This document shows positions 1-64,000 of a stretch of DNA of 64,000 nucleotides, piece after piece (positions within the stretch are counted from its first letter, which is position 1; every line of letters starts with the position of its first letter). Made by a program: the position numbers and the translations under genes. The notes below the pieces were generated by a model. It searched no databases. It saw only the letters and a program-made list of their open reading frames with translations, and was not told the origin of the DNA. Location: contig JASUTE010000001.1 in assembly GCA_030445745.1 (NCBI GenBank), positions 133,664 through 197,663 of the forward strand, given 5' to 3'. This stretch comes from Candidatus Cloacimonadota bacterium (GTDB lineage: Bacteria > Cloacimonadota > Cloacimonadia > Cloacimonadales > TCS61).

Positions 1-1035
1 ATAGGAGCCGCGTGAATTTGGAGTCAAGCGTTCATCATCTAAATCGTAGGTACCATCAGGATACATCATAGCATTTTCCACAATAGCGCCATGTTCCAAA
101 TAGGATGCCTTGTGGAAAACAGCGTTAAAAATTTCTGGTTCTTTGTCTTGGCGCAGATTAATAAGCTTAGCATAACAACCATTTTCAAAATTAGCGATAC
201 CGTTATTGCTCCAGCCGTGCTCATCATCGCCCAAAAGTGCTCTGTTAGGATCAGCTGAAAGTGTAGTTTTTCCAGTTCCTGAAAGGCCTAGCAGCAAGGC
301 CGAATCGCCATCTTTACCTTCATTTGCCGAGCAATGTAGAGGCAGAATACCTTCTGCTGGTAAGTAGTAATTCATTACAGTGAACATCAGCTTTTTCACA
401 CTGCCACCATAGGCAGAACCGTAAACTATTCCTATGCAGCGATCAAAATCCATTCCTATTACCATGTTGGAAGTTTTACCATCTGGTAATTGTCGCAATC
501 TATCTGCATATCTATCTCTATCTAATTTGTCATAAGGAAGTGCTATCAAAGTGAATTCTCTATCTGCAAAAATGCTTTTAGTAATATCTTTATTGCGAGG
601 ACGAAACATATTATCGGTAAAGAGAGCGGTAAGTGCTTTGTCTGTTATGGTTTCTACTGGCAGGCTATAATCAGCATCTGCACCTAAACTACGTTTGGTA
701 ACGTAGATCTTTTTCTTTTTTTTCAGGGTTTTAATAGCATCTACAAAAACCATATCGAAAGTTTCAGGATCAAGGGGAATATTATTGGGTGAATCCCAAT
801 CAATATTGTGTTGACTGCTAATTCTTTTTACAATCATGGTGTCTTTAGGACTACGCCCCGTACTTTCTACAGGTGTCCAGGTGTTTAACGCTCCCCTGGC
901 GGAAATAACCGCATTTTTGTTATCCACTGCTTCCTTAATTAAGTCAGCTCTTGGCAGATCTACTGCTATATTTTTGTGTGTAGCTAATAGTTGTTTTAGG
1001 GAATCTTTGATTTCTTTCATAGATTTAGTACCCAT
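1..1035 (-). CDS. pckA: Phosphoenolpyruvate carboxykinase (ATP), N-terminal part
   Basis: The frame is open from the window edge to an ATG at 1035, so about 345 N-terminal residues of a family usually near 530 aa are visible; the ORF track misses it because the stop lies outside. It interconverts oxaloacetate + ATP with PEP + CO2 + ADP in the cytosol. Visible motifs are the PEPCK signature-like 'GSAYGGSVKK' (about residues 203-212), the P-loop 'GLSGTGKTTLSADP' (about 250) and the metal/ATP motif 'DDEHGW' (about 269), all typical of the ATP class. The start is supported by AGGAG seven bases upstream. A TTGACC box at 1092-1097, upstream on the minus strand, could be a -35 element, but the -10 is unclear. 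In an anaerobe this enzyme often runs in the carboxylating direction and feeds the fumarase found at 14-15.5 kb; that role is inference. Confidence 0.95.
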   Translation of the reverse strand, partial: MGTKSMKEIKDSLKQLLATHKNIAVDLPRADLIKEAVDNKNAVISARGALNTWTPVESTGRSPKDTMIVKRISSQHNIDWDSPNNIPLDPETFDMVFVDAIKTLKKKKKIYVTKRSLGADADYSLPVETITDKALTALFTDNMFRPRNKDITKSIFADREFTLIALPYDKLDRDRYADRLRQLPDGKTSNMVIGMDFDRCIGIVYGSAYGGSVKKLMFTVMNYYLPAEGILPLHCSANEGKDGDSALLLGLSGTGKTTLSADPNRALLGDDEHGWSNNGIANFENGCYAKLINLRQDKEPEIFNAVFHKASYLEHGAIVENAMMYPDGTYDLDDERLTPNSRGSY

Positions 1036-1119
1036 TGCATAACTCCTACTTGATATAAATTTTGCTCTATATTGAAAATTTTTCTATTAATGGTCAAGAT
1101 TATTTTGGAAAATGAGCAA

Positions 1120-1146
1120 AAAAAAAGCAGCTCGAAAGCTGCTTTT
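1120..1146 (-). terminator. Rho-independent terminator of rplU-rpmA
   Basis: Read on the minus strand, AAAAGCAGC and GCTGCTTTT form a 9-bp stem around a six-base loop (TTTCGA), followed by further T residues. It starts 30 bases after the rpmA stop codon and separates rpmA from pckA. Confidence 0.85.
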
Positions 1147-1175
1147 CAAAATTAGTAAGTTATTTTTACAAACAA

Positions 1176-1439
1176 TTAGCTGGTAGTTTCTGGATATACG
1201 TTCACATATTTTCGGCCAGCTTTTTTGGTTTCAAATTTTACAAAACCATCTACCAGGCTAAAAAGAGTGTTATCTCTTCCCATTCCTACATTCATACCAT
1301 TATGGAATTTAGTTCCACGTTGACGTACTATAATGTTTCCAGCTAATACTTTCTGACCACCATATTTTTTTATGCCCAGATATTGCGGGTTACTATCTCT
1401 TCCGTTTTTACTACTTCCAACACCTTTTTTATGAGCCAT
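1176..1439 (-). CDS. rpmA: Large-subunit ribosomal protein bL27
   Basis: This is an 87-aa basic protein with the standard bL27 opening '[16 protein letters not shown]' and the '[15 protein letters not shown]' core. The N-terminal tail of bL27 reaches the peptidyl-transferase centre of the 50S subunit. It begins directly with the mature-type sequence, so there is no N-terminal extension of the kind cleaved in Firmicutes. It follows rplU by nine bases and precedes a strong terminator, so it is the last gene of the rng-rplU-rpmA unit. Confidence 0.97.
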
Positions 1440-1448
1440 AACAAACCC

Positions 1449-1763
1449 CTATCTAGATATTTCTTTTATTTTTAATTCTGTATAATTTTGTCTGTGTCCT
1501 TGCTTCTTCTGATAACCTTTACGTCTTTTTTTCTTAAAGACGATAACCTTTTTATCTTTTTTATGTGCTAAAACTTCGGCAATAACTTTGGCATTTTCCA
1601 CATTAGGTTGTCCTATTTCCGTTTTACCATCGTCATCTATGAGTAAAACTTTATTCATCTCGACCTGTGCTCCAGCTTCTTTATCACCGAGATAAGCAAC
1701 TTGCACTGTTTGTTCAGGTTCAACTTTTAGCTGAGTACCTTTAAAATCAACAATCGCGTACAT
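1449..1763 (-). CDS. rplU: Large-subunit ribosomal protein bL21
   Basis: The 104-aa protein matches bL21 in length and pattern: N-terminal 'MYAIVDFKGTQLKVEPEQ' and a C-terminal lysine-rich 'KKRRKGYQKKQGHRQNYTELKIKEI' tail that binds 23S rRNA. It is preceded by a good ribosome-binding site (AAGGAG). A TTGACA at 1825-1830 on the minus strand overlaps the end of rng and could give rplU-rpmA a promoter of its own, but I cannot find a convincing -10 at normal spacing. The rplU-rpmA pairing is almost universal in bacteria. Confidence 0.97.
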   Translation of the reverse strand: MYAIVDFKGTQLKVEPEQTVQVAYLGDKEAGAQVEMNKVLLIDDDGKTEIGQPNVENAKVIAEVLAHKKDKKVIVFKKKRRKGYQKKQGHRQNYTELKIKEISR

Positions 1764-1826
1764 TATATTTCTCCTTAACTAATTAACATTTTGGAAAATA
1801 CAAAAAATTTTCTCAACTTCAGTATG

Positions 1827-3320
1827 TCAAGAATTATATTTTGCAGTAAGGTCTTGCTTGTCTTTTAGGGAAATCACTTTAAAATCATCATAAGCTAAAC
1901 TGCTATCTGCTTTTATCTTAAGATTAATTTGCAATTCTTTGAAAAAGTCAGGATGACCCTGTAAGAATTTTTTTACATTTGGGTGAACGACAACCAAAAC
2001 CGGTGTTTTTTCTATAAAGTAATGAACGCGCCGAAACCAACGAGAGATCCGTACCGCAACCGAATCTCGGGAAAGCAGCCGCCCTGTCCCATTGCAATGT
2101 GGGCATTGTTCGGAATAAGTAAGTAACAGACTGGCACGGGTTCGTTTTCGCGAAATCTCTACCAATCCCAAGGGACTAAAGGGAAAAACCCGATTTTTGG
2201 CTCTGTCACGCTTTAACGTGTTTCTAAGAACAGAAAGTACATCTTCTTTGTTTTTTTCCTCTTTCATGTCTATGAAATCAATTACCATTATTCCGCTTAA
2301 ATCACGCAGTCGTATCTGTCGTGCTATTTCGTATGCGGCCTCTAGATTGGTTTTCTTTATTGTTTGCTCATAGTTTTTACTGCCGGTGAAACTACCGGTA
2401 TTGATATCGATAGCAACCAAAGCCTCTGTTTGCTGAATGTTTATATTACCGCCACTGGGAAGGTTGACGCGTGAGTGAAAGATAGTTTCAATCTCCTTTT
2501 CAATGCCATAAGCATCGAAGATGGGTGAATCTTCCTGATAAAGTTCAATTCGGTCTATCAGCTCAGGTGCAGCATCTTTCAGATTATTCACGATCTGTTG
2601 TTTTACCTGTTTATCATCTACCACCAGGCGGTCGATAGAGGTGCTAAATAAGTCGCGGATAAGAGTGTAAGATAGATCATTTTCGTCGTAGATACAAGCG
2701 GGTGGTTTGGAATATTTCATCTGTTTTTCGATTAGCTTCCAAGTTTTGGCCAGACCGTTATATTCCAAGGCAAAATCTTCTTCAGTATTGTTTTCAGTGT
2801 CTGTACGCACTATGAGGCCAACATTTTTATCTTTTACCTTGTGCAGAATAGTGCGCAAACGATCCCGTTCTTGGGCAGAGCTTATTTTGCGTGAAATAGC
2901 CACTTTTTTACGATGAGGCATAAACACCAGAAATTTACCTGGTATTGAGATTTTACAGGTAACTCTTGCTCCCTTTTTACCAATCGGCCCCTTCTTTACT
3001 TGCACCACGATCTCTTGCCCGGGCGAGAGTACTTTGGCAATGTTGGAAGAATTGCCGCCTAATTTTACTTTTTTATTCGATCCCAAAATAAAATTAGAAT
3101 CTAAATCACGATAGTGCAAGAAAGCAGTTCTGTCTAAACCTATATCTATAAAAGCTGCTCCCATACCTGGGAGCACATTCTTTACAATGCCTTTATAAAT
3201 ATTTCCAACTAAAATTTCCTGAGCTTTTTTTTCAGCAAAAAGCTCTACTAATTTATTATCTTCCAAGATAGCTACTCGCTTCTCGAAAGGGTGAACATTA
3301 ATTATAATTTCATTATACAT
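1827..3320 (-). CDS. rng: Ribonuclease G
   Basis: This is an RNase E/G-family endoribonuclease of about 497 aa, close to the E. coli RNase G length (489), and without the long RNase E degradosome tail. It cuts single-stranded A/U-rich RNA and matures the 16S rRNA 5' end. An S1 domain ('GNIYKGIVKNVLPGMGAAFIDIG') lies near residues 35-60. The Mg-binding aspartates sit in 'VAIDINTGSFTG' (about 302) and 'MVIDFIDM' (about 346), and the zinc-link 'CPHCNGTG' is at about 405-412. The ORF track begins at a TTG (3326). I prefer the ATG two codons later at 3320, which has a weak GGAA upstream. It reads into rplU-rpmA, a common gene order. Confidence 0.95.
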   Translation of the reverse strand: MYNEIIINVHPFEKRVAILEDNKLVELFAEKKAQEILVGNIYKGIVKNVLPGMGAAFIDIGLDRTAFLHYRDLDSNFILGSNKKVKLGGNSSNIAKVLSPGQEIVVQVKKGPIGKKGARVTCKISIPGKFLVFMPHRKKVAISRKISSAQERDRLRTILHKVKDKNVGLIVRTDTENNTEEDFALEYNGLAKTWKLIEKQMKYSKPPACIYDENDLSYTLIRDLFSTSIDRLVVDDKQVKQQIVNNLKDAAPELIDRIELYQEDSPIFDAYGIEKEIETIFHSRVNLPSGGNINIQQTEALVAIDINTGSFTGSKNYEQTIKKTNLEAAYEIARQIRLRDLSGIMVIDFIDMKEEKNKEDVLSVLRNTLKRDRAKNRVFPFSPLGLVEISRKRTRASLLLTYSEQCPHCNGTGRLLSRDSVAVRISRWFRRVHYFIEKTPVLVVVHPNVKKFLQGHPDFFKELQINLKIKADSSLAYDDFKVISLKDKQDLTAKYNS

Positions 3321-3394
3321 ATACAAATTCCATTTCTGAATTTACAATTTAGAAATTAATTTGACAGTCAAGGTTTTTCTTTTTATCTTTTTTC

Positions 3395-3425
3395 TTGACA
3401 TCCAGAGGTTGCATTCAAATTATGC
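3395..3425 (+). promoter_or_regulatory. Candidate sigma-70 promoter of the tRNA cluster
   Basis: A perfect TTGACA (3395-3400) is followed 17-19 bases later by an AATTAT/TTATGC -10-like stretch. Transcription would start about ten bases before the initiator tRNA. The -35 is clear and the -10 is ambiguous. Confidence 0.45.
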
Positions 3426-3435
3426 CGAACATAGA

Positions 3436-3512
<77 letters not shown>

Positions 3513-3543
3513 ATTTTAAATAAGTTCTTTTAGATAGATTGAG

Positions 3544-3574
3544 AGCGAGATGATGTAAAAGTTGTCTCGCTTTT
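3544..3574 (+). other. Hairpin between tRNA genes
   Basis: AGCGAGA (3544-3550) pairs with TCTCGCT (3565-3571) around a 14-base loop and is followed by a short T run. It may be a weak terminator or a processing signal between the initiator tRNA and the next tRNA. Confidence 0.3.
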
Positions 3575-3581
3575 AAAGAAT

Positions 3582-3658
3582 GGCGGCGTAGCTCAGTTGG
3601 TTAGAGCATCGGAATCATAATCCGAGTGTCCGGGGTTCGAATCCCTGCGCCGCTACCA
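3582..3658 (+). tRNA. tRNA-Met (CAT), probably elongator
   Basis: The 77-base cloverleaf has anticodon loop ATCATAA and an encoded CCA. The acceptor stem GGCGGCG/CGCCGCT has a G1:T72 wobble pair. The D-arm and anticodon arm resemble elongator tRNA-Met. A lysidine-modified tRNA-Ile2 also has a CAT anticodon gene and cannot be fully excluded by eye. Confidence 0.85.
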
Positions 3659-3664
3659 GTTTGT

Positions 3665-3741
3665 GCGCCAATAGCTCAGCTGGATAGAGCAACGGATTTC
3701 TAATCCGTAGGTCAGGGGTTCGAATCCCTTTTGGCGTGCCA
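3665..3741 (+). tRNA. tRNA-Arg (TCT)
   Basis: The 77-base cloverleaf starts GCGCCAA and pairs with TTGGCGT (G1:T72 wobble). The anticodon loop TTTCTAA gives anticodon TCT, reading AGA/AGG, and CCA is encoded. Confidence 0.93.
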
Positions 3742-3745
3742 TTGT

Positions 3746-3821
3746 GGTGGATGTAGTTCAATGGTAGAGCACTGGATTGTGGTTCCAGGCGTTGTGGGTT
3801 CAAATCCCATCATCCACCCCA
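3746..3821 (+). tRNA. tRNA-His (GTG)
   Basis: The anticodon loop TTGTGGT gives GTG. The acceptor GTGGATG/CATCCAC is preceded by an extra G opposite C73, the encoded G-1 identity element of bacterial tRNA-His. CCA is encoded. It is the last tRNA of the cluster. Confidence 0.93.
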
Positions 3822-4876
3822 TTTCTTTATTTAATTTACTTATTTTCAAGAAGTTAAAGGCTTGGTTAAAATTCAACTATAGTCATTTTCATTGTCATTT
3901 TGTTAAGAAAAATATCAAAATAAGATGACAATGATTAAGTAAGTTTGCAAAATTATATTTTTCTTTTAGAACATGATCCTGGCCTTCACTGTCAAAGTTA
4001 ATGTTTACTGCTTACATAATGAAGAATCATCCTTTCCACATTCAATACAAAGATGTTAGAGATTTAACTTTCGCTGATTTCAAAGCCAAGTTAGAAAGCG
4101 TAAATAAAAAACCATTAAAGATGTTAACATATATGAGCTAAGCTTTACTCCTAGCGCTAATGGTATGTACTTTTATCAATCTTTTTTAAGATCGACAGTT
4201 TGTATTCCCTTGAGAATCGGCGATGTCTCTTCTTAGTACTCACTTCTACCTCGGGTCCTTTTGTATTTTGCGGTGCAGAATTTGGCGAATCTCCAGTCGT
4301 CCTACACTCTCCTTCCAATTCGCTAAATTCAATTAATCGTTTTTGCTTTTTTTCCATTTTTCACCTTCTTTGCAAGACTATATTAGAAGTGCCCAGTATC
4401 ATCTTGGCACAGAGGGGATGCACCCGGCTTGTTATTCTATTAAAAAATTTCTGGTTTTGTTAGAATTATTTTTTTTTTGACAGATACTAATAAAAACTAA
4501 ATTCTTAAACAGGTTGTTATTAGGGAAGTATTTTGAGGGTTGAAACAAAAGCTGGAAGATGAATAATATCGTAATTAAGATTAAGGAAAAGTTCATATAT
4601 ACCCTAACTTGGTGGTAGCCACGCACTTATTCAGGGAATACAGACATTACAAGCAACTAATAGCAGGAGGAGGCAAAAGATGAACGATCCATAATAATAA
4701 TTATTAAAATCTTTAGTAACTTAACTTGTATTTTTAAAAAAATCAATATTAAAATATCATTAATCAAAATTGTTAGTTTCCTGACAATATACCGTTAGTC
4801 CTTCTTATTTTAAAAAAAATAACTTGTAATATTTTACACTTTATCTAATAAGAACAAAGTAAACGTAAAATTAAAA
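3822..4876. other. Gene-poor region with mobile-element debris
   Basis: About 1 kb of AT-rich DNA lies between the tRNA cluster and a surface-protein gene. It holds the IS3-type fragment listed separately and a 40-codon plus-strand ORF at 4019-4141 ('MKNHPFHIQYKDVRDL...') that I do not recognise. An orphan strong ribosome-binding site at 4667-4674 (AGGAGGAG) precedes a four-codon ORF at 4681. These look like leftovers of insertion and deletion events next to tRNA genes. No complete gene is visible. Confidence 0.5.
4157..4357 (-). pseudogene. IS3-family transposase OrfA N-terminal fragment
   Basis: The 66-codon ORF ends in 'KKRHRRFSREYKLSILKKID', which matches the start of the helix-turn-helix domain of IS3-type OrfA proteins, where an 'RRRF..EYKL.IL..AD' pattern follows a variable proline-rich leader. 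The frame stops just after this motif, so most of OrfA and all of the OrfB integrase are gone. It keeps its ribosome-binding site (GAAGGTG) and ATG. No matching partner ORF is visible nearby. Confidence 0.6.
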
Positions 4877-6742
4877 ATGAAAAAAATAATATTAGTGCTA
4901 TTTATGTTAACTTTCATAATATCATTGTTTGCAGACCAAGAAGTTATTGTAAGAGTATATTCTAATGCTCCAGCAGTTGGTACTGTTTTTGTTGGTGATG
5001 CAGTTGCATCAATTATAGATCAAACGCCTTGGGGCAAAGCGAATTTTATAATTGGATATAATTATTTTAGTTTTATGGTTGATGATAGTTATAATCCTGA
5101 GGATTTGTGGGCTAGTGCTTATGGCGGTACATCTTGGGGTGCTTGGTTTGATACTAGTTGGGTTCAAGGATATTTCGGTTATCCTCCTACGTGTAATTTA
5201 TCCATGTATTTTGAGATTCCTATAGATTTGTTAGTGAATATTTATTCCAACATAGAGGTAGATAATGCCGTGATCGAACTAAAAGATCAATGGGAAACTT
5301 ATGGCAGTACAACTGAGATCTTAAAAAAAGGTTGGAATGAAATTGAGTTTTTAGACATTTGGGGAGAATCATTTGACGTAACAACCTGTTATGCTGAAGC
5401 AACAGCCGTAGGTGTTGGTGGTGAATCTGATATAATAACTACAACCAATGACTTTATTCTCAATCCTGAAACTGGTTACTATGAAAATAGCGATATAGAA
5501 TTCTGCTTTGATAATAAACCCCTGCATGATGATTGGAACTGGGAATCATTTCCCATGATGACGATAAACAGCACAACAAATAATGGTGATACCAATATGG
5601 TTACAGAGTTGCAAAACAACATCACTCCAAATGGTTATTTATGGTTGGATGTTTTAGGACAAAATGAATATGATTTGGAATATTACATAAATAACATTCC
5701 ACAATGGGATCCAAACCCGTATAATATTCAAAGTAGCGATGGTTTAAAACTCAAATTAGACAATCCTTCCGAAAACAGGATATATACAGCAACAGGTACT
5801 CATGTTTCTGAGACAACACAAATTGATCTTCAGGCAGGACAATGGAATTGGATAGGTTACTGGCTGCCGCATAGCGAGATGTCTAATGTAGCATTTGGTG
5901 ATGATTGGGGCAAAGTAACAAAATTGAAATCAGAGGATTGGTATTATCAGAAGAAAAACAACATTAGAGGAGGAATAAACGAACCAGTCACATGGTCCCC
6001 AAAACCTTTACATTATGGAGAAGGATATATGGTTTATCTAAGTGAACCGATAACCGGCTTTTCTTGGACTTCATCCAGCGAAAAATCTGAGAATTTCGAG
6101 AAACCGGAATCTGAGAATTTTATCTTTGAGAAAAAAGCAGATTATGAAGTTATCGATGTTGTAAATATCGAACCAGCGATAATAGAAATTGGTGTGTTTG
6201 CGGATGATGTATGTGTAGGAGCGGTTGTAGTAGAGGATTCCAGCGAACAGATCCTAGTTTATTCCGAAAGTGCCAATCGTGATCCTGTTCCATTTGATTT
6301 TGAAATTATCACCGATAGAGGTTCTTCTATTCCAATAAAGAACTATGAAGTTTTCAACCAAGGTACAGGTGAATTTGAAAAAGGAATAGTTATTTCCGGC
6401 AGCCAGGAATATTCTCTTATCTTATTAGGTGAAGAGGGTGAACCGGAAGAAGGTCTACCAAACACTACAAAACTTCACAGCAACTATCCTAATCCTTTCA
6501 ATCCAAGTACAACAATTTCTTTTTCAGTAACACAAAATTCCGATTTTGTGAAGCTAGAAATTTTCAATGTGAAAGGACAAAAAGTGAAAACTCTATTCAA
6601 TGGTAGTGCAGAAGAAGGACTACATACTGTAACCTGGAATGGAGAGGATGAGAATAATGATCCTGTATCATCAGGAATTTACTTCTATAAACTTAAAATA
6701 GGTGAACAAGAGATTTCGAGAAAGATGCTTTTAATGAAATAG
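4877..6742 (+). CDS. Secreted protein with FlgD-like / type IX-like C-terminal sorting domain
   Basis: The 621-aa protein opens with a signal peptide ('MKKIILVLFMLTFIISLFA', cleavage near residue 20). It ends with the roughly 85-residue domain starting near 'NYPNPFNPSTTI', continuing 'VKLEIFNVKGQKVKTL' and closing with a Lys-rich beta strand ('YKLKIGEQEISRKMLLMK'). In FCB bacteria such domains are recognised as type IX-like sorting signals or as cell-wall FlgD-like Ig folds. The central 500 residues are aromatic- and Asn-rich and I do not recognise them. The tail is clearly related to that of the protein encoded at 7044-9389. It is probably surface-exposed or released; the function is unknown. 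Confidence 0.8.
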   Translation: MKKIILVLFMLTFIISLFADQEVIVRVYSNAPAVGTVFVGDAVASIIDQTPWGKANFIIGYNYFSFMVDDSYNPEDLWASAYGGTSWGAWFDTSWVQGYFGYPPTCNLSMYFEIPIDLLVNIYSNIEVDNAVIELKDQWETYGSTTEILKKGWNEIEFLDIWGESFDVTTCYAEATAVGVGGESDIITTTNDFILNPETGYYENSDIEFCFDNKPLHDDWNWESFPMMTINSTTNNGDTNMVTELQNNITPNGYLWLDVLGQNEYDLEYYINNIPQWDPNPYNIQSSDGLKLKLDNPSENRIYTATGTHVSETTQIDLQAGQWNWIGYWLPHSEMSNVAFGDDWGKVTKLKSEDWYYQKKNNIRGGINEPVTWSPKPLHYGEGYMVYLSEPITGFSWTSSSEKSENFEKPESENFIFEKKADYEVIDVVNIEPAIIEIGVFADDVCVGAVVVEDSSEQILVYSESANRDPVPFDFEIITDRGSSIPIKNYEVFNQGTGEFEKGIVISGSQEYSLILLGEEGEPEEGLPNTTKLHSNYPNPFNPSTTISFSVTQNSDFVKLEIFNVKGQKVKTLFNGSAEEGLHTVTWNGEDENNDPVSSGIYFYKLKIGEQEISRKMLLMK

Positions 6743-6752
6743 TATCATAACA

Positions 6753-6799
6753 CCTTGCGAAGGTTATAGTATATTTTTTAACTTTTGCCCTTCGCAAGG
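6753..6799. repeat. 11-bp inverted repeat after the surface-protein gene
   Basis: CCTTGCGAAGG (6753-6763) and CCTTCGCAAGG (6789-6799) are perfect reverse complements around a 25-base AT-rich loop. They begin 11 bases after the stop codon. With no T-tract it is an imperfect terminator, and it may instead be a transcript-end hairpin or repeat element. Confidence 0.55.
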
Positions 6800-6923
6800 A
6801 TTATTGTTCTTTAAGACTCAGCTATGTGTTTTTCTGAAGGGATCATCTTGCTATTCACACGAAGAATCTAAATAGGAATAGACTCTTCGTCGTTTACCTT
6901 TGTAAGAATTCCTCAGAGAGAAT

Positions 6924-6986
6924 TATTTGTCATTCTCGTGATTATATTCGAAAAAGATACCCAATCATGATCGGGTATGACAAATA
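6924..6986. repeat. Nested inverted repeat, REP/MITE-like
   Basis: TATTTGTCAT (6924-6933) and ATGACAAATA (6977-6986) form a 10-bp outer arm. Inside is ATACCC...GGGTAT (6957-6962/6973-6978) flanking the palindrome ATCATGAT. The compact nested architecture and intergenic location resemble dispersed miniature repeats. The surrounding 6743-7043 interval has no gene. Confidence 0.5.
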
Positions 6987-7043
6987 GGGAAATATTATGA
7001 AATTTAGCTTTACAGTTATTCCAACAGTTAAATTGAGGAAATT

Positions 7044-9389
7044 ATGAAAATGGAAATCAAAACCTTCCATCGAAGATGTCGTTTTACTTCGCAAAGCCGA
7101 CATTTATTATTTTTTTTCGTGCTAATTTGTGTCAATTCGTGGTTACACTCCACAATCTACCACATCAAACAAGATGGAACAGGCAACTACACCACTATCC
7201 AGGAAGGTATAATTGCTGCGACAGATACTGACACAGTTCTTGTTTACCCTGGTATATATTTAGAAAACGTTGATTATCTTGAAAAAAGTATCACTCTTGC
7301 CAGCTTGTATTTAACTACCGGTAATGATGATTATGTGAATCAAACCATAATTGACGGCAACCAGAGTGGTAGTTGCGTAGAGATCCGTAATTGCACAGAA
7401 GATTACAATACGATTTGTTGATTTACTCTCAGAAATGGAACCGGAAATCAGTTTACACCTTCAGCCAATGGTCTCGTTGGTGGGGGAATCTTAGTTTATA
7501 ACTCATATGCTATTATTGATAATTGTGTAATTAAAAATAATGTTGCAGAGAATGGAGGTGGAATTTCGTGCACTATTAATTCATCAGTTATTCTAAAAGG
7601 AACTGATATTAAATTCAATAGTTCGTATAAAAATGGTGGAGGTATATTACTAACTGGTAATTCAGAAATTCTTTTTGATCATACTGAACTATGTAATATC
7701 TTTTTAAATTATGGTGACGCTTTGAATGAAATTAGTAAAACTTCTGATTGTCCACCGTTGGATGTAATTGTAGATACATTTACAGTGATGGAACCTGATG
7801 AATATTTCATTGGTTGCTATGATGCTAATGGTAATCCTGTGAATGATATCACACTTTCAATACAAAATGCAAAATTAGAGCCAATTGATGCAGATCTATA
7901 TGTAGCAACTGATGGAGATAATACAAACAGTGGTTTGTCACCGGAAGAGCCCCTGGCAACTATCAATTATGCCTACTCCTTGATCCAGCCCGACAGCTTA
8001 GAGAATAACACAATTTATGTTGCTGATGGCGTATATTCTACTTCTCTTAATGATCAATGGTTTCCATTGCAAATGCGAAGTTATACAAACCTGATCGGTG
8101 AATCGATGGATAATACAATATTTGATGCAGAATTTGATTCTCCGTTGATAACTGATAAATTCAGTGAATTTAATTATTGTATTAAGAATTTAACCTTAAT
8201 AAATGGTGATGGAGTTTATGGTGAAGGAGTCGGAACTCCCTGGAGCACAATGTGCTTTAATAATACGCAATTTCGTGATAAATGGATCGAATTAGAGAAT
8301 ATCAAATCCTATAATTGTGAAGCGAATTCCAGGCATGTAGCTCTTTGGTTTATCAATGCCTATCTCAAGAACGTGCATGTCTATGATAACTTGGGAAATG
8401 CGACAATAGTACAATCACTTATTACACCTCAGAATGAAATAACCAGTATAACTGTGGGGATAGAAAATTGTTCAATAAAGAATTGTGATACAAATGGTTT
8501 TACTTTTCTTCAAGGATTCGATTTTGAAGAACTATCTCCAATAATAATGAAGAATGTAGAGATAACTGATAATTTCAATACAGATACAGAATGGTCTCGT
8601 GCTTTTTCTGCAATTGTAATAGATCACAACAGAAAGGTGGATATGATAAACTGCACTATAGGTAATAATAGATCTATGATAAGTGGTGGAGCAATTGGTT
8701 GTATTGGCTGTAATTCTGAACTAAATATATATAATTCCATTGTCTATGAAAACGATCCTAAAAATTTGTATATTGGTAACGATATTGAGGAATATCCGTT
8801 TGTAGTTAATATTCATAATTCTCTCTTTGCTCATGGCGAGTTATCAATACAAAATGGTTATCCCTGGAATATTATAAACTGGATGGATGGCAACTTGGAG
8901 AGTGATCCACTCTGGCAGGAAAGTGGAGATTACCCATACATGCTAACGGGAAACTCCCCTTGCATAGATGCTGGCACATTGGATCTACCAGAAGGAATAG
9001 AATTACCTGAATTTGATCTAGCTGGTAATCCTCGAATTTATGGGGATACTGTCGATATGGGAGCTTATGAATATCAGGGGACACGAACATCCAATATCCA
9101 ATTACCAATAATTAATACCAAAATTACCAATTACCCAAATCCGTTTAATCCAAGCACAACCATTAAACTTGATCTGGCAGAATCAGGTAAAATTGAACTG
9201 GTAATTTACAATGTGAGAGGACAAAAAGTAAAAACTTTACTAGATGCTTATTCTGAGAAAGGTCATTTTGAGATTATCTGGCGAGGAGTGGATGAAAACC
9301 ATAATAAAGTAGCCAGTGGAAATTATTTTATAAAGCTAACAGTAAACGGAGAAGAAAAAGTAATAAGAAAATGTGTTTTGTTGAAATAA
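7044..9389 (+). pseudogene. Parallel beta-helix surface protein split by an in-frame TGA
   Basis: The track shows two ORFs (7044-7421 and 7722-9389), but they share one frame and the interval between translates sensibly. Only a single TGA at 7419-7421 interrupts it. The sequence reads 'EDYNTIC*FTLRNGTGNQF', where related beta-helix proteins have Gly-Phe-Thr, so a GGA to TGA change explains it. The full product would be 781 aa: hydrophobic signal segment (residues 21-36), right-handed beta-helix repeats with 'IDNCVIKNN' rungs, a second DUF1565-like helix start ('LYVATDGDNTNSGLSPEEPLATI'), and the 'NYPNPFNPSTTIKL' C-terminal domain shared with the previous gene. It may be a recent pseudogene, a read-through gene or an assembly error. 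Confidence 0.75.
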
Positions 9390-9582
9390 AGTTTATACTT
9401 ATCTTTCTATTTGTAATATAGTTGTCTGTAACAACCAGCTCCACTCTCAGTTGAAAGAAAAGCAAGAAGAGCCCGCCAGAGGCGGACAAGCCTACCAGCT
9501 GCCAAACATTACAGGTAGTTAAGAAAATAAAATAAGTTCTGCATAATTGGCAAAAACCAGGGTAAAATTTTAAATATCGGGA

Positions 9583-9909
9583 TTAAAATAAACCCGAATA
9601 TAGACTGAACGTAGATAAAATTAATTGATTTCCCAGCAGAGAAAGTCCGAGAATTTTTTCGATAGTTTCAGCGAGTATTGCTTTGGATTTTCCCAACCAA
9701 GATGCTGCAGGAAAACATTTACTCTCTCCACAGCTTGTCTTATGGGATACAGTTTTTGATAGGAGAATACTGTTGAACTTCCCCAGGGAAAGGTTTTCTA
9801 ACTTGGCATGTTCTTGTGCATCCTTTTTTTCAGATATTTTAAGATTGCAAAAAGGTTTTGGCATTGGACAGCTAAAATCGTAACGGTAACTCATTTTGTA
9901 GGATAACAT
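9583..9909 (-). pseudogene. Degenerate transposase tail (tentative)
   Basis: The 108-codon minus-strand ORF does not look like a functional protein. Its start reads 'DFSCPMPKPF', and an adjacent minus-strand frame reads 'IRQAVERVNVFLQHLGWENPKQ'. The 'AVERVN' pattern resembles the region around the last acidic residue of several DDE transposase families. The coding sense moving between frames suggests a frameshifted relic. The flanking 9390-9582 and 9989-10151 intervals show no genes. A 13-bp inverted repeat lies just outside at 9919-9988. Family assignment is uncertain. Confidence 0.35.
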
Positions 9910-9918
9910 TTGTATAAT

Positions 9919-9988
9919 TCATCTTGACTTCTTTTAATTTATTGTTCCGGAAGACAATAATTTGTCGGTTAGGAGGAAGTCAAGATGA
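9919..9988. repeat. Two-level inverted repeat
   Basis: TCATCTTGACTTC (9919-9931) and GAAGTCAAGATGA (9976-9988) are a perfect 13-bp inverted repeat. Between them TTATTGT (9939-9945) pairs with ACAATAA (9954-9960) around TTCCGGAA-like DNA. The right arm overlaps a strong ribosome-binding site and the ATG of an eight-codon ORF. It may be a mobile-element end or a structured RNA. Both strands could form it. Confidence 0.5.
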
Positions 9989-10151
9989 TTTTAGTGAAAT
10001 TAACTCATTAAATAACAATGAGTTATGAAATATGAAAAAGGTTTAAATTAATTAACTTTTCAGAGTTGCTAATGCTAAGACGAAATCACGATTGGTGAAA
10101 AATTTGACAATTTTAACAATATTTTTTAGATAAGTCTAGAAAGGATAGAGC

Positions 10152-10739
10152 ATGCAACGTTGCAATTGGAATACAAATGAGCCAATTTACATTCGTTACC
10201 ACGACCAGGAGTGGGGCGTGCCTATTTTTGACGATAGCAAGCAATTTGAATTTTTAGTTTTGGAATCAGCACAGGCAGGTTTAAACTGGTTAACAATTTT
10301 AAAAAAGCGGGAAAACTACCGGCAGGCTTATGCCAATTTTCAGCCGGGAAAGGTTGCTAAATTTGATGAACAGAAAATAGAAGAGTTAAGTCAAAATAGT
10401 GGCATTATTCGCAATATTCGCAAAATAAGAGCGAGTGTGAACAATGCAAAAAAATTCCTCGAAGTGCAGTCCGAATTTGGTAGTTTCACCAATTATATTT
10501 GGAGATTTGTTGATTTTGAACCAGTGGTAAATAGTTGGTTAACTCCTGCAGAAGTACCAGCAGAAACGGAACTTTCCCATAAAATTAGCAGAGATTTGAA
10601 GCAAAGAGGATTTCAATTTGTGGGGCCTATCATAATCTATTCACATCTACAAGCAACTGGCTTGGTAAACGACCATGTAGTTAGTTGTTTTCGCTGGCAG
10701 GAGTGTCAGAATATTGCTCACAATATATTAAAAAAATAG
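10152..10739 (+). CDS. tag: DNA-3-methyladenine glycosylase I
   Basis: At 195 aa this is the standard Tag length. It excises 3-methyladenine from alkylated DNA. The zinc-binding residues that define the family are all present: Cys4 ('MQRCNW'), His17 ('RYHDQEWG'), His175 and Cys179 ('NDHVVSCFRW'). The 'ESAQAGLNWLTILKKRENYR' helix forms the base-recognition pocket. It stands alone between repeat-rich DNA and a broken regulator gene. A modest AAAGGA precedes the ATG. Confidence 0.95.
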   Translation: MQRCNWNTNEPIYIRYHDQEWGVPIFDDSKQFEFLVLESAQAGLNWLTILKKRENYRQAYANFQPGKVAKFDEQKIEELSQNSGIIRNIRKIRASVNNAKKFLEVQSEFGSFTNYIWRFVDFEPVVNSWLTPAEVPAETELSHKISRDLKQRGFQFVGPIIIYSHLQATGLVNDHVVSCFRWQECQNIAHNILKK

Positions 10740-10797
10740 TAAAATGAAGTAATACTTGCTCTTTTTCAATAAATTTAGCCAGAGATTCTAATTTTTA

Positions 10798-10825
10798 TTG
10801 ACAGCCTTATTTTGCTGAGTAAATA
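10798..10825 (+). promoter_or_regulatory. Candidate sigma-70 promoter of the broken regulator gene
   Basis: TTGACA (10798-10803) is followed 16 bases later by TAAATA (10820-10825). Transcription would start about 20 bases before the ATG at 10856. It is the best sigma-70-like pair in this region, and it now drives a pseudogene. Confidence 0.5.
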
Positions 10826-10855
10826 AATACAAATAATAAAAATATTGAGGTTTTA

Positions 10856-11826
10856 ATGCTGGATTCCTTTGAAAATAACAGTAAGAAAATATTAGATGCT
10901 TTGACTATTGGCATTATTCAAACAGATTCCAGCGGCACTATACAGACTTTCAACAAATTTGCGATGCGGTATTTTCCTACTCAAACAATTTCCAATATCA
11001 AAGAAATAATTGCCAGCTCAGATCTTCCCAATTATCAGAGGCATTTTAAAGATCTCGAAGTTGACGCTTCGATAAACTTGGAATTGCGCTTAAAACAGAA
11101 TAGTAAAAAAATTACATGGTGCAACTTACGAGTTTTTAGGTTATCAAAAGAGACGATGATTTTCCAAATTTGGGATATAACTCGGCGTAAACAGATAGAG
11201 GAATATTTCATAGCCAGGGGGAAATATTCCGTAGCTTTTTCGGTTTTTCAGGTGATGGTATTGTTTTTATAAATCGTAACGGCAAAATAACCGAATGAAA
11301 CCGGAGTATGGAAGATATTTCTGGGTTGAAAGCCGAGGAAACGATTGGTGAGTCTTTTGCGAAAATTGATAGATGAGGGAAAATTCCGTGAAGATTTGTT
11401 TCATCGTATAAATTCATTTCATTTGGAAATTCCTCCATTACGAACTAGACCATCAGATATCGATCCTCTTTTGCAATATTTCACCGAGTTTTTTTCCAAA
11501 AAATGAAAAAAAACATAAAACACATAGATAAACGAGTATATAAGAAACTGCATCAATACGATTTCCCGGGAAATGTACGTGAGTTGAAAAATTTGGTGGA
11601 GAGAGCGGTTATCTTGACTACTGGTAGTATTTTGAAACCAGATTATTTTGAGTTGAAAAACAAAATTCCGCTTCAAGAACAGAATTTCGAATTGGGAGAG
11701 CAGGGAAAAAAGTTGATAAAAGCTGCCTTGCAAAAAACAGACTTTAATAAAATGCAAGCTGCTAAACTTCTGAATATTAGCAGGCAAGCACTAGACCGTA
11801 GAATAAAAAAATACAATTTGAGTTAA
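10856..11826 (+). pseudogene. Decayed NtrC-type sigma-54 activator
   Basis: The pieces of one gene lie in order but are broken. A PAS domain (10856-11220) has an intact start. A frameshift then leads into a second PAS piece ('GDGIVFINRNGKITE' followed by a TGA where Trp is expected). Most of the AAA+ domain with its Walker motifs is missing. The sequence resumes at its C-terminal part ('GKFREDLFHRIN...EIPPLR.R'), shifts frame again in an A-rich tract, and ends with 'FPGNVRELKNLVERAV' plus a Fis-type helix-turn-helix ('AAKLLNISRQALDRRI'). At 971 bases it is well short of an intact PAS-PAS-AAA-Fis gene. It cannot act as an activator, although the first PAS fragment or the HTH could still be translated. 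Confidence 0.85.
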
Positions 11827-12425
11827 TCGTAAATAAAGCAAATTCTTACAAATGATTCAGCAAAACCACCTATAATTCTTACCGTAACTCGGTTTACACC
11901 TAATCGACGTAAACGGGGAGTAATAAAATAGCGGGCTGGAACTTTTTGGGGGATATTCAGTTTCATAACCGCTGCTCCGTTGTAATATTCAGCCGAAATA
12001 TCTTCATAAAAACGATGGTAGTAAGAAAACAGTTTACGATGAGGTTTTCCATAGAATTTACTTATTTGGGCAAAAGTTTGTTCGTATATATATTGCAGCT
12101 GCACAAAATCGTTCACATTCATTTCTTGTGACATTTTTTCAAGCGAATATTCTAGCCCGGCGCTTATCAATTTTCCATCTTTAAAATGATAAAATTCTAT
12201 CCAATCGGAATATGCTGAATCGGTGCGGGCTGTTACCCGAAAATTCTTATCAACCAAAATTTTGTCATCCAAAATGTCTATTATCTGTCCTTTTAATATG
12301 CCTTTATCTAGGTTCTCAAATTTCTGCAGATACAAATATTCCGGATTATAAGGTTCCGGATTTTGGTAAGAATTAACAGTACATCCTGTAATAAGAGCTA
12401 GCAAGAACAGCCATTTAAATTTCAT
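11823..12425 (-). CDS. Putative lipoprotein
   Basis: The protein is about 200 aa with a short charged N-terminus, a hydrophobic stretch and a lipobox ending in 'LITGC', so it is predicted to be lipid-anchored in the inner or outer membrane. The rest is a charged, aromatic-rich domain I do not recognise. The track starts at a GTG (12431); the ATG at 12425 with GAGGTG just upstream looks better. Its stop overlaps the end of the decayed regulator by four bases on the opposite strand. No operon partner is visible. Confidence 0.6.
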   Translation of the reverse strand: MKFKWLFLLALITGCTVNSYQNPEPYNPEYLYLQKFENLDKGILKGQIIDILDDKILVDKNFRVTARTDSAYSDWIEFYHFKDGKLISAGLEYSLEKMSQEMNVNDFVQLQYIYEQTFAQISKFYGKPHRKLFSYYHRFYEDISAEYYNGAAVMKLNIPQKVPARYFITPRLRRLGVNRVTVRIIGGFAESFVRICFIYD

Positions 12426-12431
12426 ATTCAC

Positions 12432-13002
12432 CTCAAGAAGAAAAGTTGCAAGTTCAGCAAAACTGTCAAATAAATTAGTTTTCCTGGCATACCCCGAAAT
12501 TTTTTTAATAGAATGACAGGCATGGTTGCATCCTAAGTTTATACTTGGTAATCCTTGTTAATTTTCTCTACAACCTTACTTGATTAAAGCAATATTTAAC
12601 AGCTAAAGCCAGTTTATAGTAGATAAATTTCTGCAATGCTTTTATGATAGTATTCTTCTTATCTAGCATTAAATGGGGAAAGGCTTTAATTTGATTTTCC
12701 GAGTATCTCATACAAAAAACTAATGACAAGCTACAAAAACTCGCAGACATATAAGTGTTAATTTAAAAAAGCGAGCCCTGCTGGAGGTAAACGCTATTAC
12801 GAATATCTAACTAATTATCTTGCTTATAATTACTTGTAAACAAATACCAATCGTAATGAAAACAAGATTAGACAACTGAATAGAAAATTGAAGAATTTGG
12901 ATGATTTCAAATCATAAAATAATCTTGCTCATTTTATGAAAATCTAGTTTATTACTATGCGAAATACAAAAATTAAGCACAGTTACTTTACACTACCTTT
13001 TT
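12432..13002. other. Intergenic region without a supported gene
   Basis: This is AT-rich sequence downstream of the larA-like gene and upstream of the lipoprotein. The 60-codon ORF at 12568-12750 has no recognisable features. A plus-strand reading near 12771-12900 gives protein-like but stop-interrupted text, so it may be old debris. I see no clear terminator for the larA-fumarase unit. Confidence 0.4.
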
Positions 13003-14130
13003 TTAGATTATTGCCTGTAAAGCGGCGTTTTTAACTATTAAAACATCAGTTTCATTGCTTGTTTGGGGTAGCTTGGGAAAAATGCGCAGGTTTTTTATCT
13101 TAGAGCTGGGCTTCATATTTTTGCTAATTATCCACAAGTGGTTGTTTTGTAAAAATTCGGAAATTTTCACCGCTTTGTGGTCGCCTAAAACGTAATTTTG
13201 ACTACAGTTTACTAAAAGCTGTTTATGGTCAGGAAATTTATGTAGCAGCTGCCAAAATCTGTCGTTTTTGCCCACACCATCACGGCAACTTGCTTCCAAT
13301 ATAAAAGTGCCATTGGGTTTAAGAGCTTGTTTGCAATTTTCCAAAGCTTTATGGGCTTGATAGAATGTGTAGGAAAAGGGAGGGTTTACTTTGGCAACCA
13401 CCACCGAAAACTGGTGTGGCAGTTTAGTTAGGAATATCTTTCTAGCTGCAGCCACTGCCTTTTCAAAGCTGTCTTGTAAATTTCCGCTAGCTACAGCCAG
13501 AATTTTGTCTGTTCCCACTGTTTGGATGGAGAAAATATCCTTTTGCAGCATTTGGGCAGCTTGGCTCATATCGGTGTGCACCGGGTTGGCAGATAGGTTA
13601 GCTAACTTTGCCTGCGGGTGCAAAGCTAGTTTGTGGTTTTGCTGAATGCTGCTATAAGCTGCGGTGCCGGGCAGGAAGGCTTTGCGCCCGCCGGTAAAAC
13701 CGGCAAAATAATGTGGTTCCACCGACCCGATTACCAAAATTTTATCAAATTTCTGAATTAGTTTATTCAAATATACTTCAGTTCCCAGGCTGGTTTTACC
13801 CAAATAGAACATATCATCACGCAGGGCATCATGAAAATGGATTCTATTTCTATTTGGGGTAAAATCTTTTCCTACCAGCTTGGTTAAATCAGCTTGTGTA
13901 CTATGAGTACCCGTAGCGACTAGAAATTGGTAATTAAGCAGCTTTATATAAGGAAGTAGGATCTGCAGGATTTGAGCTGTGGGAGTGGTACGGGTACTGT
14001 CATTTATTATTATAAGCAGGGAAGAGCAGTTGCCTAGGAATTTTTCCCATTTGGGCAAAATTTGCTGTTGCAGCTGCTGGGTACTAAGTGGTTTTTGCTG
14101 GCGGGCAGGAATCACCATCTCAGCGCTCAT
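13003..14130 (-). CDS. LarA-family nickel-dependent 2-hydroxyacid racemase
   Basis: The 375-aa protein belongs to the LarA/DUF2088 family. LarA racemises lactate using a nickel pincer nucleotide tethered to a lysine. Here 'EPHYFAGFTGGRK' places His140 ten residues before Lys150, with His166 sixteen residues after it. This is the same spacing as His174, Lys184 and His200 in Lactiplantibacillus LarA. 'NDSTRTTP' (43-50), 'ATGTHS' (72-77) and His100 complete the pattern. Some LarA homologues act on malate and other hydroxyacids. The gene starts inside the fumarase beta gene (11-base overlap), so malate is a sensible substrate by context. The cofactor genes larB, larC and larE are not in the window. 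Confidence 0.82.
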   Translation of the reverse strand: MSAEMVIPARQQKPLSTQQLQQQILPKWEKFLGNCSSLLIIINDSTRTTPTAQILQILLPYIKLLNYQFLVATGTHSTQADLTKLVGKDFTPNRNRIHFHDALRDDMFYLGKTSLGTEVYLNKLIQKFDKILVIGSVEPHYFAGFTGGRKAFLPGTAAYSSIQQNHKLALHPQAKLANLSANPVHTDMSQAAQMLQKDIFSIQTVGTDKILAVASGNLQDSFEKAVAAARKIFLTKLPHQFSVVVAKVNPPFSYTFYQAHKALENCKQALKPNGTFILEASCRDGVGKNDRFWQLLHKFPDHKQLLVNCSQNYVLGDHKAVKISEFLQNNHLWIISKNMKPSSKIKNLRIFPKLPQTSNETDVLIVKNAALQAII

Positions 14131-14650
14131 AGATATTTTGTCCGTCGCTGCTTATTGCTACGTAGCAGGGCAGGTTTTCCACTTCCAATTCTCGAATAGC
14201 CTCCGGTCCTAATTCGGGATAGGCGATAACTTTACTACTTTTTACTGCTTGCGCCATCACCACAGCGGCACCGCCAATAGCTGCCAGATAAACCGAATTT
14301 GTGCTTGTAATAGCGCTAATAACTTTTGAAGAACGCGGGCCTTTGCCGATCATAGCTTTTACTCCGGCTTGCAGTAGTGCCGGTGCAAAAGGATCCATAC
14401 GATAACTGCTGGTAGGTCCAGCTGAACCGATCGGTTTCCCAGGTGGAGCAGGAGCTGGGCCTACATAATAAATTACAGCACCTTGCAGCTGGAAGGGTAG
14501 ATTTTGGCCTGTTTCCAATAATTCTACTAACTTCTTGTGGGCAGCATCGCGCGCTGTGTACACTTTGCCGCTTATAAAAACTTTGTCGCCTATCTGTAAC
14601 TTTTGTATATCCTCGTTCTGCAGGGGAGTGGTTAAATAATGTTCCATCAA
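14120..14650 (-). CDS. Class I fumarate hydratase, beta subunit
   Basis: The 176-aa protein corresponds to the C-terminal domain of class I Fe-S hydratases. Typical pieces are 'LQIGDKVFISGKVYTARDAAHKKL' and 'GPTSSYRMDPFAPALLQAGVKAMIGKG', which help bind the dicarboxylate. With the alpha subunit it would catalyse fumarate + water to L-malate. Tartrate dehydratase has the same architecture and is the main alternative. It lies six bases after the alpha gene and overlaps the larA-like gene, so the three are translationally linked. Confidence 0.88.
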   Translation of the reverse strand: MMEHYLTTPLQNEDIQKLQIGDKVFISGKVYTARDAAHKKLVELLETGQNLPFQLQGAVIYYVGPAPAPPGKPIGSAGPTSSYRMDPFAPALLQAGVKAMIGKGPRSSKVISAITSTNSVYLAAIGGAAVVMAQAVKSSKVIAYPELGPEAIRELEVENLPCYVAISSDGQNIYER

Positions 14651-14656
14651 ATTCTC

Positions 14657-15502
14657 CTAAATTTCCACAGTTTGATGTCGGTGTACATGGCACTGTATGT
14701 TAACTGCTACTGGCAGGGAAGCAATGTGGCAGGGTTGCTGCAAAATGTTTACCTTTAGGGCTGTGGTTTTTCCACCCAAACCTTGCGGGCCAATTTGAAG
14801 GTCATTAATTTTTTGTAGCAGCTCTGTTTCCAAAGCAGCATAGCGGCTATCTGCATTACTACTATCCAAGGGTTGTAGCAGAGCTTTTTTGGCCAGCAAA
14901 GCCGCTTTATCGAAACTACCACCAATACCAATTCCTACGATAATGGGCGGGCAGGGGTTACCGCCAGCTTTTTGTACGGCTGCCAATACAAAATCTACTA
15001 CGCCCTGTTTGCCATCTGCTGGCTTCAGCATAGCGATTCGGCTCATATTTTCTGAACCAGCTCCTTTGGGCGCTACTGTGAGTTTTATTTTATCTCCGGG
15101 AACAGTTTCCCAATAGATAAGGGCGGGGGTGTTAGTTTGTGTGTTTTTTCTTTGGAAAAGCGGATCGCTTACCACCGATTTTCGCAGGTAACCCAGTTTG
15201 TAGCCTTGCTCCACTCCAGCTTGAATCGCTTGGTTCACATCGCCATTGGTGAACTGAACCTGACTACCTACTTCCAAAAAAATATTAGCAATGCCGGTAT
15301 CCTGGCAGATAGGCATTTTTTGTTCTGCTGCCAGCTGATAATTTTGCAGAAGTGTATCCAGAATATTTTTAGCCAGTTGGGACGTCTCCTGATTCCTAAA
15401 ATATTTTATTTTTTCAATTACTAGCGGATCGATGTAGAAATTACTATTTTGGCAAAGCTCCGCAACTTTTTGGGTTAAGATGTTTACATCTATGGTTCGC
15501 AT
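14657..15502 (-). CDS. Class I fumarate hydratase, alpha subunit
   Basis: The 281-aa Fe-S subunit matches the N-terminal half of class I fumarases. The cluster-ligand cysteines appear in 'MPICQDTG', 'GGNPCPP' and the C-terminal 'QPCHIASLPVAVNIQC' region. The [4Fe-4S] cluster is oxygen-labile, in keeping with an anaerobic host. It is the first gene of the fumA-fumB-larA unit, transcribed divergently from add. The 115-base gap to the add ATG must hold the promoters for both directions. Confidence 0.9.
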   Translation of the reverse strand: MRTIDVNILTQKVAELCQNSNFYIDPLVIEKIKYFRNQETSQLAKNILDTLLQNYQLAAEQKMPICQDTGIANIFLEVGSQVQFTNGDVNQAIQAGVEQGYKLGYLRKSVVSDPLFQRKNTQTNTPALIYWETVPGDKIKLTVAPKGAGSENMSRIAMLKPADGKQGVVDFVLAAVQKAGGNPCPPIIVGIGIGGSFDKAALLAKKALLQPLDSSNADSRYAALETELLQKINDLQIGPQGLGGKTTALKVNILQQPCHIASLPVAVNIQCHVHRHQTVEI

Positions 15503-15617
15503 CGGCTCTCCTTTTCCAAACTAATTTTACAGAAATAGGCTGGATGGCAAGATTTTTTTAGCCAGTTTTTCTTTGACAGCTAAATTCAAAATATTAAACC
15601 AGCTTTTGGAGGAAATT

Positions 15618-16640
15618 ATGAGAGAAAAAATAAAAAAGATGCCCAAAACTGACCTGCATTTGCATTTGGACGGCTCTTTACGCATAGATACAATTTTGCA
15701 ATTAGCCGAAAAGAACAGAGTAAAATTGCCAGCAAGGGAATGGGAAAGTTTGCAAGAATATATTTGTTGTGATGAAAAATGCGAAAGTTTGGAAGAATAT
15801 CTGCAGGGGTTCACGGTAACTTGCAGCGTGATGCAAACCAAGGAAGCTTTGCACCGTGTAGCTTTGGAATTGGTCGAAGATGTAGCTGCCGAAAATGTGC
15901 GTTACATGGAAGTGCGCTACTCTCCAATTTTACATGTGGAGCAGGGGCTTAGTTTTGAAGAAGTGAACGAAGCTGTTATAGCTGGTCTTAAAGAAGGCGA
16001 AGCCAAATTCAAAGTGAAAAGCGGTGTGATTATTTGCGGACTGCGCCACATGAAGTCGTCCACTTCCTACGATCTGGCTAAATTAGCTGTGAAATATAAA
16101 AATAAGGGTGTGGTAGGCTATGACCTGGCTGGTGCCGAAGCTGGTTTCCCGGCAATTGAACACAAAAAAGCCTTTGAATTGGTACAACAGCATAATATGA
16201 ATATTACCGTGCACGCTGGTGAAGCCGCTGGTGCCGAAAGCATCAAACAAGCCTTGCATATATGTGGTGCTCATCGCATCGGCCACGGTACCCGACTTTA
16301 CGAAGATGAAGATCTGCTAAACTATGTGAACGACCATCGCATTGCCTTGGAAGTTTGCCTGGTGAGTAATTTGCAAACCAAAGCTGTGCAAAAATTAGCC
16401 GACCACCCAGCCAAAGATTATTTGGAAAAGGGTTTACGCGTAACTTTGAACACCGACAACAGATTGATCTCGAATACAACTCTTACCGATGAGTATATGA
16501 CAGCTGTAAAGGAATTCGGGTGGGACTGGAATCAGCTGAAACAGGTGGTTTTGAATGGTTTTGTCAGCGCTTTTCTACCCTTCCGTGAAAAAGAAAAATT
16601 ACTAGAGCAGGTAATAGAAGAACTGGAAGATTTGGAGTAA
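15618..16640 (+). CDS. add: Adenosine deaminase
   Basis: This is a metal-dependent amidohydrolase converting adenosine to inosine. The zinc ligands and active-site motifs are visible: 'HLHLDGS' (about residues 13-19), 'HAGEA', 'HRIGHGTRL' and 'NTDNRLIS'. The track begins at 15573, but GGAGG at 15608-15612 and the ATG at 15618 mark the real start of a 340-aa protein. A TTGACA at 15573-15578 is probably part of its promoter, though any -10 would sit very close to the ribosome-binding site. It feeds purines to the catabolic island at 25-45 kb and lies four bases from rmuC. Confidence 0.92.
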   Translation: MREKIKKMPKTDLHLHLDGSLRIDTILQLAEKNRVKLPAREWESLQEYICCDEKCESLEEYLQGFTVTCSVMQTKEALHRVALELVEDVAAENVRYMEVRYSPILHVEQGLSFEEVNEAVIAGLKEGEAKFKVKSGVIICGLRHMKSSTSYDLAKLAVKYKNKGVVGYDLAGAEAGFPAIEHKKAFELVQQHNMNITVHAGEAAGAESIKQALHICGAHRIGHGTRLYEDEDLLNYVNDHRIALEVCLVSNLQTKAVQKLADHPAKDYLEKGLRVTLNTDNRLISNTTLTDEYMTAVKEFGWDWNQLKQVVLNGFVSAFLPFREKEKLLEQVIEELEDLE

Positions 16641-16644
16641 CCCG

Positions 16645-17970
16645 ATGTTAGACATTATTATAATTGCCGTAGCTATTTTGCTGGCTGCAGTTATCGTAGG
16701 AATTTTCCTGAATAGGAAACCTCAGAACGATCAACAGATACAAAAATTACGGGAAGAAGTGCAACTACTGCATTCCGAAAACACCAAACTAAAAACTCAG
16801 AAAGAGTATTTGGAGCAACAGCAGCAAAAACTGACCCAGCAACTTACCGAAAAAAGTGATAAAGTTTTAGAGCTCAGCAATGTAAATTCCCAAATAAAAA
16901 CAGAGAACAAAAACCTGCAGCAAAAAATGGCTGAACACGAGGCAGAGTTGGAAGATTTGCAGGCCAAGTTCAAGGATAGTTTCCAAAATTTGGCAAACGA
17001 AATATTGGAAGATAAGAGCAAGCGTTTTACCGAGAAAAATCAGCAGAATTTACGCGAATTGCTTACTCCGCTACATGAGAGAATAAAGGAATTTGAGACA
17101 AAAGTAGAAAATACCCACAAGGAAAACTTGAAATCGAATATTTCGCTTACAGAGCAGCTAAAACAGCTGCAGCAGCTAAATCAGCAGATAAGCGATGATG
17201 CCAATAACCTTACCAAAGCCCTGAAAGGCGAAGTAAAAGTTCAAGGGAATTGGGGCGAGGTTATCTTGGAGAGAATTTTGGAGGAATCTGGCTTGCGCAA
17301 AGGTGTGGAATATGAAACTCAGCCCAGCTACACCGATGAAAACCGGAAAAGACTGCAGCCGGATGTGGTAATAAAGCTACCCGAAGATAAGCATATCATT
17401 ATCGATTCGAAAGTTTCGCTTTTAGCTTACGAACAGCTGGTGGCAGCAGAGAATGAAGCAAAACAGCAAGCGCATTTGAAGAAACTGCTAACTTCGGTGA
17501 AGAACCATATAAAAGAATTGGAGAAGAAGCATTACAGCAATATTCAGCAAATCAATTCACCAGATTTTGTACTGATGTTCATGCCCATAGAGGGCAGCTT
17601 TGCCCTGGTGATGCAGCAGGATAGCGATCTCTATCGTTTTGCTTTGGCAAAACAGATCGTAATCGTGAGCCCTACCACCTTGTTGGCAACTCTGCGCACT
17701 ATTTCCTATATCTGGCGCCAAGAAAACCAAACCAAGAATGCAATGGAAATCGCCCGGCAAAGTGGGTTGCTTTACGATAAATTCGTGGGATTTTTGGATG
17801 ATATGGAGAAGATCGATACCAATATAAAACGCGCTCGTAATGCCTACGATGCAGCAATTAATAAGTTAAGTACTGGGCGCGGGAATTTGGTTACCAGAGT
17901 CGAAAAATTACGTGACATGGGTGCACAAAGTTCCAAAAAAATACCAGAGAATTTTGCTAATGAGGAGTAG
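16645..17970 (+). CDS. rmuC: DNA recombination protein RmuC
   Basis: The 441-aa protein has the RmuC layout: an N-terminal membrane segment (residues 2-22), a long Gln/Lys/Glu-rich coiled coil (about 25-190) and the nuclease-like RmuC domain. The core motif 'KGEVKVQGNWGEVILERILEESGL' is followed by 'QPDVVIKLPEDKHIIIDSKVSL'. RmuC limits inversions between short repeats. Its ribosome-binding site GGAG lies in the last codons of add, so the two are probably co-transcribed. It is followed two bases later by the MscS gene. Confidence 0.93.
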   Translation: MLDIIIIAVAILLAAVIVGIFLNRKPQNDQQIQKLREEVQLLHSENTKLKTQKEYLEQQQQKLTQQLTEKSDKVLELSNVNSQIKTENKNLQQKMAEHEAELEDLQAKFKDSFQNLANEILEDKSKRFTEKNQQNLRELLTPLHERIKEFETKVENTHKENLKSNISLTEQLKQLQQLNQQISDDANNLTKALKGEVKVQGNWGEVILERILEESGLRKGVEYETQPSYTDENRKRLQPDVVIKLPEDKHIIIDSKVSLLAYEQLVAAENEAKQQAHLKKLLTSVKNHIKELEKKHYSNIQQINSPDFVLMFMPIEGSFALVMQQDSDLYRFALAKQIVIVSPTTLLATLRTISYIWRQENQTKNAMEIARQSGLLYDKFVGFLDDMEKIDTNIKRARNAYDAAINKLSTGRGNLVTRVEKLRDMGAQSSKKIPENFANEE

Positions 17971-17972
17971 TT

Positions 17973-19258
17973 TTGCCTAATAGATTAATAGAATTGCAAA
18001 ATTGGTTTTCTGAAACTGTAAATTCAATTTGGTTAAATTTGCAAGATGTTAACTTTTTGTTGCAGGCCGCTATTGTGGCTGCTATTTTATTTGTTAGCAT
18101 ATTTTTGGCCAAATTGTTCAAAAGGGTTATACACCAAAAGACCCAGTGGGACAGTGTTTATCTGAAATTTTTCTACAGCATCGCTTTTCCCTTGGTAGCC
18201 TATTTGCTACTGTTGATTTCAGAAAGTATTCTTTCAGCTTTGGAATTTCCTGCCCAGCTAGTACGTGTATTTTTATCGTTAATGGCTTTATTCGTCGTAA
18301 TTCGTATCGTCACCTTTTTCATCAAAAACCAGGTGATCAAAAAGATCGTGCTTGTTTTTGCCTGGATAACAGCCATATTTTACAGTATAAAAAAACTAGA
18401 TGAATTAACAGTATTTTTAGATAACCTGGCCGTAAATATCTCCGATGTACGTATCTCTGTGCTGATGCTGGTTAAAACATTTATTTTGGTACTTTTACTG
18501 GGTGGGTTGGCCAGTCGATTAGCCAAATTTATCGAAAAACGCCTATTTGCTGCCCGCAGCATAAAACCTTCTTTGCAAGTGCTGCTGAACAAAGTTAGCA
18601 AGGCATTGCTATTCATAATTGTCTTTTTCATTGTAATTTCCAATTTAGGAATAAAATTAACCGCTTTTGCCTTTATAACCGGTGCACTTGGTATCGGGGT
18701 AGGTTTTGGCCTGCAGAAAGTGGTTTCCAACCTAATAAGTGGGCTAATTTTACTTTTAGTTGAGTCGATAAAACCGGGGGATGTGGTGGAAGTTGAAGAC
18801 ACTTATGGTTGGGTTAAAAAGATGGGAGCGCGCTATACATCGGTAATTTCGCGTGATGGTAAAGAGTTTCTTATTCCCAATGAACATTTGATAACCAACC
18901 AAGTAGTGAATTGGTCGCATAGCGATAATTTTGTTCGTTTCAAAGCTGAAGTTGGTGTTTCCTATAATTCCGATATCCACTTGGTGATGGATATTTTGAA
19001 CAAGGTAACTGAAAAGATGCCGCGTATTTTGCATGAGCCAGCGCCAAATGTTCTGCTTAGCGAATTGGTGATAGCTCGATTAATTTTGTGTTAAATTGCT
19101 GGATAAGTGATCCTCAGAATGGAATTGCAAACATAAAAAGCGAGATTTTGATAAAAATTTGGGATGAATTCAAAAAGCACGATATCGAAATTCCCTTCCC
19201 ACAGCAAGACCTGCATATTCGGTCGGTTAGTCAGAATGTTAAATTTCCAACTTCCTAA
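17973..19258 (+). pseudogene. MscS-type mechanosensitive channel, frameshifted near the C-terminus
   Basis: The track ORF (17973-19094, 373 aa) starts at TTG with GAGGAG eight bases upstream. It has several hydrophobic helices, the pore/beta hallmark 'GALGIGVGFGLQKVVSNLISG' and 'FLIPNEHLITNQVVNW'. At about 19065 the expected 'LLSEFGDSSINF' sequence breaks: a one-base deletion turns GAA-TTT-GGT into GAATTGGT. The other frame continues perfectly ('GDSSINFVLNCWISDPQNG...IPFPQQDLHI') to a TAA at 19256-19258. The original protein would be about 428 aa. The TM and pore domains are intact but the vestibule end is lost. This is either a recent mutation or a sequencing error. Confidence 0.85.
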
Positions 19259-19986
19259 CGGCCACTTAACTTGCGTAAAATGTAGCTGGCAGCCCACATT
19301 CCCATGATGGCTGGCATATAAACTACTGAGCCCAAAGTACCGCGTTTGCGTCCTCTTTCGGCACCCCATTCCTGTTGGGAACCATGCTCGTGCGGGAATT
19401 GAGGGATAGGTTTCTCTTTGGAATAGATAACTGGAATACCTTTTTTTATATTTTGGTGGCGCAAAAATTTGCGCACCCGCTTGGCTAAGGGGCACATCTT
19501 GGTTTGGGAAATATCGCAAAGCTCTATTTGGGCAGGATCGAAACGACTGGCAGCACCCATTACCGAGATAACCGGAATATTTTTGGAATAGCAAGCAGCC
19601 AACAGGCCTACTTTAGGACCTAAACTATCGATAGCATCGACTACGAAATCTACATTTTGCAGTAACTCATCGCGAGATTCCTGAGCACAAAAATCGGAAA
19701 AGATATCTACCTTAGCCTGGGGATTGATATCCAAAATACGCTCTCGCATCGCTTCGGTTTTTAGTTTATGCAAATTGCTATGAACAGCTGGCAGCTGCCG
19801 GTTTATGTTAGAAAGGCTCACCTTATCGAAATCAACCAGCAAAAATTTTTGTACACCGCTGCGTGCTAAAGCCTCGGCGGCATAGGAGCCTACTCCACCC
19901 AAACCCATTATGGCAATACGTACCTGACTGAATTTTTGCATAGCCTGCTGGCCAAAAAGAAGCTGAGTTCGGCTGAACTGGTTCAT
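19255..19986 (-). CDS. tcdA: tRNA threonylcarbamoyladenosine dehydratase
   Basis: The 243-aa ThiF/E1-like protein uses ATP to cyclise t6A37 of tRNA to ct6A. It carries the nucleotide-binding 'IMGLGGVGSYAAEALARSG' (about residues 25-43), 'VDFDKVSLSNINRQLPA' and 'DAIDSLGPKVGLL', the order seen in TcdA (CsdL). A TcdA assignment fits better than ThiF or MoeB because of the length and the 'SNINRQ' region. Its start overlaps the tatD stop by four bases, and its stop overlaps the end of the MscS gene tail to tail. Confidence 0.9.
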   Translation of the reverse strand: MNQFSRTQLLFGQQAMQKFSQVRIAIMGLGGVGSYAAEALARSGVQKFLLVDFDKVSLSNINRQLPAVHSNLHKLKTEAMRERILDINPQAKVDIFSDFCAQESRDELLQNVDFVVDAIDSLGPKVGLLAACYSKNIPVISVMGAASRFDPAQIELCDISQTKMCPLAKRVRKFLRHQNIKKGIPVIYSKEKPIPQFPHEHGSQQEWGAERGRKRGTLGSVVYMPAIMGMWAASYILRKLSGR

Positions 19987-20720
19987 AGCTTTAGTCCCAA
20001 ATAATTTTGCAGATTTTTATACTCCATCTTTACCAATTTTCCTACAGAAACTTGTAATTTTTCTGCTATATTTTCTGCTATATGGGTTAGATTGGCTAAT
20101 TCATGGAAATCAGCTTGGCTATCGTAGGGTTGTTGATAGGGGGCGTCTGTTTCCAGCAGCAAACGTCCTTTTTTAAAGATAAATTCCAGGGCATCTTGCT
20201 GGGGCTGCCTGGCATTAACGGAAAAGGCTAATTCCAGTTGCGAAAAGGTCTCAGCCACCTCGCACGCGGAATTGAATCCGTGCAAAAAACCGCGAACTTT
20301 GGGGAAATTCTTCTTCAAAATTTTGTAGAGTTGATAGTAATTTTTCACCACATGAAAAATCACCGGTAGGTCATAATCGCGCGCCAGTTCCAACTGCTGC
20401 AGCAAGATCTTTTGCTGCCATTGGCTATCGTTGTTGCGTCCATCCAAGCCGATTTCGCCTAGTGCGATGATCTCTTTTCCCCTACATAGTTCTTCCAATT
20501 GGGGCAGGTCGGTTTCGTGGCTATTTTCGTAAAAGGGATGAATTCCGGCGTACCATTTCATACTGGGGAATACGTTTTCCCTATACCATTGGTATTCCTG
20601 TTTTCCTAAAGCAGAGCACAAGAAATATTCTATTCCAACTTTTTGGGCTTTTTGTAGCTGCTCTTGCAGATCGTGTGCTTGTAAATTGTAAAAATGGCAA
20701 TGACAATCAATTAAATTCAT
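19983..20720 (-). CDS. tatD: TatD-family metal-dependent hydrolase
   Basis: The 245-aa TIM-barrel nuclease family member has 'DCHCHF' at the N-terminus, 'ALGEIGLDGR', 'PVIFHVVKN', 'GFLHGF' and 'LLETDAPY', which carry the metal ligands. TatD enzymes act as 3'-5' DNA/RNA exonucleases in repair. The ATG follows a terminator T-tract by only three bases and has no Shine-Dalgarno sequence. It forms a two-gene unit with tcdA. Confidence 0.88.
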   Translation of the reverse strand: MNLIDCHCHFYNLQAHDLQEQLQKAQKVGIEYFLCSALGKQEYQWYRENVFPSMKWYAGIHPFYENSHETDLPQLEELCRGKEIIALGEIGLDGRNNDSQWQQKILLQQLELARDYDLPVIFHVVKNYYQLYKILKKNFPKVRGFLHGFNSACEVAETFSQLELAFSVNARQPQQDALEFIFKKGRLLLETDAPYQQPYDSQADFHELANLTHIAENIAEKLQVSVGKLVKMEYKNLQNYLGLKL

Positions 20721-20723
20721 ATT

Positions 20724-20755
20724 TAAAAAAACAACCCTGACCTTGCGACCAGGGT
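20724..20755 (-). terminator. Terminator of the outer-membrane barrel gene
   Basis: On the minus strand ACCCTGGTC and GGTCAGGGT form a 9-bp stem (two G:U pairs) capped by a GCAA tetraloop, followed by TG and seven Ts. It lies 14 bases after the stop of the barrel gene and immediately before the tatD ATG. Confidence 0.85.
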
Positions 20756-20768
20756 CGTAAATATCTAT

Positions 20769-22223
20769 CTAAAAACGGAACTGGACACCAAAGCTCATGG
20801 TTTTTTCAGTTTCGTCTTTTCCTTTTATTTTTCCGGAACCATCTTTATCGATATAACGTTCCTGGTAGCTACCTACCAGCTCAGTATTAGACGCTAAAGA
20901 GTAACCCAATTTTCCTTTGATATAGGCATTGGAAGTTTTGAAGTACTTCAAGTTATCAAAACCGGTTTGACCATAGCTAACTTCGGCGGTATTTAATTTA
21001 GGAATGTATTTGATGTTAAATGCTACTGTACCCCAAATGCCGCGATAGTTGCCAGAATTTTCTTTATACATATCCTCGTAGGAAACGGTAAGTTTAAGAA
21101 TATTCAGGATATCGGAAGTGATGCTGCCATACCAGCCATGGGTTTTTACCTTGTTTTTCAGTAGTTGCTCTTTCACATAAACAGTATCGTTTTCCACATA
21201 AGCTCTCTGTTCATCGTAAAGATAATCGAAGAAAGCAGGAGTAAAATCATCCTGGTAGGTTCTGTATTCTAAATTTATTTGGAAAATCAGAAATTTACTA
21301 TAGAAACCAGGGAAGATAAAGCCCATGTTATGATCAACTATCTGAGCCATTTCTCCATAGTTACTCAAGTAAAAAAGATCCGATTGATAGAGTGGCAGTT
21401 CATAATCTACACCCCAAACAGTTACATCATTTTCACCCAAATCGCTGAAGGAGGGGTTGCGGGGCAAGATAGAAGAATTTTCGAACCAGTTGTTAAATCC
21501 GGTAGAATCGCCGTTGATTTCTTGGTAAAGTCCCAAATAATAATCGCGGTGTCTATCCACCTCGTTGTGCCAGTTATCGTTGTAAGGATAATCATCGAAA
21601 TAATCGGCATAGTCATCATTATCGGAATCCAGCAGGCCATCGATTTGGTTACGATCGTGCGCAACAGTTCCGCCTAAAATTAAGTTGTTTACCAATGGCA
21701 CTGGCATTTTGGGGAAAGGTTTGAACTGGGCACGTCCAGCTAAGATGTCATTTTCTGCTAAGTTAGAAGAGAAAAATTCCAGTTGCAGGTCAGAAAATGG
21801 CAGGTTACTGCCTACTTGCAAACCTATTTGGCGCACTTCGGGATAGCGCAGCATGTTGGTGTAGTTTTTCATAACCAGTCCTTTGCCTAAGCTAAAATCG
21901 TCAAAACCACCAGCTTTAGCATAGAAAGGGTCACCGCGCAGGCCATAGCGAACATAGTAGATCTTGTTCAAATAATCTTTCCATTCATCCCAGTCTTCTT
22001 CACGAATATTGCCGTCGCTGTCTATCAGCAGGTCAAAATCCAATCCAGCAGCAAATTTACCAGCTTTCAATTCCGGCATTAGGCGAATACGAGAATAGGT
22101 CTGGCTGCCAACTACCACAGAACCAACTCCTCCACCCATATTGAAATTTCCTCCAGATTCGCTTTCCTGAGCTAGCAAGCTTACTGCAAATAATATTAAA
22201 ATTATGAAAGTTATCCTCTTCAT
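20769..22223 (-). CDS. Predicted outer-membrane beta-barrel protein
   Basis: The 484-aa protein starts with a signal peptide ('MKRITFIILILFAVSLLAQ'). It continues as alternating amphipathic strands rich in Tyr, Phe and Gly and ends with phenylalanine ('MSFGVQFRF'), the terminal signature of outer-membrane barrels. An acidic segment near residues 200-217 ('DSDNDDYADYFDDYPYND') resembles a calcium-binding loop. No named family is recognised. It is monocistronic, with its own terminator, and is transcribed divergently from rqcH across a 149-base gap. Confidence 0.78.
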   Translation of the reverse strand: MKRITFIILILFAVSLLAQESESGGNFNMGGGVGSVVVGSQTYSRIRLMPELKAGKFAAGLDFDLLIDSDGNIREEDWDEWKDYLNKIYYVRYGLRGDPFYAKAGGFDDFSLGKGLVMKNYTNMLRYPEVRQIGLQVGSNLPFSDLQLEFFSSNLAENDILAGRAQFKPFPKMPVPLVNNLILGGTVAHDRNQIDGLLDSDNDDYADYFDDYPYNDNWHNEVDRHRDYYLGLYQEINGDSTGFNNWFENSSILPRNPSFSDLGENDVTVWGVDYELPLYQSDLFYLSNYGEMAQIVDHNMGFIFPGFYSKFLIFQINLEYRTYQDDFTPAFFDYLYDEQRAYVENDTVYVKEQLLKNKVKTHGWYGSITSDILNILKLTVSYEDMYKENSGNYRGIWGTVAFNIKYIPKLNTAEVSYGQTGFDNLKYFKTSNAYIKGKLGYSLASNTELVGSYQERYIDKDGSGKIKGKDETEKTMSFGVQFRF

Positions 22224-22372
22224 CTAGCCTCCCTTGTTATTTTTCCCTAAAATAGAAATTAAAATTTATTCGTCAAAATATTTATTACAACTCGGGTAGA
22301 TTATTCACTTTTACAGTCATTTCTTTGTGGACAAAATAACCAATTAAATATTTTGTAGGAAAGAGGAGAACA

Positions 22373-23821
22373 ATGGAATATAAATTTTTAGCAGCTTGGT
22401 GCCGACAGATAAAATTAGGAAATAAACACCTGCAAAAAATCATGCGGTTTGAGGACCAATATGCCTTGGTTTTCTTCAAGCAGAGGGATTTTTTACAGAT
22501 TAATTTGGGAAATGATGGCGGGTTTTGTTTTTTCACACATAAAAAGCTGCTTCCCTTTAAGGAGGATACCAGTCTGAATAATTTCAGTGAAATATTGAAT
22601 AATGCCAAACCAGAAGCTGTTAATATTGACCCCCATGATCGCATTCTTAGGTTCAAGTTTTCCAAAATAGATATCTATAATCAACTGTGTACATATTACT
22701 TATTTTTGGAACTAATTCCGCATTACCAGAATATGATATTAACTGATGACCAGATGAAAATTTTGGAGTGTCGCAAAAAGATAAGTTTTGCCGAAAATAC
22801 TACTCGGCAGATCTTACCAGGTTTGAAATATGAAAAACCAGTTACAAATTTTCAGGTAAAAACAGAAGCTGTTAAATTTCCCCTTTCCTGCAATGATAAG
22901 TTGGAGATAGAGGAAAATAGCCCGGAAGGTGAGCAAAATGTAGATTCGTTGTTCGAGGGTTTGTATTATGATGGAATTTTGGCAAAGCGCAACCAGCACT
23001 TAAAACAGCAAAAAATAAAACAAATTCACAGGCAGATAAAGAAGAAGAAGAAGAAACTAAAAAAACAGCAACAAGAGCTGCAGACAGCTTCCAAACAAAA
23101 AAAATGGAAGCAGATAGCGGAACTTTTGAATGCTAATTTTGCTAAAATAAAAAGTGGTGCAGATTCCATAACTCTGAAAAATTACTATGAAGATGGTTTT
23201 CCTGAAATCAAGATTCCCCTGCAGCCAGAGTTAACTCCGCATCAGAATGTGGAGAGATATTTCAAAAAATATCGCAAAGCACGCGCTGGGAAAAAGAAAA
23301 TTGCTGCGCAAATTAGCAAAACAGAAGAGGAAATTTCCCAGTTACAGCAGCAGATAGCCGAAGTGGAAGCCACCGATTTTATGCAGCAGCAGGAAAAAAG
23401 TAGTGGCAAAAAACAGCAGCAGCGCAGCTACAAGCGAATAGTTTTGGCAGATTCCTGGCAGATCTATGTAGGTCGCTCAAGCAGCGAAAACGATTTTATC
23501 ACCACTTCTTTAGCGCAGCCGCACGATTGGTGGTTTCATACCCGTATTTTTAAGGGAACTCATGTGGTTTTGCGTAACCTGAAAAAACAGGAACTACCTG
23601 AGCAACTTAAACTTGTTTGCTGCCAGTTAGCTGCCTACTTTAGCAAAGCAAAAAAATCGCGCAATGTGCCAGTGGACTACACACAGATACGTTATGTGCG
23701 CAAACCGAAAGGCAGTCCACCCGGTTTTGTTATCTACGATAAGCAGAAAACACTTTATGTGGATCCGCTAAGTTTTCGCGATGCTGCCCAAAAATTGCAA
23801 AAAGAATGGAGCAAAACATGA
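22373..23821 (+). CDS. rqcH: RqcH/NFACT-family ribosome quality-control protein
   Basis: The 482-aa NFACT protein would bind stalled 50S-peptidyl-tRNA complexes and add C-terminal alanine tails. The Asp-Arg pair needed for tailing in B. subtilis RqcH appears as 'PHDRILRF' (Asp89-Arg90). A basic coiled coil (about 215-350) and the NFACT-R domain ('IYVGRSSSENDFITT', 'HDWWFHTR', 'GTHVVL') follow. It is shorter than the roughly 570-aa Firmicute form, mainly in the N-terminal and middle regions. AGAGGAG precedes the ATG, and its stop overlaps the queC start (ATGA). Confidence 0.9.
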   Translation: MEYKFLAAWCRQIKLGNKHLQKIMRFEDQYALVFFKQRDFLQINLGNDGGFCFFTHKKLLPFKEDTSLNNFSEILNNAKPEAVNIDPHDRILRFKFSKIDIYNQLCTYYLFLELIPHYQNMILTDDQMKILECRKKISFAENTTRQILPGLKYEKPVTNFQVKTEAVKFPLSCNDKLEIEENSPEGEQNVDSLFEGLYYDGILAKRNQHLKQQKIKQIHRQIKKKKKKLKKQQQELQTASKQKKWKQIAELLNANFAKIKSGADSITLKNYYEDGFPEIKIPLQPELTPHQNVERYFKKYRKARAGKKKIAAQISKTEEEISQLQQQIAEVEATDFMQQQEKSSGKKQQQRSYKRIVLADSWQIYVGRSSSENDFITTSLAQPHDWWFHTRIFKGTHVVLRNLKKQELPEQLKLVCCQLAAYFSKAKKSRNVPVDYTQIRYVRKPKGSPPGFVIYDKQKTLYVDPLSFRDAAQKLQKEWSKT

Positions 23822-24498
23822 ATAAAAGAGGAATAGTATTAGTTAGCGGCGGTATGGATAGTTTGGTAACAACTGCCATAGCTCACCAAGAGTGTGATGA
23901 GATTTATTTTTTACACCTGAATTATGGTCAGCTCACCCAAAAAAAAGAGCTGGAAGCCTTCCAAAATATAAAAAAGTTTTACCAACCTCAAGATGCTTTG
24001 CTGGTCGATGTTTCCTACCTGACACAAATTGGTGGTTCTAGTTTAACCGATAAAAACATACAAATTCCTACACAAAAGGAACAACCAGAAGTTCCCAATA
24101 CTTATGTACCCTTTAGGAACGCTCATTTGCTAGCTATTGCGGTAAGCTGGGCGGAGGTTTTGAAGGCAAATTGCATCTACATTGGAGCAGTGGAAGAGGA
24201 TAGTTCTGGTTATCCAGACTGCCGCGAAAGTTTCTACCAGGCTTACCAAAAAGCTGTAGAGCTAGGTACCAAAGATGAAACTAGGATACAAATAGAAACT
24301 CCGATTATTCATAAAAGAAAATGCCAGATAATACAGCTGGGGCAGGAACTAGGCGCACCACTGCAATATAGCTGGAGTTGTTACCAAAGTAACGAAAAAG
24401 CTTGTGGAGTGTGCGATAGTTGCCGCCTGCGGATAAAAGCGTTCAAAGAAGCTGGGATAAAAGATCCTATTCCTTACCAAATCGATATTGATTGGTAA
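23818..24498 (+). CDS. queC: 7-cyano-7-deazaguanine synthase
   Basis: QueC converts 7-carboxy-7-deazaguanine to preQ0 with ATP and ammonia in queuosine synthesis. The PP-loop 'LVSGGMDSLV' and the C-terminal four-cysteine zinc site ('SCYQSNEKACGVCDSC') are present. The track starts at 23806, but the ATG at 23818 has GGAG six bases upstream and overlaps the rqcH stop as ATGA, giving 226 aa. Other queuosine genes (queD, queE, tgt) are not in the window. Confidence 0.94.
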   Translation: MNKRGIVLVSGGMDSLVTTAIAHQECDEIYFLHLNYGQLTQKKELEAFQNIKKFYQPQDALLVDVSYLTQIGGSSLTDKNIQIPTQKEQPEVPNTYVPFRNAHLLAIAVSWAEVLKANCIYIGAVEEDSSGYPDCRESFYQAYQKAVELGTKDETRIQIETPIIHKRKCQIIQLGQELGAPLQYSWSCYQSNEKACGVCDSCRLRIKAFKEAGIKDPIPYQIDIDW

Positions 24499-24571
24499 GC
24501 CAAGTGATCAAGAAAAACTTCTTGCATTCTGTAGGTACAGTTTAGATAATTTACTAAATTAGGAGTAAAAT

Positions 24572-25195
24572 GTGAAGAGGATCTTGATAGTTGCCAATGG
24601 ACCAAAATTAGAGTCCAAAATTATGCGCCGAGCACTAGATGAGTGCCAGCTTGTGGTCGCTGCCGATGGCGGTATTGCGGCCTGCCAGCAAGCTGGAATC
24701 GAACCGGATTACCTGGTTGGAGATATGGATTCTGTGGCAAGCGATATGCTGCTTTCCAAAAATACTAAGAAAATTTATAATCCAGACCAGGAATCAACTG
24801 ATATGCAAAAAGTTCTGAACTTTACCAGAGGGCTAGCAGCTGATGAACTAATTGTGGTAAATGCTTTTGGCGGGCGGGCAGATCATACTTTTGCCAACTA
24901 CCTTATTTTGGAGGAATTTTCGCGCGAATTTTCGTTGCAGGTTTATGATGATATCGGAAGATTAAGTTTTTTGAGGCCTGGTAGAACAGTTTTGGCAAAT
25001 CAGGTAGGGAAAATAGTTTCCCTGTGGGCTTTTAGCGGAGTAGAAGATTTGAATTTAAACGGATTTAAATATAATTTGATAGAGAAGAATACTGCAACCC
25101 ACTTTTTGGGAATAAGTAACGAGATTGTAAAAGATAAAGCTACGATTGAATTTAAGAAGGGCAAATTAGCTCTTTATTTGCATTGGGAAGGTTAA
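24572..25195 (+). CDS. thiN: Thiamine pyrophosphokinase
   Basis: The 207-aa enzyme makes thiamine diphosphate from thiamine and ATP. Family motifs are 'AADGGIAACQQAGIEPDYLVGDMDS' (about 30-55), 'QESTDMQK' and 'FGGRADHTFANYL'. The start is a GTG at 24572 embedded in ATGTG. The overlapping ATG at 24570 hits a TGA at once, so AGGAG at 24561 serves the GTG. The 73-base gap after queC is too short for a TPP riboswitch and I see none. It sits three bases before the amidohydrolase that opens the purine arm. Confidence 0.92.
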   Translation: MKRILIVANGPKLESKIMRRALDECQLVVAADGGIAACQQAGIEPDYLVGDMDSVASDMLLSKNTKKIYNPDQESTDMQKVLNFTRGLAADELIVVNAFGGRADHTFANYLILEEFSREFSLQVYDDIGRLSFLRPGRTVLANQVGKIVSLWAFSGVEDLNLNGFKYNLIEKNTATHFLGISNEIVKDKATIEFKKGKLALYLHWEG

Positions 25196-25198
25196 AAA

Positions 25199-26518
25199 AT
25201 GTTAATTAAAAATGCTTTAGCAGCGCTACCTGGGGGGCATGATTTTATAAGATGCGATATTTTAATAAAAGATGGCAAAATAGCCCAAATCGGCAGTGAT
25301 TTATCTGACAGCGAAATTTTGGATGTAAAAGGTAAGCAAGTTTTTCCCGGTGTTATCGATCCGCACGTACATCTAAATGACCCTGGTTTTACCCAGCGTG
25401 AAGATTTTTATACTGGCACCTGCGCCGCTGCTGCCGGCGGCGTAACCACTATAATTGACATGCCCTGTACCTCCCTGCCGCCGGTTACCACGTTGCAGAA
25501 TCTGCAAGCCAAGCTACGGGAGATAGAGCCCAAAGCTATAGTAGATTTTGCTTTGTATGGCGGCATTTCAGGCCAAAGTTTTGCTCACTGCGAAAAAAAT
25601 ATTGCTGAGCTAAGCGAATTTGTGTCCGGTTTTAAAACCTACCTTATTTCGGGAATGGATACTTTTCATAGTTTAGATCATTTTCAATTGGAAAAAGTGC
25701 TGAAAATTAGCAAAAAGTATAATCGACCTGTTTTAGTGCATGCTGAAGACATTAGTTATATTCAGTCTGCTCAGCAAGCTGGGTTTGCCAACAGTGTGGC
25801 GGGCTACTACAAAACTCGGCCCGAAATAGCCGAATTGCTGGCAGTGAACAGTGCGGTAGCTTTGGCCGAAAATACGGGTGCAGATCTGCACGTGGTGCAC
25901 GTTAGCAGTGCTGCAGCGGCGCAGGTCGTAGCTAATTCCACAGTTAGTGGAGAAACAGCTCCCCACTACCTGCATTTCGATCTGGAAGATTTCCAAAAAA
26001 TAGGCACTCCACTAAAAGTGACCCCACCAGTAAAGCAACCAGGTAATAAAGAAAAACTTTGGCAGTTCCTAGCCGAGGGTAAACTTGATTTTGTGGCTAC
26101 CGACCATGCCCCCGCTCCTGCTGCTATGAAAAATGCCTCAATTATGCAAGCCTATTCCGGTATTCCTGGCCTAGAAACTTCTTTTACCTATCTGTACAAT
26201 GCTGGTTTCATGCAGAAAAAGCTGGGACTGCAGCGTTTGCTGCAAGTTACCTCCAGCCAAGCTGCAAAAAAATATTACCTGAAAGATAAAGGTGCTATAA
26301 AAGTGGGTAATGATGCTGACTTACTGATATATGACCAAAATAAGAACTGGGTGGTAGATGGCGCTAAATTTTATTCCAAGGGTAAGCTTACCCCATTCCA
26401 AAATATGAAATTCCAAGGTAAAATAGACAAAACCCTGGTACGCGGGAAAATTGTTTACGATGAACAGGTGGGAATATTAGCTCAACCTGGTTCGGGAAGG
26501 TTTTTAAAACCATGTTAG
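25199..26518 (+). CDS. Cyclic amidohydrolase, allantoinase/dihydroorotase-like
   Basis: The 439-aa member of the allantoinase-hydantoinase-dihydroorotase group opens cyclic amide rings. Metal motifs are 'DPHVHLNDPG' (about 53-62), the likely carboxylated lysine in 'GFKTYLISGMD', 'VLVHAED', 'HVVHVSS' and 'VATDHAPAP'. The long 'GGVTTIIDMPCTSLPPVTT' segment resembles allantoinase. Since it is followed by MocA-, XdhC- and purine-cluster genes, a ring-opening step on a purine breakdown product is more likely than pyrimidine synthesis. The exact substrate cannot be read from sequence. It overlaps the next gene by seven bases. Confidence 0.82.
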   Translation: MLIKNALAALPGGHDFIRCDILIKDGKIAQIGSDLSDSEILDVKGKQVFPGVIDPHVHLNDPGFTQREDFYTGTCAAAAGGVTTIIDMPCTSLPPVTTLQNLQAKLREIEPKAIVDFALYGGISGQSFAHCEKNIAELSEFVSGFKTYLISGMDTFHSLDHFQLEKVLKISKKYNRPVLVHAEDISYIQSAQQAGFANSVAGYYKTRPEIAELLAVNSAVALAENTGADLHVVHVSSAAAAQVVANSTVSGETAPHYLHFDLEDFQKIGTPLKVTPPVKQPGNKEKLWQFLAEGKLDFVATDHAPAPAAMKNASIMQAYSGIPGLETSFTYLYNAGFMQKKLGLQRLLQVTSSQAAKKYYLKDKGAIKVGNDADLLIYDQNKNWVVDGAKFYSKGKLTPFQNMKFQGKIDKTLVRGKIVYDEQVGILAQPGSGRFLKPC

Positions 26519-27087
26519 AAGGTATAGTTTTGGCTGCTGGCTACTCTAGCCGTGCTGGTGGCATGAAGTTGACTTTTAGAATTAATGGTAAACCACTTTT
26601 GCAGCATACATTGCAGCCGATGCTACAGTTTTGCAATAAAATTTGGGTGGTTACTGGCTACAAAAAAGAACTTATCGAAGCGTTAATTAGCAAATATCCA
26701 CAAGTGGAAGCTGTTTATAATGCTGATTTCCAACAGGGCATGTTCAGTTCGGTATGTGTGGGGGTAAGCAAAATTACTTCAGCTAGATTTTTTTTCACGC
26801 CTGGTGATATTCCCTTTGTGAAACCGCTAACTTACCAAAAACTTCTGGAAAAGTATGGTAAAGTGGTGATCCCGACTTACCAGAATAGGAAAGGGCATCC
26901 GATTTTAATGAACTCTGAGCTACAAAAACGAATTTTGGCTGAACCGCAGGATTCCAACCTGAGAAAGGTGTTGCACAAATTCCAACCAGTTTTGGTAGAG
27001 GTAGATGATAAGGCGATTTTGAAAGATATAGATACATTAGAAGATTATAAGGAGCTACATGCAGATTTTAGCAGAGATAGTAAATAA
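26512..27087 (+). CDS. MocA-like molybdenum cofactor cytidylyltransferase
   Basis: The 191-aa nucleotidyltransferase has the MobA/MocA signature 'IVLAAGYSSRAGGMKL' (about 5-20), 'PGDIPFV' (metal-binding Asp) and 'GHPILMN'. MocA adds CMP to molybdopterin, giving the dinucleotide cofactor used by xanthine dehydrogenase-family enzymes. The two molybdenum hydroxylases across the convergent junction are the obvious clients. It overlaps the DUF364 gene by 29 bases, suggesting translational coupling. Confidence 0.85.
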   Translation: MLEGIVLAAGYSSRAGGMKLTFRINGKPLLQHTLQPMLQFCNKIWVVTGYKKELIEALISKYPQVEAVYNADFQQGMFSSVCVGVSKITSARFFFTPGDIPFVKPLTYQKLLEKYGKVVIPTYQNRKGHPILMNSELQKRILAEPQDSNLRKVLHKFQPVLVEVDDKAILKDIDTLEDYKELHADFSRDSK

Positions 27088-27781
27088 TTTACCGCTCGCC
27101 AGAGTTAAAGATGTTTTTGTAGGCGTGTTCGATATTGCTGTGGAAAGCTACAAGCTAGGAATAGCCACCACAGTTACAGAGGAAATTTTACCGCATCAGG
27201 GAATTCAAAATTCAGTTCCTCTTACCGATATGAATGTGCAGGAACTGGCAAAATATGCTTTTTCCCAAAATTGGTTAGAAGCCTCTTTGGGCTTAGCAGC
27301 TATCAATAGCGCATTACCAAAATATGAGCAGCAAGCACGTCAGATAAATGCTAAAAAACTTATCGAAAGATATGGAGTAAATCGTAAAGTGGGAATTATT
27401 GGGCATTTTCCCTTTGTAGATAATTCCCAGAATAAATTTAGTGAGCTTATGGTATTCGAAAAAGATCGGCAAGTTGGCGATCTTTCCGAAAAAATGATAC
27501 CAGAAAAATTACCGCAAGCAGATGTGGTGGCTATAACTTCTACCAGCTTGACCAACCATAGCTTGGAATTCATTTTGGAACATGTAGCGCCGAATGCTTA
27601 TGTAATTTTGCTGGGGCCAACCACGCCGCTTACACCGGTTTTGTTCAACTACCACATCGATGCATTGTGTGGAGTCTATTGCGAAGAAGCGCAACTAATA
27701 AAGCGACAGATACGCGAGGCTACTCCCTACAGAAAAATGCTGGGGAAACATTACATAACACTTTTGAAGGAGGATTTTTGA
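27059..27781 (+). CDS. DUF364-family protein
   Basis: The 240-aa protein fits the DUF4213/DUF364 two-domain pattern. An N-terminal domain contains 'IATTVTEEILPHQG'. A C-terminal Rossmann-like domain begins 'KVGIIGHFPFV' and contains 'VVAITSTSLTNHSLEFIL' and 'VILLGPTTPLTPVLF'. The family is named for a proposed heavy-metal chelation role, but its biochemistry is not established. Its place between the MocA and XdhC genes suggests a role in metal or cofactor handling for the hydroxylases. It overlaps XdhC by four bases. Confidence 0.78.
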   Translation: MQILAEIVNNLPLARVKDVFVGVFDIAVESYKLGIATTVTEEILPHQGIQNSVPLTDMNVQELAKYAFSQNWLEASLGLAAINSALPKYEQQARQINAKKLIERYGVNRKVGIIGHFPFVDNSQNKFSELMVFEKDRQVGDLSEKMIPEKLPQADVVAITSTSLTNHSLEFILEHVAPNAYVILLGPTTPLTPVLFNYHIDALCGVYCEEAQLIKRQIREATPYRKMLGKHYITLLKEDF

Positions 27782-28587
27782 TAGAAAAACAAATAGCCGA
27801 AGCAATTTTGGCGCAGAAAAAATTTGTAAAGGTAATTGTTGTGGAAAAAACAGGATCTGGACCAGCTGAAGTAGGCACAACGATGCTGGCTTATCCAGGT
27901 GGCAAATTCAAGGGAACGGTTGGTGGCGGTACTTTGGAAAAACTGGCGCAACTGCAAGCTGAGCAAGTTCTGAAAAATGAAAAATCTATCCTAAAAGCTT
28001 ATAATTTGGATGAAAATGACCAGGTAACAGAGCAGGAAGTAGCCACTAATATGGCTTGCGGTGGTAAAGTGAAGCTATTTTACGAGATCTTTTTGCCAAA
28101 CCAGAAATTTTACATTTTCGGGGCAGGACATATTGGTAAAAAATTGTTAGAAATGCTGAAATTAATGGATTTGGAAGCAGAAATAATCGATGTACGTGCA
28201 GAGTTGCTGAAAAATATTCCTAATGGCGTTCAGGTGCAAAGCTATGACGATTTTTTTGTTAACTATAAGATACCCGCTGGCAGTTATGTAGTGGTGGCAA
28301 CCCATTCGCATGAGTTAGACTACACTATATTAAAAAATATTATGCTGAATACAAGCAAATTGAAGTATATCGGGCTGGTAGCTTCCAAGCAAAAAACTGC
28401 CTCTATGCTAGAAAAATTGGAAACAGAGCTAGATGAACTACCGGAGCTTTCCAGCCTGTATATGCCAGTTGGATTGAATATTGGCGGAAGTATGCCCGCA
28501 GAAATAGCTTTAGCCATTTTGGCAGAAATTCAAACGATACGTTACCAAAAAAGCGAGATAAAACATTTAAGGAGAATTGAAAGATGA
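27778..28587 (+). CDS. XdhC-family molybdenum hydroxylase maturation factor
   Basis: XdhC proteins bind the molybdenum cofactor, promote its sulfuration and insert it into xanthine dehydrogenase-type enzymes. The N-terminal XdhC/CoxI part includes 'KTGSGPAEVGTTMLAYPGG' and 'GTVGGGTLE', then an 'NMACGGKVKLFYE' cysteine motif. A Rossmann domain follows ('FYIFGAGHIGKKLLEMLK'), ending with 'VGLNIGGSMPAEIALAILAEI'. The track start (27667) lies inside DUF364. GGAGG followed by TTG at 27778, overlapping the DUF364 stop as TTGA, gives a 269-aa protein. Confidence 0.88.
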   Translation: MIEKQIAEAILAQKKFVKVIVVEKTGSGPAEVGTTMLAYPGGKFKGTVGGGTLEKLAQLQAEQVLKNEKSILKAYNLDENDQVTEQEVATNMACGGKVKLFYEIFLPNQKFYIFGAGHIGKKLLEMLKLMDLEAEIIDVRAELLKNIPNGVQVQSYDDFFVNYKIPAGSYVVVATHSHELDYTILKNIMLNTSKLKYIGLVASKQKTASMLEKLETELDELPELSSLYMPVGLNIGGSMPAEIALAILAEIQTIRYQKSEIKHLRRIER

Positions 28588-28793
28588 AAGATTTGAACTA
28601 CAAATGCCCCAAATGTGGTAATACCAACTATGAAATAGGTGAATTCCGCGCCACCGGAGGTGCTTTTAGCAAGATCTTCGATGTGCAAAACCAGAAGTTT
28701 TCTACCGTAACCTGTACCCAGTGCAAATATACCGAGATCTATAAAGCAGAGAGCAGTTTGCTAGGAAATATCTTCGACTTTTTTACTAATTAA
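28584..28793 (+). CDS. Small zinc-ribbon protein
   Basis: The 69-aa protein has two CxxC knuckles ('YKCPKCGNTNYEIGE' and 'TCTQCKYTEIYKA') separated by a 'FRATGGAFSKIFD' segment. This is the pattern of small predicted nucleic-acid-binding zinc ribbons (COG3478-like). It overlaps the XdhC stop as ATGA, so it is the last gene of the plus-strand arm. Its stop overlaps the stop of the opposing FAD-subunit gene by four bases. The function is unknown. Confidence 0.75.
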   Translation: MKDLNYKCPKCGNTNYEIGEFRATGGAFSKIFDVQNQKFSTVTCTQCKYTEIYKAESSLLGNIFDFFTN

Positions 28794-29605
28794 ATTTGAA
28801 TAAATTCCAGTAGTAAATTCAGACAAACCTGAAAGCGGTAGTCCTTATCGGAACGCATATCGCTGATGGGAGTGATCTCTTGTTTTAGAAGTTCTTCCAA
28901 TTTTACTGATTCAGGTGTATTTGTAGAAGCAAGATACTCTTCTATTTTAGAAAGTCGGCGCGGGTATTCATTCAAGCTACCAACTGCTAGCTTGTATTCT
29001 TCAGAATTTTTTAAGCCGGCCAAAGCTACTTTGGCGATGGTAAGTGCTTTTCTGGAGCCAACTTTTTTGTAGAAAGTTTTATAACCAGTCTCGGCATTTT
29101 TAGTAATCTGCACGCCACCGATGATCTCATTTTTTTTCAGGTTGAATTGCTTATAACCGGTAAAGAAATCGCGTAATGGAATGTGCCGCATTTTAGATTT
29201 TGCCATTAGAATTATCTGGGCATCTAACACCAAAAGTAGTGGAGTTACATCAGCAGTTGGCGAGCCGTTGGCAATATTTCCGCCGATAGTGGCCATGGTT
29301 TGTAGAAGCGGGGAAGCAAAATTGACCAGAGAAGCGCGAAAAAAAGGCAGATATTTTGCTATTAGAGGTGAATTCAGTAACTCCTGATAACTGCACAACG
29401 AGCCGATGATAATACTTTCATCAGTTTCGCGTATTCCCTGTAGTTCTTCCAAATGATTTATGTAGATGATCGGTTCATCTGTTATCATTTTTTTCTTTAT
29501 TTGCACATTTATATCGGTACCACCAGCCAGAAAATATTTTTTACCTGCTATTTTCTCGGAAATTTGAAATAGTTCGGTTAAATTTTTAGGTTTATAAAAT
29601 TTCAT
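28790..29605 (-). CDS. Molybdenum hydroxylase FAD-binding subunit
   Basis: The 271-aa protein is the medium, CoxM/XdhB-type subunit. FAD-binding motifs are 'FLAGGTDINVQIKKK' (about 27-41) and 'ATIGGNIANGSPTADVTP' (about 105-122). With the next two genes upstream it forms a complete three-subunit molybdenum hydroxylase. It is the last gene of the minus-strand operon. Its start overlaps the Fe-S subunit stop by four bases. Confidence 0.93.
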   Translation of the reverse strand: MKFYKPKNLTELFQISEKIAGKKYFLAGGTDINVQIKKKMITDEPIIYINHLEELQGIRETDESIIIGSLCSYQELLNSPLIAKYLPFFRASLVNFASPLLQTMATIGGNIANGSPTADVTPLLLVLDAQIILMAKSKMRHIPLRDFFTGYKQFNLKKNEIIGGVQITKNAETGYKTFYKKVGSRKALTIAKVALAGLKNSEEYKLAVGSLNEYPRRLSKIEEYLASTNTPESVKLEELLKQEITPISDMRSDKDYRFQVCLNLLLEFIQI

Positions 29606-30075
29606 TTTTCTTGCTCCTGTTTTCTATGGCAGGCCATCATTACAGAATCGAATATCTTCTGATAACCAGTACAGCGGCAAATATTGCCCGAAAGTGCGGT
29701 TTTTATTTTTTCCAAATTAGGTTCTCCATCGTTTTTTAGGTAATAATAGGAAGAAACCAAAAATCCTGGAAAGCAAAATCCGCATTGTACCGCATTGGTT
29801 TCATCGAAACATGCAATTAACAGCTTTCCTAATGGTTTTTGGGCAATTCCTTCGGAAGTAACAACCTGTTTATTTTCAGCATGAACAGCGTTTACAAGGC
29901 AGCTAGTAACTGGTTTACCATCCAGCAAAACTGTACAAGCGCCGCATTCACCTTCCCCACAGCTTTCCTTGGTGCCAGTTAACCCGAAATCTTCACGCAG
30001 AATATCCAGAAGGCGTTTCATAGGGTCTACTTCCAAGCTAACAGCTTTATCATTTAAAATAAATTCAAGTTTCAT
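29602..30075 (-). CDS. Molybdenum hydroxylase [2Fe-2S] subunit
   Basis: This is the small subunit carrying two [2Fe-2S] clusters. A plant-type ferredoxin site 'CGEGECGACTVLLDG' comes first, then a C-terminal four-helix site 'QCGFCFPG...NICRCTGY'. The track starts at 30099, but the ATG at 30075 with AGGAGG upstream begins the conserved 'MKLEFILNDK' sequence, giving 157 aa. It follows the molybdenum subunit stop after one base. Electrons pass from molybdenum through these clusters to FAD. Confidence 0.93.
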   Translation of the reverse strand: MKLEFILNDKAVSLEVDPMKRLLDILREDFGLTGTKESCGEGECGACTVLLDGKPVTSCLVNAVHAENKQVVTSEGIAQKPLGKLLIACFDETNAVQCGFCFPGFLVSSYYYLKNDGEPNLEKIKTALSGNICRCTGYQKIFDSVMMACHRKQEQEK

Positions 30076-30076
30076 C

Positions 30077-32221
30077 TTATTTTTCCTCCAGATTAGCAAA
30101 GATCTTTTCAGGGGTTAAGGGAATTTCATCAATTCCCACTCCAGTAGCATTTAAAAAAGCATTTCGAAGAGCTGGAGCTGGGTAATCCATGGGGATTTCT
30201 CCCAATCCCTTGGGAATGGGGTTATCGGTATGAATAAATTCAATATTTAATTCTGGGATATCTCTGCTGGTGAGCATGGTGTAGTCGGTAAAACCTTGTT
30301 TACGGCCAAATCCCTTTTTGTAGAAAAATTCGGAAAGTCCCCATCCCAGTGCTTGAACCACTCCACCTTCCACTTGTCCACGGGCAATTTCCGGATTTAC
30401 TGTTTCGCCAATATCAAGCACATTCCAGCATTTTTCCAGGTTTATTTCGTAGGTAGTAGGATCGTATGTTATTTCTACCACGCAAGCAGCCCAGGAATAA
30501 TCTTTGTAAGCTACTCCCTTGTAGGTTTCATCATCGAAAATTGCTTGTGGATCGGGTTTGAATAGACTACGAAATTCGCGGGGAAAATCAGCTTGATGAG
30601 CTTTTACATAAGTTTCCAAGTTATCAAAACCAAGCTCTTTTTTTACTTCTTTAATCAAATTTCTTAGCATGTTTCCCACAATATAAATAGTGCGTGAAGC
30701 TACAGTTGGTCCGCTATTAGGAGCTTTGTTGGTATTGGGGATAACCACTCGAGTTTTATTGTGTGGGTGCTCGATAGCCTCATCTACCATCTGGGCTAAG
30801 GTTGTATGCGCACCCTGTCCCATATCGGTATTTGCCACGTAAATGTTAATGTCAGCATTTTTTTCTATAACCAATTTTATTTTGGAATTTAGAATTTTCT
30901 CACCATTCCCAGTATAACCTCCCCCGTGCAGCCCCAATGATAAGCCGATACCTTTTTTGACTTTGTGTTCCAAGTTCCATTGTTTATACTCACGGTATTT
31001 TTCATGATAATCGGAAATTTCGATAACTTTTTCCAAACAATCTTCTAGATGATTTTCTATTATGGGCTGGGAAGTGGGAAATTCTTTGCCTATCTTTAAG
31101 ATATTTTTTTTACGCAGAGTGTATGGGTCTATTCCCAGTTGAGCAGCCACATTATCGATATGAGATTCTATAGCAAAAAGTGCTTGAGGAGCACCAAATC
31201 CACGAAAAGCTCCATTGGAAGGTGTGTTACTGCGGAAAAGTCGTCCCTTAATATAGCAGTCTTCTACAGCATAACCGCTGCTGGCATGCAAAACACCACG
31301 ACTAAGCACTACCGGCGAAAGCGTTTGAAAAGCACCAGCATCCAAACGATAATCTATATTTAATTTACGTATTTTATGAGTTATCGGGTCGGTGTAGCTT
31401 TCCACTTCTACTCTAGAAGGATGTCTTTTGGTGGTTATTTGAATGTCATCTTCCCGGTCGAGCACTGTCTTTACAGGTCGGCCACTTTTGTAGGCAAGTA
31501 AAGCTGTAATACCGGCTATTATGTTAGGAAAATCTTCCTTACCGCCAAAACCTCCGCCGATGCCTTCGGAAGTTTCCACAACAGAATTGTGAATAGTATC
31601 ACCGAAAATGGCATCTAAAGCTGATTTTACAAAAAATGGGCATTGCATCGTTCCCAAAACAAATATTTCTTTTTTTTCTTTATCATATTCCGCCAACATT
31701 GCCTGTGTTTCTAGGTACGCTTGCTCTTGATGCGGAGTTCGATATATACGTTTTGTATGAATCAAATGACTTGTGTTACCAATCTCTGCCGGGTGCTTAA
31801 TCTCTAAAACTCGTCCAAAAACATTATTTTCATCGCTCAAGCACTCTTCGATGTCTGTGATGGCGGGCATTTCTTCATATTCTACTTCGATGTTGTCGAT
31901 GAATTGTTTCAATTTCTTTTTATTCGGGTGCGCAATCCCCAAAATTATCTGTCCATAGTGCATCACTTCTTGTTCCACCAGGAAAGGTTGGTCGTTTTCC
32001 GGTTCCGGGACTATATTTTCTCCTAAAATATCTTTGTAGGAAACTATTGTGAACTCATCTTTAGAGAATTTTTTTGGAAATTTTATCTGTTTTAGCTTGC
32101 CGTGATGAAATTTGGCATATAAGAAACCACCATACAGCAAGTTGGGGCGGGTGTAATCATCTAGAAATTTGTAGCTGCCATTCAGTTTAGGAACAGCATC
32201 GAATTTTCTTACTTTTTTCAT
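30077..32221 (-). CDS. Molybdenum hydroxylase molybdopterin-binding subunit
   Basis: The 714-aa large subunit is of the xanthine dehydrogenase/aldehyde oxidase type. Cofactor motifs are 'TSEGIGGGFGGKED', 'FRGFGAPQ', 'MGQGAHTTL' and the C-terminal 'KGLGEIPMDYPAPALRNA', which holds the catalytic glutamate. The substrate is unlikely to be simple xanthine by default, since the active-site residues next to the glutamate differ from the 'GEPPL' of classical XDH. Partner subunits lie immediately downstream, and the zinc-ribbon PLP gene overlaps it upstream by four bases. Confidence 0.9.
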   Translation of the reverse strand: MKKVRKFDAVPKLNGSYKFLDDYTRPNLLYGGFLYAKFHHGKLKQIKFPKKFSKDEFTIVSYKDILGENIVPEPENDQPFLVEQEVMHYGQIILGIAHPNKKKLKQFIDNIEVEYEEMPAITDIEECLSDENNVFGRVLEIKHPAEIGNTSHLIHTKRIYRTPHQEQAYLETQAMLAEYDKEKKEIFVLGTMQCPFFVKSALDAIFGDTIHNSVVETSEGIGGGFGGKEDFPNIIAGITALLAYKSGRPVKTVLDREDDIQITTKRHPSRVEVESYTDPITHKIRKLNIDYRLDAGAFQTLSPVVLSRGVLHASSGYAVEDCYIKGRLFRSNTPSNGAFRGFGAPQALFAIESHIDNVAAQLGIDPYTLRKKNILKIGKEFPTSQPIIENHLEDCLEKVIEISDYHEKYREYKQWNLEHKVKKGIGLSLGLHGGGYTGNGEKILNSKIKLVIEKNADINIYVANTDMGQGAHTTLAQMVDEAIEHPHNKTRVVIPNTNKAPNSGPTVASRTIYIVGNMLRNLIKEVKKELGFDNLETYVKAHQADFPREFRSLFKPDPQAIFDDETYKGVAYKDYSWAACVVEITYDPTTYEINLEKCWNVLDIGETVNPEIARGQVEGGVVQALGWGLSEFFYKKGFGRKQGFTDYTMLTSRDIPELNIEFIHTDNPIPKGLGEIPMDYPAPALRNAFLNATGVGIDEIPLTPEKIFANLEEK

Positions 32222-33438
32222 TTTTTCCTCTCTTCGAGAAATTTTTCCACTTCATTTAACTTGGGTTTTATCGCTCTAGGAAACTTACTAATACTTTTTA
32301 CTGCATCTAAGTCTTTTAGTCCGCTGCCAGTTAGCTGTATCACAATTTTTGAATTTTTGGGAAAACCAAATTTGCCTGCATATTTCTGGTAGCCGGCATA
32401 GGCTGCTGCCGAAGCAGGCTCGGTAAACAAACCATAATTTTGGCTTAAATCGCTGGCAGCTTCCAAAATTTCACTATCTTCCACAATTACTCCTTTACCC
32501 TCATATTTTTCAAGGAATTTTTTGGCCATATAGTAATTTCGTGGTACATCTACAGCAATGGAATCGGCAATGGTGTTGCTGGCGCTAAATTGTGGCTGGT
32601 TACTGCCCAAATTTCCCACTAAATTACTGCTGCCAGCTGACTGCACAGCTACTATGGTGGGTATTTTATTAATTATTCCCAATTTCAGCAGATCCTCAAA
32701 TCCACGATAGATTCCCGAGATGATCACACCATCACCCACGGGAACAAATATAAAGTCGGGAGCTTGTTTGTGCATATCGGTGAAAATTTCGTAGCTGGCT
32801 GTTTTCTTGCCTTCAATGGTTAGCGGATTGTAGGCGGTATTGCGATTGTACCAGCCAAATTGTTTGGAAGCAGCAATGCTAAGCTCGAAACAATCGTCAT
32901 AAGTGCCTTCTACAGGTACCAAAGTAGCCCCGTACATCATTATTTGGGTCAGTTTGGCTTTGGGCGCACTGGCTGGTACAAAAATTATAGCCTGCTGGCC
33001 CTGTGAAGCACAAATGCCAGCTAAAGAAGAGCCGGCATTGCCAGTGGATGCTGTGGCAATAGTGGTTATTTTGTTTTCTTTGGCAAAGGCGGAAACCAAA
33101 TTGGAAGCGCGATCTTTATAGGAATAGGTGGGATTTTGCGAATCATCTTTCAAAAATAGCGTTTTATTACCCAATTTAAATTCATACATGGGAGTTTTGC
33201 CTACTCGCAAGGATGAAAAACTCTGCTTGTGGTTTACTGGCAATAAGGGCAGGAACGCTTCTGCTTCCAAATAGGAAAACAAATCGGGAGTTGTTTTTAA
33301 CTTGTTATAATCGTAAACAGTTTGCAACACTCCTAGCGGCGGATGCTTGGCATCGTTATTTTTGGAGCAAATGGGGCAGAGATATGTTTCTGGTGAAACT
33401 GGATATTCTGCTCCGCAATTTATACATTTGAAGATCAT
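32218..33438 (-). CDS. Threonine synthase-like PLP enzyme with N-terminal zinc ribbon
   Basis: The 406-aa fold-type II PLP enzyme begins with a zinc ribbon ('CINCGAEYP...LCPICSKN') and has the PLP lysine in 'YSYKDRASN' (about residue 111) and a phosphate loop 'STGNAGSSLAGICASQG'. This layout is typical of bacterial threonine synthase (thrC). Inside the purine operon it may instead act as an ammonia-lyase or beta-replacement enzyme on an amino acid made from the purine skeleton. No other threonine genes are nearby. It overlaps both neighbours by four bases, so it is a full member of the operon. Confidence 0.8.
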   Translation of the reverse strand: MIFKCINCGAEYPVSPETYLCPICSKNNDAKHPPLGVLQTVYDYNKLKTTPDLFSYLEAEAFLPLLPVNHKQSFSSLRVGKTPMYEFKLGNKTLFLKDDSQNPTYSYKDRASNLVSAFAKENKITTIATASTGNAGSSLAGICASQGQQAIIFVPASAPKAKLTQIMMYGATLVPVEGTYDDCFELSIAASKQFGWYNRNTAYNPLTIEGKKTASYEIFTDMHKQAPDFIFVPVGDGVIISGIYRGFEDLLKLGIINKIPTIVAVQSAGSSNLVGNLGSNQPQFSASNTIADSIAVDVPRNYYMAKKFLEKYEGKGVIVEDSEILEAASDLSQNYGLFTEPASAAAYAGYQKYAGKFGFPKNSKIVIQLTGSGLKDLDAVKSISKFPRAIKPKLNEVEKFLEERKK

Positions 33439-34907
33439 TCGTATTCCTTCAGAACGCCAGTACGCTGGTTGAATTCGTTAATCTCTTCATCCCACTGCTC
33501 AACTTTTGCGAATTGACGCTTCCAATAGTTGTCATCGTACCACTGGGCATTTAATTCTTCCACAGTTTTGCCTTGCTGTTCAATCCAGGTGAAATATTTA
33601 AGATTATGCATGCGTTTTTTGTCGTAGTAGCTAAGCTCCATAGTGTAATCTGTTTTTAAACCCATCAGTGCTTTTTCGTAGATAACTGCGGCTTGTGTAG
33701 TTGTAAGCTTACCATGTTTTTGGTTTTCCTCTTGTAAGCGCGAGCCATACATTTCCATGGAATCTGTGCACACGCTGAAAAGCACATCTTTTTCGTTCAT
33801 TTCATAATACTTAGCCATTTTTACGGTACCCATTAGGTTAGCAATGGAAGAGATGCCCATAAGATTAAGTTTCTCTACAAGTTGAGGATCTATGTTTTGT
33901 TCTTTCAAGAATTTCTTGCCCTCTGGTTCATTGAAAAGTCGCATGATCTCGATATTTGGATTATCATCAATATCTATGAGCATGTCCATATTCTTCAGAT
34001 TATGAATCCAGGGTACATGTTTGTCGCCAATACCTTCGATGCGATGACTACCATAGCCGTTATACATTAGGGTAGGACATTGCAATGCTTCGCCGGCAGC
34101 TACTTTCAGAGTGGGAAACTTCTCACGCAGATATTCTGTGCTTCCTAAGGTGCCGGCAGAACCCTGAGTTAAAAATACTCCGGCAAATCTTTGCTGATCC
34201 TGTTTTTCTTGATTAAATACTTCTTCCATGGCAGGGCCGGTTACAGCATAGTGCCAAAGTGAGTTGCCGATTTCGCTGAATTGGTTCAAATTCACTATTT
34301 CATCGGGACGGCCCTGGCAAAGTTCTTTGGCTTTATCATAGATCTCTTTCACATTACTTTCGCTACCAGGAGTTGCGTATACTTCTGCTCCTACCTTACG
34401 TAACCAGTCAAATCTTTCCTGGCTCATTCCTTCCGGCAAAACTGCTATAGAATGACAGCCCAACAGATAGGAATCGTAGGCGCCGCCACGGCAGTAGTTA
34501 CCTGTGGAAGGCCAGAGCGCTTTCTGAGTAGTTGGGTCGAAGCGTCCATCCACCAGTTTTTCTACTAACGGTCCAAAAGTAGCTCCAACTTTATGAGAAC
34601 CTGTGGGGAAGTATTTTCCTACCAGCATTATAATGCGTGCTTTCACGCCCGAAAGTTCCGGAGGAATTTCTATAAAATTTACTCCATTGAAACCACCACC
34701 AAATTCTGTGGGCTCATTTTTCCAGGTTATGCGGAATAAATTCAGTGAATTAAGATCCCAAAGTCCTATGTTTTTCAGTTTATTCTTTATTTTTTGCGGT
34801 ATTAATTCCGGATTGCGCATTTGTTTGTAGGTAGGAATGATAACGTGTTTATCACGACATCTTTTAACTGTATTTTCCAGTATTTTCTCTTTCAGTTCAG
34901 CTTTCAT
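33435..34907 (-). CDS. Fold-type II PLP-dependent enzyme (purine-cluster type)
   Basis: The 490-aa PLP enzyme is of the cysteine synthase/tryptophan synthase-beta fold. The likely PLP lysine is in 'YFPTGSHKVGATFGPLVEKL' and the phosphate-binding region in 'WPSTGNYCRGGAYDSYLLG'. It is much longer than 2,3-diaminopropionate ammonia-lyase (YgeX, about 400 aa), which holds this position in E. coli, and has a charged 150-residue C-terminal extension. Similar proteins annotated only as a PLP-dependent beta subunit occur beside ygeW in Clostridia, from memory. It abuts ygeW directly. Its reaction is unknown; an amine-eliminating step is my inference. Confidence 0.75.
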   Translation of the reverse strand: MKAELKEKILENTVKRCRDKHVIIPTYKQMRNPELIPQKIKNKLKNIGLWDLNSLNLFRITWKNEPTEFGGGFNGVNFIEIPPELSGVKARIIMLVGKYFPTGSHKVGATFGPLVEKLVDGRFDPTTQKALWPSTGNYCRGGAYDSYLLGCHSIAVLPEGMSQERFDWLRKVGAEVYATPGSESNVKEIYDKAKELCQGRPDEIVNLNQFSEIGNSLWHYAVTGPAMEEVFNQEKQDQQRFAGVFLTQGSAGTLGSTEYLREKFPTLKVAAGEALQCPTLMYNGYGSHRIEGIGDKHVPWIHNLKNMDMLIDIDDNPNIEIMRLFNEPEGKKFLKEQNIDPQLVEKLNLMGISSIANLMGTVKMAKYYEMNEKDVLFSVCTDSMEMYGSRLQEENQKHGKLTTTQAAVIYEKALMGLKTDYTMELSYYDKKRMHNLKYFTWIEQQGKTVEELNAQWYDDNYWKRQFAKVEQWDEEINEFNQRTGVLKEYE

Positions 34908-36092
34908 CTATTTTCTCCTTGTATCTAATCTTTGTATTTTTTTATTCAGTAATTCTTCCAATTTGGAAGTGGGATTATTCTGCTTAATTAAAAATATCAT
35001 TGCAGCAATTATAAAGGGTTTGAACCCAGCCTGAGTATAAGTATCGTACAAATTTTCTTCAAAAACTTGTTTGGAAACTTCGCCGTGCTCACAGTTCACA
35101 CCGGAGATATCAGCTGGTAGAGGATGCATGTAAAGTGCTTTATTGGTAAGTTTCATCAATTTGCTGGTGCATTCCCAATCTTTGTATTTGGCATTTTCTT
35201 GCAAACAGGTTTGTTCCAAATTTGCTAAACCAGCTTTATCACCGTTGTGAAGCAATGTTTTGCGTTGTTGCATCACAGCAAAGGAAGCCCAGGATTTGGG
35301 ACAGACTATGTCTGCATCTTGGAAGGCAGCCTGCATATCGTTGGTTATTTGGAAGCTACCGCCGCTGGCTTGAGCCTGTTGGGAAGCGCGCTCGATTATT
35401 TCTGGAAGTAAATCGTAACCAGGTGGGTGTGCCAAAACCAGTTGTGTACCAAAGCGCGATAGCAGGCCAATAGTTCCTTGTGCTACCGAAAGCGGCTTAC
35501 CATAAGTTGGTGAATAAGCCCAGCTCATCACCACTTTTTTGCCTTTTAAGTTGTCTATACTGCCAAATTTATCGCACATCTTAGCCAAATCGGCAAGCGA
35601 TTGGGTGGGATGGTCGATATCGGATTGCAAGTTGATAACTGCTGGTCTTTGGTCTAAAATTCCGTTCTGGTAACCAAAATCTACTGCTGCAGCCACCTGG
35701 CGCTGATATTTATCGCCCTCACCAATGAAGATATCGTCGCGAATGCCGATAACATCGGCCATAAACGAGATCATATTAGCTGTTTCGCGCACAGTTTCGC
35801 CGTGGGCTACCTGCGATTTTGTTTCGTCTAAGTCTTGCACGGCTAAACCCAAGCTATTGGCAGCAGAAGCATAGCTGAGGCGGGTGCGGGTGGAGTTATC
35901 CTTAAAAATAGAGATAGCCAAACCACTATCGAAAATTCGGCAAGCTATGTTCTGTTTATGCATCTCTTTTAGAATGACCGCTGTATTCAAAACAGCTTCA
36001 ATTTCCGCTCTGCTCTTTTCCCAGGTAAGCAAAAAGTCTTTATTTTGCAGATCAAAATTGAGTTTTTGCAATTTTTTCAATCTTTCTTCCAT
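34908..36092 (-). CDS. ygeW: Knotted carbamoyltransferase YgeW
   Basis: The 394-aa protein is of the aspartate/ornithine carbamoyltransferase superfamily, YgeW branch. The carbamoyl-phosphate loop is 'DNSTRTRLSYA' (Ser67-Arg71). 'DHPTQSLADLAKM' and 'YMHPLPADISGVNCEHGEV' complete the active site. YgeW proteins are linked to selenium/molybdenum purine catabolism and probably work toward carbamoyl phosphate production from a ureido compound, giving ATP through carbamate kinase. No carbamate kinase gene is in the window. Confidence 0.92.
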   Translation of the reverse strand: MEERLKKLQKLNFDLQNKDFLLTWEKSRAEIEAVLNTAVILKEMHKQNIACRIFDSGLAISIFKDNSTRTRLSYASAANSLGLAVQDLDETKSQVAHGETVRETANMISFMADVIGIRDDIFIGEGDKYQRQVAAAVDFGYQNGILDQRPAVINLQSDIDHPTQSLADLAKMCDKFGSIDNLKGKKVVMSWAYSPTYGKPLSVAQGTIGLLSRFGTQLVLAHPPGYDLLPEIIERASQQAQASGGSFQITNDMQAAFQDADIVCPKSWASFAVMQQRKTLLHNGDKAGLANLEQTCLQENAKYKDWECTSKLMKLTNKALYMHPLPADISGVNCEHGEVSKQVFEENLYDTYTQAGFKPFIIAAMIFLIKQNNPTSKLEELLNKKIQRLDTRRK

Positions 36093-36100
36093 ACTTCACC

Positions 36101-37306
36101 TCAATTTCTGTTCATTTTAGCAACTAAAGCAGCGTAAAATGCAGCAGCAGCGCTCAAGTCGCTAACACGTGTTTTTTCGTTGGGGGCATGAGCTTCTACT
36201 TCATCACCTGGGCCTAAGCCAAGGCATTTGATTTCGGGATGTTTTCCCATAATGGAAACGCAATTTGTGCTAAAAGTCCATTTATCTGTTATCGGTTTTT
36301 TGCCTAAAGCCAGTTTGTAAGCAGCTTGGGCTTGTTCCAGGTAGGAAGAATTTTCCGGTAGAACCCAAGTAGGATAATATTTTTCCACAGGATATACTTT
36401 GCCGGTATAAGCTGCTTGCTGGTATTCCAATATCTTTACTTTAGCCTCGGTTACACCTGCTTTACGGCAGCATTCGTGCAGCTGACGCACTGCCAGCTCT
36501 TTATCTTCACCGTGAGTTAAGCGGCGGTCTACTTGCAGATAGGCATAATCGGCCACAGCACATTGGCTGGGTGAGCTAGAACGCAAAATTGTGGTGGTGA
36601 TAGTGCCTTTACCCAAAAATGGATCTACAGTAAGCTCATTGTTCAGTTTTTCTATTTCCAAAGCGATACGAGCTATTTTGTAGATAGCATTATTTCCACG
36701 TTCTGGGGCAGAACCATGGCAGGAAATACCGGTTGCTTCAATGCTGATCTCCATTCGTCCACGCTGCCCACGATGGATCTTCAAGCTGGTTGGCTCGGTG
36801 CTTACTACTAATTCGGGACGAATATTATCTTCCTCGATCAGATGTTCCCAGGCAATACCATCGCAGTCTTCTTCCATCACGCTACCTACAAAGTAGATAG
36901 TAAATTCTTGGTTCAAATCCAGTTCTTTGATTATCTTGGCAGCGGTTATCATGCTGGCCATACCGCCTAACTGGTCGGAAGCTCCGCGTCCCCAAATTTT
37001 GCCATCTTCAATTTTGCCAGCATGGGGTGGGAAGTTCCAATTTTCCAAATTCCCCGGGTAAACTGTGTCGATATGAGCATCGAAAGCTATAACTCGGTTG
37101 CCATTTCCTATTTTACCGATCACGCTGCCCAGATCATCCAACCAAACATGGTCGAAACCACTTTCTTCCATCTGGGTTTTCAAAAAATTTGCCATATTTT
37201 TTTCTTTGCCGCTAAAAGATGGAATTTGGATCATTTTGCTTAACAGCTGGGCTGTTTCTGTTTCATATTTCAGAGATAAATCTCTTATTTTTTGGTAAAT
37301 TTCCAT
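36101..37306 (-). CDS. ygeY: YgeY-family selenium-linked metallohydrolase
   Basis: The 401-aa M20-type amidohydrolase/peptidase is related to ArgE and DapE. Dinuclear metal ligands are in 'IAFDAHIDTVYPG' (His near 77), 'WGRGASDQLGG', 'SVMEEDCDG' and 'VVSTEPTS'. The 'GRMEISIEATGISCHGSAPERG' dimerisation region and the terminal 'HAPNEKTRVSD' are typical of YgeY. It probably hydrolyses a ureido or amide intermediate next to the YgeW step. It ends eight bases before ygeW and is preceded by a 105-base gap, the largest in the operon, which shows no clear promoter or hairpin. Confidence 0.92.
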   Translation of the reverse strand: MEIYQKIRDLSLKYETETAQLLSKMIQIPSFSGKEKNMANFLKTQMEESGFDHVWLDDLGSVIGKIGNGNRVIAFDAHIDTVYPGNLENWNFPPHAGKIEDGKIWGRGASDQLGGMASMITAAKIIKELDLNQEFTIYFVGSVMEEDCDGIAWEHLIEEDNIRPELVVSTEPTSLKIHRGQRGRMEISIEATGISCHGSAPERGNNAIYKIARIALEIEKLNNELTVDPFLGKGTITTTILRSSSPSQCAVADYAYLQVDRRLTHGEDKELAVRQLHECCRKAGVTEAKVKILEYQQAAYTGKVYPVEKYYPTWVLPENSSYLEQAQAAYKLALGKKPITDKWTFSTNCVSIMGKHPEIKCLGLGPGDEVEAHAPNEKTRVSDLSAAAAFYAALVAKMNRN

Positions 37307-37411
37307 TTTTATTCTCCTTTCAGAATTTCTAGTTAGAAGTTCTCTTCTTTCCTAGAAAAATACAGGAGAGTCGGCGGCACAGATAGATTTGATAAAGAGA
37401 GTCTTTTACTT

Positions 37412-40400
37412 TCATAGCAGGTAACTGTGCTCCTTCACAATCGATTTAATAAACTCGATATATTTTGTATCCAGCTGTTGGTAAGTTGCTGGTTTTCGTA
37501 AATTTATTCGGAAAATATCGCCATTCAGGCGCAATTTGAATTCAGCTTGGGTGGGCAGTGGTAAAAATCCACTATTTTGGCTATCTGCAAAATCTGCTTC
37601 AGTTTGGAAAAGTGTGAATTTATCTTTGTAGGGTGCCCCCTCGTGCGGGCAGAAAGTTTCGCAATTACCGCATTCGTTGCAAAGGGCATCCAGGTGCAAT
37701 ATTTGATTTTCGTTTTTCATATTAGGAACCTTAATAGCCACATTAGCTCGGTTCGGGCACACGTCCACACATTTATTGCAAAGCACTTTGCATTCCAAAC
37801 AACGCTCTGTTTCGCTGGCAATTTGCATTTGGGAATCTAACTCAGAAAATGCTTTCTGCATGATCCCACACCGAGATTTCAGTTTACCCAAATCTGGTTG
37901 ATAGGGAAAGTTGTGTTGGAAGTAAGATTCAGGGTTTATATTATCTTGCTTCATTATGTGCTGAGCGATTTGCTGGCCATCGGCCATGGCTTCTACAACC
38001 GAGGACGGTCCGCGGAATGCATCGCCACCCACAAAAATACCTTGCTCAGCAGTTTGTGGAGCAAACTCTGCCGAAATATTGCCATTTTGCCCTATTTTAA
38101 CGCCTGCTTTTTCCAAAAGCTGAAAATCTACTAATTCGCCAATTGCCGAGATAACAGTATCAGCATCGAATTTTTCTGTTTCTCCTGCTATAGGGACTGG
38201 TCTGGCACGACCGGAAGCATCTTTTTTGCCAAGTTTCATTTTTTGGCAGGTTAGTTTGCCATCTTTCAAAGAGACGGGATTAAGTAATTCTTTGAAGATA
38301 ACTCCCTCTTTTATGGCATTTTCAAATTCCTCGCGGTCGGCTGGCATCTGTTTTTCGGTGCGGCGATAGATAAGGTAAACATTTTCTACACCGGGTACTT
38401 TCAGCGCAGCCCGAGCGCTATCCATAGCAGAATTACCTCCGCCAATCACTGCTACATTTTTACCCAGTTTCACTGAGAGTTTATTAAGTTTAAATGTTTG
38501 TAGGAAAGTAATAGCTTCCATTACATCTTCGGTATTGCCTTCCAAGCTTAGCTGGCGCGATTTCCAAGCACCAATAGCCAGTACAATATTGCCAAAACCT
38601 TGTTGGTGCAGGTCTTTTATATTTATCTTCTGCTGGGTGTCTGTTTCTATTTCCACCCCGTATTCGTGTAGAATGTTTATGTCACGCTCGATAGCCCAGG
38701 CTGGCAAGCGAAACGGAGGAATTACATGCTGTACCATGCCGCCAGCTTTGTCAGTTTTTTCAAATATTTTAACTTTATAGCCGGCTTTGGCCAAAAAGTA
38801 GGCAGTAGATAAACCACAGGGGCCAGCGCCAAAAATTGCTACTGGTTTTTTGGCGTTAGGCGCGGCGGGTTGAATTTCTAGATCTCTATAAGCTTTTTCG
38901 GCAGCGATACGCTTCAAACCGCGTATCATCACTGGTTCTTCGTAATCGTGGCGTACACATTTCAGAGCGCAATTTTGTTCACAGATAAATCCGGTGATGT
39001 GTGGTAGAGGATTGCGCGCTAAAATTATTTGCAAAGCATCTAAATATCTCTCCTGGTTTAGCATTTCGATATATTCAGGAATATCTTGGCTGATAGGACA
39101 ATTTTGTTGGCAAGGTGCTACAAAACAATCGAAAATATCTAATTTAGAAGGCAGTTTTAGGTTGGGTTTTTGCGCCATATCAGTCAGTTTTAGGCTAGCT
39201 TGTGCTAATTCGGATATCTTTTCGAGAACTGGTGCTTGCGGGTAGTTTTTTTCTGCCAAAATTGCATCAGCTTCCTGAGTTATGCGCTGGTAGCCACCAG
39301 GTTTTAGCAGATCGGTAGCAAAGGAAATAGGGTATAACCCTGCCTGCAAGATCTTGCGAATATTAAAGAAGTTTGCCCCGCCAGCATAGGAAATAGGAAT
39401 GCTGCTGTTGAATTCACGATTTAATTTATCTGCCAGGTTCAAAGTAAGTGCCAGCAAAGCATTTCCGCTCATATACATTTCATCACCGGGTAGAACTTTC
39501 TTCCTATTTACCACCGGCAAAGTATTGGAAAGTTTTAAACCAAACTGCAGGTCGAATTTTTTGGCAAATTTCTTTAGCTCTTCTATCATAGCAACAGCAT
39601 CGTTATATTGCAGGTCGTGGGTGAAGGTTTCTGTTTTCAGCTTTATCTCTGTGAATCCCAGTTTTTGGAAGGTGGAGTTCACAAAATCATAACCCAAGAG
39701 GGTTGGATTCAGCTTCACATAGGTGTGCAGATGTTTTTCCTGCAGCAGATATTTGCAGATAGATTCCTGTTCTTCAGGCGGACAGCCGTGCATGGTGGAA
39801 AGGGTGATAGAGTTTGATATCTGGGCAGAGATACTATCGGCAAAATCAACCGAATCAAGCCCAGGGAGTTTATCATCTTTGATGAATTCAGACAAAATTT
39901 GGTGACAGTTTTGGAAAACTGCATTCTGAGAAGCATCTTTCAAATCTTCAATAAAATTATCTATTTTTGCTGATTTTATTCCCTTCAAATCGTAACCAAC
40001 ACTCATATTGAAAATAATTTGCGGTTTACCAGCATCTAAATTTAACATTTCCGACAAAATATGCAGCAAAAACCAAGCTTTTACATATTCTTCGTAAGCC
40101 TGCTGCACAGTCAGCTCGGTCGACCACTCGGTGTTGTAGCCTTCATTTTCAGCTTCAATGCAAGGTTTATCAATTTCCAGTTCATCTAAAACTTGAACTG
40201 TTTTAAGCTCGAAGTAGCGACTGCCAGTTAGGTAAGCAGACACAATATTTTGAGTAGTTTGAGTATGTGGCCCCGCTGCTGGGCCGATAGGTAAAGAGCA
40301 TTTATCATCAAATATATGCCAGCTTCGGTCTGGTTTATCTATTTGGAAAAATTTCTGTTTAGGAATACCAAAAATTGTCTGGTGAGTTTTATATTCCTGT

Positions 40401-40453
40401 AAAATCCAGTTTAGAAGTTTTCTAAAAGAGATTGGGTGCATTATATCGCTCAT
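37412..40453 (-). CDS. ygfK: YgfK-type iron-sulfur flavoprotein oxidoreductase
   Basis: The 1013-aa multidomain protein is annotated in databases as a putative selenate reductase subunit. Residues 1-430 are a dihydroorotate dehydrogenase-like TIM barrel ('STMHGCPPEEQE', 'YVKLNPTLLGYDF'). Next comes a GltD-type Fe-S helical part ('CQQNCPISQDIPEYI', 'CEQNCALKCVR'), then FAD and NAD(P) Rossmann units ('FGAGPCGLSTAYFL', 'VIGGGNSAMDSARAAL'). The C-terminal part is ferredoxin-like ('CLECKVLCNKCVDVCPN', 'CNECGNCETFCPHEG'). The resemblance to the dihydropyrimidine dehydrogenase layout suggests reduction of a purine-derived ring rather than selenate. Its start overlaps ssnA. Confidence 0.93.
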   Translation of the reverse strand: MSDIMHPISFRKLLNWILQEYKTHQTIFGIPKQKFFQIDKPDRSWHIFDDKCSLPIGPAAGPHTQTTQNIVSAYLTGSRYFELKTVQVLDELEIDKPCIEAENEGYNTEWSTELTVQQAYEEYVKAWFLLHILSEMLNLDAGKPQIIFNMSVGYDLKGIKSAKIDNFIEDLKDASQNAVFQNCHQILSEFIKDDKLPGLDSVDFADSISAQISNSITLSTMHGCPPEEQESICKYLLQEKHLHTYVKLNPTLLGYDFVNSTFQKLGFTEIKLKTETFTHDLQYNDAVAMIEELKKFAKKFDLQFGLKLSNTLPVVNRKKVLPGDEMYMSGNALLALTLNLADKLNREFNSSIPISYAGGANFFNIRKILQAGLYPISFATDLLKPGGYQRITQEADAILAEKNYPQAPVLEKISELAQASLKLTDMAQKPNLKLPSKLDIFDCFVAPCQQNCPISQDIPEYIEMLNQERYLDALQIILARNPLPHITGFICEQNCALKCVRHDYEEPVMIRGLKRIAAEKAYRDLEIQPAAPNAKKPVAIFGAGPCGLSTAYFLAKAGYKVKIFEKTDKAGGMVQHVIPPFRLPAWAIERDINILHEYGVEIETDTQQKINIKDLHQQGFGNIVLAIGAWKSRQLSLEGNTEDVMEAITFLQTFKLNKLSVKLGKNVAVIGGGNSAMDSARAALKVPGVENVYLIYRRTEKQMPADREEFENAIKEGVIFKELLNPVSLKDGKLTCQKMKLGKKDASGRARPVPIAGETEKFDADTVISAIGELVDFQLLEKAGVKIGQNGNISAEFAPQTAEQGIFVGGDAFRGPSSVVEAMADGQQIAQHIMKQDNINPESYFQHNFPYQPDLGKLKSRCGIMQKAFSELDSQMQIASETERCLECKVLCNKCVDVCPNRANVAIKVPNMKNENQILHLDALCNECGNCETFCPHEGAPYKDKFTLFQTEADFADSQNSGFLPLPTQAEFKLRLNGDIFRINLRKPATYQQLDTKYIEFIKSIVKEHSYLL

Positions 40454-41766
40454 AAAACCTCCACGAAGTTCAGGTTTTTGTTGTTTTCAAATCTTTGAAA
40501 TAGTTTTTGGGAAATTTGTTGACTGCGGGCTTTCATGTCTGCCATTGGATCAATGGTCAGTTGGTAATCATCCAGCAAAATGTCATTATTTTTTATAACG
40601 TACTGGCAGCGAGCCTCTGTAATTCCAAAGATGAAATGACCTAAGAAATTACCGCTGTTCATGGGGGTTGGAGGAGAGTAATCCAGCACTACCAGATCGG
40701 CTTTTTCGCCATCTTTAATTCCCAACTGTAAGCCCAGATCCTGTTTTAGCTGATAATTATTCCACAGCAGACTGTTTATTTCTGGGTAGCCGATATCGGG
40801 GGTGTGGTTCTGAAATTTTGTAAAGATCGTGGAATTTTTCATTGCTTTTAGCGCGCTGGAGTGCATACCATCTGTTCCCACAGTAAAGTTGAGTCCTTTT
40901 TTCTGGAAAAGATGTATATTACCAACATTCAAGCCGTTATTCAGGTTGGAATCGAGCGCTTGCACCAGGTAGACCGGTTTATTTTGCAGGATTTCTAATT
41001 CCCGCGGTGCTAGGTTGCTGCAGTGTATGAGCAGTGAATTCTTGCGTAAAAGACCAAAATCATTTAACCTTTGGATAATACCTTTTTGGAAATTTTGCTG
41101 CGTTTTCTGCACATCGATCTCACCTTCGGCTACATGGACGTGGATAGGTAAATTTTGTGTTTTTTCGGCTATTTTGGCCATACTTTTCTGGGAAAGTGTG
41201 AACGAAGCGTGTAGGCCTATCATTCCGCTAATATCACTACCTTGCTGCTTTTGTGCAAAGCGGATATTTTCTTGCAACGATCTTTGGAAAAATTCTGCTC
41301 CATTTCTGTCTGAGATCTCGAAAGCTAAACTCCCGCTGAGTTTGTATTTTTCGAATACAGAGGCTATATCAGAAAGTGCATTTTCGGTATAAGCGCCTAT
41401 ATGATGGTCGCAAACAGTAGTAACACCTTGTTTTATGGATTCTTCGGCCGAAATGGCGGTGGAAAGCAACATATCTTCTTTTAGCAAGCTACGATCAAGT
41501 GTCCACCACAGTTGTTTTAAATTCCCCATAAAATTGCGAAAGGGAACTTGGCAGGGAATTCCTTTGGATAGGGTAGAATAGATGTGGTGATGAGCATTGG
41601 TAAAAGCTGGCATCACTATTTTGTCTTTCAGGTCTATTTCGCGATCTGGCTGAGCAAGCGGTTCAGCTTGAATTACACCATCTTCGATGTAAAGATCGGT
41701 GTGGGAAACGGTGAAATTTTCTTTGGCGGGAGTAACCAGCCAGGCATTTTTCAACTTAATCTTCAT
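40450..41766 (-). CDS. ssnA: SsnA-family aminohydrolase
   Basis: The 438-aa amidohydrolase is of the guanine deaminase/chlorohydrolase group. Metal motifs are 'NAHHHIYSTL' (about 59-68), 'LHASFTLS', 'IHVHVAEGE' and 'VGTDGMHS'. SsnA is a constant partner of YgfK and selenium-dependent hydroxylases and probably deaminates an aminopurine such as guanine. It overlaps both ygfK and the Fe-S subunit gene by four bases. Calling it a plain guanine deaminase would be over-precise. Confidence 0.92.
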   Translation of the reverse strand: MKIKLKNAWLVTPAKENFTVSHTDLYIEDGVIQAEPLAQPDREIDLKDKIVMPAFTNAHHHIYSTLSKGIPCQVPFRNFMGNLKQLWWTLDRSLLKEDMLLSTAISAEESIKQGVTTVCDHHIGAYTENALSDIASVFEKYKLSGSLAFEISDRNGAEFFQRSLQENIRFAQKQQGSDISGMIGLHASFTLSQKSMAKIAEKTQNLPIHVHVAEGEIDVQKTQQNFQKGIIQRLNDFGLLRKNSLLIHCSNLAPRELEILQNKPVYLVQALDSNLNNGLNVGNIHLFQKKGLNFTVGTDGMHSSALKAMKNSTIFTKFQNHTPDIGYPEINSLLWNNYQLKQDLGLQLGIKDGEKADLVVLDYSPPTPMNSGNFLGHFIFGITEARCQYVIKNNDILLDDYQLTIDPMADMKARSQQISQKLFQRFENNKNLNFVEVL

Positions 41767-42239
41767 TTTGCATCCTTTCCAAGTTTTTCGGCAGCTTTTT
41801 GTACAGATTCAATAATGGGAACATAGCCAGTACAGCGACATAAGTTTCCTTCCAGAGCTGTTTTAATTTCTTCCAAACTGGGATGGGGATTTTGGGCTAG
41901 CAGCGCTTTAGCGCTCATTAACATGCCAGGAGTGCAAAATCCGCATTGGACTGCGCCATTTTCCAAAAAAGCTTCCTGTAGTTGAGAAAGTATTTTATCT
42001 TTTTCCAAATTTTCCACAGTTTCCACTCGGCTACCTTGGCACTGTTCAGCCAATATCAGGCAAGAATTCACCGCTGCTCCGTCCATTATTACGGTACAGG
42101 CACCACATTCGCCAATACCGCAACCTTCTTTGGTTCCGGTTAGGTTCAACTCTTCGCGCAGAATGTCTAAAAGCCGCATTGAATCTGGAACGGTTATTTC
42201 AATATCTTGTTGGTTTACTGTAAATTTAAGAGCTATCAT
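41763..42239 (-). CDS. Second molybdenum hydroxylase [2Fe-2S] subunit
   Basis: The protein has the same fold as the 29.6 kb paralogue: 'CGIGECGACTVIMDG' and 'QCGFCTPGMLM...NLCRCTGY' bind the two [2Fe-2S] clusters. The track starts at 42260, but the ATG at 42239 overlaps the stop of the fused large subunit as ATGA and begins the conserved 'MIALKFTVN', giving 158 aa. It completes the second hydroxylase together with the fused MoCo-FAD protein. Confidence 0.93.
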   Translation of the reverse strand: MIALKFTVNQQDIEITVPDSMRLLDILREELNLTGTKEGCGIGECGACTVIMDGAAVNSCLILAEQCQGSRVETVENLEKDKILSQLQEAFLENGAVQCGFCTPGMLMSAKALLAQNPHPSLEEIKTALEGNLCRCTGYVPIIESVQKAAEKLGKDAK

Positions 42240-45200
42240 TTCTTCCTCGCTTGCTGCCAAATATCATTCAAGGCATCTTGGCAGATGTCTATAAAAACTG
42301 GCTTTTTATACTCTGCCGACCAGCGACCACCGATTTCATCCTCTATTTTTTGGGAAAGCGGTTGCTCAACAGCGGCAATTATGTCCTTGGATAGTTTTTG
42401 TTTTAAAAGCACCTCTTCCACAGCTTTTATACGTTGTGGTTTTTTAAAAAGTGAGCCATCCACAACACGGCAATCATCTACTATTCCAGATTCGTTCAGA
42501 TGCACAAGAACACTCACGCTCATGCGGGTGATGTTGACTGCTTGGCGTCTTCCCAGCTGAAAATAGCTGTAAAAATAACCAGGATGGGGAAGCTTGGGAA
42601 CTATGATGTGTGTAAGCAGCTCATCTGGTAGAAGTTGGGTGTTGTAGCTGCCCTTAATGAAGTCTGCCAACAACATTTCGCGGGTGTTTTGGGCAGATTG
42701 CAATTTTAATTTAGCGCCATAGGCAATAAGAGGCGGTACAGAATCTGCACAGGGAGCTGCATTAACAATGTTTCCGCCTATCGTAGCGCGATTGCGAATT
42801 TGAGTAGAGCCGATAAGCGAACAGGCTTTTATGAGCAGTGGAAAGTGTTTTTGCAGCTTCTTATTTTCCAAAATTTGGGAAAAAGTAACAGCTGCGCCAA
42901 TTTTGCATCCGGTCTCACTGAATTCTATTTTTTCTAATTCCTCTATTTTGGAAATATGCATTAATTTTATAGTTTTATTGCTCTTACGAGCTTGTACAAT
43001 AACATCGGTGCCGCCAGCCAGTGGCTGAAATTTTTGCTTGTGGATTAGTCTGAGTGCTTCGGCTAAGTTAACTGGGGTAATGGTTTTTATGTTTGAAAGG
43101 CGTGGATGCAACTTTTTACCAGAATGGGAAGCTTCGCTTTGGCGTACTGGTTTTTTCAGATTTTTGCCAAGTTTAACTTGTTCCAAGGTAAGAGGAATTC
43201 TGTAGGAACGCTGGCCACTGGCCATACAGTAAGCGTTGTTGGTGGCAGCAGCTGTAAGTTCCAAAGTGGGCTCACCTATACTTTTAGCGCCAAAAGGCCC
43301 GTATTTATCGGGATTTTCCACCAATACCGGCTGTATCTCTTTGATATCTTTAATGGTGGGAATAAGGTATTGGTCGACATTATCTGATTTCACAATTCCT
43401 CTTTGCACATCAAAATCTTCCATAACACCATAACCCATGCCTTGGGTAGTACCGCCGTAGACCTGGCCTTCTGCACCCAGGCGATTGATTACTTTTCCCA
43501 CATCGTGAGCAGCGGTTATCTTTTCTACCGATATTTTACCGGTGAAGGTATCTAACTTAACTTCTACGATTTGACAGCCGTAAACATAAGTAAAGTAAGC
43601 AATTCCCTGGCCTGTTTCTTCTTCCCAACTTACTTCTGGAGCTTTGAACCAGCCATAAGCTGAAAGATTTATACCGGCGAAATAGGCTTTTTCGGCTGCC
43701 TGATTAAAATTAATAGATAGCTTTTTATCTTGTTTGTTGAAAATATTACCATTTTGCCACACAGTTTGTTCCAGTTTGTGCACTTTAAGTTCGTCTTTGA
43801 TTACTGAAAAAATACGTTTTTTTATTTCATTTGCGGCTTTGATGGTGGCATTTCCACCCACAATTGTACCACGCGAAGCAACAGTGGGGCCACCATCGTT
43901 GATAGTGGATGTTTGGGGTTGCAGGAAGGTAATCTGGTTCAGATCTATTCCTAAAATTTCTGCTGCAATTTGGGAAAGCGTGGTGCGTAATCCCTGACCA
44001 TTTTCGGTTACCCCGGATAGCAGGATTACACTGCCATCTGCTTGCACTGAAACGATAGCAGAGGAAGCATCGGTGCCTTCAGCACCTAAAGAGCAACCGC
44101 GAAAACTACAAGCCAGGCCAATTCCCAGCTTATAGCGAGATGTTTTCTTATTTTTAGCTTGGAATTGCTTATATTTTGGGGTAAAGTTTGCTTTGTGAGC
44201 TGCTTTTTGCATAACTTGCTGCAGAGAAACTTTATGCTGATCGAGAACTTGCCCGCTTGCAGTAATGCTGCCCTGTTTGTAGCCATTTATCTTCCTAATT
44301 TCTATTGGTGAGATACCACAAATTTGGGCTATTTCGTCCATCAACGATTCTTGTGCGAAAATTATTTGCGGCGAGCCAAAACCACGGAAAGCAGCCGTGT
44401 AAGGCTTGTTGGTGTAAACTCCTTTGATATCGGTTTGCACATTTTCTATTTGGTAGGGTCCGGTAGCTTGCACAACCGAGCGCCAGGTAACGAAGAAGGT
44501 TTGAGAAGAATAGGCACCGCATTCGGCTAGGATATTAATCTGCATGGCTTTTAATTTTCCGGTTTTGGTAAAGCCGGCTTTATACTTCATAATATAGGGG
44601 TGGCGTTTATAGCTTTCGCGCATAGAATTTTCGCGAGTATAGGTAAGTTTTACTGGTTTCTCTGTTTTGTAAACCAAAATTGCTGCCCGGCAAGCCATGT
44701 TGCTTACGATATCATCTTTACCACCAAAAGAACCACCCAAAGTAGATTGGATAACATTAACCTGGTTCAATTTTAAACCCATAAAAATAGCCACAACTTT
44801 ACGGGTAGTGTAGGGGTTTTGGATAGATCCATAAATTTTAAAGCCGTTGGTGCTGGGATCGGGAACAGCGGTTACAGATTCAGGTTCGATGTAAGTATGT
44901 TCCTGGTAGCCTGTGCGATAGGTGCGCTCGATAACTTTATCTGATTCAGAGAATCCTTTTCGGATGTCACCTTTGATGAGCGGATAATGTACCATAATAT
45001 TACTTTTATATTCGGGATGAACCAGGCGACTCTCTGGTTTTACGGCTTCTTCCAAGTTACAAACTGGTTCAAATTCTTCGTAGGTAACCTGGATAGCTTC
45101 AGTTGCCTGATAGGCGATTTCTTTAGTTTCGGCTGCTACTACGGCCAGCACATCGCCGGTAAAGAAAACTTCATCTTTCACAATTGGCAGGTAATCTTGG

Positions 45201-45442
45201 CGAATTGGTCCCACTTTGTCAGAACCAGGGATATCGGAGTGGAGTGCGATGGCTTTTACACCAGGAATGTTAGCTGCTGCGTCTGTTTCCAACCTGGTAA
45301 TTTTTCCTGCTGGAATATCGGCATAACGAACAGCAGCGTGTAGCATACCCGGAAATTTAAGATCGTCACCATAAACAGCTTTGCCAGTTACTTTTTCGTA
45401 GCCGTCTATACGTTTTACTTTTTGCCCAATAATAGAATTCAT
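42236..45442 (-). CDS. Fused molybdopterin-FAD subunit of a molybdenum hydroxylase
   Basis: The 1068-aa single chain joins two subunits. Residues 1 to about 765 are a molybdopterin large subunit ('GGSFGGKDDIVSNMACRA', 'FRGFGSPQ', 'TENGQGLRTTL', 'GAKSIGEPTLELTAAATNNAY'). Residues about 790-1068 are an FAD subunit ('PLAGGTDVIVQARKS', 'ATIGGNIVNAAPCADSVPP'). The large-subunit half, with 'YCMASGQRSYRIPLTLEQV', resembles E. coli XdhD/YgfN, a putative hypoxanthine-type hydroxylase in which the Fe-S domain, not FAD, is fused. The order MoCo then FAD is unusual. It is the first gene of the operon. The clean junction and absence of stops argue for a real fusion. Confidence 0.9.
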   Translation of the reverse strand: MNSIIGQKVKRIDGYEKVTGKAVYGDDLKFPGMLHAAVRYADIPAGKITRLETDAAANIPGVKAIALHSDIPGSDKVGPIRQDYLPIVKDEVFFTGDVLAVVAAETKEIAYQATEAIQVTYEEFEPVCNLEEAVKPESRLVHPEYKSNIMVHYPLIKGDIRKGFSESDKVIERTYRTGYQEHTYIEPESVTAVPDPSTNGFKIYGSIQNPYTTRKVVAIFMGLKLNQVNVIQSTLGGSFGGKDDIVSNMACRAAILVYKTEKPVKLTYTRENSMRESYKRHPYIMKYKAGFTKTGKLKAMQINILAECGAYSSQTFFVTWRSVVQATGPYQIENVQTDIKGVYTNKPYTAAFRGFGSPQIIFAQESLMDEIAQICGISPIEIRKINGYKQGSITASGQVLDQHKVSLQQVMQKAAHKANFTPKYKQFQAKNKKTSRYKLGIGLACSFRGCSLGAEGTDASSAIVSVQADGSVILLSGVTENGQGLRTTLSQIAAEILGIDLNQITFLQPQTSTINDGGPTVASRGTIVGGNATIKAANEIKKRIFSVIKDELKVHKLEQTVWQNGNIFNKQDKKLSINFNQAAEKAYFAGINLSAYGWFKAPEVSWEEETGQGIAYFTYVYGCQIVEVKLDTFTGKISVEKITAAHDVGKVINRLGAEGQVYGGTTQGMGYGVMEDFDVQRGIVKSDNVDQYLIPTIKDIKEIQPVLVENPDKYGPFGAKSIGEPTLELTAAATNNAYCMASGQRSYRIPLTLEQVKLGKNLKKPVRQSEASHSGKKLHPRLSNIKTITPVNLAEALRLIHKQKFQPLAGGTDVIVQARKSNKTIKLMHISKIEELEKIEFSETGCKIGAAVTFSQILENKKLQKHFPLLIKACSLIGSTQIRNRATIGGNIVNAAPCADSVPPLIAYGAKLKLQSAQNTREMLLADFIKGSYNTQLLPDELLTHIIVPKLPHPGYFYSYFQLGRRQAVNITRMSVSVLVHLNESGIVDDCRVVDGSLFKKPQRIKAVEEVLLKQKLSKDIIAAVEQPLSQKIEDEIGGRWSAEYKKPVFIDICQDALNDIWQQARKK

Positions 45443-45533
45443 GCTTCTTCCTTAATTTTTGTTGTTTAGATAAAATGTATGATAACGCCATAAAACGTTT
45501 AGAATCCATAGAATGCCACGCCTTTGTAAAAAA

Positions 45534-45564
45534 GTAATATTCCAAAAATTCCAGGAGTTGTCAA
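45534..45564 (-). promoter_or_regulatory. Candidate promoter of the purine operon
   Basis: On the minus strand a perfect TTGACA (45559-45564) is followed by TATTAC at 19-base spacing (or ATATTA at 18), about 90 bases before the first ATG. The palindrome ACAAATTTGT at 45575-45584 lies just upstream of the -35 and could be a regulator site. Confidence 0.4.
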
Positions 45565-45634
45565 CCATATTTTCACAAATTTGTTACAAAAGAAAATATT
45601 AGGAAGACATAGCAGACGAATTATTAAAAATAAT

Positions 45635-45664
45635 TTGACTATTTAACGTTTCAAATTGGATACT
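45635..45664 (+). promoter_or_regulatory. Candidate promoter of the TPR-PAS kinase gene
   Basis: TTGACT (45635-45640) and GATACT (45659-45664) are 18 bases apart. Transcription would start near 45671, about 60 bases before the ATG and inside the palindrome TACACATAGTGTA. Confidence 0.4.
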
Positions 45665-45676
45665 ACACATAGTGTA
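45664..45676. promoter_or_regulatory. Palindrome TACAC-ATA-GTGTA, possible operator
   Basis: A perfect 5-bp inverted repeat with a three-base spacer overlaps the predicted transcription start of the kinase gene, a good position for a repressor or autoregulator. Confidence 0.35.
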
Positions 45677-45693
45677 ACAGGTTTTATGAAAAG

Positions 45694-45712
45694 TTATGAA
45701 AGATTTTCATAA
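45694..45712. promoter_or_regulatory. Palindrome TTATGAAA-GAT-TTTCATAA, possible operator or leader hairpin
   Basis: A perfect 8-bp inverted repeat with a three-base spacer lies 18 bases before the kinase ATG. It could bind a dimeric regulator or fold in the mRNA next to the GGGAGA ribosome-binding site. Confidence 0.4.
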
Positions 45713-45730
45713 AGCATATGGGAGAATTTT

Positions 45731-48700
45731 ATGAGAAAGTGTTATTTGGTTTTATTGCTGCTATTACTAGTGGGAATTTGTGAATCTCAAACAACAGTAA
45801 TAGATAGTTTGAAGCAGGAATTACTATCCACCGAGATAAATAAAGCTGAACGAGTAGAAATCATTTTGCAGCTGGTTCGACAATATTGGGGGAATGATCC
45901 GGACAAGAGTTTGGAATACGTGCAACAAGCAATGGAAATAGCACGTCAGAACAATTTACCAAAAAAAATACCAAAAGTATACAATTATTTGGGAATTACT
46001 TACGAATTTAAGCAAGAATTCGAAAAAGCCAAGGATTACTACAACACTGCACTTCTTTTTGCTAAAGAAACAAATAATATCGAGCAGGAAGCTTATGCAA
46101 TTTATAATTTAGGATATTTGGCAGATTTGCAAGGTAAGCGGGAGAGAGCGATAGAAAAATATACTGAAGCTATAGAAGCATATAAGTTAGTAGAGGATAA
46201 CGAAAGAATAGCGTATTGCTATGAACATATAGGTCAACTTTATAATGAAATGAGCGACTATGATGCTAGCATAGAAAATTATGAACAAGCCAAACAATTT
46301 TATGGAGAAATTCCAGATAGTTTGAGTGTAGCCGCCTTGGAAAATCAGGTGGGAAGTATTTATGCGGGACTAAGTGATTTTGAAAAAGCTCTGTCTTCTT
46401 TTTTAAAAGCTTTAGATATATTTGAACAGATAGGAAACAAAGAAGGTATAGCTGATACCTACAATTTTTTGGGAAACCTATACAAGGATATGAATAATAC
46501 TTCTCAAGCTTTTGATTACTACCAGCGCTCTTTAAAATTAAACCAAGAATTGGAAAATGAAGATGGTATCTCGATTGCGTATAACAATATCGGAATAATT
46601 TTCGATGAATTGGGAGATCAAGAAAAAGCTTTAGAGTATTATAGAAAATCGTTGGAATTAGATAAAAAAACCAAAGATAGAAATGGTATAGCTACTGCTT
46701 TAAATAATATAGGAATAGTATATCAAACCCTTGGGCAATATGACAAAGCTTTACAAAACCTCTTAGCTTCTTTGGAAATATCTAAAGAGCTGAATGATAA
46801 ATATTCTACTGCCAATACCAGTAATAATATAGCTGAATTATACCTAAAAACAGGTAAACTAAAACAAGCTGACCAGTATCTACAGACATCAAAAGAGATA
46901 ACTTCCGAAATCCAGATTAGCAGTTTGCAAATGGAGATATATCGCATTGAAGCAGACCTGCTAGCCCAGCGCGGAAAATATAAAAAAGCCTTCCAAATAA
47001 AAAATAAATATTATGCTATGAAAGATAGTTTATTCAACGAAAATAGCCAGAAGATAGTTGAATTACAGACTCAATATGCCGTAGAACAAAAGGAAAAAGA
47101 GATAGAGCTATTGGAACGTAAAGAGGAAATTAACAGACTGAAAATAAGTTCACACAAAAGAGAGCGATTCTTCTTTTTAGCAATTATTGCTTTAATACTA
47201 ATGATAGGAGGAGTTTTATATCATCAGTTCAAGGTTAATAAACAGAACAGTGACTTTTTAGACAAGGTTATAAATTCTCTGCCACATCCGTTTGTGGTTA
47301 TTAATGCCGAAAACTATCAAATTGAATTGATGAATAAAAGTGCACAAAGTGAAAATCTGAATATTGTGGAGTATGATGAGAAAAAGGGAAGATATTTTAG
47401 GAAAAAAAACGCACCCTATGATTTGGACGAGATTATAAAAAATAAAAAAGATGAAATGGTATTTTCGGAATTTGAGGTAAACGATACTAGAGGAAGCAGA
47501 TATTACGAAATTCATGCCTACGCCATAAAAGATAACAGTAATAATGTTAAAAAGATTATAGAATATGCCTTTAATATAACTGAAAGGAAAAAGGCTGCAG
47601 AGAAGATAAAGCGCAGTGAAACCAAATTTAGAAGTCTTTTTGAAGGCGCCAGTGATGCTATTGCTATTCTTAAAGACCACAAATTTGTGCAATGTAATAA
47701 ACAGGCGTTAAAATTGTATGGTGTCAGCGAAAATGAGTTGATAGGACGTTCTCCCTTAGATTTCTCGCCCGAATACCAGAGAGATGGCACACCTTCAGCA
47801 GATCTGATAAAAGAAAAAATAGATAGTGTATTGCAAGGCAATAATAGTTTTTTTGTATGGCGGCAAATAAAGAAAAATGGAGAAATATTTGATGCAGAAA
47901 TTTCACTTAGTCCTTTGAAGTTGGATGATGAAATCTATGTGCAGGCAATAATTCGTGATATTACTAAACGTTTACAAACCCAAAGAGCTTTGGAAGAAAG
48001 CGAGGCCAAAAACTCAGCTATTTTACAGGCTATTCCCGATATTATGTTTGTATTCGATTCCAAAGGAGAGTACAAAGAAATCCACACTACCAATGAAGAT
48101 GATCTTATTAGGCCTGCTCAAAAGCTTTTAGGTAATACTATTCGTGATATGATTCCCAAGAAAGAAGCAGAGATCTTCTATTATTATATCGAGAAGGCAT
48201 TTGAAACAGGAGAGATACAAAGATTTGAATATGACCTGAAAATCGGTGAACAAAGAAAGTACTTTGAAGCTAGATTAATTGTGATGGAAGAAGATAGAGT
48301 GCTTTGTATTGTGCGTAATTATTCCAAGCAAAAAGAAGCTGAACTGGCATTGAAAAAAAGCGAAGAAAATTTCCGTATGGTAGTAGAAGATCAGACTGAA
48401 TTAATATGTCGCTTAAATAAAGAAGGTAACATGACTTTTGTGAACCAGTCTTTATGCCGTTATTTGGGAGCAATCCAGGAAGAGTTACTAGGCACTAAAT
48501 TGAATAGATATCTAATGGAAGAAGATTTAAAAATGGTCAAGGAGAATTTAGCTGAACTAACTTTTGAAAAACCTATTGTGGTTCAAGAGCACAGAATGAT
48601 AATTGATGATGAAGTACGCTGGACGGAGTGGACTGACCGTAAATTATTTGATGAAAATAGGGAATTTATTGGTTATCAGGCAGTAGGCCGAGATATTACT

Positions 48701-49504
48701 GAAAGAAAAAAAGCTGAAGAGAAACTGAAACAAACTAATAGGGAATTGAAAGCATTACAGGCAGATTTGCAAAGACGTGTGGATGAAGCTATTAAAGAGA
48801 TAAGAGAAAAAGACCATCTTATCATTAAACAATCTCGCCAAGCAGCGATGGGCGAGATGATAGGCAATATTGCCCACCAATGGCGGCAACCTTTGGCAGC
48901 AGTAGCAGCTATTGTGCAAAGTTTCGAAGATGCTTATGAAGATGGTGAACTAGATGCTGATTACATAGAGGAAAAAACCGATATGATGATGGACTTGTTA
49001 CAACATATGTCTCGTACAATCGATGATTTCCGTAACTTTTTCAAACCAAACAAGGTCAAAGAATCATTTTCTTTGAAAGAAAATATTAAAAAAACCACCA
49101 AACTAATCGCCAGCAGTTTTAAAAATAACAATATTGAACTGCAGTTAGAGTTGGCAGAAGATATAAATATCGAGGGTTATCCTAATGAGTTTTCGCAGGT
49201 AATACTAAATATTTTGAATAATGCCAAGGATGCCTTTGAAGCAAATGAAATAAGCGATCGCAAAGTGAAGATAAGCATTCATAAGAAAAAAAGAAAGAAT
49301 ATTATCTCAATAGAAGATAATGCAGGTGGAATTAAGGATAAAATTCTGGATAAGATCTTTGACCCCTATTTTACTACCAAACATCAAAGTGCGGGAACAG
49401 GTTTGGGCTTGTATATGAGTAAGATGATAGTGGAAAAAAATATGGATGGCCACCTGGAAGTAAAAACTTGGCCAGGTGGCACTCGCTTCGATATTATTCT
49501 TTAA
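45731..49504 (+). CDS. Membrane sensor histidine kinase with TPR and four PAS domains
   Basis: The 1257-aa protein has a signal peptide ('MRKCYLVLLLLLLVGICES'). An extracytoplasmic array of about eight to nine TPR repeats follows (residues 50-430; for example 'AYNNIGIIFDELGDQEKALEYYRKSLEL'), then a coiled coil and one membrane helix near 480-500 ('FFFLAIIALILMIGGVLY'). Four PAS modules span about 505-995 ('ETKFRSLFEGASDAIAIL', 'EENFRMVVEDQTELICRL'). The kinase core has His near 1048 ('NIAHQWRQPLAAVAA'), N-box 'NILNNAKDAF', 'EDNAGGI' and 'GTGLGLYMSK'. No receiver is attached. It is divergent from the purine operon and ends 11 bases into the secretin gene, tail to tail. The ligand is unknown; its partner regulator is not adjacent. 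Confidence 0.9.
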   Translation: MRKCYLVLLLLLLVGICESQTTVIDSLKQELLSTEINKAERVEIILQLVRQYWGNDPDKSLEYVQQAMEIARQNNLPKKIPKVYNYLGITYEFKQEFEKAKDYYNTALLFAKETNNIEQEAYAIYNLGYLADLQGKRERAIEKYTEAIEAYKLVEDNERIAYCYEHIGQLYNEMSDYDASIENYEQAKQFYGEIPDSLSVAALENQVGSIYAGLSDFEKALSSFLKALDIFEQIGNKEGIADTYNFLGNLYKDMNNTSQAFDYYQRSLKLNQELENEDGISIAYNNIGIIFDELGDQEKALEYYRKSLELDKKTKDRNGIATALNNIGIVYQTLGQYDKALQNLLASLEISKELNDKYSTANTSNNIAELYLKTGKLKQADQYLQTSKEITSEIQISSLQMEIYRIEADLLAQRGKYKKAFQIKNKYYAMKDSLFNENSQKIVELQTQYAVEQKEKEIELLERKEEINRLKISSHKRERFFFLAIIALILMIGGVLYHQFKVNKQNSDFLDKVINSLPHPFVVINAENYQIELMNKSAQSENLNIVEYDEKKGRYFRKKNAPYDLDEIIKNKKDEMVFSEFEVNDTRGSRYYEIHAYAIKDNSNNVKKIIEYAFNITERKKAAEKIKRSETKFRSLFEGASDAIAILKDHKFVQCNKQALKLYGVSENELIGRSPLDFSPEYQRDGTPSADLIKEKIDSVLQGNNSFFVWRQIKKNGEIFDAEISLSPLKLDDEIYVQAIIRDITKRLQTQRALEESEAKNSAILQAIPDIMFVFDSKGEYKEIHTTNEDDLIRPAQKLLGNTIRDMIPKKEAEIFYYYIEKAFETGEIQRFEYDLKIGEQRKYFEARLIVMEEDRVLCIVRNYSKQKEAELALKKSEENFRMVVEDQTELICRLNKEGNMTFVNQSLCRYLGAIQEELLGTKLNRYLMEEDLKMVKENLAELTFEKPIVVQEHRMIIDDEVRWTEWTDRKLFDENREFIGYQAVGRDITERKKAEEKLKQTNRELKALQADLQRRVDEAIKEIREKDHLIIKQSRQAAMGEMIGNIAHQWRQPLAAVAAIVQSFEDAYEDGELDADYIEEKTDMMMDLLQHMSRTIDDFRNFFKPNKVKESFSLKENIKKTTKLIASSFKNNNIELQLELAEDINIEGYPNEFSQVILNILNNAKDAFEANEISDRKVKISIHKKKRKNIISIEDNAGGIKDKILDKIFDPYFTTKHQSAGTGLGLYMSKMIVEKNMDGHLEVKTWPGGTRFDIIL

Positions 49505-50558
49505 GTTTCATCCGTTCTATAGCGCTGGGAATTATTTCAACCTTTAATATTATCACCAGCTCTTTTTTACTGGTTTGTGTTTTATCGTAACCGGTAAGAT
49601 AGCGTATACCAAAAAACCACCAAGGTAAGTCTTTTAAAATTGGAATACCTCCGCGTTCCACATTTTCTTCTTCGCTATAAAGACCGGCTATAGCCGTTTC
49701 TTCGCCATCGTACATTACCAAATCGGTACGAGATTGACTTTTATTGATAATAGTGGTAAGCTCACCTGGGTTAGCAGTGCTTCGTTCTATCTGGGTCTGC
49801 ATATGAATGGCTTTTTGACCATTATGTTCTATGATAGTGGGAGTAACATCTAAAATAACACCTGTTGAGAAAAAATTATCGATCACATTTCCTGCCTCAT
49901 CAACTGATTTTATGGAAAAATCTTGACCTACCTGGATATAACCTTTTTTCCCAGATGCGACAATGATATTAGGACTGGCTAATACCTTTCCCAGTTGATT
50001 TGATTCTATTGTTCTTAGCATGGTATCGATATTGATGAAATATCCACCTTCAGTGAATGAATTGGAAGCATCGGCCTGGAAAATATCTCCGGCTACTTTA
50101 GAACCTCCACTAAAAGAAGCACTGGCTTGAACATCACCGTTTAGCAATGTAGACCAATCTATTCCTAATGATTTTAGGAAGGAGTGATCGGCAACAAATG
50201 CTGTGGCGGTTATCTTTATCTGTTCTGAATCTATCGAAACTCCTGCCTCATCAGATTTTTTTTGCGGTAGTTGAATTAAATAGGCACCACTTTGTTCTTC
50301 TACTACTAAATTATTTTGGAGGGCGATTAGTTCTAGTGCTTTTTTCCAATGTAACTGATTTATTGGAACATCGATAGTAGTATTCATATCGGAAAGGTTA
50401 TATATTTTTTTGCCTTCATATTTTTCCGATAAGGTTTCTATGGCAATAAGTGCATCATTCAAGCTTGTATCTTCCGCTAAATTTATTATCTCCATCTTAT
50501 TTTGGGCTGTCAAAAGAGCACAACTGAAAATAAGAAAAACGATTATTATTCTTTTCAT
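49494..50558 (-). CDS. Short secretin-like outer-membrane protein
   Basis: The 354-aa protein has a signal peptide ('MKRIIIVFLIFSCALLTAQ') and an N-terminal domain like the STN/secretin N0 region (about 30-100). The C-terminal secretin domain includes 'LGKVLASPNIIVASGKKGYIQVGQ', 'GVILDVTPTIIEHNG', 'DLVMYDGEETAIAGLYSEE' and 'GIPILKDLPWWFF', the secretin signature. At 354 aa it is much shorter than PilQ or GspD (usually over 600) because the N1-N3 repeats are missing. It is the last gene of the pilus operon and overlaps the PilO/P-like gene by four bases. Confidence 0.87.
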   Translation of the reverse strand: MKRIIIVFLIFSCALLTAQNKMEIINLAEDTSLNDALIAIETLSEKYEGKKIYNLSDMNTTIDVPINQLHWKKALELIALQNNLVVEEQSGAYLIQLPQKKSDEAGVSIDSEQIKITATAFVADHSFLKSLGIDWSTLLNGDVQASASFSGGSKVAGDIFQADASNSFTEGGYFINIDTMLRTIESNQLGKVLASPNIIVASGKKGYIQVGQDFSIKSVDEAGNVIDNFFSTGVILDVTPTIIEHNGQKAIHMQTQIERSTANPGELTTIINKSQSRTDLVMYDGEETAIAGLYSEEENVERGGIPILKDLPWWFFGIRYLTGYDKTQTSKKELVIILKVEIIPSAIERMKLKE

Positions 50559-51418
50559 GATTTATCTCCTTTCAGGCTCATCTTATAAATTTCTTTTTTG
50601 TCATATATTTCCAATTCAAAAATCACTTCTTGGTTTTCGCTGTCGATGTAACTAAGTTTGCCATAGGCAACCGGATCGCCAATATTAAGAATATTGATAA
50701 TCCCGTTAGCTTCTTTTAAAAATGCTTTGTTGTGAGTAAGACCGATTAGTTTGCTCTTTTTCACATTTAGCAGATTGGGATCAGCTGTTGCCTGTTCTTC
50801 AATTTCCATAATTGGCCTGAAATAATTGAAGCGATAAAAATGATAGGGAAGATAACTAAGCTCGATCTTATCGTAAGGACTGCCTGATTGATCGTAATAA
50901 GCATTAAGTTTCATAGAAAATTCCACCGAATCGCTTTTAGCAGAGTTACGGTTAGCAATAGCCAGATCTTCTATAGTGTAAATTGGTTTTTGTTGTTCCA
51001 GATTCAAAATAAATTTTTGTAAATTCATTAAACCAACATTGCCTGTAATCATATATTCGTTGTAGTTGGTTTTTCCGTCTGTATATTTTTTTGATTGGCT
51101 AAAATTGAAACGCAAATTTTGGGAAAAGGCTTTACTAAGCTTCAGAAAATAATCGAAAGTAATGGTAGAGTTATCAGTTTTCAGTAGTACTTTTTTTTCT
51201 CTTAGTTTAGCTTGTTTTAAGTTTTCCAGTTTTTCTAACATCTCTTCTTTTTGTTTTTCAACCTCGGAGCCTGCCGCCAGTTTTTTATTAAGATCTTGAT
51301 GTGTAGCAAGGGCTGTATCTAAATCTGCTTTCAGGTTATTAAGGGAAATGTTTCCCAATATGAAGATGGCCAGTAATAGAAAGACCAGGATTAAAGAATT
51401 TCTGGTTTTATTATTCAT
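50555..51418 (-). CDS. PilO/PilP-like inner-membrane assembly protein
   Basis: The 287-aa protein has a short cytoplasmic start, one membrane helix (about 9-26, 'SLILVFLLLAIFILGNIS'), a coiled coil (28-75) and a ferredoxin-like PilO-type segment ('FDYFLKLSKAFSQNLRF', 'LQKFILNLEQQKPIYTIEDL'). The C-terminus ('IINILNIGDPVAYGKLSYID') has the feel of the small PilP beta domain that docks onto the secretin. A PilO-PilP fusion fits the gene order between PilN-like and secretin. Family assignment rests on topology and context. Confidence 0.6.
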   Translation of the reverse strand: MNNKTRNSLILVFLLLAIFILGNISLNNLKADLDTALATHQDLNKKLAAGSEVEKQKEEMLEKLENLKQAKLREKKVLLKTDNSTITFDYFLKLSKAFSQNLRFNFSQSKKYTDGKTNYNEYMITGNVGLMNLQKFILNLEQQKPIYTIEDLAIANRNSAKSDSVEFSMKLNAYYDQSGSPYDKIELSYLPYHFYRFNYFRPIMEIEEQATADPNLLNVKKSKLIGLTHNKAFLKEANGIINILNIGDPVAYGKLSYIDSENQEVIFELEIYDKKEIYKMSLKGDKS

Positions 51419-53417
51419 TTTGGGCTCCTTCTAATGTTCTCAGTAATTTTTTTGCCTTTGGTAGTACACTGGAAGTTGTATAGTAATTCATAAGGAGTTG
51501 CAATTGTTCAATTGCTTGCTGGTTTTGCCCTTTATTTGCCATTAACTTAGCTTTCATATACATAGCAAATGGCGCCATGTTGTTTTTGGCTTCTATCACC
51601 TGATTGAACAGTTGCAGAGCTTCTTCTGTTTTGCCTTCTTGGTAAATTAGTTCGCCTATTAAATATTTGGAATTCAAGGCTAGTTCATCTTGAGGATATT
51701 TTTCAATTAATTTGCGTGCTAAATTTATAACTTTTTTTCTGTCTCCTTGATAATAAGCGTTAGTGATCTGACGGTAAAGCGTATTGACACTGTTATTTTT
51801 AGTTTCCATAGTTTTAACTGGAGTAACATCTGGTGGCGGAGACTTTTCCTTTTTCTCTATTATCTCAAAGGTACTAATTGCGGGATAATCATAGCTAATA
51901 TCAAAACTCCATATTTCACGTCCTTCCAGGGTTTCACTATCTACACTGGTAATATTGCTGTTGGGAAAGAGTTTGGAAAAATAGATGATATTTTCGCGGT
52001 CATCGGTAATACCGGAAATGATAAAGCCATTTTTTTCGCTTTTTACATTGGTAAGCCAACTTTTGGGGTGAGTAGCAACAGCATAAGCAAACTTATTCAT
52101 TATATAAGTCCATTTATTCTTGTTTTCTAAAATATTCGTTATTTTACTATCGCTTTCTATGATTTGATTAATCTGTTTTTGCACATTTTGAATTATCATT
52201 CTATCTTGCTTTATACTCTGTAATTTTTGTTCCAAATTCTTATTTTTTGCCACCATTTGATTTAATTGTTGATTAAAATTCAAATAGGAATTGGTAAGAT
52301 ATAACACAGTTAAGAAGATAACAGCTAATATCACAAATCCATGCCAACCAATTTTGAATGGTTTTTGAGATTCAATAACCTTCGGTGACAGGAAATTAGA
52401 GGTAATGAAGTGAAGAGTTTTCAGGTGCATTGATTTCATGGCGAGCATAATTGGAATAATATAGGCTGCGATCTCATCTGCTCCTATTTCCGGATCGATG
52501 GTTAGAGGGAAATTTTCGAAAGTAGCTCTCTTTACCTCAATATTTTCATACTTCTGGGAAAAGTAAGCTATATCCTCGTCTTTACTGTAATCTCCCGCTA
52601 TGATTAATTTACTAAATTCGGGAAGATCTTCTTCATCTTCCATAAGCATCAGCTTAGAATAAATTTCCTCTTTGATGTCGAAGCTATTGGCACTGGTCAT
52701 TATGGGAAATGATTTTTTATATGAATTACCTTCCATAAAGATACCCTTTTTGTATTCGTGACCCAAATACAAGAGCAGAGTATTTTCTGAGGCGGCAAGT
52801 TCTTTTGAATTTTTCAGATAATCAGTAAGCAAGATATCATTACAATCGATAAGGGAATAGAAATATTTTTTATGGGCATTTTTCTTATTGAAATCTTGCA
52901 GAAAACTGAATAGCTTATTCTCGCCGCGATGTACTACTATGGTAGTTTGATCATTTACATTAGGTATGAAATTTATCTGAATGTTTTTATCTCGTTTTTC
53001 ATACGGCTTCAATATTTCCAGTTCTACCAATTTGCTGCGGGTGATCTTTTTTTGTGGCAGATTAAGTGTGTGAAAATTGAGCTTATCGTTATTGGCATTC
53101 AAAGCTAATTTACCGCTATTCAAGGGGAAACGGCGTAATAGATACTCGAGAGACATAAATTTACTATGCAGATCTTCTCCTTGGTCCAGATCAAAATCAT
53201 CGCTCTGTTCATTCAAATTTATGGGGCCATTGTTTTCTACATCCCCTTGTTCGAAATTTTTCTTTTTCAATACAGCTCCCGCATATAAGGGAGAATCCAT
53301 AAATTCTTTTTGTAAAGATACAAGCGAAGCTGAATTTTTTTGCATTTGTAACTGAGCAATTTTTATATTCTTCCCATCCTCGAATATGCCAAAATGAAAT
53401 TTGTTCTTTTTACTCAT
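51411..53417 (-). CDS. PilM/PilN-like assembly platform protein with C-terminal TPRs
   Basis: The 668-aa protein starts with an actin-like PilM/GspL-type region ('FHFGIFEDGKNIKIAQLQ', residues 6-340). One membrane helix follows near 354-375 ('FVILAVIFLTVLYL'), then a coiled coil and a PilN-type periplasmic part ('WTYIMNKFAYAVATHPKSWLTNV'). It ends with tetratricopeptide repeats (about 550-660, 'KYPQDELALNSKYLIGELIYQEGK'). Classical systems split PilM and PilN into two proteins. Here they appear fused, as in GspL, with an added periplasmic TPR module. Overlap with the PilO/P-like gene is eight bases. Confidence 0.65.
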   Translation of the reverse strand: MSKKNKFHFGIFEDGKNIKIAQLQMQKNSASLVSLQKEFMDSPLYAGAVLKKKNFEQGDVENNGPINLNEQSDDFDLDQGEDLHSKFMSLEYLLRRFPLNSGKLALNANNDKLNFHTLNLPQKKITRSKLVELEILKPYEKRDKNIQINFIPNVNDQTTIVVHRGENKLFSFLQDFNKKNAHKKYFYSLIDCNDILLTDYLKNSKELAASENTLLLYLGHEYKKGIFMEGNSYKKSFPIMTSANSFDIKEEIYSKLMLMEDEEDLPEFSKLIIAGDYSKDEDIAYFSQKYENIEVKRATFENFPLTIDPEIGADEIAAYIIPIMLAMKSMHLKTLHFITSNFLSPKVIESQKPFKIGWHGFVILAVIFLTVLYLTNSYLNFNQQLNQMVAKNKNLEQKLQSIKQDRMIIQNVQKQINQIIESDSKITNILENKNKWTYIMNKFAYAVATHPKSWLTNVKSEKNGFIISGITDDRENIIYFSKLFPNSNITSVDSETLEGREIWSFDISYDYPAISTFEIIEKKEKSPPPDVTPVKTMETKNNSVNTLYRQITNAYYQGDRKKVINLARKLIEKYPQDELALNSKYLIGELIYQEGKTEEALQLFNQVIEAKNNMAPFAMYMKAKLMANKGQNQQAIEQLQLLMNYYTTSSVLPKAKKLLRTLEGAQNE

Positions 53418-53437
53418 AGCGGCCTTCTTTCTGATAC

Positions 53438-54652
53438 TTAGCGAGATATTAACTGTTTTAGCCTTTTTTTGTTGTTAGCGTAGTTAAGAGCTGCTTCCAA
53501 ACTAATTTTTCTTCTATTCAAAAGGTTAGCTAAGTCCTGTTCCATTGTAATCATACCCTTTTTGCTTCCTTCCGTAATCATTTGATAGATCTCACCAATA
53601 TTTTTATTAATTATGGCAGCTCTTACCGAACTGTCAACAGCTAATATTTCTTTAGCTAACACCAGTTTACCATCCAATCCTGGAACCAGTTTTTGGGAAA
53701 TAACTATACTAAGTGTTTCGGCTAATCTTATCCTTATTCTGTCTTGTTCGCGTGGTGGGAATTCAGCGATAATTCGGTTCAAGCTATCGATAGCTGAATT
53801 TGTGTGTAGAGTAGAAAATGTTTTATGTCCACTATCAGTTATTTCCAACAGTGTAGCTATTTCATCAGCATCACGGATTTCGCCTATTACCACAATATCG
53901 GGGTCTTGCCGCAAAGATTCTATAATACCTTTTTGGAAGGAGATTACATCGGTTCCCACCTCGCGATGACGCACAATGCATTTTTCGGAAGTATGAATGT
54001 ATTCGATAGGATTCCCTACGATAACGATATGACCATTGTTACTGTGGTTATTCATGTCAATTATGGAATCGAGGGTGGTGCTTTTTCCGGAGCCGGTAAG
54101 TCCGGTAACCAGTGTTAATCCGAATTTTTCATATTGTAAGTTCAATCTTTTTACAATAGGTTCTGCAAAGCCCAATGATTCGATGGGAAAGACAAAAGTA
54201 TTTATTTTACGAAAATTGGCTGCTAAACTGCTTTGTTCCAAATAAATTGTGCCACGGAACCGAGTTTCTTTGGTATCTTCATCATGTAGTTTTATAGAAA
54301 AAGAAAAATCTAGGCTTTTATTTTTATAGAATCTTTCTTTTTGCTGTTTATTAAGTATGCTAAGTACCACAAAAGCTGATTCCAATTCATCTATTTTCCC
54401 AAATTCAGGTGCAGGAGATTTGGTGCCATAAACACGATACCAGATCTTTCCTCCACAACCTGGGCCTCCTAAATCCAAGTCAGAAGCATCGATTTGATGT
54501 TGATATTGGAGTAGCGAAAATAAATAATTTTGTGCTTCTTGGCACCATTGAGAGTTTTCTGCAGCTAATTTGTCGAATTTTTTATAAAGTTCACTCGGTG
54601 AAATATTAAAAGTTTTTTGTGCTAGCAGTTTGGGTAAAAATGATAGTGCCAT
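53438..54652 (-). CDS. PilT-like secretion/retraction ATPase
   Basis: The 404-aa AAA+ hexameric ATPase is related to the twitching motor PilT. The Walker A is 'GLTGSGKSTTLDSI', the Walker B region 'DPDIVVIGEIRDADE', followed by the His box 'TFSTLHTNSAIDSLNRII'. An unusual point is the Asp box: PilT normally has 'EDPIE', while here it is 'VGNPIEYIH'. The N-terminal 170 residues are larger and less similar than in standard PilT (about 350 aa). It is encoded between the receiver-cNMP gene and the PilM/N-like gene. Confidence 0.82.
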   Translation of the reverse strand: MALSFLPKLLAQKTFNISPSELYKKFDKLAAENSQWCQEAQNYLFSLLQYQHQIDASDLDLGGPGCGGKIWYRVYGTKSPAPEFGKIDELESAFVVLSILNKQQKERFYKNKSLDFSFSIKLHDEDTKETRFRGTIYLEQSSLAANFRKINTFVFPIESLGFAEPIVKRLNLQYEKFGLTLVTGLTGSGKSTTLDSIIDMNNHSNNGHIVIVGNPIEYIHTSEKCIVRHREVGTDVISFQKGIIESLRQDPDIVVIGEIRDADEIATLLEITDSGHKTFSTLHTNSAIDSLNRIIAEFPPREQDRIRIRLAETLSIVISQKLVPGLDGKLVLAKEILAVDSSVRAAIINKNIGEIYQMITEGSKKGMITMEQDLANLLNRRKISLEAALNYANNKKRLKQLISR

Positions 54653-54655
54653 CGA

Positions 54656-55519
54656 TTACTCCTTATCTGGATTTGTGTAAGTATAGCCCAAGAACATAGC
54701 AATTTTGCCCATACTTTTTTTCCATTTCAAATACATCAGATTCATCAGGTTAATCATAAATAATTTCAGGAGACTTTCCTTGTGATATTTGAAGAATTCT
54801 ATGATGTTTTTTCGGTTGTAGTGTCTTACCACGCACTTTTTTTTGGCCTTTAAAGTGGTAAAATTTCTATTGGAAGGAATAAAGGTTTCTTCGCCCCAAC
54901 TTTGTCCTTCTTCCAGGTTTTCTATCAAGGTTTCACTGATGTAAACAGAAGCTGTGCCAGTTTCTAAAAGGATTATCGTTCCAGGTTCATCGGTAAGAGG
55001 GATTTTTTCTCCGGGTTGATAAGTTTTTCTAACAGCTAATTCGTGGAAATCCGCTTTTTCTTCCGAACTGAAATTTCTGAGCATAATATTATCGAAAAAA
55101 TTCTTCCCAGGTGCTGTTTCTTCAGAAGATTTGGGCATACTTCCTGTAAGTTCATTATGGTGTTCCATACCTCGCTTAACCACATTTAGTAATTCTTCCC
55201 CAATGATAGGTTTGGTGATATAATGAAAAGCTCCACCGCGGATAGCATTGATAGCTCCATCGATACTAGAATAGCCGGTGGTAATTATTACTACAGCCAG
55301 CGGATATTTTTCCTTGATCTTTTTCATTAGCTGCATGCCATCCATTCGGGGCATGTAGACATCCAATATGAACAAATCGAACTGTTCATATTGCATTTTA
55401 TCTAAAGCATCTTGGCCGTCTACTGCAGTTGTAACCTGATAATCTTTATCAGTTAAAAGATCTTTAATAATCTCCCGAATATTTTGCTCGTCATCAACGA
55501 CTAGTATTTTACGTTTCAT
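54656..55519 (-). CDS. Response regulator with C-terminal cNMP-binding-like domain
   Basis: The 287-aa protein has an N-terminal receiver domain with phospho-acceptor Asp53 ('LFILDVYMPRMDG'), an acidic pocket 'VVDDEQ' and Lys in 'YITKPI'. The C-terminal half (about 155-260) resembles a cyclic nucleotide-binding fold ('TYQPGEKIPLTDEPGTIILLETGTASVYI', 'GQSWGEETFI'). No DNA-binding domain is seen, so the output is probably protein-protein, for example on the adjacent PilT-like motor. It overlaps the kinase-like gene by 11 bases. Whether it binds a nucleotide is not shown. Confidence 0.82.
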   Translation of the reverse strand: MKRKILVVDDEQNIREIIKDLLTDKDYQVTTAVDGQDALDKMQYEQFDLFILDVYMPRMDGMQLMKKIKEKYPLAVVIITTGYSSIDGAINAIRGGAFHYITKPIIGEELLNVVKRGMEHHNELTGSMPKSSEETAPGKNFFDNIMLRNFSSEEKADFHELAVRKTYQPGEKIPLTDEPGTIILLETGTASVYISETLIENLEEGQSWGEETFIPSNRNFTTLKAKKKCVVRHYNRKNIIEFFKYHKESLLKLFMINLMNLMYLKWKKSMGKIAMFLGYTYTNPDKE

Positions 55520-56420
55520 TTTTAAGTTCCCTCTCTATTTTTTTTACTAATTCGTTTGTTTTAAGCACCTGCAGTTTTTGCAGAAGCTTAGTTATATCGT
55601 TTATTGCCGATGATATCTCGTTGCTGCTTTTAGCTAGTTTTTCATCTTCATATTTGGCTGCTGCTTCTTTTACTCGGGTTACCGAGAGTGAGATTACACA
55701 AAGTGGAGTGTTTATATCGTGATCAAGATGTGAAATTTTAGCAGCGACTTTACTGAGATTTTCGAATTTTTCATTCTCTTCTTCCAGGTTTCTTAATCCA
55801 GCATTCAAAGTATCCAAATCGGCTTGTAATTGGATATTTTCATCTTCGAATTTCGCTGATTGAGTGTTCAGTTTTTTTAGCAGATCACTGATGAAATTAG
55901 CTATTAGTGCCATACCTGTGAATAAACCTGCATAAGAGATTAGAAAAATGGTGGTGGAGGGCGTATCCATTGCATTGGTTTCTGTTATAGGGGTTAAGAG
56001 AGAGTATTTGTATAACAGTAATAATGCAGTTAAGGCCGCAGTTGATATGAGACCTGTGATAACACCCCCCATATTTTCCACCGTTAAACTAGCTGTAATA
56101 ACTCCAATTAGGTATATCCATATAAAAGAACTATGAAAACCACCTGTGATATGTACTACGGCAGTAGCATAAGCAACATCTAATAAAATCTGTAAAATTG
56201 CAAAGAACTGTCTTTGTTTTATAATCTGTATTTGGAACAATATATTCATTATTGTTAGTCCTAAAAAGGTGAATATGAAAATGTAAATAGGATACGTTTC
56301 TTGTAGTTGGTTAACTTGCAAAATTCCAATGGAAAATATAATAACTAAGAAGAACCAGCGGATATTTGCCCACCATTTGTACATCATTTCTTCGTAATTT
56401 TTAACTTTTGTTTGTGCCAT
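55509..56420 (-). CDS. Membrane histidine kinase-like protein lacking a catalytic domain
   Basis: The protein has about 303 aa from the ATG at 56420 (AAGGAG upstream; the track start 56441 adds seven residues). Five to six hydrophobic segments fill residues 20-190, then comes a coiled coil (200-230). A dimerisation/phosphotransfer helix pair follows with the H-box 'HLDHDINTPLCVISLSVTRV'. The chain ends soon after, at 'ELVKKIERELKNET', without N, G1 or G2 boxes. It cannot bind ATP by itself. It may be phosphorylated by another kinase or act as a phosphatase or anchor for the overlapping receiver-cNMP protein. Confidence 0.8.
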   Translation of the reverse strand: MAQTKVKNYEEMMYKWWANIRWFFLVIIFSIGILQVNQLQETYPIYIFIFTFLGLTIMNILFQIQIIKQRQFFAILQILLDVAYATAVVHITGGFHSSFIWIYLIGVITASLTVENMGGVITGLISTAALTALLLLYKYSLLTPITETNAMDTPSTTIFLISYAGLFTGMALIANFISDLLKKLNTQSAKFEDENIQLQADLDTLNAGLRNLEEENEKFENLSKVAAKISHLDHDINTPLCVISLSVTRVKEAAAKYEDEKLAKSSNEISSAINDITKLLQKLQVLKTNELVKKIERELKNET

Positions 56421-56431
56421 AATATTGCTCC

Positions 56432-57325
56432 TTAATTCCAATTAGTAATATAGTAACTGGAAAATACAGGCATGTTATAGATATCTTCTGAGAGAACATT
56501 GGAATCAAAATTAACTTCACAGTTACCTGTAAGTATAGCATCGCCATCTATTTCTATCGTACTTTCAACAAAAAGTGCACCATCAAAGTTGGCGTTCCCA
56601 GAAATACGGACATTGCCCATTATCCAGACAATTCCCTGGAAATACATGTTCCCAGACACATTTAAATTACCATTAACAATAAGAATTCCACTTCCTTCCC
56701 AATTACTTGAGATAATAAAACTTGAATTTTCTTCCAAATCGATCCAGGTGATATCTGCAACTGGAGTGATATTGTTCGCCGGATCCACATAATAGTTATT
56801 GGCGTAATCTTTGGCGTGCTGTTTATCAATTCCAAATATTTCTTCAAAATCGGGAGGAGTATTTTCGCTAATATCACCATTTACTTCTGCGCTTCCTTGC
56901 ACTGTTACTGAACCTGCTGCTGTGATAGCTGAACTAAGGTTTATCTGATTTGAAGGTTGCTGGTAAAGTGTGGTTGACTTAACCTCGGTTGCAGTTTCTC
57001 CAGCTACATTAGCGTGTACATATGCCTTTAATAAAATTTCATTAGAAGTTATTTTACGATAAATGAGGCTGTCTATACTACCATTTCCGATATCGAAATT
57101 GGTATAGGAAAGTTTCAGCAAACTATCTGTAATGGAAACTTCGGTGTTGCGTAGTTTCTTAATAGCAAAGTTAAGTGCATAATTTGCCAGTGATTCTGCT
57201 TCTTTTTCTACAACATTTTGCGAAATAGTTTTGGGAACTTTTTGCATCTTATCTGCCAGAGAAATGCTAATAGCACTTAAAATTGTGCCCAAAATAAGTA
57301 TTGAAATTATTATTACTTTTCCCAT
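56432..57325 (-). CDS. PilX-like pilus-associated protein with beta-solenoid region
   Basis: The 297-aa protein has an N-terminal hydrophobic helix ('MGKVIIISILILGTILSAISISLA') and an alpha-helical stretch ('ESLANYALNFAIKKLR') of the pilin/PilX kind, with no charged leader. The C-terminal half is a run of short beta repeats ('GILIVNGNLNVSGNMYFQGIVWIMGNVRISGNANFDGALFVES'), similar to bactofilin/DUF-type solenoids seen in putative tip or minor pilins. It is encoded between the other pseudopilin-like genes and the sensor, and is a plausible tip adhesin or initiator. The family is not firmly identified. Confidence 0.6.
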   Translation of the reverse strand: MGKVIIISILILGTILSAISISLADKMQKVPKTISQNVVEKEAESLANYALNFAIKKLRNTEVSITDSLLKLSYTNFDIGNGSIDSLIYRKITSNEILLKAYVHANVAGETATEVKSTTLYQQPSNQINLSSAITAAGSVTVQGSAEVNGDISENTPPDFEEIFGIDKQHAKDYANNYYVDPANNITPVADITWIDLEENSSFIISSNWEGSGILIVNGNLNVSGNMYFQGIVWIMGNVRISGNANFDGALFVESTIEIDGDAILTGNCEVNFDSNVLSEDIYNMPVFSSYYITNWN

Positions 57326-57334
57326 ATCAATCTC

Positions 57335-57901
57335 CTATAAAAACATGTTGTAAAAATATTGCCAAAGCACTATCTGGCTTTTCAGGTTAACTTCGAAATT
57401 TTCCTTGTTTATTCCCTTTTGGAAGAAATCCAATTTAATTCTGGCATATCTAATTGAATCTATATAGGTAGTAACAGGGCTACTTAGTTCAGTGTCATCT
57501 GCTTTATAATAATTTACTTCTAAGCTATCGGACAACCAAAAGGGTCCCATAATTAAGCTACCATTTTGATATACTTTTAAAGGATAACCACTGGCAGTAC
57601 TATCTTCCTGAACCAATTTTATCGTAGCAACAGCTGTTTCTTGGGCTAATCTCCCCTTAAATTCAAATTCATTGCTTTTAGCGGTAGTTATCATAGTAGA
57701 ATCTGGATCTACACCAGAGCCTACCCGAGCTAAAATTTCATTGTTCAAAATCGATGTAACCTCTTCAGAGATATCGTTTAGGGAAACTTGCATTTCCAGA
57801 TTCATAGCTGTAGTCTGAATGGTAAACAGTCCGTTTAAAATGCTAACGATCAGCATTCCACCAACAACTGTTGCCCATATAGTTTCCAGAATCGCTGTCA
57901 T
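57335..57901 (-). CDS. Pseudopilin-like membrane protein
   Basis: The 188-aa protein has an N-terminal hydrophobic helix (about 8-30, 'TIWATVVGGMLIVSILNGLF') followed by an amphipathic alpha segment ('MNLEMQVSLNDISEEVTSILNNEIL') and a beta-rich C-terminus. The topology and neighbours suit a minor pseudopilin or PilV/W-like protein. A canonical prepilin peptidase site (Gly before Phe/Met-Thr-Leu-Ile-Glu) is not obvious. The role is inferred from context. Confidence 0.55.
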   Translation of the reverse strand: MTAILETIWATVVGGMLIVSILNGLFTIQTTAMNLEMQVSLNDISEEVTSILNNEILARVGSGVDPDSTMITTAKSNEFEFKGRLAQETAVATIKLVQEDSTASGYPLKVYQNGSLIMGPFWLSDSLEVNYYKADDTELSSPVTTYIDSIRYARIKLDFFQKGINKENFEVNLKSQIVLWQYFYNMFL

Positions 57902-57909
57902 GATATCTC

Positions 57910-58344
57910 CTAATTTATCTGAATCTTTGCTAACATTTTGGTAATAGGGGCACTTTCTGTTCCAATAAAGATAGTGTCCTGATTACCCTTAACAGTATAT
58001 ATTTTAAAATCCAATCTTTGAAAATTACTACTAGAGCCTACATCTATTCCCAGAGAATCGCAGTAGGAAGAGGAGATGTTATAATGATAGACTTGGCCTT
58101 CTACTGAAATACTATTTTCCAAGGAAGAGTATTCAGTATAGATTTGGCTGAAGTCCTTAGTTTCGCTAATGATGCTGGCCATAATGCTTTGGTAAATTTT
58201 CTCTACTATTTGCAGGCCTTGCAGATAATAATTGGTGTTATAGATTGTTTCCGCTTGCTCTATTATACCATTATAATAAGTTAGGAACAAGGTAGAAAAC
58301 AAAATAACTGCAAATAATACAAAGAGTAATTGACCTGTACCCAT
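57910..58344 (-). CDS. Pseudopilin-like membrane protein
   Basis: The 144-aa protein starts almost directly with a hydrophobic helix ('GTGQLLFVLFAVILFSTLFLTYY') followed by an alpha segment and a beta-rich domain. This is the shape of a small pilin-like subunit. No typical type IV leader with a Glu5 is seen. Start and PilB stop overlap by one base (TAATG), so the gene is coupled to PilB. Confidence 0.55.
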   Translation of the reverse strand: MGTGQLLFVLFAVILFSTLFLTYYNGIIEQAETIYNTNYYLQGLQIVEKIYQSIMASIISETKDFSQIYTEYSSLENSISVEGQVYHYNISSSYCDSLGIDVGSSSNFQRLDFKIYTVKGNQDTIFIGTESAPITKMLAKIQIN

Positions 58345-60122
58345 TAGTTGTTCTCCGAGGTTGCATAGGCTACTTCTTCAATGGTAGTGTAGCCTTGCAA
58401 AATTCTATCCATTCCAGATTGACGCATCGAAAGCATGCCATGCTTTTCTGCCAGTTTTCGAATATTTACTACATCTATATCATCTCCGGCCTTCATTATT
58501 GCTTCGCTTATATCCGGATAGAAATAGAGTGCTTCTGCGATATTGATTCTTCCTTTATAACCAGCTGTACATTTAGGACAGCCCACTGCTTCGTATACTC
58601 TCCCTGCTTCCAGGTCTTCTTGCTTCAAGCCAAACTCCATAGCAGCATTCCATTTCTCTTTGGAAAGTGGACGCTTACAATTATCACATAGTTTTCTCAC
58701 CAACCTTTGTGCTATTATAATGTTGATCGAATAAGCTAGCAGGAATGGCTCTACACCCATTTTATACAAGCGAGAGATGGCACTGGGTGCATCATTGGTA
58801 TGCAAGGTAGAAAGCGTGAGATGACCTGTATTGGCCAGCTTTACAGCTAAATCTGCTGTTTCCTTGTCGCGAATCTCGCCAACCATGACCACATCGGGGT
58901 CATGACGCAAAATAGAGCGGATAGCTTGATCGAAACGCATTTTGTGGCTTATCTTTAGTTGACGTGCTCCTTTTATAACGTATTCCACTGGGTCTTCACA
59001 GGTTAAAACGTTCTTGGTAGGATCGATAACATAGTGCAAGGCTGCCATCAGGGTAGTACTTTTACCACTACCGGTGGGACCAGTAACTATCACAATACCT
59101 TTAGAAGAGCTTATTGCTTTATGAAATTCTTTTTCAGCAAGTTTCTGAAAACCCAATTTTCTAAAATCTGTAATTACCTTTCTATCGTCAATGACTCGTA
59201 TAACCACACTTTCGAAGCGGCGATGAAATTCTGAAGAAACAACGGGAATAATCGAAATACGAAAACGAATAAGGTGGTCATCGATAAACCTTTGTGCAAA
59301 TCCATCCTGCGCTTCATCGCGCTCGAATCTATCGATTCCCTGGAATCGATCTTTTACTACAGCAGCGAAAGCTTCTGGCATCGTGTTTTCTTGCCGGTGC
59401 CACAGCCGCAACTTGCCGTCTATTCTAAAGTAGATCTCGAAGGCTGTTTCGGAAGCTGCAATTATGTGAAGGTCGCTAACATCGCTTCTTACAGCTTCCA
59501 CTAGAGCACCCTCAAATAGATTTACTAGCTGGCTTTTATTGATCTTTTCATCTAACTCTTTCTTGTCTACTTCATATTCTTCTTTTTCCACATCAACTAC
59601 TTCATCACCTACTTCTTCCAAAAGTTCCAAAAATTCATTTTTTTGAGGGGATATCAAGTCCATTATATCCATCAAATTGTTGAGTGGGCAATAAACCACT
59701 TCGTATTTCTTAAAATCTGTCACTTCGGGTATCTGCTGGGTCAGTTTATTGGTTGGATCAGCGGATAGTACCTTAAGACGATCTCCTGTTTTTGAGATAA
59801 TTTTATAGGGAAAGATCTTATGGAAAAACAGCTTTTTACGGAAATTCTCTGGGAATTGCTGTAGGATATTTTTGGTTTCTTCGATTTGCTTATCATCAAT
59901 TTTTTCCAAGGCAATGTATTCTTTTCGGAAAGCATAAAGTTCTGCTAGAGTGCTATATATGCTATCGTGTGGTATATGAAACTCGGATACCAGGATTTTG
60001 GCTAAATTGGAGGGAGTTTTTTCATTACTCTCTTCCAATCTTTTTATCGCTTTTTGTAAAATTTCTTCGGTTATAATGTTTTCTTTTAATAAGCGTTTGC
60101 CGAATTTTGATTTTTCTATCAT
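58344..60122 (-). CDS. PilB/GspE-type assembly ATPase
   Basis: The 592-aa hexameric ATPase powers pilus or pseudopilus assembly. The N-terminal MshEN-like region (about 1-150) can bind c-di-GMP in some homologues. The core has Walker A 'VTGPTGSGKSTTLMAAL' (about 334-350), an Asp box 'LTCEDPVEYVI', Walker B 'DPDVVMVGEIRDKET' and 'LSTLHTND'. The zinc tetracysteine site is 'LCDNCKRP...VGCPKCTAGYKGR'. All catalytic motifs are intact, unlike the PilT-like protein. It lies 16 bases after the PilC gene. Confidence 0.93.
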   Translation of the reverse strand: MIEKSKFGKRLLKENIITEEILQKAIKRLEESNEKTPSNLAKILVSEFHIPHDSIYSTLAELYAFRKEYIALEKIDDKQIEETKNILQQFPENFRKKLFFHKIFPYKIISKTGDRLKVLSADPTNKLTQQIPEVTDFKKYEVVYCPLNNLMDIMDLISPQKNEFLELLEEVGDEVVDVEKEEYEVDKKELDEKINKSQLVNLFEGALVEAVRSDVSDLHIIAASETAFEIYFRIDGKLRLWHRQENTMPEAFAAVVKDRFQGIDRFERDEAQDGFAQRFIDDHLIRFRISIIPVVSSEFHRRFESVVIRVIDDRKVITDFRKLGFQKLAEKEFHKAISSSKGIVIVTGPTGSGKSTTLMAALHYVIDPTKNVLTCEDPVEYVIKGARQLKISHKMRFDQAIRSILRHDPDVVMVGEIRDKETADLAVKLANTGHLTLSTLHTNDAPSAISRLYKMGVEPFLLAYSINIIIAQRLVRKLCDNCKRPLSKEKWNAAMEFGLKQEDLEAGRVYEAVGCPKCTAGYKGRINIAEALYFYPDISEAIMKAGDDIDVVNIRKLAEKHGMLSMRQSGMDRILQGYTTIEEVAYATSENN

Positions 60123-60138
60123 TTAATCTGTTCCCCTT

Positions 60139-61479
60139 CTAAAATCCGGTTGGTGGTGAAACTGTTGAAATTTCTGCAGAAACTATGGTGAGCAGTGTGA
60201 TAACTATTGCTATGAAGAAGCCGATAACAGTTTGAATAAGTTCAATAAGTGATTCCATTTTGTAGGTGGTTTCAGCTTCAAAATAGGAAGCTATCTGCTG
60301 AGCTGGTTTTAAAATATTACCTGTTTCCGACCCGCTTTTCAACCTGGAGATCACCGAACGTGGAAAAACTCCGGAGGCCTGCATAGCAGGGACGAATGCT
60401 TCACCTTTTTCCAACATTAAAGGTACGGTTACTGTTTTTATCATTTTTTCTATATATTTATTTCTACAAGCCTCAGCTGAAATTAAGATTGTTTCAATAT
60501 TATCGGAAGCACCAGCATAAACAGTGGCAAATACTCGGAAAAAAATCTCGATACTGGTTTTGTGAATAAGGTGGCCGATTACTGGTAACTTTATAATGAA
60601 CCTATCACGCCATACTTGTCCCGAGGGGGTAGACCACCAGCGCCAGATTATTAGTACAGGAATGAAGAATGCTCCCAAAATATACAGATAATTATTACCC
60701 AACCAATCACTCAGTTCCAAGGTTTTTTGGGTCATAGGTGGTAGGTCGATACCCAGTTTAACAAATAGTTCAGTGGTAGCGGGGAAAATTTCCATTACAT
60801 AATACATTACAGCGCCAATTGTTGCTAGCACAGCAAACATCGGTGATACTAACGCTTTCTTAATATTTTTTCTGATCTCGCTGTCGCGCTCTATAAAAGT
60901 ATTAGTAGCTTCAAATATTTTAGCCATATTACCACTCTGAGTAGCTAAACCCATCATAAATGCTGGGAATTTGCCAAACACATCGGTATATTTCTTGAAA
61001 ACTTCCTGGCCTTCAGCTCCTTGTTTCAATTCTTTTTCTATCTGATACAGAGTTTCCTTAAGAACACTATTATTTTGCTCTTCCGCTAAAAGACTTAATA
61101 CCTGGCCAAAATTCATTTTATCGTTTAGCATGTTGGTGCTAAGCTTGATGAACATCTGGATATCACTCTTGGATGGCTTCATTTGGATATCGAATAGCAT
61201 TGGCGAAATAGTAAAGTCGTCATAACCCATGTTTTTTAATCCCCTGGCTACCTCTTCTTTGGAATAAGCTTTTTGCTTACCCTTTATCTTTTTCTTATTA
61301 GGAAGCTTAATAGTATAGAGGAAAGTGCGCTTTTGTTCTATATCGGTGATGTTCAAATTGTATTTTTGGGCTAATTTATCAATTTTCTCTTTGGCATTTT
61401 TCAAGTTACGCGCATTCACCGTGCCTTGCGCTGACCTGCCTTGGGGTGAAATCCCTCTGAACCTAAATTCCTTGATCAT
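60139..61479 (-). CDS. PilC/GspF-type inner-membrane platform protein
   Basis: The 446-aa polytopic protein has two T2SSF repeats (about 105-235 and 310-430; 'LSTNMLNDKMNFGQVLSLLAEEQ', 'FFRVFATVYAGASDNIETILISAE'). Membrane helices lie near 215, 270 and at the C-terminus ('LIELIQTVIGFFIAIVITLLTIVSAEIS'). An N-terminal 100-residue cytoplasmic extension starts 'MIKEFRFRGISPQGRSAQGTV'. It is the first gene of the operon, with GAGAGG before the ATG and the sigma-54 site about 25 bases upstream. Confidence 0.92.
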   Translation of the reverse strand: MIKEFRFRGISPQGRSAQGTVNARNLKNAKEKIDKLAQKYNLNITDIEQKRTFLYTIKLPNKKKIKGKQKAYSKEEVARGLKNMGYDDFTISPMLFDIQMKPSKSDIQMFIKLSTNMLNDKMNFGQVLSLLAEEQNNSVLKETLYQIEKELKQGAEGQEVFKKYTDVFGKFPAFMMGLATQSGNMAKIFEATNTFIERDSEIRKNIKKALVSPMFAVLATIGAVMYYVMEIFPATTELFVKLGIDLPPMTQKTLELSDWLGNNYLYILGAFFIPVLIIWRWWSTPSGQVWRDRFIIKLPVIGHLIHKTSIEIFFRVFATVYAGASDNIETILISAEACRNKYIEKMIKTVTVPLMLEKGEAFVPAMQASGVFPRSVISRLKSGSETGNILKPAQQIASYFEAETTYKMESLIELIQTVIGFFIAIVITLLTIVSAEISTVSPPTGF

Positions 61480-61502
61480 AGTTTCCTCTCGTAGAAAACT
61501 AA

Positions 61503-61518
61503 TGCAATTTTGGTTCCA
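61503..61518 (-). promoter_or_regulatory. Sigma-54 promoter of the pilus operon
   Basis: The minus strand reads TGGAACCAAAATTGCA. This fits the -24/-12 consensus TGGCAC-N5-TTGC[A/T] with one mismatch and exact GG-N10-GC spacing. Transcription would start near 61492, leaving a 13-base leader that holds the ribosome-binding site of pilC. The gene immediately upstream (61636-63018) encodes a sigma-54 activator. Confidence 0.72.
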
Positions 61519-61635
61519 CTTGTTTCTTTTTTACGAATCCTTTATTTATGCTACTCTCTAATTGTAACTTCTATTTTTCTCTGTATTAATAAACATTCAC
61601 CATCATTTTGGTGTAATAAATTATATTCAGGAAGG

Positions 61636-63018
61636 TTAGCGAAAATCTGTTGGATCTAAATTGTATTTTTTTAATTTAGGATACAAATTTTGGCGTAAAA
61701 TTCCAGTAGTTTCTGCAGCTTTGGTAATATTGCCCTTACATTTTTCTAAAATGGTTTTAAAATAATCTTTTTCAAATTTTTGTTTAGCTTGTTTAAAATT
61801 CAAAGAAGCTAATTTATCTATATTGGAATTTTGAACTTCTGCTACCGGATAAAGATTATGTGGTAAATCATGAGGTAGAATAGCACTATGTTCAGCTAAT
61901 ATCACGGCTCTTTCTATTACATTGCGCAATTCCCTTACATTTCCTTTCCATTCTGCCGAGCGTAAAATAGACATAGCTGGTGACGAAATTTCCAGATCTG
62001 GTTTGTTGTATTTCAGTTTAAATTCATCTAAAAAACATTTTGCGAAGACTTCGATATCTTCTACTCTTTTACGCAGAGGGGGAATGGAGAGATTAATTAT
62101 ATTGAGGCGATAATAAAGATCTTCGCGGAATTTCCCATTTTCTACCAGAGTTTTAATATCTTTGTTGGTTGCCACAATCAGTCTTACGTCGATTTTTATA
62201 TCCTTTTCTCCTCCTACCTTACGAATTACCTTATTTTCTATTGCCCGTAATAATTTAACCTGAAATGAGGCTGAAGTCTCGGTAATTTCATCTAAAAACA
62301 AACTGCCATGCTGGGCTTCTTGGAAATAGCCTTGCGTGGAACGCACAGCATCTGTAAAAGCTCCTTTTTCATGGCCAAAGAGATGACTTTCTAACAAAGT
62401 TTCAGGGATACTTCCACAGTTTACAGTAACAAATTTATTCTCTTTACGTGGGCTATTTTCATGAATTAGTCGGGCTATTAGGCTTTTACCTACTCCAGTT
62501 TCGCCTGTTATGAGCATGGTGGTATCTAAAGGTGCTATTTTCTCAACCATTTTAAAAATATTCTGCATCACTTTGCTAGTTCCTATTATCGGCTTAGAAG
62601 AAACCTGTTTATTCAAAATAGAATTGAGTCTCTTATTTTCCTGAACCAGCCATTGCTTATTCAAAATTTTATCGATAAGCACAGTTAGTAATTCCAAATC
62701 GCTTATTGGTTTCAGGATAAATTCTTCTGCTCCCAGCTTCATCGCTTCTACTGCATTTTGAATGGTAGCCTGACCACTAATGACTATAATTGAGATATAA
62801 GGCCATCTTTTGCGAATAGTTTGCATCAATTCCAAACCATTGCGTCCTGGCATTACTAAATCGGTTATGGCAATATTAAAACTCTCTGTTTCTAAAGTCT
62901 GTAAAGCTGATTCTGCCGATTGTACAGCGGTTACATCGTATCTATCGGAAAGAAAATCCTGCAAAAGTTCCAAAGTGTCTTTTTCATCATCTACGATTAA
63001 AATTTTATTGTTTTTCAT
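61636..63018 (-). CDS. NtrC-type sigma-54-dependent response regulator
   Basis: The 460-aa activator has a receiver with Asp53 ('IAITDLVMPGRNG'). The AAA+ domain carries Walker A 'TGETGVGKSLIARLI', the sigma-54 contact loop 'GAFTDA' (a variant of GAFTGA), Walker B 'GSLFLDEITE', the 'GKFREDLYYRLNIINL' sensor region and 'WKGNVRELRNVIERAV'. It ends with a Fis-type helix-turn-helix ('AAETTGILRQNLYPKLKKY'). Phosphorylation by the kinase encoded two bases upstream would trigger it to open sigma-54 promoters, most likely that of the adjacent pilus operon. Confidence 0.95.
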   Translation of the reverse strand: MKNNKILIVDDEKDTLELLQDFLSDRYDVTAVQSAESALQTLETESFNIAITDLVMPGRNGLELMQTIRKRWPYISIIVISGQATIQNAVEAMKLGAEEFILKPISDLELLTVLIDKILNKQWLVQENKRLNSILNKQVSSKPIIGTSKVMQNIFKMVEKIAPLDTTMLITGETGVGKSLIARLIHENSPRKENKFVTVNCGSIPETLLESHLFGHEKGAFTDAVRSTQGYFQEAQHGSLFLDEITETSASFQVKLLRAIENKVIRKVGGEKDIKIDVRLIVATNKDIKTLVENGKFREDLYYRLNIINLSIPPLRKRVEDIEVFAKCFLDEFKLKYNKPDLEISSPAMSILRSAEWKGNVRELRNVIERAVILAEHSAILPHDLPHNLYPVAEVQNSNIDKLASLNFKQAKQKFEKDYFKTILEKCKGNITKAAETTGILRQNLYPKLKKYNLDPTDFR

Positions 63019-63019
63019 G

Positions 63020-63733
63020 TTATCCTCGAATTGGGAACATTATCTGAGCTGTTACCCTCTCTTCTTTGGCAATTAATTTAATTTCTGAATTATATTTTTT
63101 TAAAATATATTTCACTAAAGGTAAACCCAACCCATATTCGGAATTGTTCTTAGTAGTAAATTCTGGTAAGAATATTTTTTCGGTAGGAGTGGGAATTTTA
63201 CCTCTGTTATTTATTTCTAATTCAACTCTTGAATTTGATAGCTTAGTGGTGATAAATATTTTATTTTCATCGATAGCTTGCAATGCTTCCACAGCATTGT
63301 TTAATAAATTATCTAATATCAGATGCAAATCGCCTGCTGCAATATGTAATTTTGGCAGATTTTTGGTTAAATCGGTTTCCACCTTGATATTATGCTTAAA
63401 AAATAAATTAAAACTCATTAGCTTCAAATGATTAACTATCTCTTCATTCAGATTCAAGAAAACAGGCATCTCATTCTTAAATTTTTCTATATCCAAAGCT
63501 AAATTTTTAAATTCTTTATCAATTTCTAAACCAGCTTGATATATTTTTTCTACAGCTTTAAGCTCAGGATTTCTATTCCTAAGAATTTGAGCATAGCCCA
63601 GAATTGTATTCAACGGTGAATTCAAATTGTGAATTATGCCTTCCAATTTACAGCCTAATATAGCTAAGCGAGCTTTTCTTAAAATTTCTAATTCATGCTT
63701 CTTCATTTTCATTAAATATCTGGTTAAGAACAC
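63020..63733 (-). CDS. Cytosolic sensor histidine kinase
   Basis: The 237-aa protein consists of little more than the kinase core. The phospho-acceptor lies in 'GIIHNLNSPLNTILGYAQIL', N-box in 'LILDNLLNNAVEALQA' and G2-like 'YGLGLPLVKYIL'; the G1 box is weak ('INNRGKIP'). No membrane or PAS domain is present. The GTG at 63733 has GAGG upstream; an ATG at 63712 is the alternative. It overlaps the upstream receiver gene and is followed two bases later by the NtrC-type regulator, so it is the cognate kinase. Confidence 0.88.
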   Translation of the reverse strand: MFLTRYLMKMKKHELEILRKARLAILGCKLEGIIHNLNSPLNTILGYAQILRNRNPELKAVEKIYQAGLEIDKEFKNLALDIEKFKNEMPVFLNLNEEIVNHLKLMSFNLFFKHNIKVETDLTKNLPKLHIAAGDLHLILDNLLNNAVEALQAIDENKIFITTKLSNSRVELEINNRGKIPTPTEKIFLPEFTTKNNSEYGLGLPLVKYILKKYNSEIKLIAKEERVTAQIMFPIRG

Positions 63734-64000
63734 GCATAATATCCTCTATTTTAAAAGGTTTAGCTAAAACTCCCTTGAATCCAAATTCTTTATAGTTGGC
63801 CATTACCGGATCCATAGAATAACCACTGGAGACTATAGCTGTTACTTTTGGATCTATCTCTTTTAATTTATTAATAGCTTCTTTGCCACCCATACCACCT
63901 GGTACAGTAAGATCCATAATTACAACTTCAAAAGGTTCTTCATCCAGTGCTTTTTTATATTTTTTAATTGCTTCTTCGCCATCTGTTGCAGTTTCTACCT
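63693..64000 (-). CDS. Receiver domain, C-terminal end of a gene running off the window
   Basis: The frame is open from the window edge to the TGA at 63693. About 102 residues of a receiver are visible ('EEPFEVVIMDLTVPGGMGG', with the phospho-acceptor Asp in 'MDL'; 'TAIVSSGYS'; 'GVLAKPFKIEDI'). The 'DLTVPGGMGGKEA' style is common in the C-terminal receiver of hybrid histidine kinases, so this may be the tail of a large hybrid sensor. The N-terminus is outside the window. It overlaps the small kinase gene. Confidence 0.85.
   Translation of the reverse strand, partial: VETATDGEEAIKKYKKALDEEPFEVVIMDLTVPGGMGGKEAINKLKEIDPKVTAIVSSGYSMDPVMANYKEFGFKGVLAKPFKIEDIMRVLNQIFNENEEA

Follow-up and report, generated by a model that had tools for sequence, protein, structure and literature searches.

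The locus studied here raises the question of what a phosphorylation module can do within a type IV pilus operon when both of its proteins appear cut short. Two overlapping genes of a Candidatus Cloacimonadota bacterium encode, respectively, a membrane protein that carries the DHp segment of a sensor kinase and a response regulator, and the pair lies immediately before the gene for the retraction motor PilT. To our knowledge, the on/off switching of PilT retraction is poorly understood, and a dedicated phospho-module by pilT that is conserved across the phylum offers an input to the motor that can be tested. The results below suggest that the target of phosphate signaling is the pilus machine and not the expression of its genes.

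The window, by which we mean the whole stretch of 64,000 nucleotides that was analyzed, comes from a 290 kb contig; the genome measures 2.04 Mb and is estimated to be 99.3% complete. PilB, PilT, PilC, the secretin and alignment proteins are encoded together here, as expected of a type IV pilus locus. Read along the minus strand, the locus begins with a hybrid kinase, a short kinase, an NtrC-type activator, pilC and pilB, continues with two pilin-like genes, a bactofilin-like gene, the DHp gene, the regulator gene and pilT, and ends with a PilM/N-like and TPR gene, a PilO-like gene and the secretin gene:

63693..64000 (-), receiver part at the 3' end of the hybrid kinase (L001:2357-4285), which extends past the edge of the window and is a candidate phosphodonor
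63020..63733 (-), short soluble histidine kinase, equipped with both an H-box and an ATPase domain; the alternative candidate donor
61636..63018 (-), NtrC-type sigma-54 activator
60139..61479 (-), PilC/GspF platform protein
58344..60122 (-), PilB-type extension ATPase
57910..58344 (-), first pilin-like gene, so named for its position and its hydrophobic N-terminus
57335..57901 (-), second pilin-like gene, assigned on the same two grounds
56432..57325 (-), protein anchored in the membrane and bearing bactofilin-like beta repeats, directly upstream of the DHp gene
55509..56420 (-), DHp protein, 303 aa, with a RegB/PilS-like six-helix membrane domain, a coiled coil and a HisKA/DHp hairpin, without an ATPase (CA) domain
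54656..55519 (-), response regulator, 287 aa, with a receiver, a CRP-fold domain and a C-terminal helix
53438..54652 (-), PilT-family retraction ATPase (TIGR01420, 2.4e-89); likely output partner
51411..53417 (-), PilM/N-like protein with TPR repeats
50555..51418 (-), PilO-like protein (weak T2SSM_b match)
49494..50558 (-), secretin

The first-pass annotation of this DNA had placed the pair between pseudopilin-like genes and pilT, which holds for the neighborhood as a whole, except that the gene directly upstream is bactofilin-like and not a plain pseudopilin. Relatives (L033-L072) have between one and three copies of this bactofilin-like gene in tandem, which vary in length (295-1196 aa). On the opposite strand, a 1257 aa TPR-PAS-PAS-PAS-HisKA-HATPase kinase (45731-49504, +), which could be a further donor for the pilus regulator, overlaps the secretin gene tail-to-tail by 11 bp. 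Beyond it lies a xanthine-dehydrogenase-like reading frame of 1068 aa (42236-45442, -) in which, read by eye, the molybdopterin- and FAD-binding parts are apparently fused.

The DHp gene starts with ATG preceded by aaggag, its stop codon follows the DHp hairpin, and it overlaps the regulator gene by 11 bp. In the protein from the window, Pfam recognizes 6TM_PilS (1.7e-6) and HisKA (5e-4) and no HATPase domain, and the AlphaFold model (mean pLDDT 85) comprises transmembrane helices, a long helix and the DHp hairpin (residues 232-256 and 260-288), with the chain ending at residue 303. Among 30 homologs scanned, 6TM_PilS matches 26, the four others being soluble short forms, HisKA matches 23 and HATPase none. 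The Pfam Hpt profile (PF01627) matches neither the DHp protein nor the homologs scanned, and a Foldseek search of the DHp membrane protein against the PDB gave no useful match (best E 0.23). Both open reading frames of the pair are where the first-pass annotation had put them, and its description of a membrane protein with an intact H-box and no ATP-binding domain is borne out. Two motifs stand out in this protein:

55701..55724 (-), H-box DHDINTPL, residues 233-240, with the phosphoacceptor His234 at 55719-55721
56124..56147 (-), transmembrane-loop motif TGGxxSxF, residues 92-99, nearly invariant and similar to the RegB quinone motif

The H-box, which reads SHLDHDINTPL in the window, is the best conserved stretch of the protein: Asp233 and His234 are each found in 70 of 73 homologs, and Asn237, Thr or Asn at position 238, and Leu240 in all 73. 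The three substitutions of His234, all to Arg, belong to one clade (G083, G087 and G089) that keeps Asn237, Thr238 and Leu240 and in which the receiver of the regulator is intact. Within the transmembrane domain, HLTGGxxSxFVW is nearly invariant among the homologs; its GGxxSxF resembles, but does not exactly match, the quinone-binding heptapeptide of RegB, GGXXNPF (PMC8191878).

A protein search of 125 Ca. Cloacimonadota genomes, in which the E-value limits differed between the three queries, found the DHp protein in 72 genomes, the regulator in 80 and a PilT of the window type in 92. Only 8-68 aa follow the DHp segment in the 65 homologs with complete reading frames, too little to accommodate an ATPase domain. 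A kinase shortened by truncation or frameshift was considered and is ruled out, since neither the 65 complete relatives nor the 30 scanned contain an ATPase domain and no relative encodes an entire kinase at the locus. The absence of this domain from the relatives, together with their short tails, indicates that selection maintains the short form in this class, so that the earlier label of an "incomplete" phosphorelay is misleading. In nine genomes of family f2 the protein is reduced to a soluble form of 147-184 aa that consists of a coiled coil and the DHp segment, which points to the hairpin, and not the membrane part, as the selected core. The DHp protein illustrates the extent to which a sensor kinase can be pared down with its phosphoacceptor hairpin under strong selection.

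The place of the pair is conserved too. Among the first 40 neighborhoods surveyed, nearly all that are uninterrupted by a contig end show the gene order pilB, pilin-like genes, DHp protein, regulator, pilT, PilM/N, PilO and secretin. Families f1, f2 and f13 are all represented, and f13 belongs to another taxonomic order than the genome of the window. The regulator starts between -29 and +31 bp from the DHp stop codon in all relatives that have both genes. Retention of the pair at the same place throughout the phylum is far beyond chance. Most lineages that have the operon retain the pair; it is missing from some others, and also from second pilT loci that stand alone.

The regulator is recognized by Pfam through Response_reg (2e-29) and a sub-threshold match to cNMP_binding (3e-4). 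Both profiles match all 27 regulator homologs scanned (best cNMP_binding 8e-9), and, given these and the DHp homolog scans, the weak Pfam matches of the window pair are real. In the AlphaFold model (mean pLDDT 83) a receiver is followed by a CRP-like beta-barrel and a C-terminal helix, and neither this model nor Pfam reveals a helix-turn-helix or other DNA-binding domain. The receiver has its full phosphorylation pocket (D9, D10, D53, T81 and K103), as it does in every genome with the DHp protein in which the sequence is complete. Only receivers were found among the best 50 Foldseek matches listed; we assign the CRP fold because of the Pfam match and of matches to the PKG/PKA cNBD profiles. 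One feature of this domain bears on its ligand:

54845..54898 (-), phosphate-binding cassette of the CRP-fold domain, residues 208-225, with Glu210 kept

The phosphate-binding Arg of the cassette (aligned column 219) is absent from all 80 regulator homologs, while the Glu is kept in 79. A cyclic-nucleotide switch of the canonical kind is therefore rejected; canonical binding of cAMP or cGMP by this domain appears unlikely, whereas an unusual ligand is conceivable. Of the first-pass description of a receiver-cNMP protein, the gene overlap and the missing DNA-binding output stand, whereas the cNMP label gives way to a CRP fold without the canonical Arg.

We propose, with about even confidence, that the pair constitutes a phosphorylation switch built into the Cloacimonadota type IV pilus, acting by protein contact and most likely on PilT. 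In this mechanism the DHp protein would be a RegB/PilS-type sensor minus its ATPase half that has kept the DHp helices and the phospho-His and is presumably incapable of autophosphorylation on its own. Phosphate would pass from a separate (hybrid) kinase to His234 and on to Asp53 of the overlapping regulator, and/or be removed through phosphatase activity, while the six transmembrane helices would sense an input that may be the pilin stock, as in PilS, or the quinone state, as in RegB. Through its CRP-fold domain and C-terminal helix, the regulator would then contact the pilus machinery and hand the signal on, most likely to PilT, giving an output that is post-translational and exerted on the machine, not on its genes. 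A wider reading, in which CA-less DHp proteins integral to the membrane form a class found across the phylum, read the pilin stock or the quinone state and gate retraction through contact between the REC-CRP-fold regulator and PilT, is offered tentatively, as possible but doubtful. If true, this would be a phosphorelay ending at a retraction motor.

PilT is indicated as the partner by the linkage of its gene to that of the regulator, which lies directly upstream on the same strand in 76 loci, with a gap of at most 50 bp in 35 of them and of 60-320 bp in many f1 and f13 genomes. The linkage extends to one genome (G106) in which regulator and pilT stand together, apart from other pilus genes, beside neighbors that by eye are recO-like and aminotransferase-like. 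Action directly on the motor, as suggested in the first-pass annotation, is likewise read from this gene linkage, with PilT the most likely output partner of the regulator. At one locus (L036, in G119) about 1.25 kb without a recognized gene separates regulator and pilT, and about 1 kb does so in G065. Four genomes (G097, G101, G066 and G082; loci L073-L076) carry a second PilT outside the pilus operon that is 53-57% identical to that of the window; it follows an HD-domain-like protein, the DHp-regulator pair is absent there, and three of these loci also carry, before the second PilT, a protein of about 275 aa whose function was not recognized.

Natural variants of the module, with the DHp segment alone, with His replaced by Arg, or with the partner absent and the receiver decayed, hint at the role of each part. 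Three lineages carry the regulator without the DHp protein, two of them within f2 (seven genomes) and the third being f11. In all seven f2 genomes the acidic pocket is broken, the residues DDDTK being replaced by ETSAK, DSDTK, EAGTK, DGDSK, DEDSK, DSDGK and DGDSK, although the CRP-fold domain and the position before pilT are retained; in the f11 genomes the receiver pocket is intact despite the missing DHp protein. On the PilT tree these cases amount to three losses of the DHp protein and two breakages of the pocket, both in loss lineages, events that are too few for statistics. Decay of the pocket in two of the three lineages suggests that the regulator needs the DHp protein in order to be phosphorylated, and the survival of the CRP-fold half beside pilT suggests that this half has a job that outlasts phosphorylation.

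Since the DHp protein has no ATPase domain, phosphate would have to come from elsewhere, or the protein would only remove it. A separate source, as proposed in the first-pass annotation, is plausible: the hybrid kinase upstream of the pilus cluster (642 aa, REC-PAS-HisKA-HATPase-REC) is one candidate, and a CHASE4-PAS-HisKA-HATPase-REC kinase follows the secretin in 15 of the 22 f2 neighborhoods that contain the secretin. No Hpt domain was detected in the genome by a search that was positive in 8 of 14 control genomes, and so the DHp-only protein could take the Hpt role, as ChpT does. Against such a role, most f1 and f13 operons have no kinase adjacent to them, and in one genome (G047) a hybrid kinase persists where the DHp protein is missing.

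The same chemistry could be arranged differently. The DHp protein might be mainly a membrane phosphatase or docking receptor, with a cytoplasmic kinase phosphorylating the regulator directly and His234 secondary. The His-to-Arg clade argues for such a role, because its receiver is intact, Asn237, Thr238 and Leu240 are kept and phosphotransfer through the His is thus not universal. The residue four after the His, always Thr or Asn (73 of 73), points the same way; in HisKA proteins this position serves phosphatase chemistry. There is also a precedent in CheA3 of Rhodobacter, a phosphoacceptor protein without a kinase domain that is also the phosphatase of its regulator (PMC3591291). We nonetheless regard this arrangement as rather unlikely, since a pure phosphatase or dock has no obvious need of the His that 70 of 73 homologs keep, the minimal soluble forms included. 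It is improbable that the DHp protein is half of a split kinase whose ATPase domain sits on a second protein, for instance the short kinase at 63020-63733, and phosphorylates the DHp in trans: the short kinase belongs to the same cluster, and the split CheA3/CheA4 pair sets an example (PMC3591291), but it has an H-box of its own and lies near the operons of few relatives (L061 and L072), and no ATPase-only gene recurs in the operon among relatives.

Gating of the motor by cAMP or cGMP bound to the CRP-fold domain, with phosphorylation as a second input, had been suggested by the first-pass annotation in the form of a cyclic-nucleotide input. The cNMP_binding and PKG/PKA profile matches speak for it, as does at least one class III cyclase match in the genome, yet the Arg missing from every regulator homolog speaks against it even with the Glu kept, and another protein (C33), canonical and the genome's one above-threshold cNBD, is available as the receptor, leaving this idea quite improbable. 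That the pair is a functionless remnant of a normal two-component system is very improbable: the weak Pfam scores of the window copies and the degraded receiver or His of a few lineages would fit decay, but the survey largely refutes it by finding the same short form with nearly invariant catalytic residues in f1, f2 and f13. The phosphorylation switch acting on the pilus machinery remains our preferred reading.

Known systems resemble parts of this switch. ChpT is a pseudo-kinase relay between CckA and CtrA (PMC9981736), and the Cloacimonadota protein would be like ChpT and Spo0B in offering DHp helices and a phospho-His as a candidate intermediary between the receiver of a hybrid kinase and a terminal receiver (PMC9981736). 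In contrast to these proteins, which have a degenerate CA-like domain, it has no CA-like domain at all, most of its members carry a six-helix transmembrane sensor domain, and its target would be a pilus-operon regulator. With RegB/PrrB and PilS, whose six-helix domain contacts PilA (PMC6058289), it shares the 6TM_PilS domain and a loop motif like GGXXNPF, and the NCBIfam ActS/PrrB/RegB profile matches 17 of 30 homologs over the transmembrane and DHp parts (best 7.7e-12); unlike them it has no ATPase domain, and its partner regulator has no DNA-binding output. CheA3 likewise bears its phosphoacceptor on a protein without a kinase domain, but on a P1 (Hpt-like) domain instead of a DHp, with flagellar output and a known partner ATPase protein. 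Among the cyanobacterial regulators that act on pilus motors, PixG (PATAN) is a phospho-regulator that contacts PilB/PilC (PMC12288463), an output on the pilus machinery that we infer for the Cloacimonadota regulator too, although the latter has a CRP fold in place of PATAN, is linked to pilT and not pilB, and has no chemotaxis-type CheA. The DHp protein is therefore neither a canonical kinase, for want of a CA domain, nor a strict member of the ChpT/Spo0B group, for want of a CA-like one, and is best described as a membrane DHp protein without a CA domain that, within a pilus operon, is paired with a REC-CRP-fold regulator.

Our searches of the open-licence literature found no description of such a DHp/REC-CRP-fold pilus pair, only incidental mentions of Cloacimonadota together with type IV pili, and nothing relevant on DHp proteins without an ATPase domain; for receiver and cyclic-nucleotide domains with PilT, they found only the PilZ proteins of Myxococcus, apparently a different system. 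Beyond the phylum, a genome scan with one short pattern around the H-box, which leaves room for the layout elsewhere, returned seven non-Cloacimonadota matches, all to DHp segments of other kinds and none with a comparable pilus layout, and a search of plasmids gave no match. Some of the records outside the phylum hold stand-alone reading frames of 94-107 aa with little beyond a DHp segment (L182:5968-6249, L184:255-575 and probably L183:5944-6240; IHHDLNNPLSVISGNAELL), in records labeled Rhodothermales, uncultured and Bacteroidetes. The one in L182 adjoins a PAS-like protein, with no pilus genes noticed nearby, and these reading frames possibly represent another class of DHp-only proteins.

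Follow-up and report, generated by a model that had tools for sequence, protein, structure and literature searches.

The 64,000-nucleotide stretch of DNA analysed here (the window; contig C16:133664-197663 of genome G000, a 2.04-Mb, 99.3% complete, metagenome-type assembly in 38 contigs) carries directly before pilC, the first of eleven pilus-assembly genes, a -24/-12 element that is probably a functional sigma-54 promoter, by descent from a pilin promoter. We propose that the ancestral element would drive the major pilin gene of Cloacimonadota under a dedicated, PilS/PilR-like pair of kinase and NtrC, and that loss of the pilin gene and of an RNA hairpin in the window lineage would have left the promoter directly before pilC. 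The kinase, judging from its adjacency, would phosphorylate NtrC; the NtrC hexamer would be expected from its sequence to touch sigma-54 through the GAFTDA loop; RNA polymerase-sigma54 would open the DNA at 61492, as predicted from the motif; and the transcript, with a 13-nt leader, would span the eleven-gene operon. The features of the promoter region are as follows.

61503-61518, minus strand: sigma-54 -24/-12 element TGGAACCAAAATTGCA, recognised from its sequence, chance tests and synteny with the pilin sites of relatives.
61492, minus strand: predicted transcription start, placed 12 bases past the GC element of the motif, with the C of GC at -12.
61484-61490, minus strand: Shine-Dalgarno-like GAGAGGA of pilC, seen in the sequence inside the 13-nt leader.
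61598-61613, minus strand: CACC-N8-GGTG inverted repeat following ntrC, which resembles a weak terminator hairpin and could otherwise be no more than a divergent site for an activator.

The element runs on the minus strand from T61518 to A61503, with GG at 61517-61516 and GC at 61505-61504, ten bases apart and with TGGCAC- and TTGCW-like flanks, and it has 10 of the 11 consensus bases of a sigma-54 promoter. A first-pass annotation of this DNA had reported such a motif here, and both its sequence and its coordinates are exact; it had also placed the transcript start 13 bases ahead of pilC so as to include the ribosome-binding site, which agrees with the leader predicted from the motif, ACGAGAGGAAACT, lying between the predicted +1 and the pilC ATG at 61479 and holding GAGAGGA. 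There are no perfect matches to TGGCACN5TTGCW in the window and four with one mismatch, the pilC site being one of these; with a weight matrix made from the sites of relatives it scores 12.3 bits and ranks sixth among all window positions on both strands. Taken alone, without comparative evidence, the match is modest and suggestive at best, and it is the addition of the comparative evidence that makes it convincing. The only palindrome in the intergenic gap is CACC/GGTG (one of this kind found versus 0.3 expected), with a T-rich tail behind it; we rejected it as an activator site because of this tail and because relatives lack a counterpart. As a weak terminator-like hairpin behind ntrC, it is consistent with pilC having a promoter of its own.

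The genome encodes sigma-54. It has one full-length copy of rpoN (481 aa, 358.6 bits, above the curated cut-off), whose product ends in an RpoN-box-like SRRVVSKYRE and which adjoins an lptB-like gene. Pattern searches, together with selected stretches, gave 50 matches to TGGNACN6TGCW and 41 to TGGMAYN5TTGC, against 6 for the reversed pattern in each case; most hits lie within genes, but for those that are intergenic the predicted leaders are mostly 12-34 nt before the start codon, a range that the 13-nt leader of pilC fits, and many of the genes behind them encode exported proteins with signal-peptide-like N-termini.

Downstream of the promoter are eleven closely packed genes on the minus strand, from 61479 down to 49494, with no gap larger than 20 bp, just as the operon had been described.

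60139-61479, minus strand: PilC/GspF platform protein, operon gene 1 (Pfam T2SSF, NCBIfam PilC/GspF).
58344-60122, minus strand: PilB assembly ATPase (family match).
57910-58344, minus strand: minor pilin-like protein of 144 aa, MGTGQLLFVLF..., which stands beside the pilin in relatives.
57335-57901, minus strand: minor pilin-like protein of 188 aa (operon layout and relatives' loci).
56432-57325, minus strand: 297-aa protein, hydrophobic at its N-terminus and with a stretch weakly resembling bactofilin, possibly a minor pilin or tip protein.
55509-56441, minus strand: PilS-like six-transmembrane sensor with H-box HDINTP and without an ATPase (kinase) domain (PF25323 6TM_PilS, weak HisKA).
54656-55519, minus strand: response regulator with a cNMP-binding-like domain (domain match).
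53438-54652, minus strand: PilT-family retraction ATPase (TIGR01420, 300 bits, just under the cut-off of 319).
51411-53417, minus strand: PilM/PilN-like protein with TPR (family matches).
50555-51418, minus strand: PilO-like protein, named by size and position, with no family match.
49494-50558, minus strand: secretin of the PilQ/GspD family, the last operon gene (family match).

The machine had been called a pilus or secretion system; the pilus part of this stands and can be narrowed to a type IV pilus because of the PilB- and PilT-family ATPases and the PilQ-like secretin. The parts of a type IVa pilus, PilB, PilT, PilC, alignment proteins and secretin, are all present, allowing that the PilT-family match is just below its cut-off and that PilO is assigned by position, and a type II secretion system was rejected as the identity of the operon since the PilT-family ATPase speaks for a pilus. 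A major pilin is absent from the window and from the assembly as a whole.

Comparison with relatives provides a likely account of this absence. All of the named-record relatives of the window pilC are Candidatus Cloacimonadota, and the loci of close relatives run from kinase and NtrC-type activator through a sigma-54 site, the pilin and an RNA hairpin to pilC and pilB; the stretch from kinase to pilC, with NtrC, sigma-54 site and pilin in between, is seen, for example, in G019, G004, G026, G013, G023, G024 and G017. In many relatives the gene next after ntrC encodes a protein of 130-160 aa with the N-terminus MGTQQILLIVLSVIIVG, with pilC, pilB and the rest downstream; its position and its hydrophobic N-terminus are our grounds for calling this MGTQQILLIV... 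protein the pilin, and it is named by no family model. A good sigma-54 site (a score of at least 8/11 within 110 nt of the gene) precedes 45 of the 55 MGTQQ pilin genes, some of which are from closely related species and thus not fully independent, with leaders of 25-81 nt, whereas 3% of random 110-bp stretches from the same DNA have one. Of the remainder, one has only a poor match and nine have no GG-N10-GC in the 110-nt span; some of the nine come second or third in a pilin array, and for some a site lies a few bases beyond the span. The sites in sister genomes are TGGAACATTAATTGCG or close to it, with the exception of G014, which has TGGAATATTAATTGCT; that of the window, at 12.3 bits, is the lowest of the set (13.5-23.0 bits for 42 distinct relatives' sites), and it has a C at a position where all 45 relatives have an A or a G. 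Of 40 gaps between pilin and pilC in relatives, 31 contain a perfect stem of 8-15 bp (e.g. L157, L160, L070 and L143), its sequence varying between lineages and with no evident T-run in those inspected. We infer that this hairpin acts as a stabilizer or attenuator, letting pilin transcripts exceed those of the machine; its loss in the window would bring the machine directly under the promoter.

The window locus has the order of its sister genomes minus the pilin and the hairpin, and the simplest reading is that the pilin has been lost from it. No pilin was found elsewhere in the 99.3% complete genome by protein search, by a DNA pattern for MGTQQI or by a profile that does find one in 47 of 59 relatives' genomes, and the 144-aa operon protein was rejected as the sole pilin because relatives carry both a protein of this type and the pilin. 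PilC trees contain two operon types, and this genome has both, one in the window and one on contig C20; the window PilC is sister to those of G014, G019 and G004 (support 98/83). In the NtrC tree the window protein stands next to the activators from G014, G019, G004 and G026, and those of the other operon type are joined by a second NtrC of this genome, from contig C4. Because the gene order of relatives and both the PilC and NtrC trees pair the window with loci of the pilin-bearing kind, the pilC site is most likely an inherited pilin promoter that remained after the pilin and hairpin were lost. The C20 operon, which is diverged from that in the window, begins at C20:304, 303 bp from a contig end with repeat-like sequence, and with its start so near this end, a pilin may be hidden in a gap of the assembly. 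The second kinase-NtrC pair, at C4:4702-6075, has no pilin adjoining it.

Upstream of the promoter, the first-pass annotation had placed a complete kinase-NtrC pair on the same strand, with the NtrC acting on the sigma-54 site.

61636-63018, minus strand: NtrC/PilR-type response regulator with a receiver, a sigma-54 AAA+ domain (GAFTDA) and a Fis HTH.
63020-63733, minus strand: soluble histidine kinase with H-box HNLNSP, HATPase and a degenerate G1 box.
63693-64000, minus strand: 3' part of the gene for a 642-aa hybrid kinase (receiver-PAS-kinase-receiver), which starts outside the window.

The adjacency is as described, and the pair is conserved across the order, but to call the kinase complete is slightly generous; its H and N boxes are present, and its G1 box is INNRG where nearly all homologues have D[ST]G. 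The NtrC has the domains of its family, including the Walker A motif GETGVGKS and the GAFTDA loop; homologues have GAFTDA, GAFTGA, GSFTSA and similar variants at this loop, and for Desulfovibrio GAFTDA appears among the variants compatible with activation (PMC4641369). Its recognition helix, RQNLYPKLKK, has a proline that all 30 of the compared homologues lack. Ahead of the promoters of relatives, TGACA/TGTCA words are over-represented (ATGTCAC, for example, occurs 9 times versus 0.8 expected), often near -150 to -215, yet neither is present in the 400 bp upstream of the pilC site. The tandem NtrC sites that the first-pass annotation suggested looking for between 61520 and 61640 have so far found no support, the sole palindrome there being the terminator-like one, although an activator site could be divergent or distant. 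We infer that the window NtrC acts at the pilC promoter, a link drawn from synteny and co-inheritance and not from a binding site. The circuit that had been predicted, from kinase to machine, stands for the promoter, rpoN and the operon, and its arrangement is conserved at this place in relatives; the loss of the pilin had not been anticipated.

Several other explanations have to be weighed against an inherited and working promoter. The site and the DNA binding of its activator could have been decaying since the pilin was lost, with pilC expressed mainly by read-through from ntrC or from a housekeeping promoter. The missing pilin itself, the lowest score of any site in the set, the absent enhancer element and the proline in the recognition helix are all as such a relic would have them, and the weakness of the terminator after ntrC would permit read-through; the one sigma-70-like match, at 61589-61561, is a poor one (9/12) and no more than expected by chance. 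However, the most important core bases (TGG, A and TTGC) are all intact with exact spacing, the AAA+ domain and the kinase are open and full length, and no operon gene is broken; we consider decay unlikely, though it ranks next after the preferred reading. It is quite unlikely, too, that a real sigma-54 promoter is served here by a different activator: this genome has 21 activator-like matches, and the contig C4 NtrC, which has no pilin beside it, keeps the normal recognition helix (RQNLYDK), but that protein belongs by its grouping with the other operon type, whereas the window NtrC and PilC group with the same sister lineage, as expected of partners.

A coincidental motif, with no sigma-54 promoter at pilC, would be no surprise in the window at large, where a shuffled 64 kb sequence would be expected to hold 3.4 sites as good as this one; in the 156-bp intergenic gap and on the one strand the expectation falls to 0.004, and coincidence would leave unexplained both the syntenic position conserved in relatives and a leader length that fits the other sites of the genome, which makes it very improbable. 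We hold it to be just as doubtful that the assembler dropped a pilin that really lies between the site and pilC. The assembly is of the metagenome type, in 38 contigs, the pilin is missing from all of it, and the second pilus operon does start 303 bp from a contig end with repeat-like sequence; nevertheless, the 290 kb contig is unbroken through ntrC, the site and pilC, and the clean deletion of a single-copy stretch of about 500 bp would be an unusual error. The preferred reading thus remains a sigma-54 promoter inherited from the pilin gene.

The sensor encoded within the operon (55509-56441) is unusual in lacking a kinase domain, but this is not peculiar to the window; nine complete homologues also end without an ATPase domain. 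Most of them have HDINTP as the H-box, whose histidine is an arginine instead in the G004 lineage. The kinase-less PilS-like form is conserved in Cloacimonadota, and the cNMP-binding-like response regulator (54656-55519) is found next to it in relatives as well. PilS of Pseudomonas aeruginosa senses pilin directly through six transmembrane segments (PMC6058289), and since the window has a truncated sensor together with a separate kinase, a split PilS is a reasonable hypothesis. Tentatively, the kinase-less sensor, kept in the pilus operon throughout Cloacimonadota, might act in trans on the separate soluble kinase and through it on the NtrC/sigma-54 pilin promoter, and with loss of the pilin in the window lineage this unit might have turned to control of the machine. 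How the level of pilin is sensed by a PilS-like protein of this form is a question that it raises.

Circuits joining pilin, sigma-54 and a two-component system are known chiefly from Proteobacteria. In the PilS-PilR-RpoN-pilA system of P. aeruginosa and others, a kinase and an NtrC-family regulator act with sigma-54 on pilin and pilus genes (PMC6058289). The window resembles it in having the activator adjacent to the pilus genes with a sigma-54 site between them and in encoding a PilS-type six-transmembrane sensor domain in the operon, and in relatives the promoter is directly before the pilin. It departs from it in that its promoter precedes pilC with no pilin after it, its six-transmembrane sensor is not fused to a kinase, an active-looking kinase being separate and soluble, and no enhancer element was found in the 400 bp upstream of its site. 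We therefore regard the window circuit as a variant of PilS-PilR-RpoN-pilA, which works alike but misses the fused PilS kinase and the pilin target. In commensal Neisseria, RpoN and the Npa-Nps two-component activator control the pilE pilin promoter (PMC6528607), which is similar in its components although its target is the pilin and not the assembly operon, and the phylum is unrelated. More generally, sigma-54 has been surveyed as a controller of the bacterial exterior, including nutrients, envelope and motility (Francke et al. 2011; PMC3162934), a theme echoed by the many exported-protein genes behind intergenic sites in this genome; a 2025 comparison of sigma-54 regulons does not mention Cloacimonadota (PMC12316311). 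The circuit is thus extended to an uncultured phylum, and because it is conserved across many of its genera it can be used for annotating pilus regulation there; the window lineage adds a natural example of such a circuit with promoter, activator and machine kept and the regulated gene apparently lost.

Two further sigma-54 sites in this genome deserve mention. About 3.9 kb past the end of the window, at C16:201558-201648 on the minus strand (L052, L111), there is a strong site, TGGCACGCTAATTGCA, from whose predicted +1 a 68-nt RNA would extend with three hairpins and a terminator at its end (fold z-score -6.0), followed by a gene for a 719-aa exported protein. A search of relatives and of Rfam returned no counterpart and no family for this RNA, which is possibly a sigma-54-dependent small RNA or a leader. 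The other strong site, at C33:202991 (L107), lies between a gene for a GAFTGA-type activator and one for a 385-aa exported protein.
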